Assembly (NCBI GenBank): GCA_037783545.1
Contig: JBBELK010000992.1
Span: 992,001-1,056,000 of the forward strand
From: Henricia sp. BOLD:AAB3569
Taxonomy: Eukaryota; Echinodermata; Asteroidea; Spinulosida; Echinasteridae
Length of the DNA: 64,000 nucleotides
Reading direction: 5' to 3'
Shown here in pieces: positions 1 to 64,000 of this stretch. Below the pieces are notes generated by a model. The model saw only the letters and a program-made list of their open reading frames with translations. It was not told the DNA's origin and ran no database searches. How positions within the stretch are numbered: position 1 is the first letter of the stretch; each line of letters starts with the position of its first letter. The position numbers and the translations under genes are program-made.

Positions 1-1271
1 TGGCCTGATGTAAGGAAGTGCTCGGCCAATGCTGAATCGACTTGAAATCAAATCTAACATAAGCATGACAAGCCCGATGTCATGCTGCTGGTCTGGGCCA
101 TGTCGCGCACTGAATAACAAATTTGATTCACACGTGATGCGGGGGACTGGGCAAGTAGCCTGTTATGCAGCAGGCACTACATGTATGAGGTAAATTTCAG
201 TCTGTGTAGCACATACAGTACATGTATAGGTGTGAACTCACTTATAATCGCGGACGTCCCTTTGTTCCTCTTTTGTTTGGACATAGTCTATTTTTCCTTA
301 CTCTCCTTGGTTTTGTACAGGAGCGAATCGCGGACGTTCGCTTGCCAATCGCGGACGATATTGTTCTCTTTGTTAGATCTCCCTAAAACGTCCACGATTG
401 TTTGGGAGAACAAGCGCGTGCATGCACATGTAGGTGTAAACTCACCTCCCACCGCGGACGTCCCATTGTTCCTCTTTTGTTTATACCTACTACTCTCATT
501 TGTTTCGTATGTACGATCCGAAATCGCGGACGTCTTTAGCAATAGCGGACGATATTGTTCCCTTTGTTAAACGTCCGCGATTTGAATACCCCAACCCGCA
601 CACAATGTGCTTGTACACAACGTTCGTGCACACAACGTGCGTGTACCATGGAGCCATCTTAGTATAGATGCGCCTCGTGTCTGACAAGCCTCTCGCGGTG
701 TAATCTGTGTTGTGACGAATACTACAACAGCATCCGTGAGGAGCATGTCAAACAGACAAGATGAGCGTCTAGGCTGCTACCGTAACTAAAATGGCTTCAT
801 TGCGTACTACGGACGTCTGCGTAGAGTGCTCTATATCTTGTGCCTACGGCACAGCTACATGTAAACCCGCGTCCATAAACAACTTTTTCGAGTAAATTTT
901 TAAGTTTATTATACAAATAAGATAAATTTTCATAAAGGCAGTGCATCGCAATGCGCAATCCGTTTTTAAATTTAGATCGCAAATCATCTAAATTGGTAAG
1001 CATTTTGCAATGCGATACATAAGAAATCACTCACTGTCGCCTGTCAAGAAAATTTTGAAGGGGACTTTGAAAAGGTTACCTTTTTCTGAAAAAAAAGCAG
1101 ATTTAAAAATGTCCCTTGGTCTGCAGCATTTTGATCCTTTCATTTGTGTACAAAACCAGCTGGTTGTTAATATTCATTTCACAAAACCTTCAAACATACC
1201 ACCTCCACTGTGTATTAGTTAAAAATGTTGGTTAATAACTTTAATTTTGTGGAATCTTTGTTTGTGCACAG
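1..1271. other. MED12 intron, upstream part
   Basis: No MED12 exon recognised here. Apart from the CGCGGACGT repeat copies at 215-592, nothing identifiable; the 600-1271 part looks like unique AT-rich intron. Confidence 0.6.
215..592. repeat. CGCGGACGT repeat family, two adjacent copies
   Basis: Copy 1 (about 215-417) and copy 2 (about 424-592) share TAGGTGTGAACTCAC, ATCGCGGACGTCCC, a TTGTTCCTCTTTTGTTT block and a closing inverted AACGTCC(A/G)CGATT. A third copy is at 10731-10976. Paired CGCGGACG / CGTCCGCG ends suggest a foldback or MITE-like origin. Confidence 0.75.
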
Positions 1272-1403
1272 CTGCCAATGAGTGATGATCCCATCATTCT
1301 TCTATTGTGTGAATGGGCTGTGTGCTCAGAGCGTAATGGTGAACACAGGGCACTTGTAGTGGCCCAACTGCTGGAAAAACGTGTCATGGATCTTGAAAGT
1401 GAG
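1272..1403 (+). CDS. MED12: MED12 exon a (LCEWAV domain start)
   Basis: First MED12 exon visible. The acceptor is GCACAG before 1272 and the donor is GAG|GTGAGT at 1404; 44 codons, phase 0 out. It encodes LLCEWAV followed by [18 protein letters not shown], the signature opening of the Med12 LCEWAV domain. The incoming phase is taken as 0 from the conserved frame; the preceding exon is outside the window. Confidence 0.9.
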
Positions 1404-4400
1404 GTGAGTTTGAACTTTTATATGTAGATGTGGTTATTTTGTTACACTTTCATATTTCATTGTTTTTGCCCCACCAGAGGAGCTGTTATTTCAGCAAACA
1501 TATGGTAACATGAGCATACCACTGTGCCTCATAGCTCAGCTGCTAGAGCGTCTGCCCTGCTTACCATATTTTTGTTACATCCATAATTGCTTTTATTTCA
1601 ATTAAATGGTGATTAGACACCATGCCAAATGTTTTGTTTGTTACTTTTCTCAACTGCAACTGTGAAAGTCAGAAAATTGAAGGCTTACTGGAGAGCGAAG
1701 CGAAGTAGACCTCTAGTTTTTCTTTGAAATTTTGCTCGCTTGTAACATGATTTGAAGTTACCATGGTACTTACTTGAGTAATTTCATAATACTTTTAGAT
1801 TCCTTGACATTTGGGACAAAACCTAAACAAATAAAGTTGTTAGTACATGTGTATGCTGTTTTTATATTAAAATTTTCATTTTAAATCATACATTGTACTG
1901 TTGGTGCAAAATCAGTGTCTGAAAAAGAAATTACAATGTAGCTGTTCAAACTCAGCCAAAAAACTATCACCATTTTTTTGTGTCACTGTTAACATTGGTG
2001 ATAGTGTTGCTACTTACATGTAGCAGGAATTTAGTGATCTTGGCAGTGCCTAGATTGCAAATTGATTTGAATTTGCGATAATTTAAATACAAAGATTAAC
2101 AGTAACCATAAATACACCATGTCTTTTCAGCTGACACACCTTACTAGTTAATATTCATGAGCAATTTGTAAATATTCATGATGTGTGTATATTCAGAAGG
2201 CAGATGCTGACTTGATGGATGACAAGGAACCAATGTCTACAGTGCCTATGGTACCAGGAGCCACACCCATGCTACAGGGACTCCTCACACACTTCCTAGA
2301 CACTCAGGCCCCAGTCTATGTTGGTAGGTCCCCCAGTGTTAAAGACATATTACATGCAACGGCATCGCTGGGGTTGGGGGGGGGGGGTGGTTTGACACCC
2401 CCCATTATTAATTTTTGTCGGCAAAATCATGTTACTGTCGGCAAATTCATGGTGGTGTCTGCCCAAAATAGTATGAAATTATTAAAAGTGATATAGCACC
2501 GCTCATCAAAATTCCACGGCTATATCAGCAATGCTATTACGGCGCTGGTAATAGGCTACAATACATTATAATATGTCGGCACGCGTTGTCCCACAAGGGC
2601 GCTCAACTTGTCACCAGCCCCCCCCCCCCCCCCCCCGCCCCCCATTCAAAATGGTCTAGCGACGCCGTTGATTACATGATTGGCAAACATTTAAAAACAG
2701 CTTTATGTCCATTTAGGATCTGTATGATAAAACCAACCTGTGTGTAAGTCAGCTCAGTACCTTGTTTGCGCTCTGGGAAAAAAAAAAAAATTGTGTCCAT
2801 GCTTTTCAAGAAATTGTTACAAAGCCGCCATTTTATTTAGGCTGATTTCGTGGTCATAGTGCACGGACAACAGAGTCGTAATACTACTTTATTAGTCAGG
2901 GGCCTAGTTTCTTTTTCAAGATGGCGTCCTTGTAAAAACAGTGTGTGTGCATGCACATGAATTGATCTTCATTTATTGGTGTTATTTGAAAAGATATCTC
3001 AGGTACATGTAGAATCATTGCATAGGACAGTCGGAACTATTTGACATGTTTGATGAGGGGTTTTCCCAGGCAAATGGTTGGTTAACATTTTGGGGTTCAA
3101 GGCTGTTTAGTCTTATAACAGTTTGACTGGTGGTAGCTAGAGACGTTTGGATGTTTGCTGAAATTAGGTTTAATCAGGGGAAAAGGCATTACAGAAGATA
3201 TTTGGGGTTGGAGACTTCAAATGCTCCATCATGCAATTTTGTGTTTTTTCATAGTTATACTTTTTGGACATTAAAAGCTGGAATATTGTCTTTGTGCACT
3301 ACTGCATTGTTTGTGTGGATATCTGCATTCACATGGAGAACTCAATACCCAACTGAGCCCGACAACTAGATGGCTACCGTAGTGTTTGGTACCTACTAGG
3401 TTTGTAACAAGTCTCCCTCTGCTCCAGTCCCAAGTCAAGTCAAACTACCTTCGAGTTCCAAGTCAAATGGCCTTCGCGTACCAAGTCAAATGGCCTTCGC
3501 GTACCAAGTCAAATGGCCTTCGCGTACCAAGTCAAGTCAAATCAAGTCAGGCATGTTGGTCAAGTTGGTTTAAGTCAAGTAGATGTAGTCACAACAATAA
3601 AATTGTTCAAGCTAATGAGTCGAAACGCTGAAACTTGCATTCGTGTAGGGTATTTTTGTTATGGCTATGAATGCTCCATGTTAAAAGAAAGCTTAGTGCT
3701 GAAATACAGTTCGGTCCTCAAAATGACAACAATTCATAAAAGTTCAATTTCATTTTTGGCAGACCCGAGTCAAAAAATTTACAAGTCCGAGTCAAGTCAA
3801 GTCGAATCATTTAAGGCTCGAGTCTCAAGTCAAGTCATTTGAGGTTCGAGTCTCAAGTCAAGTCAAGTCAGTGAAAATCGGGACTCTAGTCGACTAGAGT
3901 CCGAGTCTTGAGTCCGAGTCATTACAACCCTGGTATGTAGGCTTGGGTGACTCCAGCATTTTCGGAGTTGACTCAGATTCCAAAAGGGAATCCTGATTTC
4001 ATTCGGATTCAATCCCATTCTTCACGGGAAATCGTTAAATACATGTATACTAAGCATGTTTAAGTTTGTGTACATTGATGGTATTGCATATTGTGAAGAC
4101 GACGACCCAATGCATAGTTCCGACTTGTCAATCAAGCCGAACCCGCCAACCAATCACATAGGTCAAAGTGATGCAATCATCACATAATCACGCGATTTTC
4201 TGCCCATACAGTTTGTATGTTGTATGCGCCAGTGACCAGGTGTATTTTGGTTTCAATGTCGGGCGATTCGCTGTTCAAAGGTAGGAAAGCGCATTTTTAT
4301 GAATATATGTCACCCTGCATTACAATGTACTTGCCCTTTGCTCAGTGTGTGCTACGGTAACTGTCGACCTTAAAACATAAATACCTTTGAGTTTTCTCCA

Positions 4401-7400
4401 ATGAATCTGTGCTTTCCATGCCGAGTCCGGTTGCTTTGTACGTTGTGTCGCTATTTTTTTGCGATGGCTTGTGAGCACATAGCAACAATATCTAAGGGGC
4501 GTTTTAACTGGGCAATCTCGGAACTACATGTATGCATTATTGGCATCAAGCGGCACTAAATGTCCATGTAGTGATGCCGGGAATTATCAGGGGCTAAATA
4601 CTGTTGCAGAAGTCAAGTGTTTTGGCTTCGAAATTGCTAGGTAATTTCTGGAATCGGCTATCATATCTAGATGAAAGAGGATCGATTCCTACTGGAATCG
4701 CGATTCCGATTCTCAAAGTGGGATCTCATCTACTCGACTTTGGCATGGAATCGCCAAAGCCTGGTACCTGGACTTCCTCATAAAAAAGATATTTAAACAA
4801 ACTAAGGTTCTCTTTTGATGACTGTTTTTCAGATGACCATGGCCCGGCCGAAGAGTGCAGAGCATTTGGTAGTCTAGTACTCCTCTTCAGCGAACTGATT
4901 CGTTGTGATGTCTTCTCCCACGATGCGTACATGTGCACATTGATCTCTCGCGGTGACCTGACGACCAGTCCGCCGCCCCCAGTCAACAGTGAACCACCAC
5001 CATCCAGAGAGAAGTTAGAGGCCGAGCAAGAGAAGGCAACATCACTTGATATAAAGCAGGAGGTTGGTAAAAAATAGCATGTGCTAAATTTAAACGTAAA
5101 TGTCTTGCTACGCTCGCTTGTGGCAGTTTCAAACATAAACATGCAGACGAGGTGTTTTTTTACTCACTTTCGTGTGCAAAGAAATGTTTGGTGTTTACAT
5201 GTATACATGGCAAGAGACACAGAGTTTCTTGGAAGTCGTGACGCATGAAAAAAGTCTATATAACCCTTTTGCAGCAGCTTCTAACATTGGGCAGTATTTG
5301 ATAGTGCCATATCATATACATAATTATAAGTCAGAGTGCCTTTCTCACTGGTTCATTGAAAATATCAAAACTACCCCCAGGCTGTGCATTATCCAACTCA
5401 TTTCACATGGTTTGGTCACGTATTTACTTTTAAACTCTTCTAGAATGGTTTTTTTTTTTCAGCCCAAGGATGTAGAAGATGTTGAAATTAAGCAAGAACA
5501 AGAACAGGCAGACTATGAAGACTCTGATGAAGATAATAAACCAACAACTCTCCAGAAGAAAGAATCCGTCTCATTCCAGGAGAAGTTCCTGGAGGCCATC
5601 CAGTCCAACAAACTCAGTGCTGAGACCGAGTTTTTCGAAGAGGAAAAGGACAATCTAAAGAAGGGTTTGCGTGACTCCACCACGCCGTCGCCGCACCAAC
5701 TTAAACCCAAACCAAACCGACATCTCATGTATGCCACGCACTTCCCAATCCCGCAAGATGAGATGTCGACCCACGAATGTAATCAGCGCCTTGTGCTTCT
5801 GTACGGATTTGGCAAAGCTCGCGATGAGGCACGGCACGCCGTGAAACGCATCCAGAAGGAAACTCTACGGGCTCTCGGAAGCAAAAAGGACACGCCGGGG
5901 AAAACGGACGTCAAATCCAAGCATAAATCCGATGGGCAGCCTCCCATGAATTTCGAACACCTCCTTGAACGGTACAGAACATTATCGTACTTCGATCAGC
6001 ACATGGTCACTGCTGCGTGTGCGTCACACACCCTGGAGCAAGTCCAAAGCTGTACGCAGGGATCCGTGGACAACTTACCCTCTGTCGAACAAATCACGCT
6101 TGTGTTTGAGTTGATGGAAACTGCGCTCAACATACATGCTCTGTTGGACTTCTCTGTGCAGTTACTCAACTACATGAGTATCTTAGAATCGGAGCTTGCT
6201 AAGATGTCTTCACCGCTTGTTGGGAACTATACTCCCAACCTGTGCTTGTCCATTGTGGCTGTACTCAGGAGATACCAGGCTTGTTTGCTTGTATCGCAGG
6301 AACAAACGGCCACTGTCTTTGAATTGTAAGTTTAGTTGCAGTTGCCACACTTGAAAAAATATCTTACTTTTAATTCCTTGCTCTTGGCCCAAAACTACAT
6401 GTAACGTAATTTGACACACAGTGATTTTAGCCTTTTGTATGTTTCACAGGAATAGCATCTGTTGTAGGGGAGCATTGGGTTAGTTAAAACAGTTTTAACA
6501 TTTTGTTTTCCTAAAACGAGTATTCAGTTTTGTTACTGTGCGTTCGAATGTGTTTGAATTAGGTCGATCATTTTGCGAGTTTGATGTATGGAATTTTAAC
6601 AGAGAGCACCCTATTTGCGCGTCGATCAGCGACACACAACGGTTGCACCATTCAAATTTGTTTATAGGCTCCTGCCCATTTTAAACTATAGGAGCTGAAT
6701 TTCATCATGATGTGCTTCTTTTTCCAAATTAAACAAGAGCATCTCCATTTGAAAGTAAAGAATTCATGGCGCCAGCCATAGTGCATCAGTTACACACAAA
6801 AGGCTAATTAATCTGTCACACATTAAATAACCGTCCTTTTGGGAAGTCACTTGAATCCACACTTTCTACATTAATCAAAGATGGTGTAATTTGCATCTGT
6901 ATATGAATTTCAGTTGGGAATGACTAGCTTTTCCAGATGCAAATTTTCAGCACTGTCTGCTCAGTGCATGTCCTGAGATGTTTGCTAAAAAGCACACAAC
7001 ATGCTCGGATAGGACTTGAACCCATGATCTTTTGTACCTTTTGAATATCACTGAATAGAAAATACTTTGCCTAATCCTTTGTTGTTTTTATCATTTTTCA
7101 GGTTGTGTGGTGTCGTGAAGCATGTGACCAATGTTACGGTGTGTTCCTCCGCAGAGCGATGCATTTTGGCATATCTCTATGATCTTTATACGTCCTGCAG
7201 CCACGTCAAGGTAATCATAAAATGTTTTAGTACATTTTATGATGTACTAAATGGTTATTTGCTGATTTGCATAATGGCAAATTAAAACCTACCATACTTG
7301 AAGGTTTTTGCGCAACAGTATTTTGACAGGAGAAACGGCCGATACCAAAGTTTTAATGTGTAGCGCACCAAATGCATTTTTATAACCTGCATTAGAAACA

Positions 7401-10400
7401 GCCAAGATAGCAGTTAAAGGAGCATGTCCAGATAACATTTTTGAACACCATTTTTGCCATGAGTGTTGAGATTTTGATACCTCATCTTTTGTCATATTTT
7501 TCTCATTACCATATACTGAAAAAACGCCGATGTTTTGTAAACTAATTTATCCGGTTCCATAAAGCAGTGCAGTGATTACACCAACCTTTTTGCTTCTACA
7601 TCCAAATTGGAGATTGCAAATTTCCTCCTTTCAATGGATAGTATTTTGGGGAGTTATTTTATATGAATCTTAGGTTAAAAAGGAATCCATTTTCGGGAAA
7701 AATCTAAACATGCTCCTTTAAAGACATTGCCCAACGCGTCACCAAAACGCATTAAATGCCAATGTCTGCAGTAGAAACACATTTGTAGTCTAGAGCAATG
7801 CATAGTTCCGATTTTGCCCAGTTAACCCGCCCCCTTGGACATTGTTGCTACATGTATTGCTCACACGCTATCGTCAAAAATGGCGACACACAACGCACAA
7901 AGCAATGGGACTTTCAACGGAAAGCACGGATTCATTGAAGAAAACTCAAAGGTATTCATGTTTCAGGGTCGACAGTTATCTTAGAATACACGGAGTAAAG
8001 GGCCAGTAATACAGGGATATCATATCATCACGAAATATAGCTTTCGTACCTTTGAACAACGAAACGACCGGCCTTGAAACCAAAATTTCACCCGGATCGT
8101 CGCATACAACACTGTACAAATTGTATGGGGCCGGCAGAACATATCGCGTGTTGTGAGCGTACAGTGCACTTTGACCTATGTGGGTGACATCCGCTAGCTC
8201 TGTTGTGATTGGTCGGCGGGTTCGGTTGATTGACAGGTCGGAACTATGCATTGCTACAGTGAATTTTTATTTGTTGGTGGGAAGCTCTTCTAAAAATAGG
8301 ACAATTCACAATTCAGGAGCAGCTACATGTAAGCTTGACAGTTTTCATAGTGACTTTCTGAAATAAAATAAAATTGTTGATATATCCGGGGTCGTTGACG
8401 CCAACAGGTCCGCGTGATCAAAAATCGATGCGCCCTACTAATTGAGCTATGAAGCCAACTGGTGGTCTTGAAACACAGGTGGCTATCACATGAGCTTAAC
8501 AAGCCCTACAGAGGAATAAACCCTTCAATGAGATAACCACCCCTCCTAGAGATCACTTACGATACGACCAAAACCCCTGCCTGGCTTCTCCCATTTATTA
8601 AGTAATAATAGGTGATTTCTTTTAGGGCTAATGACCCAGGGACCACTGGAAGCTGAACTCACAATTGGGAGGTTGGGGGTTCGAATTCCACCGTGTCCAA
8701 CATGTCTGTGTCTCTGGACAAGACACTTAATCCCAATTGCTTGATCCACCCAAGGCTTATGCATCATTGCTGGGCACTTTCATACAACGGCACTTTCATA
8801 CTTTGTTTATAGAGCCTAATAGAACAGTTTTGTTTACGGTTTTACGTCTCTGCCACTGCAGGCCAAGTTTTCCGACATGTTTAGCAGCGTAGCCTCTAAA
8901 GTGAAACAGACACTGTACACCAGTGTTCACCCCTCGGAGTCTAACCCGCTGTGGAACCCAAGACTCATGCAGGAATACATTCAGAACCCAAGGTAAGAGT
9001 TTGCACATGTTGATGCCCATTAACTCAAGAAAATGTACCATGGATGGAATTTGGTGTGAAACGACGCACTGAAAACTTCAGAATCAACTTTGACGGCAAG
9101 CGTTTTTGTGATTCTGTGATGTTCAGTGCGTTCACACCAAATTCTACATATTCTCAAGGCAAAATTCTAGCTTGTGTAAAGATGAGTTTAGGTGAATGTG
9201 ACGCAAAGCGAATGTGCCATGAGAACGAAACGATATGCTGAAGAACATTTTAAATTGCATTTTTAGTATATTAGTCTCAATTTTCTATTATGATCTTCTG
9301 GTTTGCCTGTTTGTTCATCCAATTTATTATGTTTCAGCCCTGAATTTGCCTTGTTTTTGCGTTGCACTCACATACATTCATCTATGTTTGTATTGTATAC
9401 CCCTGGTGTTCCTCTCATTCACGCTCGGTGACACCAATTCAAGGTGAATTTTAAATAGTCTCTAATCATCTTGCTTTCCTTTTTACTTTCGTGACAGTGG
9501 TAACCAGGCATTAATTTAGGGATTAAATGTGGGTTTGAATGGTTCTAAACATGCGTTTAAAACCGTATAGGGGCCTGGACGCTGATAATGGCCCAAGCCG
9601 AAGGCGCGGGCCATCATCAGCATCCAGGCCCCTATCCGGATTTAAACGGATTGTTTAAGACCGGCCAAACCCACGTTTAATCCCATTCATAAATACTTTT
9701 TTGTGTAAATCGGTATAACTCACCAAAATTAGTTTGTCATTGCATTCACTTTTTCGCTTCATCTTGTTGTTTGTACGTTCAAACTGCTAGCTGTGCGCGT
9801 TGAGCTGTTTGTTCGATCGTGCGCGTTACGCGTATAATGTGTTGTGTACGCGCACGCAGACAACCCGGTAGATGTCGCATGCACAGTGAAAACTTTGCTG
9901 TCGGGAGCGTGCAGTTTCTGCGTGCGTGTGCGAGTTCCATACGCTTACGAGAGCGCAGGCAGCAACGCGAGCTAGCTAGTTTTAAACAGTGGTTATTATC
10001 ATTTGTTTAAAACCGGCCACGTGATGTGTTCTCAGCCAATTAGGAGGCGTAAACTGTCTAAGGTATTTATGAATGTGATTTTCTAATTTTTAGATTTATT
10101 TTTAAACATTTGTAAACAAAAATGTTTTGTGAATGTCTGTGTATTGTATGGCTCTAGTGTGTTTTAACGAAACTAATAAATTTGATTATAGCATCCAAGT
10201 CTATTGCAGTGAGTATCGAAGCCTTGACATTAACCAAGGCCACCAAGGCCAATGACCTTATGCCCTGCTGAGTTGACCCTGATGCTCTTTCAAGATATAC
10301 ACTTTCTGAGGCCAATACATGTATCTACAACATGTACACAATCTCCAGTTGGCCTCGATAACTGAAATAAACTGAAACTGAAAATTGATGCCCTTTAAAA

Positions 10401-13400
10401 TTCAGAAGACTTGTGATGGACCTGTGAATTGACTACATGTACAACCCTGTAAATAGATGAGTAAATATTTTAAAATGAAAAATAATATTTATCTTTGGCA
10501 GGGGTCGTCAGTTTCACCACACCACACTGGGCAAGCAGCTTAACGAGAGCTCTACGGATAGATACAGCTTCGTGTGCAATGCTCTGCTCAGTATATGTTG
10601 CCCCACTGATGTACAGATGTAAGTCTGCTGGAGTGTTCCGTATCTCATTCCACTGATCAAATGCACACAGAAAGCATAGTTTGTTATCAGTGTTCTCCAA
10701 GTACAAAATTTAAAGCTTGGCGGCAGATTGCACATGTACATGTAGGTGTGAACTCACTGACAATCGCGGACGTCACTTTGTTCCTTTTTTGTTTGGACAT
10801 AGTCTATTTTTCCTCACTCTCATTGGTTTTGTACAGGAGCGAATCGTGGACGTTCGCTTGCCAATCGCGGACGTTCGCTTGCCAATCGCGGACGTTCGCT
10901 TGCCAATCGCGGACGATATTGTTCTCTTTGTTAGACCTCCCTAAAACGTCCACGATTGTTTGGGAGAACAAGCGCACCCATGTGATGTATGTACACCCAT
11001 GTGATGTATGACTGGTTAATAAAAAAGGATATTGGCGACCTTATTAACACAGACGGCAGGGCAATGACGGGCTATTTCATTGAACTTCGGTGTTTAGGAT
11101 GCTCTCTTTAAAACTGCATGATTTTTTTTGGTACCATTGCGGCAACATTTTAAGCACGGGGGATTGTTTCTGATTAGCAAATTAAGCTTGGCAGGTCTCT
11201 AAGCTAATTTAGTTACACTTGGAGAACACTGTTATATTATTTTGTTTATTAGATTATTTTCCAGGCAAATTTAACCAGTTAACGCTGAGATAAAGTAATT
11301 AGGTTTCGATCCTCGGACCTTTGGGTTATGGGCCCAGCACGCTTCCGATGCGCCACTCTGCTTCCGTACTGTAAGATTTCTCGTGCTCTCACGTGGAAAG
11401 TCCTAAACGTGTGCAATAACTTTAATTTAACCAGTTAACCCAGTTAACGCTGAGATAAAGTAATTATGACGCTTCGCCTTATGGAATTGTTTTTTCTTTC
11501 TTTGTACCCAACATGTACTCAGGTTAAATGATTTATCTATCATGTGTGCTGAGTTGACGTCGTGCTGTAGTGCATTAAGCTCTGAGTGGTTGGGTGTTCT
11601 TAAGGCACTGTGCTGTTCATCCAATCCTAGCTGTGGCTTCAATGACATTCTATGCCAAGTGGATGTAAGTTAGCTGCATGTACCCGCTACACCAAATCTT
11701 CTCATAAAGGCCCAGTGTATCACTTCCAAGATGAAACTTGGATTCCTGGAGTGAAGGCGTAACATGTAACATGGTTGTAGTCAAGTCTAGTACAAGTCTT
11801 TCACAAGTTCAGAGCCTGACGAGTCCTGCACAAGTCCAGTAACAAGAAGCAAAAGATTAACACACATAAAAGAATGCCTTTGTTTTTTAATAGCTTGTGA
11901 TGACTTGAATTAATACCCTAGGACTTGTGGTGGACTTGTGGTGGACTTGTGAAGGCTTGTGAGGATTTGTGATGGACTCGACTACAACCCTGGGGCATAA
12001 CGTATCTAAAGTAAAATTCAAGCTGCATAGATACAACAATGGTTTAACCATGCATGGTTTTTCAGGTGTTAAATTCTTACAGAAAGTACCATCATGGACA
12101 GAAATAAATTCATCTCGTTAGTCACTGCTGCATCAACACTTGTAATAGTGTTTTTCTCCCTTGTCAACTCATTACATATTTTAAGTTATTGCCCTTCAAG
12201 CCTGCCTAGGGGTGACCTTGCAACGACACAGAACAGTCAGTGACTGGCTTCTAAGGACCAAGTTGCGCCTAAGCTACATGTATGCCCGTCGGCATCAAAT
12301 TAGTCGGTGATTGTTTTTATTATTATTATTATTATTATTTCTTTCTGGTATTCATACCAAGGATTCCTCAATAGTGCTCATTGCACTGTCGCTCGCAAGC
12401 GTGAGGAAACCCATGAAGAATTAGAATTAGAAATGGCCAGAGACACCGGGGATGATCCCCCTTGCTCTTCACGAAAGAATGCTCTGGGATCTTTAGAGTG
12501 CGTTCCAAATTACCTAACACACTGGACCAACGGCTTTACATCCCTTCCGAAGGATTGAGCAAGTGTGGTTGAGTGCCTTGCCCAAGGGCACAGGTACCGT
12601 AGCCGTGGGGAGGTTCGAACCTGCAACCCCAAGTTTTTACCCACGATTGCGAGTCAATGACCTAAACCGCTCGGCCACGGTACCCCATGTGTTGCTCTAA
12701 CGACATTAAGACAATCAACATCAGACCCTGACGAAGGCCATGACCCTAAGCTGCGTACGTACTTACATGTACATGCATGAACCAAACAAATATTGAACGG
12801 CTGCTACCACTGACATATCTTTAGCTGGCCTGTCTTCATCAAGCAATGTTGCTGAAGACTTTAATTGGTGTAATTTACCGAACAACAAAGCAAACACAAA
12901 TTTTTTCTCTACTTTTTGTTTGAAAAAAAGCAATCATGCATAATGAAACTGTAATGTGAATATTTTGATGTCAACATATTAATTACAAAATAAATAAATT
13001 TTCAACTAAAAATGTGCGTTTCTTTTGTTGCCTGGTATAAAATGCTATTGACATTGCATAATTCTGATGTTAATCTAACATTAAAACATTCCAACTGAAC
13101 TTTATAAAGCACTTCTTTTTATACACCCTTCCCCAAAAGTCCCGCCTCCATAGGCACATTTTTTTTTTTGTGGAATCTCTCATCCTGGCCAATATTTGCA
13201 ATGTTTGACATAATATGACAGGCTCACAGCACGGGAGCTTGTTTGCTTCATCAACATGTAGCAAAAGTGGCAGTTATCAACAACCATTTAATTTTCCGCC
13301 ATCACAGGTTAACGATCTGTCCATCCACGATTCAGTCGCTGTCTTTGCGGCTATCCTGATTGCGAGGCATTGCTTTGCTCTGGAAGACGTGGTTGAACAT

Positions 13401-16400
13401 GTCGCGCTTACATCTGTCATTGACTTCACAACACCCTCGCTCAATGGTAAGCATCTATATGATGTAAGTTGCAGAAGGCAGTTTTGCGTGACAGATACAT
13501 CAGTATTTAGCAGTGTTGAAGTTGAATATTTTCCAGGTTTTTGCTCAGAACAAAAATTTCAAAGGCAGTGGATAAAGACAGTGTTATAATGACTTTCTAT
13601 TCACAATTTTAAAATGACTAAGGTCTGTCAAACGTAAATACACTTCTCACAATAAGTTAAGGATATTGTACAGATATTTGATTGAGAGTGTATGCATTTC
13701 ACTTGAATTATTTTTGAGAAAGTGGAATGCTTTGCTCATTTTTTAACCGTTGCAGCAGGAACACAGATGGAATCGGATGCCGAGCCCGGGGCCAGACTCA
13801 TGTGTCGTCTTCTGCTACGTCTCCTAACCACGGGTCCGTTACCAGGCCAATCAGACAGGAACGGCTACTACGTCAAGTCATCATGTGACCAGCATCTCCT
13901 TGCTGTTGCGCATCGGAGCATTAGTGTTGAAGCACTGGTCGGCGTTCTCAAGGCAATATTACTTCTTGGTAGGTTTTTTAAAGCTTGATAATGAATTGTT
14001 TATTGAATCAATTCACAGCAGAAAAGCTAAATCCCGTAGTCATTACACAATCTAAAAAAATCTCAAAATTGTTATTACTACTAAATCACACGTACATAGA
14101 CTGACAAAGTAAACACTTGAAATTCTTCCAAAACAGAAATTACAATACTAGAAAATACCTAATTAACCTGATTAAAAAGTTTCGTCAAAAATGGGATTGC
14201 TGTTTCATTTGTTTACTGACATATATACCCAAGAAATAAGATATTGTGCTGAACAATCATACATTGTTTTTGTACAAAGAACAACAAATACGACCCACTG
14301 AAACGTGGATTAAGACTTCACAAAGAATAGCAATTGCAGTAATGACTTTGTCAGAAAACTGGGTGAAGAATTTCGTTTTTGCGTACAACTTTTTTAAGTG
14401 CCACAGGAGACACTAAGGACCTGTATGTAAAAAAAGTCATTCTTCACTTAGTTTTTGGACAAAATGGCAGTGCCCATACCACCAAACATTACTGCAATAT
14501 TCATTTGTTGTCAAGTTCCTGTCCGCTTTTCAGTGGGTTATATGTCTTGCTCTTTGCATAACAATAACGTCTGAGTTGCACTTGTTTAGCACAACGTCTT
14601 TTGTTTACATGGGTCTTTCCATAAAAACCGGAGCCAAAGTGTGACATTTTTATGCATTTGTATAAACAGCCTTTTTAAGTTAACAAAATTGTTTAAAGAA
14701 ATTTATGTGCAATTTCTAAATAATGTAGAATATTTAAAATAATTTACAAACGGTTAAACACGTCTTGGTATCATAGTCTTGAAAATATTCAAGTCTGTTT
14801 GACAAAAAACTTCTTTTTTTTTCTGGAAAAGGTAGTTGCTGATTTTACCCAGCTGTAAAACCTGACTTTATCGATTCAAATTACATTTATTATGAGCGAA
14901 ATTTGTCACATTTTCAGCGAAAGTTTCAAAATGTCACATTTGCACTTAGAAGATCGCACTAGTTTATTGAATTGTTCTCGTTATGTTTTGGGTAGTATCA
15001 ACAGATAAAAGTGGTGTTCGATTCATGGGGTCATATATTCTTTATATGCTGAGGGTGATTATCCAAACTCAACTCCAGAAGTGTCACGACGTAAGGGGAA
15101 CACTGTGTCCCGTTTTCATGGAATGCCATATACTTCTTTTTGAAAAGATGATAAAATAATGAAATTTTCTCTGGTTGATTAGGTGAAGCTGGTGTTGGCG
15201 GCGGGTCCAGCAGCAGTTTTGACGACTTCACCGATGACCCCAAGTCCTCCGGATCAATTGAAACGGCCAGTCTTAGTGACTATGCCAAGTTCACTCTTAA
15301 GACTATCTGCAGTCAGAGCTGGGTCCGCGAGATCTTTCTTAAGGATCCCGATCGCCTCTGGACTAGGGAGGTTTTGCTAGATCAAGTTTTGTCCCACAAA
15401 CATGTGAGAAACTTTCACACTTTCTGGAACACCTTGGCGGTATCAAGGCCCAAACTGATTTCTAAACTTATGAGAGTTTGTTTACAACCTTTTTCACAAA
15501 CACTTAGCGATGGTGTTAGTCCTCGCAAAGCACTCAGTAGTGGTGAATTCTTTGCCTCAACTAAAATGCAATAGCTACATGTACATGTATAAGCATAGAT
15601 GTGACATCATAAAAGGATGACCTGAAATAACCGTACATGTATCTCTACAGATTTTGAACCATTGTAAACCATACCGTTTGAGAAGTGGCATTTTTAAAAG
15701 TATTTTCATTAATTATAAATCAGGGTCATTATTGTTTCAGTTAAGAAATATCAAAGTGACAAATGAGCGAAATTGGTGTTACACATGTGAAAAAAGAATT
15801 ACAGCATGGACACAGTTTTACGTCAAAAAAGTGATCTGGTCACCACTTTTAAATAAACTATGTATCTGTAACATACAGATACAAAATGTAAACGCTCTTT
15901 AAAAAAAAGTAAAAAAACACCAAATTACATGCATAAATTAGTGTATACATGTAAATAAGTTAATTCAGTGTAAAACTGGCTAAAACTGTGGTGGTAATGG
16001 CCCGGTCACACATAGACGACACACGGCCCGCGCACTGAAAATTCAGCAAAAAATGGAAAATAGGATCAGTGCGTCGTTGTGCGCCCAACTTTTGTCAGGA
16101 TTTGGGAGAGGCTAGCGAGCTGACACCGAATGCATAGCGTGTTGCTGACGTGCTGCGCGTATACTGGGCGCATACAAAGCGCATACAGACCGTATACAGA
16201 GCGCACATATCAACAACCCTAACGAATGCATCACGTGTTGCTAGCGTGTGGGACGAATGGCCAGCGCATGCACCGCGCGTTCAACGCACAGCCCGCGAAC
16301 GGCAGCAGTCACGTGACTGTGCCTATAAAAAGCGTCGGCTCGTAGATCGTATTTCATCTTCTGAGGTGGTTCTTCTAGACACGATCAGTAGGAGAAGTGA

Positions 16401-19400
16401 TGAGGCGGTGGTGCCGGACCCGCTTATTTACCCTATGACTACACGCTACGTACACGCTATACGTACACGCCAGGTATACGCTAGGAACACGCAAGAAGAA
16501 CGTTGGGTGCGTTAGAGACCCGTTCAGCACGCTCATATTCGCCGCATGTTCGCTGGGCATGCGTTTGAAGCACGCTAGGTGTGCGCTAGGTGTGCACTAG
16601 GCGTTCGTTAGACCTCAGCCGCCGAACTTACAACGAATACACAGCGTGCGCTCCGCATATGTCTGGCGTTGGTCTAGCGCGCTCTGCGCGTGTCTGGCGT
16701 CCTTTTGACGTGTACATTCATGCGTCGAGCTCCGCGCACATTTTTGTGCATGCACAAAAAATCCCGACGCACACAGCGAATGACGTCGAATGCATAACGT
16801 TGGTCCAACGCGCTCGACTAACGAGTAACGCATAATGACGCACACCTAGCGAACGACAACGCACTGGCCAAAATTGCAAATTTTCAATGCGCGGGCCGTG
16901 CGTCCCCCGTGCGTCGTCTATGTGTGACCGGGCCATAAATAAACATAGTTGAACTAAAAGTGGGAATACTTCTATACATGTGTGTAAATCTGTTTATGGA
17001 AGGAGTTTAATGTTGGTGCCCCAAACACATCGCATGTTTCATGGAGTCGGTTGTAGGTAGATGAAATCCTTGAAACAAAGCCTTGTTTGGTTACCTTCAC
17101 CCGGCTCCGTGGAACATGCATGATGTGTTTGGAAGCAGATCTGGTTCGACGTTCTGGAACAGTAAGGGGAAATGGATTAGCTTACACTGAACCCTTAGGT
17201 ACACCTGCAGGAACTGGATAGCATTGACTCTCAACAACCACTCGATGTTTCTAAAACAACTATTCCAGAACATCCATTCCAGAATGAAATTTGTGGGTGC
17301 ACATACACCTGAGGCGTGTTCAACAGCACAATACCGAAATACGTATGGCAGCGTCGGTATGCTGCAACCGAAACGGCTTATTGAACGACTACATCCCAAA
17401 ACGTACGATCAAACATGGCTACTGTAGACAACGCGGTTTGCAAAGCACTACAGCTGCATGCTAAACACGAAGATTCTGACAATTAAATTGCAAATCAAAG
17501 CTGCTAACTGAGCTGGCAGTGGTCTTCCACAGTCGAAGAATAAACACTTTGAAATTCTGCTCCGCATGCCGAATGTTGAAGCAAAATATTAACTTGAAAC
17601 CTCGAGGTTGTCCGTCCGCCATCTTGGTATGGAAAACATACCACGTTAGAGTTGGGATTGCTTGGGATGCAATACGTATTGGAAATACCTTGCTTTCGGT
17701 TGCGTTCAACATTTCCGGTATGCCGGTATGGCCAATACCGGCGTACGTACATGTATTGTGCTATTGAACCTGCCCCTGATAATGCTCAACGCACAAGACC
17801 TTTCATACATTTTATGAAACATGTGAAACAACAACATATTGCTAAGCAGCCTGTTACAAGGCATGAATTTCAATTTTCGTGTTATTTTGAAACGCCCCCA
17901 AATAACAATTATATTACTTTTTGTTTGTTTACAAATATTCATATTAAATGTACTTTATTTATATTGGTAGCCATTCTGGTAAAATACATAACCCTCTGAA
18001 ATTCGCCTTTTATTTGTTATTTATTCTATTTTATATTTTATTTTTGTTTTTTACAACAGGCCCACTATTTGGTGCAACTCATCTGCTACCCAAACGGAGT
18101 CCCATCAACATCAGATGGCTGTTATGAGAGTGAACAGAAACAGGGCATCACCAGAATACTCAGGGTAGGTATTTATAGTGACATTTGTATGAAAACAAAA
18201 AAATCAGGGGCGGAATGCAATAAATTCAACTTAGCCGCTGGTCTAAGATTAGTTGTTTATAGCCAGCTGTCCAACTCAGGGGGCTTTATTATGCTATGGT
18301 CACACAATTCCGGTTTTGCATGGCTGTGGTGCTATGATAGGACTTATAGCTAATCCTAATCAATCCTAGTCGGACCGTACTCGAACTTACATGTAGTGAC
18401 CCATAGTCAATCCTTACCAACCGTCTTCAATCGGCAGCGTGTTCCGGTGGAGGTTGGTGTGCCATACCTTGCGCAATCCTATTAAAGCTGGGACACTTTG
18501 AAAAACATTTCCTTTCCCGGCTTTCCTTGGTGGCATAGTGTAAGTCCAGTGTTAACAGCTCGAACAGAGTGTTTCCCCTAGAAAATTGTTAAAGCAAAGT
18601 GGTAAAATATATTTGAGATGAAATACATACATTGTCTGTTCGCTTTCACCATCCTATACTGTGGTACTGCCATGATATAAACAGTGGATTCCTGGAGAGG
18701 TTTCAGTTCGTTTATTGTACTAAAATCAGTTTTATTGTCTTTTTGTATCAATTTTAATGTCTAAGAGCTCAGAAAGCATAATTCTCTAAGAATATTGTTG
18801 GAAGCTCTGAATGTGAAAGGGTATAGTAGCCGATTGCTAAAGAGTAGTGGCCATTTGCGAAAAGGTAGTGGCACCAGTACTCTATAACGCTTTGGGGGAA
18901 ACTATGGAATGTTAAAATGACAATGAAACCACAACCAAGCGTCGTGACTTCTTATTGGCACCGTACAGATCTCAGGGTAAACCTTCTACTAGAGGCGATG
19001 TGATCTGTAGTGGGACCCTACTCAAATCTTAGTAGGATCGGGAATTCATCTCAGTTTGGTCAATCATAGCAGAGGAACACAGAAATGCACCGGCGCCAAC
19101 TGGGATGCACCACTGTAAATGTGTGACATGACCCTTAGCTGAGTCTTTGGTTTAACCCATTACTGTAAAACCAGTCTAATTTGTTTTTAAGTCTAAAGTT
19201 TTATCAGTTATATATGTATATTTATTTATTTATTTTATTTTTTATTATTATTTTATTTGGCTATTGTTGCTATTTTAATGTAAACCAAGTATTTTTAGTC
19301 TTTGGACTTTTTCTTTGTGTCTATTTATGATTTCCCTTCCCAATTTGTCACAGAACTTGGACCAGTGGACCCTGCGAGTGTCGTGGTTAGAGCTCCAGCT

Positions 19401-22400
19401 CATGCTGAAGCAGTGCGCCAACTCTGAAATGAACCAGCTGTTGGATAACATCGCTAAGGCAACTATTGAGGTGTTTCAACAGCAGGGAGGGGAGGACACT
19501 TCATCAGGGGCAGTGAAGGGCGCCCTCAGTGGTCAGAATGGACAGAGGAAGACTTTGCAACAACTCAGGTAAGTTTGTGCAGCTCGGTCTGTGCCAGGCT
19601 GTTCAAATGGGAGGCCACAATGGTTTTCATTTGTTTAATTTGTTTTTCACAGCATCAAAGTGATTTTTCACAGTTTTAACCCTTTTCAAAGGTGATGAGA
19701 TTGTAATACCATATGTCATGTTTCATTACCATTCTGAGATTTCATGTTTAAATCGGTATATTTTCAATGTCGTCGTCAAAGAAACCACCAAAGTTTTGTA
19801 TTAACTATTATATTTGGAAGCTACAAAGCGACATTTATTATTTACTATTTTCAATGGGTGTTAAATTATGCTCAAATTATCACTTTAATCCAGTAATTAT
19901 CGAAGTGGCCCAAACTGCCTTTAATAAGTTCAAGGCTTCTGAGTGCTCATAGCATTTGCACAATTAAAGAAGCGATTGTTCGGATATTCATTTTTCCAAA
20001 AAAATGTATTTCTTCCAACTATAAAAAATACTGTAGATACTGTTTTTCCAGACTATTTTTTGTCTGTGTGAAATCAGGCTACATGTAATTTGTATCAGTC
20101 ATGCATGGTTGTATTTATTATTTATGTTACTTGGATTTGTTGTTATGTAATGACCTGAAACCTGCTACCAAAGACACTTGGAACTTGAATCAATTTGAAA
20201 CTTGTCACAACAGACTTGTTATGGCTGGAATGTGAGGACACAGTTCCTGCCAGGTTTGCAAACTGCTTGTAATAGTTTATGTCCTAATCATTGGGTCGTA
20301 TTCATACAAACTAGCATATTTGCTTTTACTACCATTTTTGAAAAGAAACTACAGTAAGTGCATGTTTTTCTGAAGCATTTGCTAGACCATTAGCATTCAC
20401 TTCGAGTTGTATGAATAAAAAGCAGTAAAATGAGCGTGATCCAATTCCATCCCTAACGCGCGAGGGACGGAAATCAAGAGACAAATGCCTTTCCTTAGTC
20501 AATACAACAAATGAAAACTAAAGTGAACCTGTATGTTTACCTTCTACTTATGTTAATACACACACCCAGTTTATCACATGTTGAAATTGGCTTTACAGTT
20601 TTATGCGGAGGTTGTTTTTATGTGTGAGGGACAGATAATCAATAAAATTGACAAAACTGCCATTTTTTACATGCATTTTCAACTATTTCTTGAAAATGTG
20701 ATGGCACAGTGTGCCCAGTCAAATGTATTCTGTTAATTTTGATTATTCTGTTAATGATTGTAAAATATGGACATTTCTCTACTGATCGAGGTATTATTTT
20801 GATTAATTTAAGAAATTTTGAAGTTTTGAAGTTTTCATCCAGTGTTTACAAGTTTTGGATCACGCTCAGTATTCTACTAGTTAAATGTCAAGTCTGGGTC
20901 TTGGCAGATTTGAAAATAGATAACCAAATAGGCCTACATGTGCACTAAATGGCAGGGTTCAGGATTGAAGTTTGGAAGGAAAAGGTATACATCCTTTAGG
21001 AGGGATTGTCCTGAATCTAAATACAAGCATCTACATGTATGCCAATTTGAGAAAGTAGAAAATGTGGAAAGGATGACTATTAAATAGTGTCTTGTATATA
21101 AAGCCTGTCACGTGCTGATACTCGACCCACTTTTTTTAAAGCTTTTTACAATGTCCTTCCAGGGTTACCATAACTGTGTGTGTGCTTCCATACGTATACA
21201 GACAATGGAAGCCCTATTGTTAAATACCATTTAAATGTGCAGGCAACCACAAGTAATAGGGTCATTCCGTTGCTAGAAACCTTTTTGGACGAAACTTTTT
21301 CTAAAAATACTTCAACCTACATGTACATGTACATGTTTGTCATTAACATGTACAAAATTTTAGAGGCCAACTCCAACTCGTTGCTGAGATATGACCTCCA
21401 GAAAATGCCTACCCTACCCACAGTTTTTTACATTTTTGGAGGCCTGTATCTCAAAAATGCTTGGGAATTTTTACCTGAAAATTGATATAATACACATAGA
21501 ATGGCATCCAGTCTGCATGATTCTGTTATCAAAAGTACGGTACCACGTTTCCTCTACATGTACGAGATGTCGCTCCCCGAAAACCCTCATTTCTGATTAT
21601 CGTGGTCATTTTTTTTTTCATTTTTGGATCCCCATGGTGCCCACATGGATGGTCGGATTGACTTCATATTTTATATGCACACACACTAGGCACATGGGTT
21701 TGCTTCATATCAAGGGCAAAGCAATTCCACCCTTTTTAGGGGCGTGGTGAAGGCTAAAAAGTGGGTTTGCAAAGAAAAATGGCAAAATGAGCCTCCTCTT
21801 CTGAGGGGTGGTTCCCTGATAGGTCACTACCCAAGCGATTGAAACTTAAATGCTGCATCCAATCTATCACTGGTATAAAATTTGGTCTGGTATCTTTTTC
21901 GAACTAACAACCTGTAGAATTGAACAGGTATTAAATGACATATTGGACTGCACTCCTTTAGTAACATGTTGTATACTATGTATAATGCAATTATTTTTTT
22001 AGCAAAATATTAACCTTTTACAAAAATTCAAAAAACCATGAAGGAAAAAAGATACCAGACCAATTTTTATACCAAAGATATGTAAGTTTCAATCGCTTGG
22101 GTAGTGACCCGTTGGGGGAACCACCCCTCAGAAGAGGAGGCTCATTTTGCCATTTTTCTTTGTGAACCTACTTTTAAGTCTTGACCATGCCTCCAAAAAG
22201 GGTGGAATTACTTTGCCCTTAATATGAAGCAAACCCATGTGCCTAGTGTGTGTGCATATAAAATATAAAGTCAATCTGACCATCCTTATGTGGGCACCAT
22301 GGGGAGCCAAAAATGAAAAAAAAGTTACCACGATAATAAAAAATGCGGGTTTTCTGGGAACGACATCTCGTAAAGGAAACGTGGTACCGTACTTTTGATA

Positions 22401-25400
22401 ACAGAATCATGCAGATTGGATGCCATTCTATGTGTATATCCCAAGCACTTTTGAGATACAGGCCTCCAAAAATGTAAAAAACTTCAATGGCACGGCTATG
22501 ATTGGGAAGTGTGGGTAGGGTAGGCATTTTCTGGAGGTCATATCTCAGCAACGAGTTGGAGTTGGCCACTAAAATTGTGTACATGTTCATGACATAGGTT
22601 GAAGTATTTTTGGAAAAAGTTCGTCCAAATCTGAGTCGGACCCCTGACAAATTTTCTGAAATTTAGGTGATTTCATACAGAATGACCCAATATTTACTAC
22701 CATTTTTACTTGTTGTAGATGCTGAACAGTAAAAGAAGATTTGTATTCATATAAATCGAAGCATTTGCTTATTCTAAATGGTTATAGACCGTGTGACATT
22801 TGTTTTCTAAAGCACCCTCCATCCAAATCTTGCCTGCCGTTGTGCGCACATATCATGCTTTGCATAAATTTGCTTAGGGAATGATGTCCAAGGTATCAAA
22901 ATTCAAAGATGTGACTGGCGACCTCATTCTTTATCCAAATTAATGCACAATTGTGTATGTGTGTGTTTGTAATTTCTGGAGCAGGTCTGAACAGGAACGA
23001 AGCGGTGTGTGGTTGGTGGCGCCACTCATCTCCAAACTATCTAGTCAAGTCCAAGGCCGAGTCCTGAGAGCCGCGGGGAATGTCTTGGAGAGCGTCGGTC
23101 AAACTTGGTCCAAATCCAGCAAAGACAAAGACAAACACGGACAAAAGACGTTAGTGTAAATCACTCTCTTTAATTGTTGTTGCTTTCTACCTTTGACTTT
23201 AATATTTTAATTGAAAAATGTCATGAGAGACGGTGTTAAAAGTACTTTGAAGGAAACCAGTGTTTACTACATGTAAGGGATACAAAGAACACACAGGGTT
23301 CAAAATAGCTTGGGGCTTGTAACCCCTAGTTAGCAATTGAAATCCCGTTGTTCCACTATTTAAGCATGTTTCCAGGAACCAATTTCATAGAGCTGCTTTT
23401 AAGCACAAATATTGCTTAATCTTAAACAAAGCTTGCTAAAAATGTGGTTACCAGGAAAACTTTAATGTGATTGTCATGGTAACTATATGTAAATGGGTCT
23501 TTCGATACCAGTCTCACACAGTTTCTATCGAAAGGATTTCACTGGCAACCCAGTGTACTCAGCTAGAGTGGGTTTTTATAAAACTTAGTCATTTTGTGAG
23601 TGGCACTGCTTACTACATGTATACACAATAACATGCTAAAACTTCACGGAACAAATTGCATCTTTTGAGGTGTTGAGAGATCATGCATTTTTACATGTTT
23701 TAGTAACCATTTTCCCAGTTCTTGTTTGTGTACTTTTTGTAAGGCTAAACTTGATTGAACTTTGAGGTCTATTGCCAAAATTGACATTTGTGCAACCCCA
23801 CTGAAGTTGCTTATTAATGTCTAGAACCAGACACATAATCCCCTTCATGTCCAACACTAGTGGCTCCAAATAAAATATTTACAATAATTTAAAAATATTG
23901 TGTGAAGAAGAAAATAGAAAAAAGGGGGCTCAGATAAAAAATAAAGTATCTGTACGTACAAATAGGTTAAAAGTGTGTAATTGTGAGTTATTCTGTACTT
24001 GGCTAATTTGTTGTGCTTACCAATTCCAGCTGCGCTCCATCTATGCAAACGTTGCCAACGTTTACATAAGTTCATGAAAACACCAGAACCAGTGACACAC
24101 GTTTGCAATGTCCGAGTAAATCGAACACAGTCTTAAAGATTTTGTGGTGTTTTTTTTCTTCCATTTATTGATGCAGTCAGATGTCCCTGATTAGCCACCA
24201 GCCTCTTCTATCGTTAGTCCTAACGTGTCTAAAAGGCCAAGATGAACAGCGAGAAGGTCTCCTAACATCGCTTCAGACTCAACTCACGCAGTTCCTGCAG
24301 TCACCCAAAGATGTGAGTACACAGCAAAATTTGCACCACGCATAAAATTACATGGAAACTCAAGGAGGGACTCTGGCAGGAACCACTATAAAAGGTCTAT
24401 CTGGCCACTGGTTGGAAACAGCTTGTTTACATTGTGTCACTGGTCCGGAAGTAGAATGATTGATAGCTTCTATTATGCAGCGTACACAAATAGATAGGGC
24501 TTGGCTATAAGTCCTGACTTTCCAGAGTCGGCCTGTCTGGTGAGTGAACCCGGCATTAAAGGTGATTATACAAGCTCCAACGGCGGTGTTCGATTGAGGA
24601 TTGCATGGAGTTTGAGCGGAAAAGGCTCAAAGGTGTTTCCACTATGAGCAACTGACAATGGAAATTTGGCACACACCATTATTAATAACAATGGCTTGTA
24701 CCCAATTTCCAATGTTAGCTGCTCATAGTGTTCTTGTAATTAGAAAAATTACAAAAATACCCCTCTACCTAGTGGTATATAACAGAGAGTTAAAACTTCA
24801 ATGGGTAGTTTGCAGTTTTATTTCTTTTTTTTACAAATTTCTAGCTCAAAAAGCATTACACTCTCAAGAAGAATGTGTCCCAAGGTTTTACAAATGTTAT
24901 CGCCTGATGTCCAATAAAACATAAATTAACATCAGACAATTGACTTTGTGAACCAAGTCCGATAGACAAGAGTTATTCCACTTGCAGGCTACAATAGACT
25001 AAACTCCGTCGATATCAGCATTTTACCGATATTGGTATATTCATCTAAATATCGAATAAAACCGATATATAGAGTATTAAAGCAATTTTTCAACGTACAT
25101 TTTGACTGCCATAGAAACTTGAAGGCGCTGGCTGAAGCCGAGCGCCTCTTCTGCAGGGCAACCACAACGGCTAATGCTGTCTATGTTCTCAAATGTCCAC
25201 ATGATTTTTTTCTCCGAACGAGGTGCCACACCTAAAATGCGCAGACATATTTTTCTTTAAAAGTTTTAAATGTACTGTTAAACACTTTTTGTGTACATCA
25301 AAATCCTTAATATCCTCGAAATTGTGCCACAGTGAATTTTGTTCTGTTGCCATTTTGTGTACAGTTTGCCTGTACAATGGCATACGTACAAGTCTTGTTT

Positions 25401-28400
25401 CTGCCTCAGCCAATGTCCACCCATGTGGCAAGTTGCTTTCTTTCATTCGCACATGTTATGTACCAACGCAGAAACCTTTAATTGAGATGTCATGCGCTAC
25501 ATCCAAGTAACATTTAGATGCCCTTCTTTTGTTTCATATGTGCTTATCCGTTTGTCTCCATTCATTTTCCTCAGGACCGATGGGAGGATGAGCAAAGTCG
25601 AAGGATGATGCATGAAGCATTACAGCTGCGACTCAGTCTGGTTGGCATTTGAATAGTTTATTAAATGGTGTATCTTTTATATTCCTCAAGGAAATGGTAC
25701 TTCAATCATTTGAAGTACTGCTGTACTTCAAATGATTGAAAACATTTGGGGTTTGGGTCACATCTTCAGTGATCTCTCACTATACTAACAATGTAAATTG
25801 GGCACAAACCATTGTTATTAACAATAGACTATGTAAGTTGACCTCGCGAACGTACGAGACCGCGCGAGACCACGGTTATTTCCGGGCACAAGACCCTATC
25901 TCTTCAACGCACGTCGCGAGCGAAATTCTTGGATTATTTTGTTTACGCAGGTTTTTGTAAACTCAGACGGCCCAAAACGCGTATCTCTAAATAAAATCTT
26001 GCATTCCAATTGATGAAGTGGGGGTATATAATCAAAAATAAGCAATCGAAATGTAAAAATTCACGATCTTTTCTGAGCCGACAAGTCAATCTTTGAAGAT
26101 CGTAAACTACATGCAGCAAAAGATGTGCAACACGTACAGCAGCTGACGTACGTAGGCCTACAGTGTACATACAGACCTCGCTAGCGATAGGCGAAACGCC
26201 ATCTACTAAAAGTAGAGCTTGCAGACTTTTTTTTTTAGAGTGATCAAGTTCGAAGCATTCATTTTCACATGAATCCACACTTGGGTCATCCATTCCAAAT
26301 TGGATGAAGAATATGCTAGCAGAGAAATTTATTCATCGTTTTTAGAGATAATTATGCATATGTGTTATATATTGTAAAAAAACATGTTAGTTACCCGAAT
26401 CACTTTCAGGTCAGTTGTATAATTAAGATTGGACAGAAAAATTTATATACAAAAAACAAAATCTCGCCCGTGTTATAGGAATAGCGGTTTTAGTCGTGTT
26501 GTGCCCGGAAGCTCAGATTTGACCTTTGCCGCGAGACTTACATAGTCTATGTATGTGCCCAATTTCCATTGTTAGTTGTTCATAGTGTCTGGGAGGTGTG
26601 GTTATGTCATTGAAGGGTTTATCCCTCTAGGGCTTGTTAATCTCACGTGATAGCCAATCCAAATCTATAGGGAACAACTACAATACCGTGTTTTAAGACT
26701 GGTCATCAATTGGCTTTATAGCTCAATTGGTAGGGAGTCTGTGCGAATAAGCAGAAGGTCCGTGGTTCGAATCCCGCTTTCACTGCATCCAGATTTCCCA
26801 AACTCAGACATTTGCCCACATTTCTATTAAAAACATTTTGAAACTCATTTTATTGGTGGAGCTAGTTTTAACCCAATCATGTTTTGATAATAGCTTATCG
26901 GATGTAGTTCCCTGTTTATCCAATCTTTTGATTATTGCCATAGCAGTGCATGTTGGAGTTAGTATGCCAACATTTACGAACTTGACAGTTAATATTTTGT
27001 CCTGGTTGGTGCATTGTACAGGTCGGTAATATGTTTGACACCATCCTACGAAGTCAGCAGTGGACGACGGAGTTTGCTTTGCTGTTACTACAACTTATTA
27101 CTACAGGGACTGTCGACACTCATTCCAATAGGTATGTGGTAAAATCCACTTCAGTATTCATGGTGTAGTCTTTCACAAGGGCGACATAAAACCCATACAG
27201 GATTTGACTGGAAAATCCTTACTCGGGTGTGACGTTTTGGAAACTATTGAAAATTCTCTCATAATGTAACTTTTAAAAGTTGGTACAGATTCTATAGGGT
27301 AACGAACACAACATCTGGTATGGTGCCTGATCACCATTGAAATGAAACAACCAAACTTGGGATGAGAGAAAATTTCATTTCATTCGTAAATTTGCATTAG
27401 CATTAAGGCTGTGCCTAACTAGTCGAATATTCGATCGTCCATCGAATATTCGATTAGCATTTTACCAAATTGAATGTTCGGTATGTGCTTTTCCACTCTA
27501 AACCAAACATGCCAATCACTGCAGTTTAAGAAAAGGTGAAAATCTCTTTTCCGTCACCGAAACAGTCGCTTCGATGACATTTGCGTCCAACTTTGTGTCC
27601 AGTGTACAGGATACAACACATTGAACATAAGGTCTATGGTTAGAGCCGACGATAATTTTTGCAAAAACTCTTTGGGCGAGAGACCATTATGCAAGTTACA
27701 ACATAGTCTGTAGTTTGAACCAAGATTAATTTTTGCAAAAACTGAATGGGCGAGAAAATTTCACATATCGAATATTTGATCGAAAATAAAACCAAATTTT
27801 TGAATAGTAAATTATTCGAAAATGCACAGGCATAATTATTATATATTTATTATTTGTCTGGCAACATGCAACCCACAATGCTCTGCGCGTCTGTACATGT
27901 GACCTTTGAGTCACGTGATTCCTAAGTTCACAGAAATTTGTGAAGGCACATCAGCCCGTACCAGTGCCCTGTAATGGTGGTGGGTACGAGCGAACCATTT
28001 TTATGAAGAGACCGATATGATCGTGATGGATCTGAGAACTTTTGATGTATGCTGTTCTGCAACTAATAATCACATTCTAACTTTGCTCTTTCAGTGAACT
28101 GTTTACCACGGTGCTAGACATGCTCTCAGTCCTCATCAACAGCACGCTATCCAGCGATTGCAGCGAAGGGGAGAAGGGCCGAGAACACCAAACACTCATC
28201 AAAAAACTCAAGAAGGAACTCGGTGATAAACACTCGTACGACATCGACCGCGTCAGGCAGCTTCTCCCGGTCCCTAAGAAGACTTGTGATGTGGTGACGG
28301 TGGAGCCCATGGGGAGTTTGATTGATACCAAAGGCAATAAGATTGCTGGATTTGACTCCATTGATAAGAAACAGGTATGGTCAAGCAAAGTCCACAGTTT

Positions 28401-31400
28401 CTGCATCCAATTTCATTGCGATGCTGCAACGGAGAAGGTCAGACTCCCGAATTTTCCGCATCACGGACAACACGGACGGAAAAAGGAATTTGATTAAGAA
28501 CACGGAATCCGGAATATAAAACGGAAGTGAAAAAAATAATCAGAATAAAATGGAAATCACATGTTTTCTTCAAAAATTGTCTAAATTCAATCATTGGGAA
28601 CTCTTCCCAGCAGAATATAATCAATCCGATTGCAAGAAACAACTGTTCAAATTATTACCAAAAACGTTTTCGTGCAGCACGTACGGCCTCGGATCGGCCT
28701 AGCCTCCTGGGCATGTTGGCCGCTAGCGCTAGGTGCATTTAACACACGATGATCATGGTGTTGGTCGCTACTTCGTTGCTAGTGTTCAATGTTGCAACTC
28801 GTGGGAGCGGGTACCAGTGATGTTTGTGCCACAAACATGATGGCCTGAGAACCCGCTAAATTTTGTTTTGCCTTTAGATTGGTTCTCGATCCTATCGCTT
28901 ATTCATATTGCGATATTCATTCGTCCTGTGGACAAAGTGTGTGGAATATGTGGATGGGAACCAATCTATGCTGCATCGTGCATGTGCACGACGCGTGATC
29001 TGTGATTACTATCACTACGCGCGCATACGTGAGCTGTCACGCTGGAGAAATGTCAAAAAGGTGGAAGGCTTTGCCATCCAGAAAACTGAAAAACGAAACT
29101 CTATCGCCAAATCTCCGAGTTCGCCGGTTTCCCCAAGTCTACTTTATGTTTCAGACGGCATCTTATTCTGCAAATATTTTTCCCATAGCTTAGAATTTCG
29201 TCGCAAAGACACCGTAGCCGATCATCTAGCCAGCAAATAGGGCAGACATGTGTTTTTTGTAGTTTTAAATAACACCGTTGTTTTTTTTGCCAAAATTAAC
29301 ACCGGCAAAAAACGGAATTTGAAATTTAAAAAACGGAATCTGGCAAAAAACAAAGCGGAAAATTTGGGAGTCTGGAAGGTGGTCAAGTTGACATATATAC
29401 AGTCTTCCTTCTAGTTACAGCTTGGCTATTTTGTTACAATGACCAAAACATGTCGCAGCTTCCAATGTGAGTCAAGGCGTTGTCAAGGAACTTGCAATGC
29501 AGGTTTTGTGTAATGGATGGTGCAATGTGACTCAAGTTACGATTTAGCGCAGCGCAAAATTGGGTGCTGGTTAGTACGCACCGACATGCCCTGGACCTCC
29601 ATGTCAGCAAAAATAGGTTATGTCTTAAAGGCACAGGCTCGTCAGCAATGCGCGCCCGCCAAATGTGTGCCACGCAATACGCAGCTCCATAGCAAAGGCA
29701 TGGAGCTGCGTGTTTCGAGCACGAATTTGGCGGGCACGCATTGCTGACGAGCCTGTGCCTTTAAGTAAAACGATGCCCCAAAACTGCCAACTTTCCTTGC
29801 TACTGTGTAATGTTAACGTGTTTTATGATCTGAATGTGCTTTACAGTTTAATAGAAGAACAACTCGATCCTTTCGGGTGTAGACCCTGCCATCTTGTGGG
29901 GCAACTTGTTTTTGAAATTGGTCAAGGACCAAAGAAACTGCCCTACAATATGGGAGATATGCAATATGATCTATACTTTATAAAGTGCAACAAACTGGAG
30001 CACCACCTTTTTATGCCATCACGTCCCTACATTGGCCTAGACAGGATTTGAACCCAGCCCCAGAAGTTGGCAGTGCAGAAAGTACAACGACTACGACCTG
30101 ACATTGTTTAATTACTATTTGTCCAATTTGATAGGGTCTACAAGTTGCCTCAAAGCAGAAGATTAATCCGTGGGACACACTTGAAGCCTATAAAAATCCC
30201 GCGCCCCTCTCCTGGTCATTTTTTGGAGCCGTACGCATGGAACGCAAGCCTCTCAAGTACCAGGAACAATTCCGTCTGACCCTCTACCACACCCACTCTA
30301 GAGAGAAGTCCGATGATTACTACTTCCAACCACCTCAGTTGCCCCCTGATGAAGAGGAGCCACCCCAGCCCTCGGGGAGCCAAGAAACGGAGAAACCATC
30401 CATGGATTCATCGGGAAATAGCTTGTCGGAGAGCAGTAAGGGGGAGGGGAGTAGTGGGGGTGGTACGGGGGAGATTACGACGAGTACCACGACGAGTAAG
30501 AAGAGAAAGAGAGCTCCTCGGAAGAAGACGCCTACACCGAGTCAGCAGATAATGAGAGAGGTATTGGAATTGGTTACTTATTGTCAGTTGTTTGTCCACG
30601 TTTGTTTTGTCACAGAATCAAGATCCCGACTTATGAAATAGCTCTCAACAAGGATCTCAAGTGACATAGATAGCATTTTATTTTCAAATTTTATTCATAA
30701 CATTCATCGTAAATAAATGTACAGCCTAGATGTTTTTGTATTGCGTGCTGTCACTGAGAATGTAAATCTCCGCAGTGTTTCGTTACCAATTTGGATTTTG
30801 CGCTGTACCAGGCTTATTTATTGCAATATATGCAATATTATTACACTAACAAGACATTACAAGTGATAATTTTGGATTGAAATCAAAAGGTATCAACATT
30901 TTTAACTTTTCAACTTTCTTTGCCAAGAGAGGGCACTATTATACACATATGGACTGGCAATGAGGTCACTAGTGCACGTCTATGGGCCCCGAGGGACTGT
31001 GAGTGACCACAAGAGGGTCCTATTTCCCGAGGCCGAAGGCCGAGGGAAATAGGACCCTCTTGTGGTCACTCACAGTCACGAGGGGCCCATAGACGTGCAC
31101 TAGAGACCGAATTATGACAGTCCGTATGTGTTTTATAACACGCCTCAGGCAAAAATACACACATGTACAGGTGAAATTCAATTTAATACATTAACAAGCA
31201 ACCTCCAGAGGGCGCAATAACCGGTCACTAGTTTTTGAGACTAGTGACCGGTCGGGAACACTAGCAGGGAATCACGCGCGCGTGAAGTCTTAACGCGCGA
31301 GCGAAGTACACGCTGGCGCAAATTTCATGCACTAGCCTAAATTAGTGAACCTCACGTGACTGTGTTTCAGCCAGTCAGGATTGAGAATCGGAAAGAGGCG

Positions 31401-34400
31401 TGTTATAATTTACTTTATAGCACGCCTCTTTCTGATCCTTTATCCTGACTGGCTGAATCAAAATCATGTGGGGTTCGCTAATCTAGACTAGTACATGAAA
31501 TTTGCGCCAGCATAAACTAGACACACCCCAAAATGTCTAGCGCTCGTGTCAAGACTTGACGCGTGTGCATAATTTCCTGACTAGTGTTCCTGACCAGGCA
31601 AAAACTAGTGACTGGTTCCTGAGCCTTCTGGAGATTGCCAACTGTGCCAATGAACAGCAATTCTGAAACTGACAAACTGCTCTTGTTGAACTACTTATTG
31701 TGAAAGTGCTTACTGTGTGCTTAATGTTCAAAAACCTATATACATGTATTGTTCAAATGAATATTGTTGGATTGATAATTATAGTAAATTTAATTGCATT
31801 TATATTTTGGCCAGAGACATATGAACTAGCATAATTCGGTCATCAGTACTAGTTAACAACTATGTGCACCTCCCGCCAGTGTGTAACCACAAGCAGGATA
31901 TTATGATGCAAGAAATAACGACACAGGCTCACAAAAGCATTGAAAACTTGAAGAGAGCAAAGAAAATATCTGCTGGCATTTCAGCTGAATTCCATTAGTA
32001 GTATTATGCTCAATCTATCCCTAAGTCAACTTTGAACAGTTATAATTTTGTAGAAACAAAATGACAAACTGCTCTCAAATTTGGACTAATTCACTTTGTT
32101 TTTCTCTACAGCCGTTTCCTTACCAGGGTATGGCAGGTTTCCCTGAGCGACCGTTCATGCAACAGCCACCGGGTTACATGCCAGGGCAGTTCCCCTACCA
32201 GCAGCCTCTACCACCCGGTAAAATGCCATTCTTATTCTCTTTTTTTTTCATGTTAAATGTGAAAACCAACTGCAATTTGTTTTCATATACACTCGGCAAA
32301 AGAAGTTCTTGGACACTTGTAAAAGTTCAAATAATTTTTAAAAATAATTCATAAAAAGCACACTATTGTATATCAATATGACCACACAATAGTTCTCTAC
32401 CAGCATGATATGGAGTTAACGCGTGAGCAATCATGCATGGCTGGTTACACGCATTAAACAATAGCAAGTACAGTAACAGAAAATTGCAAGAAATGGAGCA
32501 TTCAGTTATTCAATTGTGAAACAGTTTATGTGGCATAATCCGATAGTTGGTGCAGTGACAAATCGCCTTCTCAGTGCAAGCATCCTAATCCTCCTGTCTT
32601 CTGCAGGGGTGGTGACCCTAGGTCGACCAGTCCTAGGCGGTCGCTAACATCATCAGTAGCCAAATAGCGCTGGTTCAAATTTGAAATTGTTGATGGTGCA
32701 ACTTGAAAAAACGAGCCACTTGTCTAAATGACTGTCCAGATTGCAACATTCCTATTGCTCTTGCCCGCTCTTGGTTGGAAAGCTTCATCTTGAAAGTGTA
32801 TGTCCAAATGATGCATCTCATGATGCATCTGTAAGCATTTAATTCCAATCATAAACACCTGTTGCAATTGTGGAATGTATGCCTGCAGGATGGACATGAT
32901 TATTAGCATTTGAATGCTCCATTTCTTGCAATTTTCTGTTACTGTACTTGCTATTGTTTAATGCGTGTAACCAGCCATGCATGATTGCTCACGCTTTAAC
33001 TCCATATCATGCTGGTAGAGAACTATTGTGTGGTCATATTGATATACAATAATGTGCTTTTTATGAATTATTTTTAAAAATTATTTGAACTTTTACTAGT
33101 GTCCAAGAACTTCTTTTGCCGAGTGTATTCTAAAGCACACATATTGATGTACGTAGTAACTATCCCTTAAAGCACACACACTGTGAGATATTCATCGTTT
33201 CTTCCCTCCTTATCTGAGTCATGTTTTCCTGCATCTCACATTATCCAAAACAAATTAAAACATTCATTATTTGTTTTATATAACACCCAAGTAGATCCTT
33301 GTCATCCTACCTTTTTTTTACAAATTATTCAGGCTTACCCTTCGAATTTATTTCATCGCCCGTCATAAAGTACAAAACCTGCCATGTCGCTTGTGAGTTG
33401 TAGTAAAAACATTTTTGTGTCCGGGGCCGGTCGCGCTCACTGGTCGCGCTCGCATCATACATGTACACGCGCACGGTGGGCGCGGGCGCACCGTGCAATG
33501 GAAAAAACGTATGGAATATGCACGGTATAGTGACGTAGCATTAAATGGATTAAATATTAAACGACACATGACCTGCTATCGTCTAATCAGATCACAAGGA
33601 TCTACTTGGGCATTATATGAAAACAAATATGACAGTTAAAGGGTTAAGTGCAAGATTAACAAACATCTTTCTCCACTATAAATGTCTTCCTATTACTTTT
33701 GTGCACAAAGCACAGAAAGTATATATAACGATAGACACCTATAGTTTGAATAATACATTGCTCAGATAACTCTCATAGTTTTATGAAGAAAAAAAAAATT
33801 ATTTTAGTTTTCTTGATATCTTTGCAAAATTCAAATTCCCCTCTGATTTGCAACAGCAGGTCCGTCTCGCATCGACCGTCAGATGCCAATTGGTAACCCC
33901 AAGGCCGCCCTGCGTAACATGCTAGTGGATAGGAAGCACCCGGGCAACCAGACGCATAATCAAACAACGCAGGTAAGGGTCAAAGGGTCATACAGTTTCA
34001 CGGCACTGCTTAAAGACATATTACATGATCGGAGAACTTAACAGGAACAACAGCATCAAATAACTAAAGAATAATGTTGATAAACTGCCTTGTAGAAATT
34101 TCAGTTGCATACCGGTAGATACAATAGCAATGCATTTTGTGACATTTCACTTTACACCCCACCCCCGTATTCAGCTGTGCTGCACATCCCCCAATTACCT
34201 AATCATAACATATGACACATCATTGTAAAGAGGAATAACATGGCTTTTCAAGGAAAATTACTTGGTAACAAGAAATTGTCAGTAAAACTTCAGTTTATTA
34301 GCAGAAAAGTTGTCTTAAAGTGATATTTGATGGTTGAGATGAGCCTGAGCAAGTTTGGAGGTATTATTGCATCAATGTCTTAAAAGAGCATGTTCAGATC

Positions 34401-37400
34401 CCATTCTAGACTATTTGTCCCACAGGTGTTCAAATTTTGAACACCTTTAATAAGTATCAAATATTTCTCATTACCATTCTGAAATTTGACCCTCTCAATC
34501 TATATATTTTGCAAGGATACATGTAATTAGCACCCTGAGCACATTGTGTGGTGGATATGTGCACTATAGAAGACTCCGGCATTATCATCATTATATCATC
34601 GAAAATCCACCGATGTTTGATAAACTAAAATTATCCGGAATGTAAGCAGGGAGTTAAGTACACTGCCCAGTTTGCTTCAACATCCAAATTGAAGATTGGA
34701 TCATGCAAGATTCCCTCCAGTGCCATTTCATCTGTAAAATAGTTATTCACATTTAAACATTGATGCAAATATCCCTGTGCTGGGCCATTCTCTTGTTACA
34801 TGTGGCTTTTTGAAGTGTATTATGTTTTTTTAAATGGTTGCTGAATACTTTTGCATTAATATAGCATGGTAGTTATCTAAAGGGGGCACCTTATATAATA
34901 TTACAGCATTTGTCTCAAATTTATTTGAAAATTTGGAAAAAAAATGTATGTTACTTGTGTCACATTTCTGACGTCACACATAACAGACATATTTTACCCT
35001 GTAAAAAGGAACTTTCAGATAAATTTGAAACAAATGCTGTACTATGCATAGTTCCGACCTGTCAATCAAGCCGAACCCGCCGACCAATCGCAACAGAGCT
35101 AGCAGACAGTGCCCACATAGGTCAAAGTGCATTGCATCACAAACAATCACGCGATTTTCTGCCCATACAGTTTGTATGTTGTATGCGCCAGTGACCAGGG
35201 GCCAATTTCATGGCGCTGCTAAGCAAAAAAATTTGCTTAGCACAGGATTTGTTTGCTTTATTTTGCAAAAATGGATTGCCAGCCAAAATCGTAAGTGATA
35301 TGTATTGAAAGGTATTCTCCTACTCTTGCGAAGAACACAAGTTGGCGTATAATTTTGGCTTGTACTCCATTTTATAAAGCAAATAAATCCTGTGCTAAGC
35401 AAATTTTTTGTGCTTAGCAGTGCCATGAAATTGGCTCCAGGTGAATTTTGGTTTCAATGTCGGGCGATTCGCTGTTCAAAGGTAGGAAAGCGCATTTTTA
35501 TGAATATATGTATACATGCATCCTTGCATTACTAGCCCTTCGCTCAGTGTGCGCTACAGTAACTGTCGACCCTTAAACATAAATACCTTTGAGTTTTCTC
35601 CAATGAATCTGTGCTTTCCATGTCGAGTCCCGTTGCTTTGTACGTTGTGTCGCCATTTTTTTGCGATGGCTTGTGAGCACATAGAAACAGTATCTAAGGG
35701 GCGGGGTTAACTGGGCAATCTCGGAACTATGCATTATATAAGGTGCCCCCGGTAGATGACTACCATGCTACAAAAAAATGCAAAAGTATTCAGCAACAGA
35801 AAAAATATTTAACATAATACAGTTCAAAAAAGCTTCAAAATGTCACACACGTAACGGGAGAATGGGCCTGCTTTGGATCAACATCTCTTGACTGACAAAA
35901 TAAATACTGTGACACTTTTTTGGTTGACAAAAAAAATCCAACTTTTTGAAAGAATTCTATCAGAGGATGGTATCTTGGGTTTATTGAACATAAAACATGA
36001 ACAACCGTCACCCTATTGACTTTGGCAAGTGCAGATTGCATTGCGCCTCCATTCGGCAGGGCGGCTATGCAATCTCTGCTGCTAATTGGGGGAGCTCTTG
36101 CCATTACATGCGCAATGAACTTGGGGTACCAGCTCTTTGTTTAGAGAAAACTTGGGCTCAGGTCACAGTTCAAAGCAATCGGGGTTAAAATTTTGTGATC
36201 GTTTTGTCCATGGATCGGAACCCTAATGATTTTTTAAAAAAATAAAAAATCATTACACAGTCTGTTATAGAAGTTGCCATGGTAATTTTAACTCGAGTAG
36301 TTTAAATTTAAAACGATGGTGATATGCATGATGATATGGTGATATGCATGTCTCTACCAGGGTTTTGGGTCTGTCTTACAAATGTAGGTCTGTAGCCCAT
36401 TTTAGTGATATTCACGATATTCTCTTACAGATTCTTTTATCTTCTCTCAAAATAGATGAAATAACTAATACCAAGAAGATAACTTAAAGGCCCATTGTAT
36501 CATTTGCAATGACCCCATTTTGTTTGAAAATGTTGGAAATTTACAACCGAAGGTAGTTTTTTAAAAGTCCCGTGCACGGGACTTTTTTACCATTCACTTG
36601 TACACAAAATCCATATATATAGATTTTCAAGGTTTTCTAAAGCATTGATGCATTTATGTAGCTAAAATTTCTCTAGGCTACATGTAGTTTACCACCATTG
36701 TTCCTTAGATATGTTACACTCTTATTCCACAAATTTGTAAAAAGTTTTATCTTGCAAATGATACATAGGGCCTTTAAGCCTCAAACGGGTTAATACAAAT
36801 AGTCTGTCTGTTACCCTTTGGGGCTTACATGTAAGTCATCTTTTTATCAAATACAAGTTCCCTTTTTTTATTTCTTCTACTTTGAGAGAATATAAAAGTG
36901 TTTGCAGGAACATGATCTTAATTACCAAAATAGACTCTAGTCCTGAGAAGGACTTTGTTACCAGAGTGAGATATATTCAGATTTGTCAGAGTAGTGTATT
37001 ATTATTTATATTTGAAAATGTAAGCGAAAGAGTGGCTTGCATATTCTACAGAAAACTGTTTTATAAATTTTGTACGAAATTAATTTATTAATTTTGTTAA
37101 TACTTATAAAGGTATTTTTTGTAGTCAAGGCTGCTATTTTATGCTATACAGTGTTAAAAAGGCTTTGCAAGCCCACGGTTTCATTTAGCATTGAAACGAT
37201 TACACAAATGTATGTGGGGTAGTCAATATTAGCTACCTTAGGTACTGTAGCAGTACTTGACTTTTCACCTCTGGGCCCTGGTTCGAATCCTGCCCAGGTT
37301 AGTATGTGGATTTGGTTCTCGGTCTCTGCTTGATTCTGTGGGTTTCCCTATACACGTGTAGAGCGGTTTTCCTCCCACAGCGTTACATTTCTTCATAATC

Positions 37401-40400
37401 CTCTCATACGGCACAATGTGAGTGCCATCCCACTTGTTTAGATACCGAGAAAATTTATCTCACCAAGTTGACTTATAACGTCGATTAAAGGCCCTCTCAC
37501 ACACGGAAAAATTTCAGTCGCGTGCTTCAAGAGTTGGCGAATTCGGCAAACTCTTGGTAAAACACTCGGCGTCACAATGGAAAACTCCTCTAGAGAACAT
37601 GACAGCATCTTAATACCATTTATATGGAAGCTCAAGAGTCACTCATTATCACTGTACATGACAGTGCAGAAGACGTCCTAATATTTCATCTTAACAGTTA
37701 ATGAGCTCATTTAACTCTGTATTACTGACGGGACAAATATTATGCAGTCACATGGGTCAAGAAATCACCTGTGCAGAATAGGTTTTGATGGTTCTATTTA
37801 TTCCATTTATTCACCCAGGGTGTGCCCAAACGGTTAACTAGAACTAGTTTCCATTGGGGCCCTGCAAACACTCATAAAAACAATAACATGATTTATTTAA
37901 ATTAAATAACTTCACAATTGTATATTAGCAAACACAAACTGGAACAAGATACAACAACTACAATATCAAAATTCACTACACATCCACACACCACCAAAGG
38001 TGGACCAGACAAATAAACACAAATGCACCAGCACAAGACATAATATATACGTATATGCGACTCTGAAATTTACGCTAATTACGGGAAGGGCATTTTCATC
38101 AGTCTATACTGGTTTTCACCAGCCTATACTGAACTTCATGTTTTAGAAACTCATGTTGCGATTTCCATGAAATGGCCCCACAGGTTTTATAGGACTTATG
38201 AGTTTAAACAGTGCCACGGTCACATTGAGAAGTTACTGGTTTCAGTACCAGAAAAAGCCCATAATAATGATGTAAGAAGTTGTTGGATGATTTACGATTG
38301 ATAAAAAAAACGAGAAAGAAAAAAAAAATTGTGGTACTGAGGAGAAAAGGGGTTAAAATCTTAAGTTGACTGATATTTTTGCTGCCTGCCACACATTGCA
38401 GAGAGAGGATGCACTCAACTATGGGAGCCCCATTCTGAAGGTAAAACATCTTCATCTGTTGTTGCACTCTCCTATATGGTATAGACGATGTGCCTTTGAT
38501 GTCACAGCTAAACAACAATTATTTTTACTCTTTCTCTTCCTTGCCATTGCAAGTCAGTTTGTTAGTCATTCCATGAAGTTGAGGAGTGCTTTCCGTGTCA
38601 CAACTGAAATTATTTTCACCCCTTTTTGCCCTTGATGACCTCATGAATCGGTAGTATTCAGAAATTTCAGCTGTTGAATGAGAGAAATTTAAAACCTTCA
38701 TTTATTCTTGTAAGAAAATCCACAAGCAGACGTCAACTGAATGGACTGTTGTGCAAATGCAGGTGTGGCATTTGGTGTTTTTCAACGGGTTTTCTTGAAC
38801 CACACAGAAAGTTGGAATCCTCCGAATTCAATTTTAGAAGGATAGTTTAGTTGGAAAACTGTTTGTTAACTTCAAATTTAACATAAAAACATTTGGAGTT
38901 TGAATGGAAGAGGTTAAACTGGCGTGGTTTCTTAGTTACATGTACATCCGCAATCACCACTTTGTTAAATAATTTAGAACCTCAACACTCTGTAATTTCA
39001 ACAATTGCCCCCAAACAATGTAATAGCCACCACATCATGCAACATCATTTTACAAATGACTCGTTGCTCCCTTATTGACCATTTTATGGAAATAAAGAAA
39101 TTCGTGCCTCAACTTCATGGAGTGACCCCTGTGGTTTAGGTGGATTTTAATCATGATCCTTTACCAAATTGATAACGACAAAAAACATGATGTGTAAGCT
39201 CATAACAGGCACATGGTTTGTACTTAACCCCACCTCTCCCTCAAAAACCAATGAGTGGCATTAATTCCCTATCCATATGCATGCAGTGCTGATGCATGGG
39301 TTTTATTTTTTTCAGATTTGGAGTTGAATTTTTATTTATTAGCTGAAATGGCTGCAGTGTGTGATGTGTGCAGAACCATAGGTCGTTATCCAATCCACTA
39401 ACAGATTAGCCTGTATTAATGCATTCACACTTGATCTGGTTAGGGGATCAGATCCAGCAATTTCAAGATTTGATGCACTTCTGGGGAATCATCAGTTTCA
39501 TAACACTTTCCAAGCAAATTATGAATTAAGCTGTGCAAATGGTTTTGCAAAAATTATAATTCACAGAATTGTAATGAGATTTTCTCACTTCAACTAGAAA
39601 TTTCCTATATATGCTAAACCTGGCATATTTTTTTTTTCAGAACCAAATATTTTTTCGACTTTAAAGGAAATATATCATGGTGTAAGCACTAAAACATTCA
39701 CAGATTGCAGATGGGTTTTATGCAATGAAAGTTCTGAAGTAGAAAATCAATTATTATGAGGATTATGAAATTGGCCTAACAATTTTGATCAGGTGTCGAG
39801 TTATCAACATTCAGTGTGAACAGGATTTTGTATCAGATCCTGCTGCTTAAGTTTATCCAATGCAAAACTTAAACCAGAAGTATGCCCAAGAGGCAAAAGA
39901 CAATGGGTGAGGTCACAATTCTGTGTGTGTTACTTGTTAGTGTTGGTGTTAACAGATCTGTTATCTTAATCGGAATTGTGACCTCGGAACAAACACCGTG
40001 TTAACAGAACATTAGTGTTAGTGTTGAAATTCGTGCGCAGAACTACAAATTGAAGTACATGTATCCATGTATAAGTGAGGTCACAATTCTCCGTGTGAGT
40101 GTTAGTGTAACCGATCTGTCAAGGATATGTTACCTTGGCATATCGGGAAATCGTGTTATTGTTAGTGTAACAGATCTGTTAACGGATCTTGTGACTCGAC
40201 GTCTTGGGGAATGTGAAGGTGGTAGGGTTCTGCACGACTTTCAACACTAACATAGAATTGTGACCTCCGGTCCGTGTTATACGAGCTTAACCACTAAGTG
40301 ATTGAAATTTGCAAAATCTTCACGGAGCCAAACAAAGTCTCAATTGTGGGTAGAATGCAAAATTTATAAATTGTGCTTTAAAGGCAGTATACATGATTGG

Positions 40401-43400
40401 TATCTCGAAAATCAGAAATGTTCACAGATTTACGCCTAACTTACACAATATTAACATGATGACCGTAGTAAACTTCCCCTGAACTGGTTTTGTCTGAAGT
40501 GCTATAGCCTTTGCGAAATGAGACGAAAATTCAATTCGCCCCAAAACCATTTCGCCCCTAAACCACTTCGCCCGAGTGCCATTTCGCCCCAAATCACTTC
40601 GTCCAAACTCTACATCGCCCAAATGCCACTTCGCCCTAAAACCACTTCGTGCACAGGCCGCAGTTCAGGGCGAAGTGGTTTTGGGGCGAAATGACTGCAA
40701 ACCCTTTTTTGACTGTTTTCTGAAACGTTAGACGAAGTACAGAGCTGGTTTTTGCTCAGGTTGGTTTTAATCACGCATATCTTCAATCACACAGGTGGAT
40801 AAAACTATTTGTAACAGTTTACCAATCATGTATACTATCTTTAACCTAAACCTCAATTTATTGAGAATTACAAAAGTTCTAAAATAATTAAAATTAACAC
40901 CACCCACTTGGTTTAGATTAACTTAACAGATCTCTTACACTAACACGATCTGTAACAGGAACTGTTGAACTAACATGAGATGTACATGTAACACTAACAC
41001 GTCATAAACACCGTGTTAACATCAAGTTAACACGGTGTTTGTTCTGAGGTCACAATTCTGATTAAGTTAACAGATCTGTTAACTCGTAACACAGAATTGT
41101 AACACAGAATTGTGACTTCGCCTTGTATACAGTGTAGAGAATTAATATGGTGTTAACAGATCTGTTAACACGGTGTTAACCTGGACATCCAATTAGAGGT
41201 TGAGATTAATGCCCTGTTAACAGATCTGTTAAACTAACATGTAACACACACAGAACTGTGACCTCACCCATTGTGAAACAAGTTAAACACATTGTTGCTA
41301 AACGGAGTAAAAAAATATGACACTGAAGTTTTGTCTAAAAACTGGGCAAAGAATTACATTTTTTCGTACAATTTTTGTGTGTATGTACATGATTGCCATA
41401 GCAAATATGGAAAGTCTCAAGTGCAAACATTCCAGGAATGCTCGGACATAGTAACGGTGTACATAATATATGAAAAGGGTCTGCTGTCAGTAATGTACAT
41501 GTGACTTCAAATGACAAGCTTTTCATTGCTCCATGTGTGAACACACTGTGGATCAGATCTAACTGGCTTACACCGTATTTACACTGGTCCCGAGCTCGGG
41601 ATCAAGATGGATCCCCTGATAAGAATGCGTCAGTGTTAACCGCAATGATCCTGAGTGCTGCGTTTACATTCTATAGTTGATCTCGAGCGCGGTGCCAGAA
41701 GTTGCAGTCAAAGGTCATGTTCTATGTGTGTATGTAAATGTACCGATCAATGTGTGCATGGGTTGTGTATGTATACGTACAGTGTACAAGGCCACTTGAA
41801 CTTCGCGGGCTTTTCCCCCGCTACGGCTGTGGAGCGGATGCGGCAGGATGTGGTAAAGATTAATTGCTTATCTAACTGCAAACTGATCCCGAGCTCGGGA
41901 TCGAACCCTCCGCCAACGCGAGACCAAAATCTCGGGGTCTGATCCCGAGCCAATTTGGTTTGTGATCCTGTGCTAATGCCGAGCTCAGTGTTCGACCCCG
42001 AGCTCGGTGTTCGACCCCGAGCTCGGTGTTCGACCCCGAGCTCGGTGTTCGACCCCGAGCTCGGTGTTCGACCCCGAGCTCGGTGTTAGACCCCGAGCTC
42101 GGTGTTCGACCCCGAGCTCGGGGTCTAACACCGAGCTCGGTGTTCGACCCCGAGCTCAGTGTTAGACCCCGAGCTCGGTGTTCGACCCCGAGCTCGGTGT
42201 TCGACCCCGAGCTCGGGATCAAGTGTAAACAGGGTGATAATATTACTTGCAGGATTGAATCCTCCACTGTATAATCATGTGTGAATGCTGTGAGTAGATA
42301 TGATTATTGTGTGCATGCATTGCATGATGAGAAGTGTAACATTTCTTTCATTGGCCCATTCAGTACTTTACTTTTACTTATTATTTTAATTTACAAGTTT
42401 TCTTTTAACATTTACTAAATACATGTAGTTCCCTATTATGTTCCCCATGCATGTTGTTTACATGTAGTTGTTCTGTATGACAAGGTTTATCTTTAAGCTG
42501 AAGTGGGTCTTTCCACAGTAAAGGGGGCATTTTGGCAACACAGACCATATTTTTGAGGAAATACCTCTGTCTGGTCTCAAAATAAAAGAAATAAGTTTCA
42601 GTTGTTCTGAAGAGATAACTTAGGCCCAAAAAGGGTCACGCGCGTTATATTGGAAATTTGTACACAGGATTTTTAAAAAGGCATGTTGTTGCACTATTTG
42701 TAACCCTTTTGGGGCCTAAGTTATCTCTTCAGAACAACAAACTTATTTTGAGACCAGACAAAGGTATTTTCTGGAAAATATGGTCCGTGTTGCCAAAATG
42801 CCCCCTTTACCGTGTAAAGACTCAAATTGGTATTTTGTTGATGAACAAAATGCAAAAGCCATCTCTACCTGTGGACTACGTCTTGTTGAATATACATTAT
42901 CCTCATCGAAAGTTACTAAAACAGTTTAATTTTGGGTCTATTTTTTATGCAAGTTTGCCCCAAAACAAGGCTAAAGCTACATGAAGAAATAAAAAGAACG
43001 AAATAGCTCAAGAAGACTGAACAATCAGGATAATAGGATGGAGGGAAACATGCGCCAGCTATAGACTGTGTACGAAGGGATTCCTACTGAATCAACAAAC
43101 AAAATAATGCTGTCACAACTTTATAAATTAAATTGATTAAATTGTAGTGAGAACTTCTTAACCCGTAACTTTTTTATGTGTATAGTTACCATACAAATGT
43201 GTACCTTTCACAGTCAATAAAGGGCAATTTCATGTGTCAAACCTCATAACTGTAAGAACCTTCTAAACAAAATACCTGAATGAATATATGCCTTTTTGGA
43301 ATTCAGTTGCTTGTGTCAAGGCAAAAGTATAAACTGACATCAAGATTGAATTTTGTTGTTTAGTTGCAGCTTAACACAGTAAATACACACACTGGAGGTT

Positions 43401-46400
43401 ACCAGCTTAACTTTCGTGCCATCTGTATGTGGTTTGATTGGTACTCTGCCAATATTTGCTGAGCATGAAAAATTGCTTGGTACTATTTTGTACTAAAAAG
43501 ATGAATGAAATAATGAGCTTGGCGCAAGAAACTCCTCGCTTTTTAGCAGGATCGTAGGTTTGCTCTACAGCCTTGGATTGGACAAATCACAACACATGAT
43601 TACATTTTTACTTGTTACGGGTATATCAAAAGTAATTCGGTTTTTGAATTGTATTTGCCGAGAAACTGCAGGCTAAACCATACACAACTTTTGGAGCATT
43701 GATGATTGATATCTAAGGCATTTATTTCCGCCAAGAATATTTATTCCTGCTGTTGCTGGAACAAAACCTGTTTTTGTGGCGTCTTTTTGAGTCTCAGCTG
43801 ACGGCCTAGAATACTGTATTTTGCAGAAAACTCCAAAGTGTCATTAGCACGATTACTAATTTTCTCTTTATGAATTTGGTCAGTTTCATCTAATGCAGAA
43901 ACGACAGCAGATGGCACGGTTTAAACAAGGAGCTCACGGCATGGGAGCCTCCAACGTGCCCGGTGATATGTTCATGCAGCCTGGACCTATGTCACACATG
44001 CAACCAGGACAGCCTCAGGTTAGTGTCTGCACTGGAGTTCTTTAGGTACAACTAATGGAGACTGTTGCTAATGCCTTGGTTACACTATGCCGATCGTCGG
44101 CCCTAATTCCCCCATTTGAGAGGGTGTTCGGAGTAACGTGCTGGAAGAGTCTTTAAGAGTCCTTAAGGGATTGGGATCACGATCGGAAAGGGTACATGTA
44201 CGTGTCAGAATCATTGAACATATATTCCCATGTTGATAATGTCGGGGTACTTTCGAGCTGCTTTCAGCCTGACGGCATTTTGGGCGCTGAATCGTGCAAT
44301 CCCTGGCGATTCTCCACAAACTCACAATCGGGGGGACTAACGATCGGCATGGTGTAACCAAGGCATTAATAGGCCATGGTCAATATTGGGATTTACTTAA
44401 TTCATTTTAAGCATACTCCATGTGCATAATGGCCTTTGCTTAAAACGTTAGAAACGGTTTGTACATTGTGCCAAATACAGGATCTTTAGGAAATAGTTTC
44501 AGGTATTTTGACAATCAAAGCTGGATGGTATTAAAAAATCAACTTATTTACCACTTCCCTTCTATATTCATAAAAAGGTTATTCTGATATAAAATAATGT
44601 TTTTCCTTCTGTTTTCTTTTTTTTTTTTAAAGTCAATTTAGCTCTGCAAACATATTTTGGCCTATATCTCAAAACAAGGATTGCCGAGTTTCGACTGATT
44701 TTAATTCATCGCATCACATAGTGATGTATAATGTTGGTTTTTGTTTGGTTTCATTCAGGGACAAACGACCGTGGGATATGGCAGCTATGGTGGTCAAATG
44801 ATGCACCAACCCCAGCACTCGAATGACCCCATGGTGTCACCCAACTACAGCCACTACAGCGCCCATGGTGGCCAGCCAGTCGGCCCAGGGGGCATGATGG
44901 GGCCACAAATGGGTCGGCCTCAGCCCCAACCGGGTCAATCGAGTTACATGAGTCAGCACAGGCAGGCTGATACACTAAGGTAAGTTAAATCGTTCTGATT
45001 TTTTTGGGGTTTTTTTCCTTTCCTTCTCCCCAAAGTCCCATAGACAAAGCACACGATCTTTCTCTTCGGTCAAAGGGACACTTGCAAAGTTCGTATCATC
45101 AAACTTGGTCACATGATAGACCTCATAGTGAAGTACTGTAAATGTACCAACATGTTTACATTTTGATGACGTCATCAGGTGTCCGATTACAAGCGTTTGA
45201 AATTGAATGCCTTCAATATTCAAAAATCTGTAAAAATTCAACCGTTTGAGATACATGTACAAACTTTATTCCTTCGGCAATGGTCATGACTATTCAAGGT
45301 CTAACTTTCATACACAGACATTGACCTTGAATCTTGCTTCCTATTGGTCAAAAACGAGGCTGTCCTGTCATTTAAAACTGGTAGCAGATACCAAGATCGA
45401 GTCAACAGTGTTAGTCTCACGACCCCTTGGGCATTCAAAAAATACCAAAAGTTAAGTCGTCGCACGAAATAGCGCTCACTAGCGGCAAGTTGAAAAATTG
45501 CCAAAACGCATTTTGAACAGATGTCTGTGGAGAAGTTTCTGCAAATTGGCCCAAAATTGGTGCATAATGTTCACTGAGGGTCAGTGAACATGCCCATACC
45601 TTCAAACATTTGATGACGTCACCAGGTGTCAAATTACACTCGGTTGAACATGCAATCTTTTAACAACTATATCAAAAAGGCAGATGAAGATCAAATTTTG
45701 TGTTTTAGGTTTGTTGTGACTTGGTCTAATGCATATTACCAGCAAATAAGCGAGTTTGTAAAGCACACATTAGCCGAGGTAGTTTATCTCCTGCATGGCT
45801 TATATTACCTTGAAAATTAGTAGGTACCTAGACCTGGTCATTGACATATAATATACTAAGGTACATTAGTATGACATCATTTGTTGATTTATTATGAATT
45901 TTTGAATCTTGCACTTTGCATACTTGTACATGTTCGGCATGAAGTTTACATTGTACATAGTGTACATGTACTATTACACAGCATGCAGTTTTACATGCAT
46001 ACATACAGAACAAGAAATGCGGAAAGCCCTTTGCTCTGTTATCAACAGACATAGTATCTATAGTTTTATTTTGGGTTTATGCATAAAACAGTTTGACTAA
46101 GTCAGTCTATTAAAAGGATGTTTGATCTAAAAGGATTAGATGTTTGATCAAAAGTGTGACCTACATGTACCAAGACAAAATGATGAATAAACGCAACGTT
46201 TAGCTTTTAGAGACATAAGAATAAAGAATGATTAACGGGCTTTCCACTTATACCAAATTTATTCGTGTACCTAACTTCAAACAGAGGTTATGTCGGTAAA
46301 AAGATGGCAAAGCATGCTGTTATGGCCATAGCCTTGATCAAGGCGTTGGGCTTGTGTTCTAGACGGCCCGCTAAAGATAAAACTGAACAAAGCGCTTTAA

Positions 46401-48892
46401 TACAAGCTACGGAATCTGTTGCACGTACATGTATTGGCTCACAACGCGCTGCGCTACGACTATGCACACACGCACCTACATGTATCGATACGGTCCCTAA
46501 ACCCAACGCCTTGATGGTTCTGCATTCAGCCAGCGAAACTCATTACAGTAATAGGGAACCACCCCAGTGTTAGCTGAAATTTCATTGGTCGACGCACGGC
46601 AGATTATGTTTTAAAAACGCCATGATCTGCGATCCCCAGTTTGTTCATCCGAGCTCCCACAAATCATTCAGGAAAGCTGTCATATTACGACCGTTGTCCC
46701 CCAGAAGTGTAATCAAATACGTAAACAGACAAGCACAATAAATGCTACGAACCCGAGAATATTTGTTGTTTTCGTCCATCGATCATGCCCCGGTTCTCGT
46801 AACATGAGGACGCCATGACATGCATAATGCATGATCGCGTCATTACGTGCTACTCATGAAGCTCTTGACTGGCTCAAGACAAATGTTAAATATTCATACC
46901 TTGCATACATGTACCCGCATATCCAAAGCCCGCCCATTTTCGGCCAAAACTGGCCGACAAAATAAAGAAAGACATTAAACCCGGAAGTGCAGACTCGACA
47001 AGGCTGTCTTTCGAGCTAGGCCAGGCCGTACGCAGCTAGTGCTGTATGTACGCAGCCAGTGTGTTGCCGTACGGGTTTACTATGGAAGTCGTTATCGCAC
47101 AGCACTTGGCTCGTTTTGATGCCGTGTGCAGTTTGCTCGCGCTAGACCCAATATTCTCTCGTACAGCAAAAAACCTGGAGACGGCCTTGGACAAGGCTAT
47201 TATGGCCAGGGACGTTAAACACACTCCAAAATCATCCCTTTGATCAGTTTCATTGAACCCTTTTTTTTATTTCCCCCAAAAATGAACATGTTAGTTTGAA
47301 CCTTTAAACAGCTAGAATCCCCCCTTCCACATTTTTTGAGTTTTTCTGTTTATCATGGAGGTGTATGTGTCTACAACACCATCACAACAAAAAAATCGAC
47401 AGGCTATTGCTTAAAACGTAAAGCAGTTCCGACCCTCTTCACCCGAAATTCTAAAACGCTCGAGGTCACTTGGTCTGTTTATCAACAGTGTTTTGACGTC
47501 ATCCTGAGAAACATACAAAACGGCCTGTGCAGTATTGAATGGAAAATACACGAAGTGAATGTTTATCATGCCTGTTTTGTCCTTGTAATTCAAAATACAA
47601 ACGTGAAAAACACTTCATGTAATATGACAACTACCTGTTTTGTAAAAAAACGGTGAAATTGTGGCTCACAATGAAGCTCTTTTGAAGTAAATACTGGTGC
47701 ATTGCGACGGGTGGTTTTGTCACGGAACGAACGGCATTCACAGCGGTCTGTGTACCGGCATGGAACGGTTCCCTGCGGTCCGTATAGTTCCCACGTGTTA
47801 CATCGGCCGGTACAAGTTAGAATGAGCGACTTATTTTTCTCTCTCTTGGTAATAGAAAAGAAAATCTTTCTGCTCTTTTTTTTCATAGTGTCTGGTAAAA
47901 CATACAACCACGCAGCTACTGGGCATATATCTGGCTTTTTGGACCAACAAAATTCTTCAAAAAACACCATCTAACAGAGACGGTTTTCCAAGTTTTTTGC
48001 GTGTAAACGTATGGAGCTAACAATCGTGTTGACTTCTCTTTCTCAGGATTGCGTCACGGGGTCACGCGCATATCATGAATATCTAATGAGCATTTTTAGA
48101 AATCGCGAAAATCTCATTTTCGAAAAGCGCACTTTTGCTTGCAATTTATCCACTTAAAACCGACAATTAAAAAATAATAAAAATCCACGTCGGCAAGAGG
48201 GATGTTTGGACTATCGAAAAAAACCTAAATGCTGGATTTTCGTCAAGGGGGGATTCTTCCTCTTTAACATCTAGGAACTGAAAATCGATTTTGACTTCCT
48301 TCTTGTTACGCACACTGTGCTGTAGCGATTGCATGATTTTCTTACTTTGGGAGACATTCCTCATTTTGTCGTCGTAGGTTACATTTGCAGTTGGAATATT
48401 TAAATTTTTGCTCTATTCACACAGCTACACTGTGAATGATTATGCATTGTGCTATTGTTCCGTCTAAGATCCTAATACTGTGTTTTTGTTGGATTCTCCA
48501 GTAGGCTGCAACACCAACTGCAGCAACGTGCCTCAATGCAACGTGCCGTTACACCAGGTAACATCATGCCCCCTCACCAGCCTGGTCCCCCGCACACTGG
48601 TGCCCAGCCCTACATGCAGCAGCAGCTAACCTCTCAACAGCAGCATGCAGAACGACAACGACAACTACTGCAGCAGCAGAGAATGGCAGCCATGCAGAAA
48701 CATCCACAGCAACAGCAACAACAGCAGCAGTTGAGCCAGCCACCGCAACACCTTCAGGATCCGCAGACTGCCGACCTCGTTAATCAACTCAAAAGCCAAA
48801 TGCCACGACGAGGACCCGCCAACATGGCGCCCGGCCAACCCATGCAGCAACAACCTCCACCCCAGTACAATCCCTATCAACAGCAGTATTGA
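1272..48892 (+). CDS. MED12: MED12, Mediator complex subunit 12 (3' portion, 24 exons, spliced)
   Basis: MED12 is the large scaffold of the Mediator CDK8 kinase module. It acts in the nucleus, links CDK8/Cyclin C to core Mediator and regulates RNA polymerase II transcription. The 24 exons listed separately join in one frame (4881 nt including the stop, 1626 residues). Seen in the translation: the LCEWAV hallmark at 1305-1322; the FLDTQAP segment; [27 protein letters not shown]; the [15 protein letters not shown] block; [30 protein letters not shown]; and a Gln/Pro/Met-rich C-terminus typical of the PQL region. Human MED12 is about 2180 residues with LCEWAV near residue 500, so the N-terminal activation segment lies upstream, outside the window. 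The Gln-rich tail is shorter than in mammals. It could be orthologous to both vertebrate MED12 and MED12L. Confidence 0.95.
1404..2196. other. MED12 intron
   Basis: Contains a tRNA-like A-box segment at about 1527-1557 (CATAGCTCAGCTGCTAGAGC), probably a SINE fragment. Nothing else seen. Confidence 0.5.
2197..2323 (+). CDS. MED12: MED12 exon b
   Basis: Acceptor ATTCAG, donor TTG|GTAGGT, phase 1 out. It encodes the linker and the [14 protein letters not shown] segment; FLDTQAP is strongly conserved in MED12. Confidence 0.88.
2350..2675. repeat. Imperfect inverted-repeat element with G and C homopolymer tracts
   Basis: GCAACGGCATCGCTGG followed by a G run (about 2372-2387) is mirrored by a C run (about 2617-2636) and AGCGACGCCGTTG. 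The ends pair as an imperfect terminal inverted repeat of about 30 bp, consistent with a MITE of about 320 bp. Confidence 0.55.
3425..3920. repeat. AAGTC-rich minisatellite (imperfect)
   Basis: Runs of CAAGTCAAGTC with a 27-bp sub-unit (TGGCCTTCGCGTACCAAGTC plus AAA) repeated about three times near 3467-3540. It resumes at 3765-3920 and ends in GACTCTAGTCGACTAGAGTC and ACAACCCTGG. A related ACAAGTCC/ACTTGTGG-rich block at 11775-11996 ends in the same ACAACCCTGG. Confidence 0.75.
4110..4537 (+). mobile_element. MITE family 'ATGCATAGTTCCGA', copy 1
   Basis: Terminal inverted repeats ATGCATAGTTCCGA / TCGGAACTACATGTATGCAT. Internal text (GCGATTTTCTGCCCATACAG, GGGCGATTCGCTGTTCAAAG) is shared with copies at 7798-8251 (inverted) and 35044-35734. 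No coding capacity. Confidence 0.85.
4833..5062 (+). CDS. MED12: MED12 exon c
   Basis: Acceptor TTTTTCAG. The frame continues from phase 1 into [18 protein letters not shown] and CTLISRGDL, matching the conserved MED12 LIRxDVFSH...CTLISRGDL stretch. The donor is the weak GAG|GTTGGT. A second GT four bases later has a better consensus (GTAAAA) but would break the frame with the next exon. Confidence 0.85.
5463..6325 (+). CDS. MED12: MED12 exon d (largest MED12 exon)
   Basis: A polypyrimidine tract and CAG precede 5463; the donor is GAATT|GTAAGT, phase 2 out. At 287 codons it is the largest exon of the gene here. It starts with an acidic linker ([10 protein letters not shown]), then [39 protein letters not shown] and the helical region with [12 protein letters not shown] and [16 protein letters not shown], all recognisable MED12 LCEWAV-domain blocks. 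Confidence 0.93.
7102..7210 (+). CDS. MED12: MED12 exon e
   Basis: Acceptor TTTTTCAG, donor AAG|GTAATC, phase 0 out. It completes LCGVVKH and encodes [20 protein letters not shown], one of the most conserved MED12 stretches. Confidence 0.93.
7414..7721. mobile_element. MITE with TTAAAGGAGCATG ends
   Basis: Ends TTAAAGGAGCATGTCCAGA and CTAAACATGCTCCTTTAA, about 308 bp, no ORF. Internal words (CCGATGTTTG, ACATCCAAATTG) recur at 34380-34760 and, inverted, at about 54150-54265. Confidence 0.75.
7798..8251 (-). mobile_element. MITE family 'ATGCATAGTTCCGA', copy 2 (inverted)
   Basis: Begins ATGCATAGTTCCGA and ends TCGGAACTATGCAT. The interior is the reverse complement of copy 1 (for example TTGAACAGCGAAT-like text and the GGTTCGGCTTGATTGAC-like end). 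Confidence 0.85.
8395..8550 (-). mobile_element. tRNA-derived SINE, family 1 copy (minus)
   Basis: On the minus strand: a GAAGGGTTTATTCCTC... leader, TGTGATAGCCA, then TAGCTCAATTAGTAGGGCG (an RNA polymerase III A-box type segment). The same order of text occurs at 26595-26800 on the plus strand. Confidence 0.7.
8625..8790 (+). mobile_element. SINE fragment, B box plus GACAAGACACTTAATCC tail
   Basis: GGGGGTTCGAATTCC (B box) is followed by TCTCTGGACAAGACACTTAA and TCCCAATTGC, a tail type common in invertebrate tRNA-SINEs. A related tail (reverse complement GGGCAAGGCACTCAACC) is in the SINE at 12559-12689. Confidence 0.65.
8862..8992 (+). CDS. MED12: MED12 exon f
   Basis: Acceptor CACTGCAG, donor AAG|GTAAGA, phase 2 out. 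It encodes [19 protein letters not shown] and the [20 protein letters not shown] segment, corresponding to the KFGELFSDFCSKVKNTIY / PSESNMRW region of human MED12. Confidence 0.88.
9519..10075. mobile_element. MITE family 'ATTCATAAATACC', copy 1, with 75-bp hairpin end
   Basis: The left part (9519-9690) is an imperfect palindrome with arms of about 75 bp around AGCCGAAGGCGC (GGGGCCTGGA / TCCAGGCCCC). The body (9686-10075) starts CCCATTCATAAATACT, ends AAGGTATTTATGAATG and carries GC-rich CGCGCACG text. It is the inverted counterpart of 57437-57845. Confidence 0.75.
10502..10618 (+). CDS. MED12: MED12 exon g
   Basis: Acceptor TTGGCAG, donor CAGAT|GTAAGT, phase 2 in and out. It encodes [21 protein letters not shown]; the RYSFVCNAL motif is a MED12 anchor. 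Confidence 0.9.
10731..10976. repeat. CGCGGACGT repeat family, third copy with internal triplication
   Basis: Same order of blocks as the copy at 215-417. Here the 21-bp unit GTTCGCTTGCCAATCGCGGA (plus one base) is tandemly amplified about three times at 10846-10915. Confidence 0.8.
11278..11464 (-). mobile_element. Retroposed initiator tRNA-Met fragment with target-site duplication
   Basis: On the minus strand 11373-11301 reads AGCAGAGTGGCGCATCGGAA, then GCGTGCTGGGCCCATAACCC and GGATCGAAACC, matching eukaryotic initiator tRNA-Met through the T loop (anticodon CAT). The 3' T-stem strand and acceptor stem are missing, so it cannot be a working tRNA. The direct repeat GTTAACGCTGAGATAAAGTA (plus ATT) occurs on both sides (about 11279-11300 and 11443-11464), a typical long target duplication of LINE-driven retroposition. 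About 55 bp 5' of the tRNA start was carried along. Confidence 0.8.
11523..11664 (+). CDS. MED12: MED12 exon h
   Basis: Acceptor GTACTCAG, donor GAT|GTAAGT, phase 0 out. It encodes [20 protein letters not shown], then [20 protein letters not shown], nearly identical in pattern to human MED12. A retroposed tRNA-iMet fragment ends only about 60 bp upstream of the acceptor. Confidence 0.93.
11775..11996. repeat. ACTTGT/ACAAGT-rich degenerate repeat
   Basis: Runs of ACAAGTC(T/C) on the left and GGTGGACTTGTGGTGGACTT on the right, giving an inverted arrangement; it ends with CGACTACAACCCTGG. Compare 3425-3920. Confidence 0.6.
12559..12689 (-). mobile_element. tRNA(Ser/Leu)-derived SINE, minus strand
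   Basis: On the minus strand: GTACCGTGGCCGAGCGGTTT (A box with a class II tRNA look), CTCGCAATC in the anticodon-loop position, GTTGCAGGTTCGAACCTCC (B box), then the tail GTGCCCTTGGGCAAGGCACT. The mispaired acceptor ends and SINE tail argue against a functional tRNA gene. Confidence 0.8.
13308..13446 (+). CDS. MED12: MED12 exon i
   Basis: Acceptor ATCACAG, donor AATG|GTAAGC, phase 1 out. It encodes [20 protein letters not shown] and [14 protein letters not shown], matching the [20 protein letters not shown] block of human MED12. Confidence 0.92.
13756..13968 (+). CDS. MED12: MED12 exon j
   Basis: Acceptor GTTGCAG; a second in-frame AG lies three bases on, so the start could be 13759. Donor CTTG|GTAGGT, phase 1 out. 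It encodes [19 protein letters not shown], the QSDRN...[15 protein letters not shown] stretch and [11 protein letters not shown], all conserved in MED12. Confidence 0.9.
13969..15182. other. MED12 intron
   Basis: No gene. A dispersed-repeat segment at about 14608-14660 (GGTCTTTCCATAAAAACCGG, GAGCCAAAGTGTGACATTTT) recurs inverted at 52190-52270. Confidence 0.5.
15183..15403 (+). CDS. MED12: MED12 exon k
   Basis: Acceptor TTGATTAG, donor CAT|GTGAGA, phase 0 out. A Gly/Ser-rich linker ([13 protein letters not shown]) leads into [20 protein letters not shown], like human [20 protein letters not shown]. Confidence 0.9.
15404..18059. other. MED12 intron
   Basis: Besides the element at 15998-16934, it holds an inverted repeat at about 17018-17135 (CCAAACACATCGCATGTTTC versus GAACATGCATGATGTGTTTG). 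No exon recognised in the rest. Confidence 0.55.
15998..16934. mobile_element. 937-bp GC-rich inverted-repeat DNA element
   Basis: Left end TGGCCCGGTCACACATAGAC; the right end reads GTCTATGTGTGACCGGGCCA, an exact 20-bp inverted copy, with further pairing through CGGCCCGCGCACTGAAAATT / AATTTTCAATGCGCGGGCCG. The interior is CpG-rich with many CGTACACGC / GCGCATAC variants and no convincing transposase. Non-autonomous DNA transposon, superfamily not assigned. Confidence 0.85.
18060..18164 (+). CDS. MED12: MED12 exon l
   Basis: Acceptor TTACAACAG, donor AGG|GTAGGT, 35 codons, phase 0 on both sides. It encodes VQLICYPNG...KQGITRILR, equivalent to the human LMQLICYPH...RIKRILQ block. Confidence 0.9.
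18165..19353. other. MED12 intron
   Basis: Nothing recognised beyond AT-rich low-complexity sequence near 19200-19275. Confidence 0.5.
19354..19568 (+). CDS. MED12: MED12 exon m
   Basis: Acceptor GTCACAG, donor CTCAG|GTAAGT, phase 2 out. It encodes [20 protein letters not shown] and [20 protein letters not shown], a close MED12 match, then a Gly/Gln/Ser linker. Confidence 0.93.
19569..22984. other. MED12 intron
   Basis: Holds the foldback element. 19570-21258 shows nothing recognisable. Confidence 0.5.
21259..22688. mobile_element. 1.43-kb foldback element with arms of about 640 bp
   Basis: Ends GGGTCATTCCGT / ACAGAATGACCC. Left arm 21259-21902 and right arm 22043-22688 are reverse complements over nearly their whole length (shared text includes TGGCCAACTCCAACTCGTTG-type, GGAGGCCTGTATCTCAAAA, AAGAGGAGGCTCATTTTGCC). 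The loop is about 140 bp. Some ORFs occur on each arm but are mirror images of each other with no recognised domain. Confidence 0.88.
22985..23155 (+). CDS. MED12: MED12 exon n
   Basis: Acceptor GGAGCAG. The donor is taken as TTAGT|GTAAAT (phase 2). The alternative TTA|GTGTAA with a shifted acceptor in the next exon also keeps frame. It encodes [20 protein letters not shown] and a charged Ser/Lys/Asp stretch, like human [20 protein letters not shown]. Confidence 0.87.
23375..23470. mobile_element. Fragment of the GGCCAATTTCAT MITE family
   Basis: AACCAATTTCATAGAGCTGC, TTTAAGCACAAATATTGCTT and CTTGCTAAAAATGTGGTTAC resemble the left half of 35200-35435 and 56748-56958. Confidence 0.55.
24177..24312 (+). 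CDS. MED12: MED12 exon o
   Basis: Acceptor GATGCAG followed by a second CAG four bases on; donor GAT|GTGAGT, phase 0 out. It encodes [20 protein letters not shown] and [11 protein letters not shown], almost the human sequence. Confidence 0.9.
24640..24730. mobile_element. Short MITE, CACTATGAGCAAC ends
   Basis: 91-bp palindrome-like unit: CACTATGAGCAACTGACAAT / ATGTTAGCTGCTCATAGTG with an ATTATTAATAACAAT core. It shares its terminal text with the larger element at 25778-26587. Confidence 0.75.
25575..25640 (+). CDS. MED12: MED12 exon p (shortest exon, 22 codons)
   Basis: Acceptor TCCTCAG, donor CTG|GTTGGC (weak), phase 0 on both sides. It encodes [20 protein letters not shown]; human has QLMHEALKLRLNLVGGMFD. 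The following exon restores V-G-N-M-F-D in frame, which supports this boundary. Confidence 0.85.
25697..25740. repeat. 44-bp near-perfect palindrome
   Basis: TACTTCAATCATTTGAAGTA and TACTTCAAATGATTGAA form a compact hairpin just after MED12 exon p. Confidence 0.8.
25778..26587. mobile_element. 810-bp inverted-repeat element, CACTATG ends
   Basis: The left arm (CTAACAATGTAAATTGGGCA, TAGACTATGTAAGTTGACCT) pairs with the right arm (TTACATAGTCTATGTATGTG, CCCAATTTCCATTGTTAGTT). Arms are about 75-80 bp; the interior has no recognised gene. Longer relative of 24640-24730. Confidence 0.8.
26595..26800 (+). mobile_element. tRNA-derived SINE, family 1 copy (plus)
   Basis: TGAAGGGTTTATCCCTC, GTGATAGCCAA, then TTATAGCTCAATTGGTAGGG (A box) and GTGGTTCGAATCCCGC (B box). 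The leader shared with 8395-8550 marks a SINE rather than a tRNA gene; the acceptor stem does not close. Confidence 0.75.
27022..27131 (+). CDS. MED12: MED12 exon q
   Basis: Acceptor TTGTACAG, donor AATAG|GTATGT, phase 2 out. It encodes [20 protein letters not shown] and [16 protein letters not shown], matching the human [20 protein letters not shown] / IISGTVDMQSN region. Confidence 0.9.
27408..27832. mobile_element. MITE with CGAATATTCGA subterminal motifs
   Basis: Ends CTGTGCCTAACTAGTCGAAT and ATTCGAAAATGCACAGG. Inside are repeated TCGAATATTCGAT palindromes and GGGCGAGA words. The terminal form resembles hAT-type MITEs, but no target duplication was identified. Confidence 0.65.
28095..28374 (+). 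CDS. MED12: MED12 exon r
   Basis: Acceptor CTTTCAG, donor CAG|GTATGG, phase 0 out. It encodes [20 protein letters not shown], a charged Lys/Glu helix, [16 protein letters not shown] and [17 protein letters not shown], a highly conserved MED12 landmark. Confidence 0.95.
28440..29374 (+). mobile_element. 935-bp DNA element with zinc-finger remnant (hAT/BED-like)
   Basis: Terminal inverted repeats CAGACTCCCGAATTTTCCGC / GCGGAAAATTTGGGAGTCTG (19 of 20 pair), flanked by GAAGGT on both sides. The plus strand near 29120-29240 reads [20 protein letters not shown] then [13 protein letters not shown] and a stop. This resembles the N-terminal CxxC...H BED/CGGBP1-like finger of hAT-related transposases, with the second Cys replaced by Phe and the His end lost. 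The rest of the transposase is absent. Confidence 0.65.
29625..29764. mobile_element. 140-bp palindromic MITE bounded by TTAA
   Basis: TTAAAGGCACAGGCTCGTCA / TGACGAGCCTGTGCCTTTAA, arms of about 60 bp with few mismatches, short loop around CCATAGCAAAGGCATGG. TTAA at both borders fits piggyBac-type targeting, but that is inference. Confidence 0.8.
30135..30560 (+). CDS. MED12: MED12 exon s
   Basis: Acceptor TTTGATAG, donor GAG|GTATTG, phase 0 on both sides. It encodes [49 protein letters not shown] and [18 protein letters not shown], equivalent to the human KISPWDLFEG / LSWGWFG / LLYHTH / LPPEDEEPP blocks. It ends in a Ser/Gly/Thr-rich stretch with a basic cluster ([10 protein letters not shown]) that looks like a nuclear localisation signal. 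Confidence 0.93.
30937..31407 (+). mobile_element. Multi-hairpin MITE, copy 1
   Basis: Starts ATTATACACATATGGACTGG and ends GAGGCGTGTTATAA. It contains two internal hairpins: CTAGTGCACGTCTATGGGCC...AGGACCCTCTTGTGGTCACT, and ACCGGTCACTAG...CTAGTGACCGGT. The same element occurs inverted at 54323-54831. Confidence 0.85.
31416..31640 (-). mobile_element. Truncated inverted copy of the multi-hairpin MITE
   Basis: TAGCACGCCTCTTTCTGATC, CCTGACTGGCTGAAT and CATGAAATTTGCGCCAGC are the reverse complement of the right half of 30937-31407. The two abut head to head at about 31408, and the outer half is missing. Confidence 0.8.
32112..32217 (+). CDS. MED12: MED12 exon t (PQL region)
   Basis: Acceptor TCTCTACAG, donor CCCG|GTAAAA, phase 1 out. 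A Pro/Gln/Met/Phe/Tyr-rich stretch ([17 protein letters not shown]) consistent with the low-complexity PQL region. Assignment rests on frame continuity, splice sites and composition. Confidence 0.82.
32286..33128 (-). mobile_element. Tc1/mariner-like deletion derivative with long inverted repeats
   Basis: Ends ATACACTCGGCAAAAGAAGT / ACTTCTTTTGCCGAGTGTAT, arms of about 215 bp (32286-32502 and 32911-33128). Between them on the minus strand (32788 to about 32531) is a broken transposase start: [20 protein letters not shown] and VARF, then in other frames [19 protein letters not shown] and [20 protein letters not shown]. That is the Tc1 paired-type DNA-binding region with at least two frame breaks. 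The catalytic DDE part is missing. Confidence 0.85.
32531..32788 (-). pseudogene. Tc1-like transposase N-terminal remnant
   Basis: Starts with ATG at 32788. The first helix-turn-helix reads well, then the frame shifts within the FFKLHHQ region and again by one base near the GRPR motif. No catalytic domain. Recognised from the [12 protein letters not shown] motif of Tc1-family transposases. Confidence 0.8.
33860..33972 (+). CDS. MED12: MED12 exon u
   Basis: Acceptor CAACAGCAG, phase 1 in; donor CAG|GTAAGG, phase 0 out. It encodes [20 protein letters not shown], a short amphipathic-looking segment within the PQL region. An alternative acceptor AG lies three bases upstream. Confidence 0.82.
34380..34760. 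mobile_element. Second, degenerate copy of the GGAGCATG MITE
   Basis: Shares TTAAA(A/G)GAGCATGT at its left end, CCACCGATGTTTGATAAACT, TTATCCGG and CATCCAAATTG with 7414-7721. The right end is not clear. Confidence 0.6.
34901..35041. mobile_element. Short hairpin MITE inside the nest
   Basis: TACAGCATTTGTCTCAAATT and AAATTTGAAACAAATGCTGT form the ends of a 140-bp hairpin lying between the outer arm and the next MITE. Confidence 0.65.
35044..35734 (+). mobile_element. MITE family 'ATGCATAGTTCCGA', copy 3, interrupted
   Basis: Same ends and interior as copy 1, but enlarged by a MITE of about 240 bp at 35200-35435, inserted at the point where copy 1 reads GACCAGGTG. Confidence 0.85.
35200..35435. 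mobile_element. Nested 'GGCCAATTTCAT' MITE with 5-bp target duplication
   Basis: Ends GGCCAATTTCATGGC / GCCATGAAATTGGC, subterminal GCTAAGCAAA / TTTGCTTAGC pairs, flanked by CCAGG on both sides. A relative lies at 56748-56958 and a fragment at 23375-23470. Confidence 0.82.
36483..36778. mobile_element. MITE with CTTAAAGGCCCA ends
   Basis: Ends CTTAAAGGCCCATTGTATCA / TGATACATAGGGCCTTTAAG; internal perfect palindrome AAAGTCCCGTGCACGGGACT at about 36565. Single-ended relatives are visible at 11703 and 53710. Confidence 0.75.
37262..37400 (+). mobile_element. SINE fragment (B box and tail)
   Basis: CCCTGGTTCGAATCCTGCCC (B box), then GTTAGTATGTGGATTTGG and a GTGGGTTTCC...CGGTTTTCCTCCCAC tail. 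The start of the tail recurs at 49141-49180 in the MED12 3' flank. Confidence 0.55.
39899..41274. mobile_element. 1.38-kb element with repeated AACAGATCTGTT palindromes
   Basis: Ends ACAATGGGTGAGGTCACAAT / TGTGACCTCACCCATTGT. The GAGGTCACAATTCT module and its inverse recur inside (about 39911, 40077, 40255, 41055, 41105), with the palindrome GTTAACAGATCTGTTAAC many times. The centre (40500-40710) is a minisatellite of CCACTTCGCCC-type units followed by an inverted copy. No transposase seen. Confidence 0.8.
40505..40705. repeat. TTCGCCC minisatellite with inverted end
   Basis: About nine imperfect units of 17-20 bp (TTTCGCCCCAAAACCA, CACTTCGCCC...), then GGGCGAAGTGGTTTTGGGGC in the opposite sense. 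Confidence 0.75.
41575..42233. mobile_element. Inverted-repeat element carrying a 19-bp GAGCTC array
   Basis: Left end ATTTACACTGGTCCCGAGCT and right end CTCGGGATCAAGTGTAAAC are inverted. Between them lies the 19-bp array at 41980-42221. No coding domain recognised; translations of the array are artefacts. Confidence 0.75.
41980..42221. repeat. 19-bp tandem array CGACCCCGAGCTCGGTGTT
   Basis: About 12 units, each holding the palindrome CCGAGCTCGG. A few units are inverted (GGGGTCTAACACCGAGCTC), so the array can fold on itself. Confidence 0.9.
42505..42827. repeat. Hairpin element, arms of about 130 bp
   Basis: GGGTCTTTCCACAGTAAAGG through AGATAACTTAGGCCCAAAAA on the left pairs with TTTTGGGGCCTAAGTTATCT through CCTTTACCGTGTAAAGACTC on the right; loop of about 70 bp. 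Confidence 0.82.
43899..44018 (+). CDS. MED12: MED12 exon v
   Basis: This exon lies after an intron of about 9.9 kb. Acceptor AATGCAG, donor CAG|GTTAGT, 40 codons, phase 0 on both sides. It encodes [20 protein letters not shown], then Met/Gln/Pro-rich sequence. Confidence 0.82.
44070..44369. mobile_element. 300-bp MITE, TAATGCCTTGG ends
   Basis: TAATGCCTTGGTTACACTAT / ATGGTGTAACCAAGGCATTA with GCCGATCGTCGG / CGATCGGC just inside. Interior without a gene. Confidence 0.85.
44759..44979 (+). CDS. MED12: MED12 exon w
   Basis: Acceptor TTTCATTCAG, donor CTAAG|GTAAGT, phase 2 out. It encodes Gly/Tyr/Gln/His/Met-rich sequence ([19 protein letters not shown], then [20 protein letters not shown]), a prion-like composition expected of the MED12 C-terminus. 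Confidence 0.85.
44980..48504. other. MED12 intron (last)
   Basis: No exon recognised. Two diverged related segments carry TTTGATGACGTCA(T/C)CAGGTGTC at about 45161 and 45610, probably an old duplication or repeat. An inverted pair AAGGCGTTGGGCTTG / AAACCCAACGCCTT spans 46341-46514. The rest is unassigned. Confidence 0.45.
48505..48892 (+). CDS. MED12: MED12 terminal coding exon x
   Basis: The acceptor region reads CCAGTAG, a tandem acceptor: use of the first AG starts the exon at 48502 and adds one Ser in frame. It encodes [20 protein letters not shown], a Gln-rich tract ([13 protein letters not shown]) and a C-terminus ending QYNPYQQQY followed by TGA at 48890-48892. LVNQLKSQM resembles LVRQLQQQL near the human C-terminus. 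The last 81 coding bases are the first copy of a 95-bp tandem triplication. Confidence 0.9.
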
Positions 48893-49096
48893 ATCATCAT
48901 TGGAGTGGACCCGCCAACATGGCGCCTGGCCAACCCATGCAGCAACAACCTCCACCCCAGTACAATCCCTATCAACAGCAGTATTGAATCATCATTGGAG
49001 TGGACCCACCAACATGGCGCCCGGCCAACCCATGCAACAACAACCTCCACCCCAGTAGAATCCCTATCAACAGCAGTATTGAACCATCATTGGAGT
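48812..49096 (+). repeat. 95-bp tandem triplication across the MED12 stop codon
   Basis: Three abutting 95-bp units, from GGACCC to ATTGGAGT. Unit 1 contains the last coding bases and the TGA. Unit 2 differs from unit 1 at one position and unit 3 from unit 2 at five, including TAC to TAG inside the former coding text. Because 95 is not a multiple of three, the extra copies are out of frame with the real exon and lie in the 3' UTR. Confidence 0.95.
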
Positions 49097-49453
49097 CCAT
49101 TGTAGTTTTTGGTTGGTGTAACATGTGTTTTCAAACTCCTTGTTACAGGTTTGAATCCTGTCCGGGTCAGTATGTTAATTGTGCTTTCAGTAACAATTTC
49201 ATAGCAATGCTTAAAAACCTATTTCATAGACAACAGTAAGCATTTGAAAATGTGTCTTGACTGCACAGCCAAACTTTGCTTAAGACAGTGACGCAACAAT
49301 ACACGTCTCCAAGCACACATGCTTAACCACGGCATTACCATGAAATAGCACTTAAAAGTGGAGCACAACACAACTGCTATTGTAAGCATGCCTTTCAGCT
49401 TATGCTTATGCTGCGCTATGAAGTTGATGATGTCAATTTTTTCTATGGGCTTG

Positions 49454-49467
49454 TGGGGAGGGGGGTA

Positions 49468-49504
<37 letters not shown>

Positions 49505-49530
49505 CGGGTCGGGTCGGGTCGGGTCGGGGG
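49454..49530 (+). repeat. Poly-G tract followed by (GGGTC)n
   Basis: Roughly 40 consecutive G after GGGGAGGGGGGTAGG, then about five GGGTC pentamers. Strong G-quadruplex potential; the length is probably unreliable in any assembly. Confidence 0.9.
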
Positions 49531-50118
49531 TTACTTGCCTGTGAAACATTTTTCTCTCAACTTTAGAAATTGTTGATGATATTTAACCTCCGCAATATTC
49601 CCCCAATATGTTCCACTCTGCAGTGCCAGTGGTACATTTTTGTATACATGTATTTCAACAATTTGTGATTGAAATCTACTGAAATTCTGTATTATGGAGA
49701 TGATTTTAGCGGCCTGGAAGGATTTGCTTAAAAGTTTGTGGGGTGTGAATCGTTGAACTAAATTATCTTAAGAATCCTTAATCTTTTATTACATTAATTT
49801 GTCCAAGCTAGATAATGAAATGTCAAGTTGTACATGTACATTATGTACTATTGTCTGCCCTGTTTTTGTGTGCATACAGGCTCAAGTACCTATGTATCCA
49901 GCATGATATGTGACAAAGGGACGCACCAACTCCCCCCTAAGGAATTCCTTTAAAATTCTTTGGGTGTTTGAGAAAGGGGGATGGAGGTGCCCCCAGTCAC
50001 ACATCGTGCTGCATATGTGACCTGTCACGACGAAATGAGTGTTGAGTCGCACTCTGCTATTTCCTATAATGACGGTTCAAAGTCAAAAATTGAAGGGAGG
50101 TAAATTTTAGGGTTTTGT

Positions 50119-51021
50119 AATATAGGTTTTCCCGGCCAATTTCGCAAAATCGTTATTCGTTTTGTTGAAACGGTCATTCAAGTTGACACATATTTAGAGA
50201 TTCTTTTTCAACAGACTTACATTTTATTTCATTATAATTTATTTAATTTCACGACTGTGCATAATGTTTCGTTTTTAGCCAAACCCATTCACTGGTTTTT
50301 CTTTTTAGCGTTTGGAACACGATCACGATCCAGCACGCACATTTAATTTTAATTTTTAAGCAGTCAACTTAGCAATTCAAGCAAAAAATTTGCATGAACA
50401 CAACAGGATTTGTTGTATTGGTTGGAGACTGGGAATAAAGATAAATAAACATCACAAAAGTAAATCAAATAAGGGATGGAATCATCAATGACACAATGGT
50501 GTCTTTCATAAAAGTTTGTTTTACGTTTCCATCAACATCTTTTTAAAACCTAAATTCTCCATATTCATTTAAAGAGTTTATCCTCAAATACATCGATAAG
50601 ACGGTTTTTATCCACATTACTGGTCCTTCTGTAATGTCCTCGTGCCGCGGTCATTGCTCTGGTTCATTCGTATCGAATGTCGACGGATGACTAGAACTTT
50701 GTATCTGTTCTTTCCTAATTTATAGGGTAGCAATCCCTATTTGAAATTTTTGCTATTTTGAATGAATCAAAGTTATTTTTGTTTGCCCGAGCACGAAATT
50801 GTTTTCCCAAAGTCCACTGAAAAGGGTACATTTGCGCATTGAATGCACAAGTAACGCATTGGTCGCCTATTTGTGAAATGGAATGTTCACACTATGAACA
50901 AAAATGCCTTTTCGTGGAATTGAATTGGGTTTGAGAATGTCTGTTCAAATTCACAAGAAAACGAACGAGAAGCTTCAAAACCTAATGACGATTTTGCGAA
51001 ATTGGCTGGGAAAACCTATAT
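50119..51021. mobile_element. About 900-bp inverted-repeat DNA element
   Basis: Left end AATATAGGTTTTCCCGGCCA then ATTTCGCAAAATCGT; right end ACGATTTTGCGAAATTGGCT then GGGAAAACCTATATT. AT-rich interior, no gene recognised. Confidence 0.82.
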
Positions 51022-52794
51022 TTGGAAAGAGTAACTCTTATTATATTTGATTCAAAATTGTTAGCATCATTCAACAATTAAAAACATCATTTCCAGACCA
51101 CTTTTGTGGTCTCATAAGAAATTTTGTTTGATCACTACCACTTCTCTAAGCTGTGTTGCATGGGAGAATAGTTATTATCTTATGTGTTATATATCATTGG
51201 AAAGCTCCCTTTCTGCTGAATTCAAAAAATACATAACCAACATCCAATGTTTGGTAATTTCCATCTTTTAGCTCATTTTGTGGTGACAGATCACATATGA
51301 TTACAAACGCAAAATGTAACTTTATTGTTGCAAGAAAATTGATCAAAACAATAAGAGGCTTTGTGTGTATTTGTGTCAAGGAAATGATGTGGATATATAC
51401 GTTGGAATCACTTTAATGTCATCATAAAATTGACAAATGTAAATAGTACTTAATGTAATAATTTAAATGTGTATTAGCAAAATACCAAATTCCCTTTTTA
51501 AATATTTGTTTTGAATTCTGAGGATGTAGTTAGATTATAATTAATTCATTTGGCCTTTTTACATTGTTGAATATACCTGCATCAAGAAAACCCATATTGG
51601 AATGAAACAAAAAAATAATTCTAGCATTATTTAGTACTTAGAAGTGCTCATCATAGATTAAGCAGGCAGTATGTCTACTGACGACGTGACAATTGCTGTA
51701 TTTTTGTTGGCTTAGTTTTTCTTCAATAGGAGAGGAAACATTTGTAGAAGGTTGCTTTATTTTCTAGGAAAGTCTTTCAGGGATTTCTCTATTTAAACCT
51801 GGTAATAAATTTGAATGATAAATATATTGTCAGGAATGCTGTAATGTTTCCTTCAAGATGCTCTCGTCGTTTCTGTACCTGAAGGTATTGTATACTCGGT
51901 GTGATTAGTGAGTTTAAATTATGGGAGCATCAATTAATCATTAATGAACTAAAATATAATATGGAAAATCCAAATTAAATGGGAATAAAGATAATGAACT
52001 TTACCATTTTAATGGTAGAAATTTCTCTTTATTTCCGTGTTTTTTGTTTTCATTGCTCTCGGGAAAATGTCCAAGATGTTTGGGACTGATGGATGGCTTA
52101 CATTTGTAAATGCTAAGGACCTGGGTTTGAATCCCAGTTGAGGCATTGCAATTTTCTTGTGTTTCTAAATTCATCTTTTAAACAATTTTGTTGAACTTGA
52201 AAAGGGTAATTTTTTAAAATGCATCAAAATGTCACACGTTGGCTCCTGTTTTTAAGGAAATACCCATATAGGAGATGAAGAGAAACGAACACTACATGTA
52301 CATGTATACCATCTCTCAAATAAAAATGAAACAATGCAAAATCATGTTGGTAGGTTTTATTTTTAATGAGATAATTTTGTTTTATCTGCAAAGACAGTTA
52401 CAATTGCCTGCTTCACAAAACAAAATAGTTCATACACCAACTTCCACAAGACAATTTTTGGTTTAAATACACTTTGTTAAATACCCAGAAACACCGTTAA
52501 ATTTATTTGACGAACATGGTCAAAACTAGAGCTAATTAATTGGGAAATAATTGCAAGCAAGTTCGATTGCCAACTAACAATGGGCACTGACACTCATGTA
52601 TGAATGCTTTATTTGGTTAGTCAATTGATGAGTGTTGGTTCTTGATGGGTACCAATGCAACCGTGTCCTGTGGGATGGTTCTAAAAAGACAAAGCCCATC
52701 GTTGACCACAGTGTGTTTGAATGGAACCAGTCAAGTTAACCATAGTTTTCAATCGAAAAATCAACCCAAATTGCTATTCATAAAACTATCAAGA

Positions 52795-52944
52795 ATTATA
52801 TAATATTGGATGGCTTTGAGGGTGATGTGAGAATATACCGCACGAGTCATGAAAATAATGAACGAGGCGAGTTCGGTATTTTCATGACAAGTGCGGTATA
52901 TTCTCATACACCCGAAAAGACATCCAATATTATTATTGTTATAT
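52795..52944. mobile_element. 150-bp palindromic MITE, AATATTGGATG ends
   Basis: TAATATTGGATGGCTTT, GTGAGAATATACCGCAC and TCATGAAAATA are mirrored by TATTTTCATGACAAGTGCGG, TATATTCTCA and ACATCCAATATTA. Confidence 0.82.
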
Positions 52945-54322
52945 AAAATGAAGCTTTGTTTTGGAAGATTTCTGCGAGATTTTTGTCAGTTTGGTGTTGA
53001 AAACTTCAGTTTACAACTGAATATGCTTTTGTTATTGTTGTACAGTATTTTTGTTTTACTGTACACAAGCACAATCTATTCACTTGATAAACGACGCACG
53101 CGTATCAGAAACGCACGGTATCCGCAAAAGCATCATTTTATTTATTACAAGGCCTACATAGTAGGATATTAAATCATTCAAGCAAAATAATTTAGAATTT
53201 ACTTTTTTTCAGGAGGAAGGGGGTAATTTGTCCTGGTGGTTTGGTTAGACATGTACCACCTTGGCGGTGTATAACTAAACACGTGTCTACTTTTTCTTCC
53301 ACTGAAATATAAAATAAAGTGATGCCTACACAGTCCTGTCCATTTGAGTCAATGACTCATTAAAACCCTGCCTGTGGCACCACCTTGACAAACATGCTAT
53401 GATCTCCTGCCGAGATAGAATATATGTATTGAATATCATTAACAATGACTACAATTTTATTGCAGACAACTTAAATGCCCTATAGATGATCTATTTTGAG
53501 CGATTCTGGAAACAAAACCATTTCAGACTGCACAGATGTGAGCTTCTAAGTAAATTGTTTGCAAACGATCTAAATAAATTTAATCTTAACTTTCTGGTAA
53601 AATTATCATCTCGGGCGGAAACATTTCATTGGATAGCTGCTACCAATTCAATCTTTACTTTGAGGAAGGTTTCCCTGTCAACTCGTTGATTAACATTTTG
53701 GGTCATTGTAAATGATACAGTGGGCCTTTAAATTTTTGGTTGAGGAATGTTCAAGTAAAATGTTTGATGAGGGAGTGTTGCAATTATTAAACAAAAATCA
53801 AAACATGATTTAAAATGCACAGGATGTGTGTTGCTGTTCGAAGTAACAAATCCCATGCACGCTACTCTAGAAACGTTAACAAATATCCCTGATCACCTTT
53901 TTCTTCCGAACAACGAAGACAATTTACAAAAAATGTATTACATGATTAGACCATGCATGATTCGTTATGTTCTGTTCTCTCTCGTGTGCTCTTCTAATTC
54001 ACCACGGTCTCTTGTCCCTTTGACACTGTAACGTAAAACAAAAATAACATGGTATTTGGTAACATTGCTGTCAAAATAGATCAGTCTAAATCTTAAAAAC
54101 ACCAAGTGTGACCAGATTTTTCAAAAAAATAGATTTTGTTCTAACAATCATACAAAATACCTCCCCAAAATACTATCCATGAGAAGACAACAGAAAATTG
54201 GCAATCCCCAATTTGGATGTGGAAGCAAAAAGGTTGGTATAATCACTGCACTGCTTTTTATCTTCAAGCAAACTTGAATCCGTGGTTCTGATTGCTGGAT
54301 CCATGGCAACAACAGTGTGACA

Positions 54323-54831
54323 TTATCTTTTATAACACGCCTCTTTCTGATTCTCAATCCTGACTGGCTGAAACGCAGTCACGTGAGGTTCACTCATCTA
54401 GGCTACATGTAGTGCATGAAATCTGCGCCAGCGTGAACTAGAAGCGTGTATCAAGTTTCAGGCGCGCGCGTTAAGACTTCACGCGCACGTGATTCCCTGC
54501 TAGTGTTCCTGACCGGTCACTAGTCTCAAAACTAGTGACCGGTAACTGCACCCTCTGGAGGTTGCTTGTTAATGTATTAAATTTAATTCCATCGGTACAC
54601 ATGTACATGTGTGTATTTTTGACTGAGGCGTGTTATAAAACACATAGACTGGCATAATTCAGTCTCTAGTGCACGTCTATGGGCCCCTCGTGACTGCGAG
54701 TGACCACAAGAAGGTCCTATTTCGCTCAGCCTTCGGCCTCAGGAAATAGGACCATCTTGTGGTCACTCACAGTCCCTCAGGGCCCATAGACGTGCACTAG
54801 TGACCTCATAGCCAGTCCATATGTGTATAAT
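54323..54831 (-). mobile_element. Multi-hairpin MITE, complete inverted copy
   Basis: Runs from TTTTATAACACGCCTCTTTC to CCATATGTGTATAAT. It contains the same ACCGGTCACTAG and CTAGTGCACGTCTATGGGCC hairpins as 30937-31407 in reverse order. Confidence 0.85.
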
Positions 54832-55039
54832 GTCCCGTCTTCCGATTTTATGTCGCACTCTGCGTGATGCGCCCTGATATTCCAAATGCACTGCATCGCC
54901 TACACGAAGCTGTACACTTCAAACGTGACGCGTGTGCGTTCGATGCGGCTTGTTATTCGCTCGATCCTCTTCACTGCGTCTCGCGCGACTGCAGGGTGCT
55001 CGCGTAATTAGTGCGTCAAGTTTGCTTGAAGATAAATTC

Positions 55040-55178
55040 GTTATCCCACTCGCGCTCGTGGAATACGGCATGATGTAGTGCGTCTGCGTCCCATATCTCA
55101 CTCCGCCTTCGGCCTCGTGGGATATGGGACGCAGACGCACTACATCATGCCGTATTCCACTCGCACTCGTGGGATAAC
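55040..55178. repeat. 139-bp near-perfect palindrome
   Basis: Arms of about 65 bp (GTTATCCCACTCGCGCTCGT, GGAATACGGCATGATGTAGT, GCGTCTGCGTCCCATATC) around CGCCTTCGGCCTCG, with one or two mismatches. It would form a very stable cruciform or hairpin. Confidence 0.9.
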
Positions 55179-55485
55179 TAATTAACGTATTAACCTGATA
55201 AATCAGTTACTAAAGGTTGATATAAACACTGCAGCACACTAAAAAAGAGTGCTAGAATTATTAATCAATGTTGTCGTTTTTTTAATGTTTTTCCCTCTGT
55301 CTGATAATACAAAAGTACATACTAAAGTTTGATGTCAGTTGCCATAATAACTGGTTTTAACATTCGCTGGTAATCTGAAATGTCCATTGCTAAAGCGCAT
55401 GGAAACAGTTCACTGTATACCAGTAACCTTGGCAACACACACAGAGGACAATATTTTCGCTTTAGTGTTCTATTTCCTACTGGAT

Positions 55486-58400
55486 TTAACAAAGAGAATC
55501 AGCTAAACCATGAACATATGTATACTTACAGCAGGCCACAAATGCTACGTTAGCCGTGCAAGCAGCATGCTTCCATCTGTAATTGTCTTTTTGACTGTAA
55601 AAATTGAAAGGGAAAGAAGTTTTATGGTTAAAAATGACCCCAATTTGAGCACTGCGACAATCTATTTGGTGCGAAACTGGACGCTGAATAAAATCAGCAT
55701 TCAATTTTTTTTTTATAAGTGTGCATTTTTACTCTTGCATCATGCGATTGAGTGAAAGTCACTGTCCATTTTAACAGTCCCATCGATCGGCATTTAAAAC
55801 ACACCATTATTTGAATTCATCAATTGGCAGACATTTGTCGAATTAGTGCGGTCAAATTGTGGGTTGATTAAAGTTTTTGATATTATCAATACGTATTAAT
55901 GCAAATAGTGCCACAAATTCATGAAAAATAAAGGTCAATGCTGTATGTGGATATTATGAAAAATTGGTCCTGCTGACATTAAGAAATATGATAAATAAAG
56001 CATGTGCAGATATGCAGAAGATGGTTGTCTTTAGATGAAAATGACGATGTTTGTTAAAATTGTCAAAAATGGACGTCGTGCTAAATTGGATGACGATTTC
56101 GCAGTAGTAAACTGACACTGCGCTAAACTGAATGTCATGTTAAATCAATTCTTCAGTACAAAACTTAAATTGAATGCTTTATTTTGCAATTCTGTATTCA
56201 CTTTCTGCAGGAGACTGAAATATGGAGGCATACAGATAAAAGATTAGCCTGATTAATCCATTTGGTAAGGATGTTTGTCAAAAGCTTGCGTGAAAATTGT
56301 TCACAATCGTGATCCGTATTGCAAAAATGAGTCTGGGCCGTGTTTTGGCGGTTGTAACCAGAAATATGTTTCTGACATAATCGCTGATTCAACCAAAGAT
56401 CACCATTGGTCAGATTCGTAAAATGTCAGGTACATGTTTCTGGTTATGTATGTGAAAACTTGTGACAGCGAGTCACAATTTAAGAAATGTCACATGAACT
56501 ATTTTACCTCATGATCAAGCAGTCTCCTTGGCCCTTATCATCAGCCCACCAGGTCTGAGTTACCGGAGTTCCATCATACCATGTCTTCTCATCCTTAGAC
56601 AAACGTCCGATCCAGATGTCACCTGAAAAATACAAAAAATGGTAGGATAGTCAAGTTAATCAATGAGAGAAAAATAAATCATATAGTCGTCATCAAGATT
56701 TGAACCCGAGACCTCTAACACACACTGGGCAGAAGGTGCTCTACCAGGGACCAATTTCATAGCACAGACTTTATTTGCTTTACTTTTTTAAACTAGGTTG
56801 CCAGCCACAGTTGTGTGTGATGTGTATATATTTACTGGTATTCTGCTACTGTTTCTAAGAACATAGTTTGACATACAATTTTGCTAGGAAAATGCAACCT
56901 ATTTCATCAAAGTAAAGCAAATAAATGTTGTGCTTAGCAGTGGCTATTAAATTGGCCCCGGCCTGCTGACCTATGAGGCACTGTGGTATAACTCCCTCAG
57001 GTTTCTTCATTTTTCTCTCTCAGAGTATTGCATGGGTGTGCAAAACATAAATTGAAGGAACACTTTTTGTCAGGCACCATACATAATTAGCTTCAACGAT
57101 AGTTTAGACTACTTCCATTATAATCCTCTCGAATAGACCCGAGTCGTATCCAAAAGATTTGTGGGTGGTGTCGAAAACATTTCATGAAGTAAGGGAATTA
57201 TTGCATTAAATCCTACAGTGTTAAATGGATGTACAGTAAGTGGCCATATACGATGCGGTATGCACTATGCTTTTCCCGTGAATATGCTAAAATTTCATAG
57301 CGTACTCGACTGGAATCTCCTGTATGCTAGGCAGAGGCCTTAACAACTCGAACTGGTCGGTGTTAAATGGAAGGTACAATGTTTTTACAGGTGGCGACTG
57401 CAATTACATGAAAGGGGAATTATTGCATAAACATTTCATTCATAAATACCTTAGACAGTTTACGCATTCCTATTGGCTGAAAACACATCACGTGGGCAAT
57501 TTTTAAGGAGCGATAAAGGCACAGTCAGTCTTAAACACTATTAAGCCTGGCTAGCGGCCGCGCCCGCGCTTTGGTCGGTGTATATATATGGAACACACAC
57601 TCCCGAATACAAATTGTGCACTGTGACAAGTACCCAGTCATGTGGGTGCGCGTACAACATGCTTGCATTACACGTAATGCGCACGATCGAACAAAAACAT
57701 ATCGACGCACAGCTAGCAGTTGTACGAACGTGGTGTTGCATGACACTCTAGGAAAGTGAATGCAAAACGACGAGCTAATTTTGGTGAGTTTTACCTTTTA
57801 CGCAAAAAGGTATTTATGAATGGGATTAAATGTAGGTTTGGTCAGTTTACCCTAAGTTAAAATACAACAGGGCAACAGATAACATAAATAGTCTCATTAT
57901 CAATATATACACATGACACTATCACAAAAGGCTTAAACTGAGACCAACAAACAAGAATTGGGTTTGTAACTCTATAACACTGTCAGACAGCAACTGGAAT
58001 ATCTTCACTCTATATACAAGTTTGACAACAACTGTTTTGACAGGAAAAGAACTTTGATTTCCAGTACAAGGTGGAGTATTTAAGACTTTGAAATGTCTTC
58101 AAGTAAACTTACCTTGGTCTTCCCCGAAGCTTTCTGCTATCCAGTTCTGGATCATACTTTCAGACACGACAGCAAGAGCCATCTGTTCAGCTTTGCATGC
58201 AGCAACAGCATCTGCATATGGCCCGTCCAGGCTTTGGAACATCAATGATACCTCCTGTTCAATAGTCTCCTCAATCGTTGAGTAAGACTCCTCAGATGTC
58301 TGCCCGTCGTCCGATGACTGATCTTGATTGGAAGATCCAGACTCGCTCGACTCATGGGTGCTGGTAGAGTGCTCATCTGAAGCAACTTTCGTTGTGCCTT

Positions 58401-61400
58401 TCTTTTCCTCTCCGTTGTTTTTAGTTACCTTTGAACCTTGATCTCTGGAGACAGACTTCTTGCTCTTGGATTTCCGGACCTTCTTGCTATTTGATCTCTG
58501 AGATGTTCGATCTCTAGAGACAGACTTTGACCTTTTCTTTTTTAATTTCTTGCTCTTGGATTTCCGGACTTTCTTGTTCTTTGATCTTGAAGAACTTTGA
58601 TCTCTGGAGACAGTCTTTGACTTTCTCTCTTTAGATTTCCTGGTCTTTTTGCCCTTGGGTTTCCGGACCTTCTTGCTCTTTGATCTTGAAGAACTTTGAT
58701 CTCTGGAGACGGTCTTTGACTTTCTCTCTTTAGATTTCCTGGTCTTTTTGCCCTTGGATTTTCGGACCTTCTTGCTCTTTGATCTTGAAGAACTTTGATC
58801 TCTGGAGACAGTCTTTGACTTTCTCTCTTTAGATTTCCTAGTCTTTTTGCCCTTGGATTTCCGGACTTTCTTGTTCTTTGATCTTGAAGAACTTTGATCT
58901 CTGGAAAAGGTCTTTGACTTTCTCTCTTTAGATTTCCTGGTCTTTTTGCCCTTGGATTTCCGGACCTTCTTGCTCTTTGATCTTGAAGAACTTTGATCTC
59001 TGGAGACGGTCTTTGACTTTCTCTCTTTAGATTTCCTGGTCTTTTTGCCCTTGGATTTCCGGACCTTCTTGCTCTTTGATCTTGAAGAACTTTGATCTCT
59101 GGAGACGGTCTTTGACTTTCTCTTTTTAGATTTCATGGTCTTTTTGCCCTTGGATTTCCGGACCTTCTTGCTCTTTGATCTTGAAGAACTTTGATCTCTG
59201 GAGACGGTCTTTGACTTTCTCTCTTTAGATTTCCTGATCTTTTTGCCCTTGGATTTCCGGACCTTCTTGCCCTTGGATTTCCGGACCTTCTTGCTCTTTG
59301 ATCTTGAAGAACTTTGATCTCTGGAGACGGTCTTTGACTTTCTCTCTTTAGATTTCCTGGTCTTTTTGCCCTTGGATTTCCGGACCTTCTTGCCCTTGGA
59401 TTTCCGGACCTTCTTGCTCTTTGATCTTGAAGAACTTTGATCTCTGGAGACGGTCTTTGACTTTTTCTCTTTAGATTTCCTGGTCTTTTTGCCCTTGGAT
59501 TTCTGGACCTTCTTGCCCTTGGATTTCCGGACCTTCTTGCTCTTTGATCTTGAAGAACTTTGATCTCTGGAGACGGTCTTTGACTTTCTTTCTTTAGATT
59601 TCCTGGTCTTTTTGCCCTTGGATTTCCGGACCTTCTTGCTCTTTGATCTTGAAGAACTTTGATCTCTGGAGACGGTCTTTGACTTTCTCTTTTTAGATTT
59701 CCTGGTCTTTTTGCCCTTGGATTTCCGGACCTTCTTGCTCTTTGATCTTGAAGAACTTTGATCTCTGGAGACGGTCTTTGACTTTCTCTCTTTAGATTTC
59801 CTGGTCTTTTTGCCCTTGGATTTCCGGACCTTCTTGCTCTTTGATCTTGAAGAACTTTGATCTCTGGAGACGGTCTTTGACTTTCTCTGTTTAGATTTCC
59901 TAGTCTTTTTGCCCTTGGATTTCCGGACCTTCTTGCCCTTGGATTTCCGGAACTTCTTGCTCTTTGATCTTGAAGAACTTTGATCTCTGGAGACGGTCTT
60001 TGACTTTCTCTCTTTAGATTTCCTGGTCTTTTTGCCCTTGGATTTCCGGACCTTCTTGCTCTTTGATCTTGAAGAACTTTGATCTCTGGAGACGGTCTTT
60101 GACTTTCTCGTTTTATATTTCCTGGTCTTTTTGCCCTTGGATTTCCGGACCTTCTTGCTCTTTGATCTTGAAGAACTTTGATCTCTGGAGACGGTCTTTG
60201 ACTTTCTCTCTTTAGATTTCCTGGTCTTTTTGCCCTTGGATTTCCGGACCTTCTTGCCCTTGGATTTCCGGACCTTCTTGCTCTTTGATCTTGAAGAACT
60301 TTGATCTCTGGAGACGGTCTTTGACTTTCTCTGTTTAGATTTCCTAGTCTTTTTGCCCTTGGATTTCCGGACCTTCTTGCTCTTTGATCTTGAAGAACTT
60401 TGATCTCTGGAGACGGTCTTCGACTTTCTCGTTTTAGATTTCCTGATCTTTTTGCCCTTGGATTTCCGGACCTTCTTGCCCTTGGATTTCCGGACTTTCT
60501 TGCTCTTTGATCTTGAAGAACTTTGATCTCTGGAGACGGTCTTTGACTTTCTCTCTTTAGATTTCCTGGTCTTTTTGCCCTTGGATTTCCGGACCTTCTT
60601 GCTCTTTGATCTTGAAGAACTTTGATCTCTGGAGACGGTCTTTGACTTTCTCTCTTTAGATTTCCTGGTCTTTTTGCCCTTGGATTTCCGGACCTTCTTG
60701 CTCTTTGATCTTGAAGAACTTTGATCTCTGGAGACGGTCTTTGACTTTCTCTCTTTAGATTTCCTGGTCTTTTTGCCCTTGGATTTCCGGACCTTCTTGC
60801 TCTTTGATCTTGAAGAACTTTGATTTCTGGAGACGGTCTTTGACTTTCTCTCTTTAGATTTCCTAGTCTTTTTGCCCTTGGATTTCCGGACCTTCTTGCT
60901 CTTTGATCTTGAAGAACTTTGATCTCTGGAGACGGTCTTTGACTTTCTCGTTTTAGATTTCCTGGTCTTTTTGCCCTTGGATTTCCCGACCTTCTTGCCC
61001 TTGGATTTCCGGACCTTCTTGCTCTTTGATCTTGAAGAACTTTGATCTCTGGAGACGGTCTTTGACTTTCTCTCTTTAGATTTCCTGGTCTTTTTGCCCT
61101 TGGATTTCCGGACCTTCTTGCTCTTTGATCTTGAAGAACTTTGATCTCTGGAGACGGTCTTTGACTTTCTTATTTTAGATTTCCTGGTCTTTGGGCCCTT
61201 GGGTTTCCGGACCTTCTTGCTCTTTGATCTTGAAGAACTTTGATCTCTGGAAAAGGTCTTTGACTTTCTCTCTTTAGATTTCCTGGTCTTTTTGCCCTTG
61301 GATTTCCGGACCTTCTTGCTCTTTGATCTTGAAGAACTTTGATCTCTGGAGACGGTCTTTGACTTTCTCTCTTTAGATTTCCTGGTCTTTTTGCCCTTGG

Positions 61401-64000
61401 ATTTCCGGACCTTCTTGCTCTTTGATCTTGAAGAACTTTGATCTCTGGAGACGGTCTTTGACTTTCTCTCTTTAGATTTCCTGGTCTTTTTGCCCTTGGA
61501 TTTCCGGACCTTCTTGCTCTTTGATCTTGAAGAACCCTGATCTCTGGAGACGGTCTTTGACTTTCTCTGTTTAGATTTCCTGGTCTTTTTGCCCTTGGAT
61601 TTCCGGACCTTCTTGCTCTTTGATCTTGAAGAACTTTGATCTCTGGAGACGGTCTTTGACTTTCTCTCTTTAGATTTCCTGGTCTTTTTGCCCTTGGATT
61701 TCCGGACCTTCTTGCTCTTTGATTTTGAAGAACTTTGATCTCTGGAGACGGTCTTTGACTTTCTCTGTTTAGATTTCCTAGTCTTTTTGCCCTTGGATTT
61801 CCGGAACTTCTTGCTCTTTGATCTTAAAGAACTTTGATCTCTGGAGACGGTCTTTGACTTTCTCGTTTTAGATTTCCTGGTCTTCTTGCCCTTGGATTTC
61901 CGGACCTTCTTGCTCTTTGATCTCGAAGAACTTTGATCTCTGGAGACGGTCTTTGACTTTCTCTCTTTAGATTTCCTGGTCTTTTTGCCCTTGGATTTCC
62001 GGACCTTCTTGCTCTTTGATCTTGAAGAACTTTGATCTCTGGAGACGGTCTTTGACTTTCTCTTTTTAGATTTCCTGGTCTTTTTGCCCTTGGGTTTCCG
62101 GACCTTCTTGCTCTTTGATCTTGAAGAACTTTGATCTCTGGAGACGGTCTTTGACTTTCTCTCTTTAGATTTCCTGGTCTTTTTGCCCTTGGATTTCCGG
62201 ACCTTCTTGCTCTTTGATCTTGAAGAACTTTGATCTCTGGAGCCGGTCTTTGACTTTCTTTTTTTAGATTTCCTGGTCTTTTTACCCTTGGATTTCCTGA
62301 CCTTCTTGCTCTTTGATCTTGAAGAACTTTGATCTCTGGAGACGGTCTTTGACTTTCTTTTTTTAGATTTCCTGGTCGTTTTGCCCTTGGATTTCCGGAC
62401 CTTCTTGCTCTTTGATCTCGAAGAACTTTGATCTCTGGAGACGGTGTTTGACTTTCTCTTTTTAGATTTCCTGGTCTTTTTGCCCTTGGATTTCCGGACC
62501 TTCTTGCTCTTTGATCTTGAAGAACTTTGATCTCTGGAGACGGTCTTTGACATTCTCTTTTTAGATTTACTGGTCTTTTTGCCCTTGGATTTCCGGACCT
62601 TCTTGCTCTTTGATCTTGAAGAACTTTGATCTCTGGAGACGGTCTTTGACTTTCTCTGTTTAGATTTCCTGGTCTTTTTGCCCTTGGATTTCCGGACCTT
62701 CTTGCTCTTTGATCTTGAAGAACTTTGATCTCTGGAGACGGTCTTTGACTTTCTCTTTTTAGATTTCCTGGTCTTTTTGCCCTTGGATTTCCTGACCTTC
62801 TTGCTCTTTGATCTTGAAGAACTTTGATCTCTGGAGACGGTCTTTGACTTTCTTTTTTTAGATTTCCTGGTCGTTTTGCCCTTGGATTTCCGGACCTTCT
62901 TGCTCTTTGATCTCGAAGAACTTTGATCTCTGGAGACGGTGTTTGACTTTCTCTTTTTAGATTTCCTGGTCTTTTTGCCCTTGGATTTCCGGACCTTCTT
63001 GCTCTTTGATCTTGAAGAACTTTGATCTCTGGAGACGGTCTTTGACTTTCTCTTTTTAGATTTACTGGTCTTTTTGCCCTTGGATTTCCGGACCTTCTTG
63101 CTCTTTGATCTTGAAGAACTTTGATCTCTGGAGACGGTCTTTGACTTTCTCTGTTTAGATTTCCTGGTCTTTTTGCCCTTGGATTTCCGGACCTTCTTGC
63201 TCTTTGATCTTGAAGAACTTTGATCTCTGGAGACGGTCTTTGACTTTCTCTTTTTAGATTTCCTGGTCTTTTTGCCCTTGGATTTCCGGACCTTCTTGCT
63301 CTTTGATCTTGAAGAACTTTGATCTCTGGAGACGGTCTTTGACTTTCTCTTTTTAGATTTCCTGGTCTTTTTGACCTTGGATTTCCGGACCTTCTTGCTC
63401 TTTGATCTTGAAGAACTTTGATCTCTGGAGACGGTCTTTGACTTTCTCTTTTTAGATTTCCTGGTCTTTTTGCCTTTCGATTTCCGGACCTTCTTGCTCT
63501 TTGATCTTGAAGAACTTTGATCTCTGGAGACGGTCTTTGACTTTCTCTTTTTAGATTTCCTGGTCTTTTTGCCCTTGGATTTCCGGACCTTCTTGCTCTT
63601 TGATCTTGAAGAACTTTGATCTCTGGAGACGGTCTTTGACTTTCTCTTTTTAGATTTCCTGGTCTTTTTGCCCTTGGATTTCCGGACCTTCTTGCTCTTT
63701 GATCTTGAAGAACTTTGATCTCTGGAGACGGTCTTTGACTTTCTCTCTTTAGATTTCCTGGTCGTTTTGCCCTTGGATTTCCGGACCTTCTTGCTCTTTG
63801 ATCTTGAAGAACTTTGATCTCTGGAGACGGTCTTTGACTTTCTCTTTTTAGATTTCCTGGTCTTTTTGCCCTTGGATTTCCTGACCTTCTTGCTCTTTGA
63901 TCTGGAAGAACTTTGATCTCTGGAGACGGTCTTTGAATTGCTCTTTTTAGATTTCCTGGTCTTTTTGCCCTTGGATTTCCGGACCTTCTTGCTCTTTGAT
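55486..64000 (-). CDS. Lys/Ser/Arg-repeat protein with C-terminal C-type lectin-like domain (partial, 3' end of gene)
   Basis: Three minus-strand exons are visible. The first (58113 to beyond 64000) encodes a huge polycationic array of 33-residue repeats, then an acidic Ser/Glu/Asp linker, then the first half of a C-type lectin-like domain (CTLD). Exons at 56508-56622 and 55530-55594 complete the CTLD. The join gives AVAACKAEQMALAVVSES, then DIWIGRL, W-Y-D-G-T-P-V-T, GDCLIM, and RWKHAACTANVAFVAC: the WIG core and four conserved cysteines in canonical order. The EPN/QPD and WND calcium-sugar motifs are absent. CTLDs are normally extracellular, so a signal peptide is expected upstream of the window. 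The combination of CTLD and repetitive low-complexity sequence recalls echinoderm spicule-matrix proteins, but the repeat chemistry and order differ. Function unknown; a matrix, mucus or adhesive role is only a guess. Confidence 0.75.
55530..55594 (-). CDS. CTLD exon 3 of the repeat-lectin gene (end uncertain)
   Basis: Minus-strand acceptor TTTACAG|T at 55594, phase 2 in. It encodes SQKDNYRWKHAACTANVAFV followed by A-C, giving the last two CTLD cysteines. A perfect donor (TGCT|GTAAGT) follows 55530, implying another exon at lower coordinates that I could not find. If it is not used, the frame reads on (CKYTYVHGLADSL) to TAA at 55486-55488. Confidence 0.78.
55595..56507. other. Intron of the repeat-lectin gene
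   Basis: AT-rich; no repeat or exon recognised. Confidence 0.5.
56508..56622 (-). CDS. CTLD exon 2 of the repeat-lectin gene
   Basis: Minus-strand acceptor TTTTTCAG|GTGAC (exon starts at 56622) and donor ATGAG|GTAAAA after 56508; phase 1 in, phase 2 out. It encodes GDIWIGRLSKDEKTWYDGTP, VTQTWWADD and GQGDCLIM: the CTLD WIG core, the W-x-DG turn and the third conserved cysteine. The frame joins both neighbouring exons without a stop. Confidence 0.85.
56696..56745 (-). mobile_element. tRNA-like SINE head (minus strand)
   Basis: On the minus strand GGTAGAGCACCTTCTGCCCA (A box) and GGTCTCGGGTTCAAATC (B box) are spaced as in a tRNA, but no closed acceptor stem was found. It abuts a MITE at 56748. 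Confidence 0.55.
56748..56958. mobile_element. GGCCAATTTCAT MITE family, second copy
   Basis: Ends GGACCAATTTCATAGCAC / GTGGCTATTAAATTGGCCC, with internal GCAAATAAATGTTGTGCTTAGC-like text matching 35200-35435. Lies in the intron of the repeat-lectin gene. Confidence 0.75.
57437..57845. mobile_element. MITE family 'ATTCATAAATACC', copy 2
   Basis: Starts CATTCATAAATACCTTAGAC and ends AAAAAGGTATTTATGAATGG plus GATTAAATGTAGGTTTGG. The interior shares GGCTGAAAACACATCACGTG-like and GATCGAACAAAAACA-like text with the reverse of 9690-10075. Confidence 0.78.
58113..64000 (-). CDS. Giant repeat exon: Lys/Ser/Arg array, acidic linker, CTLD first half
   Basis: Open on the minus strand from the right window edge to the donor CCAAG|GTAAGT at 58113/58112 (phase 1); reading through would stop at 58099. 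From 64000 to about 58433 it encodes a repeat whose parts are KSKTVSRDQSSSRSKSKK and VRKSKGKKTRKSKER. From about 58432 to 58247 lies an acidic/Ser linker (HESSESGSSNQDQSSDDGQ). From about 58246 the CTLD begins. The only methionine in the visible array (62553) is a point change within a repeat, so it is not a credible start; the true start is outside the window. Confidence 0.85.
58433..64000 (-). repeat. 99-bp coding minisatellite (33-aa unit), about 55-60 copies
   Basis: Near-identical 99-bp units fill the region, with a few substitutions per unit. A minority carry an extra 24 bp (eight residues, a second KVRKSKGK block), giving 123-bp units, for example near 59250-59285, 59380-59405, 59505-59530, 59925-59950, 60235-60260, 60470-60490 and 60985-61010. 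All changes keep the frame open, which argues for purifying selection or gene conversion at the protein level. The array runs off the right edge. Units nearest the linker (58433-58620) are the most diverged. Confidence 0.97.

Follow-up and report, generated by a model that had tools for sequence, protein, structure and literature searches.

By composition, the nearest described analogue that we found for the protein considered here is Macrostomum lignano adhesion protein 1 (Mlig-ap1), a secreted, cohesive flatworm glue protein of 5,407 residues with a C-type lectin-like domain (CTLD), which is set beside it here by its description (PMC6410801). As described, Mlig-ap1 contains more than 3,600 residues of KR-rich sequence, with KR regions at both ends that have a pI above 14, one CTLD, a vWD-C8-TIL core and 17 EGF modules (PMC6410801). 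Attachment of the flatworm is impaired by heparin, and its release is impaired by added cationic molecules (PMC6410801). In other flatworms, the GRK part is reported as separate GRK-rich proteins, the ap3 proteins (PMC9229212).

Among echinoderm proteins, a published list assigns discoidin and C-type lectin domains to Sfp1 of the sea star adhesive secretion (PMC7037938). The CTLD of Sfp1 is uncertain, because a catalogue of Asterias rubens footprint proteins speaks of a D-galactose-binding lectin domain and its main text has 0 occurrences of “C-type lectin”; “lysine” likewise occurs 0 times there (PMC9382459). Sea urchin nectin, a protein of 108 kDa that is tied to adhesive secretions, is described with six F5/8C (discoidin) domains (PMC7037938). 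The spicule-matrix proteins SM50 and SM30 are described as a single CTLD followed by a long, disordered repeat of the M/A/P/Q/G type (PMC6771980, PMC5460417).

Here, we describe a locus of the sea star Henricia sp. BOLD:AAB3569 at which a Lys/Ser/Arg repeat array (array 2) and the CTLD that follows it (CTLD10) appear to make up the C-terminal end of a single predicted protein that is giant and secreted; no sea star protein of this architecture was found in the literature searched. The window is the whole stretch of 64,000 nucleotides. Coordinates are given on its axis, so that positions above 64000 lie outside it, and the sequence analysed beyond it amounts to 140 kb, 2 kb of which overlap the window's end. 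All pieces of the gene lie on the minus strand, and those in or reaching into the window are the following:

58450..64000, minus strand: in-window part of array 2, from the open frame, TRF and unit anchors
65741-58113, minus strand: whole predicted array 2 exon, 7,629 nt, with 72 unit anchors
58252..58449, minus strand: acidic Ser-rich linker between array 2 and CTLD10, in the array exon, from the model and the sequence
58113..58251, minus strand: first part of CTLD10, in the array exon, with a GTAAGT donor in phase 1
56508..56622, minus strand: middle exon of CTLD10, 115 nt, entered in phase 1 and left in phase 2
55530..55594, minus strand: last exon of CTLD10 in the splice model if the GTAAGT donor after 55530 is used, with the acceptor at 55594
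55486..55529, minus strand: alternative 3' end, an open frame read through to a TAA at 55486-55488
55281..55286, minus strand: ATTAAA polyadenylation-like signal in the sequence, about 200 bp beyond that stop

The window has no Rfam match and no tRNA. On its plus strand, the neighbouring gene is MED12, an identification that comes from a match of the first large frame to PF12145 (E 7.6e-13), and the Gln-rich 3' end of MED12 was assigned by eye. In the same assembly, COX1 is on a contig of 16,221 bp and is free of stops under the echinoderm code, as well as under tables 5, 13, 14, 21 and 24; AAA stands at the Asn of the conserved DDQIYNV, in agreement with the echinoderm code. In urchins, nad1 and nad2 are on the other strand compared with sea stars. 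On this contig, nad4L and cox2 come after cox1, and nad2 and nad1 are on the opposite strand (genes other than COX1 were recognised by eye). The same order and strands are given for a sea star in PMC6262923, according to which all sea stars published by then had nad1, nad2 and nad6 on the minus strand. Mitochondrial code and gene order thus indicate an echinoderm, and probably a sea star.

An initial annotation of the window had proposed an exon of more than 5.9 kb encoding 55-60 copies of a Lys/Ser/Arg unit. The open frame is confirmed: a stretch of 1,966 codons runs without a stop from the window edge to 58099 on the minus strand, and TRF places an array at 58456-64000 with a period of 297 bp (score 8,680), in which the longest 99-bp stretch is 60980-64000 (score 5,643). 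The copy number agrees as well, with 55 SR[DN][QR] unit anchors in the window, separated by 33 residues in 45 of the 54 intervals, by 41 in seven, and by 30 and 23 in one each. The predicted exon reaches back beyond the window to 65741, and the protein begins well before it, as 52 further predicted exons lie upstream. Over its whole length of 2,430 residues, array 2 contains 71 anchors (72 counting a divergent last one), with intervals of 33 residues (62 of 71), 41 (seven), 30 (one) and 23 (one). Most units are thus 33 residues long, and the seven units of 41 residues carry an additional 8-residue block. With 34.5% Lys and 14.5% Arg, the array has a net charge of +1,092. The linker that follows, which had been called acidic and Ser-rich, is indeed so, with 66 residues, a net charge of -10 and three S-x-E matches.

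The open frame of array 2 exceeds chance, with 0 stops in 2,542 codons against 9 and 91 stops in the other two forward frames. Among the substitution types between units, 15 of 43 are synonymous against 11.2 expected (P = 0.11; P = 0.10 without codon 27), and in the 52 in-window units, 15 of 39 are synonymous against 9.8 expected, with 0 stops against 2.1 expected. The synonymous excess is not significant, and therefore selection on codons is not claimed. Non-coding satellite DNA was rejected as an explanation of the array, given the stop-free frame and the single exon that it shares with the first part of CTLD10. A dispersed repeat was rejected as well, because all 40 of the 40 matches to the repeat query in the 740.7-Mb genome assembly fall at this locus. 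In viral contigs, 2 and 174 pattern matches for relatives were obtained, none of which was confirmed.

Downstream of the array, CTLD10 is joined from three exons with GT/AG sites (donor after 58113, middle exon 56622-56508, acceptor 55594). The joined domain has four Cys and matches Pfam Lectin_C with E 8.5e-9 and 36.6 bits (cutoff 22.6), in line with the complete four-cysteine CTLD over three exons that had been read from the sequence and with the HMMER-type check suggested for it; the PDB entries that it matches best are those of the PLA2 receptor, the yolk-sac IgY receptor and DEC-205. At the 3' end, the TAA at 55486 may be a genuine stop, given the ATTAAA about 200 bp downstream. It may also be intronic, because the GTAAGT donor at 55530 matches the splice position of the other CTLD third exons. 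Among seven acceptor candidates for a terminal exon (score of at least 4), none stood out as the gene end, and no membrane segment was obvious by eye in these seven candidate exons. An 85-bp stretch common to 54167-54250 and 101504-101588 was considered as a shared terminal exon and rejected, since it recurs elsewhere in the analysed sequence and is therefore probably a mobile element.

Upstream, the array exon starts after a TTTTCAG acceptor, and the exon that precedes it, 66906-66836, encodes the last third of another CTLD and is left in the same phase in which the array exon is entered. The predicted gene model comprises 55 exons over about 105 kb, which join to 18,496 nt and 6,165 codons without a stop. 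At its N-terminal end, a signal peptide is followed by a Cys-rich stretch, an F5/8C domain, an F-type-lectin-like domain, a second F5/8C domain, a further repeat array (array 1) and four F5/8C domains; then come four CTLDs, three F5/8C domains, five CTLDs, array 2 and CTLD10. Altogether, the model holds ten CTLDs, nine F5/8C domains (FA58C-1 to FA58C-9) and one F-type-lectin-like domain, that is, 20 extracellular-type domains, in addition to the two arrays. The repeat array put forward in the initial annotation is in frame and joined to a CTLD, but the model does not support this fusion as the whole architecture, array 2 being one enlarged inter-domain linker in it.

CTLD exons follow the phases 1-2-1 and F5/8C exons 1-0-1, so modules are bounded by phase 1 at both ends, which would allow their duplication without a break of the frame. 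In 28 of 28 CTLD exons and 17 of 18 F5/8C exons, the donor with the highest score has the phase of its family; for the acceptor with the highest score, this is so in 25 of 27 CTLD exons (excluding the array exon, as the scan stopped short of its start) and 16 of 18 F5/8C exons. Phase was itself a criterion in the choice of exons, so this agreement is partly built in and is support rather than proof. The model departs from the best-scoring splice site at six places: non-best acceptors are used for the second exon of FA58C-1, FA58C-3, the first and third exons of CTLD3, and CTLD7; the sixth place is FA58C-9, whose donor GTTTTA does not fit the consensus (score -7.4).

We infer from the model that all of its exons form one transcript. 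That two or more genes were wrongly chained, such as one with F5/8C domains, one with CTLDs and one with the repeat and a CTLD, is improbable. Such an error could have arisen at the predicted joins, over introns of up to about 5.7 kb, or at the non-consensus donor of FA58C-9, and a hydrophobic exon candidate starting with ATG is present at 100491, between FA58C-7 and FA58C-8. The scans for start exons covered 175000-154800, 142000-123140 and 105065-89617. In the latter two stretches, however, with strict thresholds and phase 1 only, they found 0 start exons in 142000-123140 and one in 105065-89617, between FA58C-7 and FA58C-8. Furthermore, the F5/8C and CTLD blocks interleave, with three F5/8C domains in the gap between CTLD4 and CTLD5, and exon 66906-66836 ends in the phase fitting the array exon, which argues for the single chain.

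The first exon of this chain, at 160820-160739, is signal-peptide-like (MASQQLLLCLALVLNGALSQA), and in a 20-kb scan for start exons (175000-154800) it was accompanied by one other candidate, of the wrong phase. The highest 19-residue hydropathy in the model is that of the signal peptide (1.84), followed by FA58C-2 (1.34). Together, the signal-peptide-like start, the lack of a membrane segment in the model and the 20 extracellular-type modules suggest that the product is secreted. Furin-like matches occur before CTLD5 (RSRRRRS) and once in FA58C-3, two N-glycosylation sequons lie outside the arrays, and the model chain has 0 GDPH/GPDH sites and no RGD.

SR proteins and sperm nuclear basic proteins resemble array 2 in their Lys/Ser/Arg composition, and SR nuclear proteins have an RNA-recognition motif and no signal peptide. 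It is very improbable that the array belongs to an SR-like or chromatin-binding nuclear protein and that its join to a CTLD is a prediction error, considering that the array and the first part of CTLD10 share one exon without a break and that the model has a signal-peptide-like exon and 20 domains of extracellular type. An SR nuclear protein was rejected on the absence of any RRM match in Pfam searches of the model segments and on the same first exon. The initial annotation had likewise preferred a secreted over an SR-like nuclear protein.

The CTLDs were located with profiles seeded with 15 exons picked by eye at the same locus, which returned 28 minus-strand pieces, ten of them from first exons, nine from middle exons and nine from last exons; 25 of the 28 have E 4.4e-4 or better. 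The last exons at 111214, 108329 and 82086 are weak (E 0.68, 0.78 and 1.6 among them), at the chance level of the scan, where the best plus-strand match has E 0.97 and an unused minus-strand match at 88875 has 1.4; they were retained on position, phase and the later Pfam matches of the joined segments. Two exons of CTLD7 were taken from an enumeration of splice sites. Pfam Lectin_C, with cutoffs applied to whole segments (seven model segments and the CTLD10 segment), matches the CTLD1-4 segment in four stretches (E 9.2e-65) and the CTLD5-9 segment in five (E 1.6e-55), and CTLD8 and CTLD9 also match individually. All ten CTLDs have four Cys. Ca2+-dependent sugar binding by C-type lectins goes with EPN or QPD in combination with WND. 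The QPD triplet is kept only in CTLD4, together with WHD, while CTLD8 has EPS with WHD, CTLD1 has WND without EPN/QPD, and CTLD10 has none of these motifs. As 0 of the 10 CTLDs combine EPN/QPD with WND, the lectin activity of most of them is doubtful.

The F5/8C domains, mostly of two exons rather than the three of the CTLDs, were found in a minus-strand scan with profiles also seeded with exons of the same locus. It gave nine pieces for the first half of the domain, all at E 2.9e-18 or better, and nine for the second half, five of which score E 0.002-0.63, with an unused match elsewhere at 0.40; the second half at E 0.63 was retained on its position, its phase and the later Pfam match of the joined segment. 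The small exon with which FA58C-2 begins also scores poorly (0.8) and was found after the thresholds had been lowered. In Pfam, the F5/8C segments match with E 7.8e-30 (FA58C-1), 3e-13 (FA58C-2), 2e-7 (FA58C-3), 4.4e-30 in three stretches (FA58C-4 to -6) and 4.6e-34 in three stretches (FA58C-7 to -9). The F-type-lectin-like domain (PF22633, E 3.5e-14) is assembled from four exons.

Array 1 consists of 98 heptads of the form GDKP[E/G/K/V]PS, whose fifth residue is E in 53, G in 38, K in 6 and V in one. It has 692 residues and a net charge of -49, opposite to that of array 2, and its common variation is found at the third positions of codons 4, 6 and 7 and in codon 5. In the first exon of F5/8C-3, array 1 occupies the 5' end, and array 2 does the same in the first exon of CTLD10. 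Since other domains carry short linkers at these sites, each array is read as an expanded linker, and both would have grown from inter-domain linkers.

Neither array was seen in a close copy outside the locus in the genome. The array 1 query gave 26 matches (150 of 457 candidates scored), 15 of them in the array 1 exon itself, two in F5/8C-4 and -5 of the same gene, and nine on other contigs at 38-44% identity. CTLD10 had one match elsewhere in the genome, at E 0.02, and the best matches of CTLD8 on other contigs were single-exon CTLDs of 34% identity; with these two queries, no giant paralogue was seen. Lectin_C matches as such are numerous, at least 150 of 695 candidates in the genome.

Lectin-type modules are suited to the recognition of microbes, and polycations to anionic microbial surfaces. 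The protein could thus be a secreted immune-trapping or clotting molecule that recognises microbes through its lectin modules, binds anionic surfaces and nucleic acids through the polycation, and agglutinates in coelomic fluid or mucus. The co-occurrence of F5/8C, F-type-like and C-type domains, the net charge of +1,092 and the expanded lectin repertoire of the genome are in favor of such a function. The canonical sugar-binding motifs, however, are absent from most CTLDs, and no close paralogue was seen, unlike in a variable immune cluster. We regard an immune role as unlikely, and rank it next after an adhesive or matrix scaffold.

As an adhesive or extracellular-matrix scaffold, the protein can be compared with several known systems. 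The mannose receptor/PLA2R family has N-terminal ricin-type and FN2 domains and a transmembrane segment. The ten tandem CTLDs of the model resemble those of the mannose receptor, PLA2R and DEC-205, whereas the model has no ricin-type or FN2 Pfam match and no transmembrane segment. Silaffins contain phosphorylated, polyamine-modified Lys/Ser repeats in silica, and their likeness to array 2 is limited to Lys/Ser composition. With nectin, the model shares several F5/8C domains in an echinoderm secreted protein, although for nectin no CTLD or array is mentioned (PMC7037938). Like Sfp1 as described, it is a large multi-domain protein with discoidin domains, but unlike Sfp1-type footprint proteins, it has no vWD, C8 or EGF match in Pfam and 0 GDPH/GPDH self-cleavage sites, and the descriptions of Sfp1 mention no polycationic array (PMC7037938).

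The spicule-matrix proteins also join a CTLD to a long disordered repeat (PMC5460417, PMC6771980), which would suit a protein of the skeletal matrix, involved in biomineral formation as they are but with different repeats. In urchins, however, the repeats follow the CTLD and are rich in M/A/P/Q/G/N, whereas here a Lys/Ser/Arg array precedes CTLD10, both arrays stand before their domains, and there are ten CTLDs instead of one; the difference from spicule-matrix proteins noted in the initial annotation is borne out. As reported for another species, the skeletal proteome of Patiria miniata is without a C-type lectin at the standard threshold, and at a lowered threshold it yields two low-probability, single-peptide C-type lectins (PMC5460417). 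The genome of P. miniata has C-type lectins, none with urchin-like repeats, according to queries that were blind to Lys/Ser/Arg repeats (PMC5460417). A skeletal function has, in our view, only a small probability.

The closest parallel is with Mlig-ap1, which, as described, is also giant and secreted, as predicted here, and also unites a long, extremely basic Lys/Arg-rich sequence with a CTLD in one chain (PMC6410801). The very long Lys/Arg-rich region and the CTLD in the same chain are both present in the model; the vWD-C8-TIL core and the EGF series have no Pfam match (E of at most 0.1 in the seven model segments and at most 1 in the CTLD10 segment), and therefore the protein is not a member of the Mlig-ap1 type. 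Unlike the KR regions at the two ends of Mlig-ap1, array 2 stands between CTLDs, in a chain with 10 CTLDs and 9 F5/8C domains. The initial view that no described family has this order and composition needs to be qualified, because in Mlig-ap1, a secreted adhesive, a CTLD shares the chain with more than 3,600 residues rich in Lys/Arg, though the order differs (PMC6410801).

Our preferred explanation, held with moderate confidence, is a giant secreted modular protein that acts as a cohesive adhesive or extracellular-matrix scaffold. A single gene, for which no close paralogue was seen, would encode a chain of some 6,165 residues, perhaps a little longer, built from phase-1-bounded modules, F5/8C domains and three-exon CTLDs. 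Twice, the linker with which the first exon of a domain starts would have been expanded into a tandem array. One expanded linker would be the anionic-to-neutral, Pro-rich array (GDKP[E/G/K]PS), and the other the huge Lys/Ser/Arg polycation. From these components we infer the binding roles and the tissue of the protein: the F5/8C, F-type-like and some C-type domains may bind glycans or other matrix proteins, and the disordered polycation may bind anionic glycans, sulfated or not, and anionic surfaces through reversible electrostatic contacts of the kind proposed for Mlig-ap1. Results that count against the adhesive reading include the absence of “C-type lectin” and “lysine” from the main text of the A. 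rubens footprint catalogue, and the lack of matches to vWD, C8, TIL and EGF domains, which cohesive glue proteins commonly have, in the Pfam searches of the model. More tentatively, the polycation, the anionic Pro-rich array and about 20 modules of glycan- or matrix-binding type might make this chain of a sea star a complete underwater glue, or a matrix polymer, that coacervates by itself and in which the solution of Mlig-ap1 was reached independently from other modules.

Such sequence is poorly visible to tryptic proteomics, a problem reported by the authors of Mlig-ap1 (PMC6410801), which makes the reading of genomes a useful route to proteins of this kind. Should the model hold, the locus would encode a very large echinoderm lectin-domain protein, secreted and with two oppositely charged arrays per chain, and would be a clear case of long arrays arising by linker expansion inside phase-symmetric domain exons. 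It would also extend the polycation-plus-CTLD design of the flatworm glue to a second phylum, and would suggest that similar chemistries for reversible adhesion under water, or for the cohesion of a matrix, arose by convergence.

The predicted giant gene, a 55-exon model on the minus strand, carries a second repeat array, composed of heptads and located in the first exon of the third of its predicted F5/8C (discoidin) domains, F5/8C-3. The fourth and fifth of these domains are nearly identical in sequence, which apparently reflects a recent tandem duplication. Features are listed below, the axis being the window's numbering continued past 64000 into adjoining contig sequence:

Window 5139-6326 and 48476-48892, plus strand: MED12 gene (Pfam match for the first frame; Gln-rich 3' end assigned by visual inspection)
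Window 41979-42216: tandem array of a 19-bp unit, 12.5 copies
Axis 130719-128763, minus strand: F5/8C-5
Axis 135083-132617, minus strand: F5/8C-4
Axis 137494-140061 (L016:5494-8061, L016 being part of the fetched DNA), minus strand: heptad array, 98 copies of GDKP[E/G/K/V]PS

Immediately upstream of the giant gene, at axis ~163017-164300 (plus strand), there are repetitive Pro-rich open frames of the SPKPS/AQPEA type. MED12 and the giant gene are convergent; three copies of a 95-bp unit (window 48812-49096) overlap the end of MED12, whose stop codon falls within the repeat. An 85-bp stretch, found at window 54167-54250 and axis 101504-101588 with 87% identity between both, has similar sequence at further places in the fetched DNA and is probably a mobile element.

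Elsewhere in the assembly, contig C955 contains COX1 three times at a spacing of 16,221 bp. This contig seems to carry a concatemer of the mitochondrial genome, probably an assembly artefact, in addition to the separate mitochondrial contig (C2104).

Genome-wide, at least 150 Lectin_C matches were found (150 scored of 695 candidates), on contigs C346, C84, C994, C259 and others, and many of those scored lie in single open frames of ~170-190 aa and in clusters. These matches constitute a large CTLD family.
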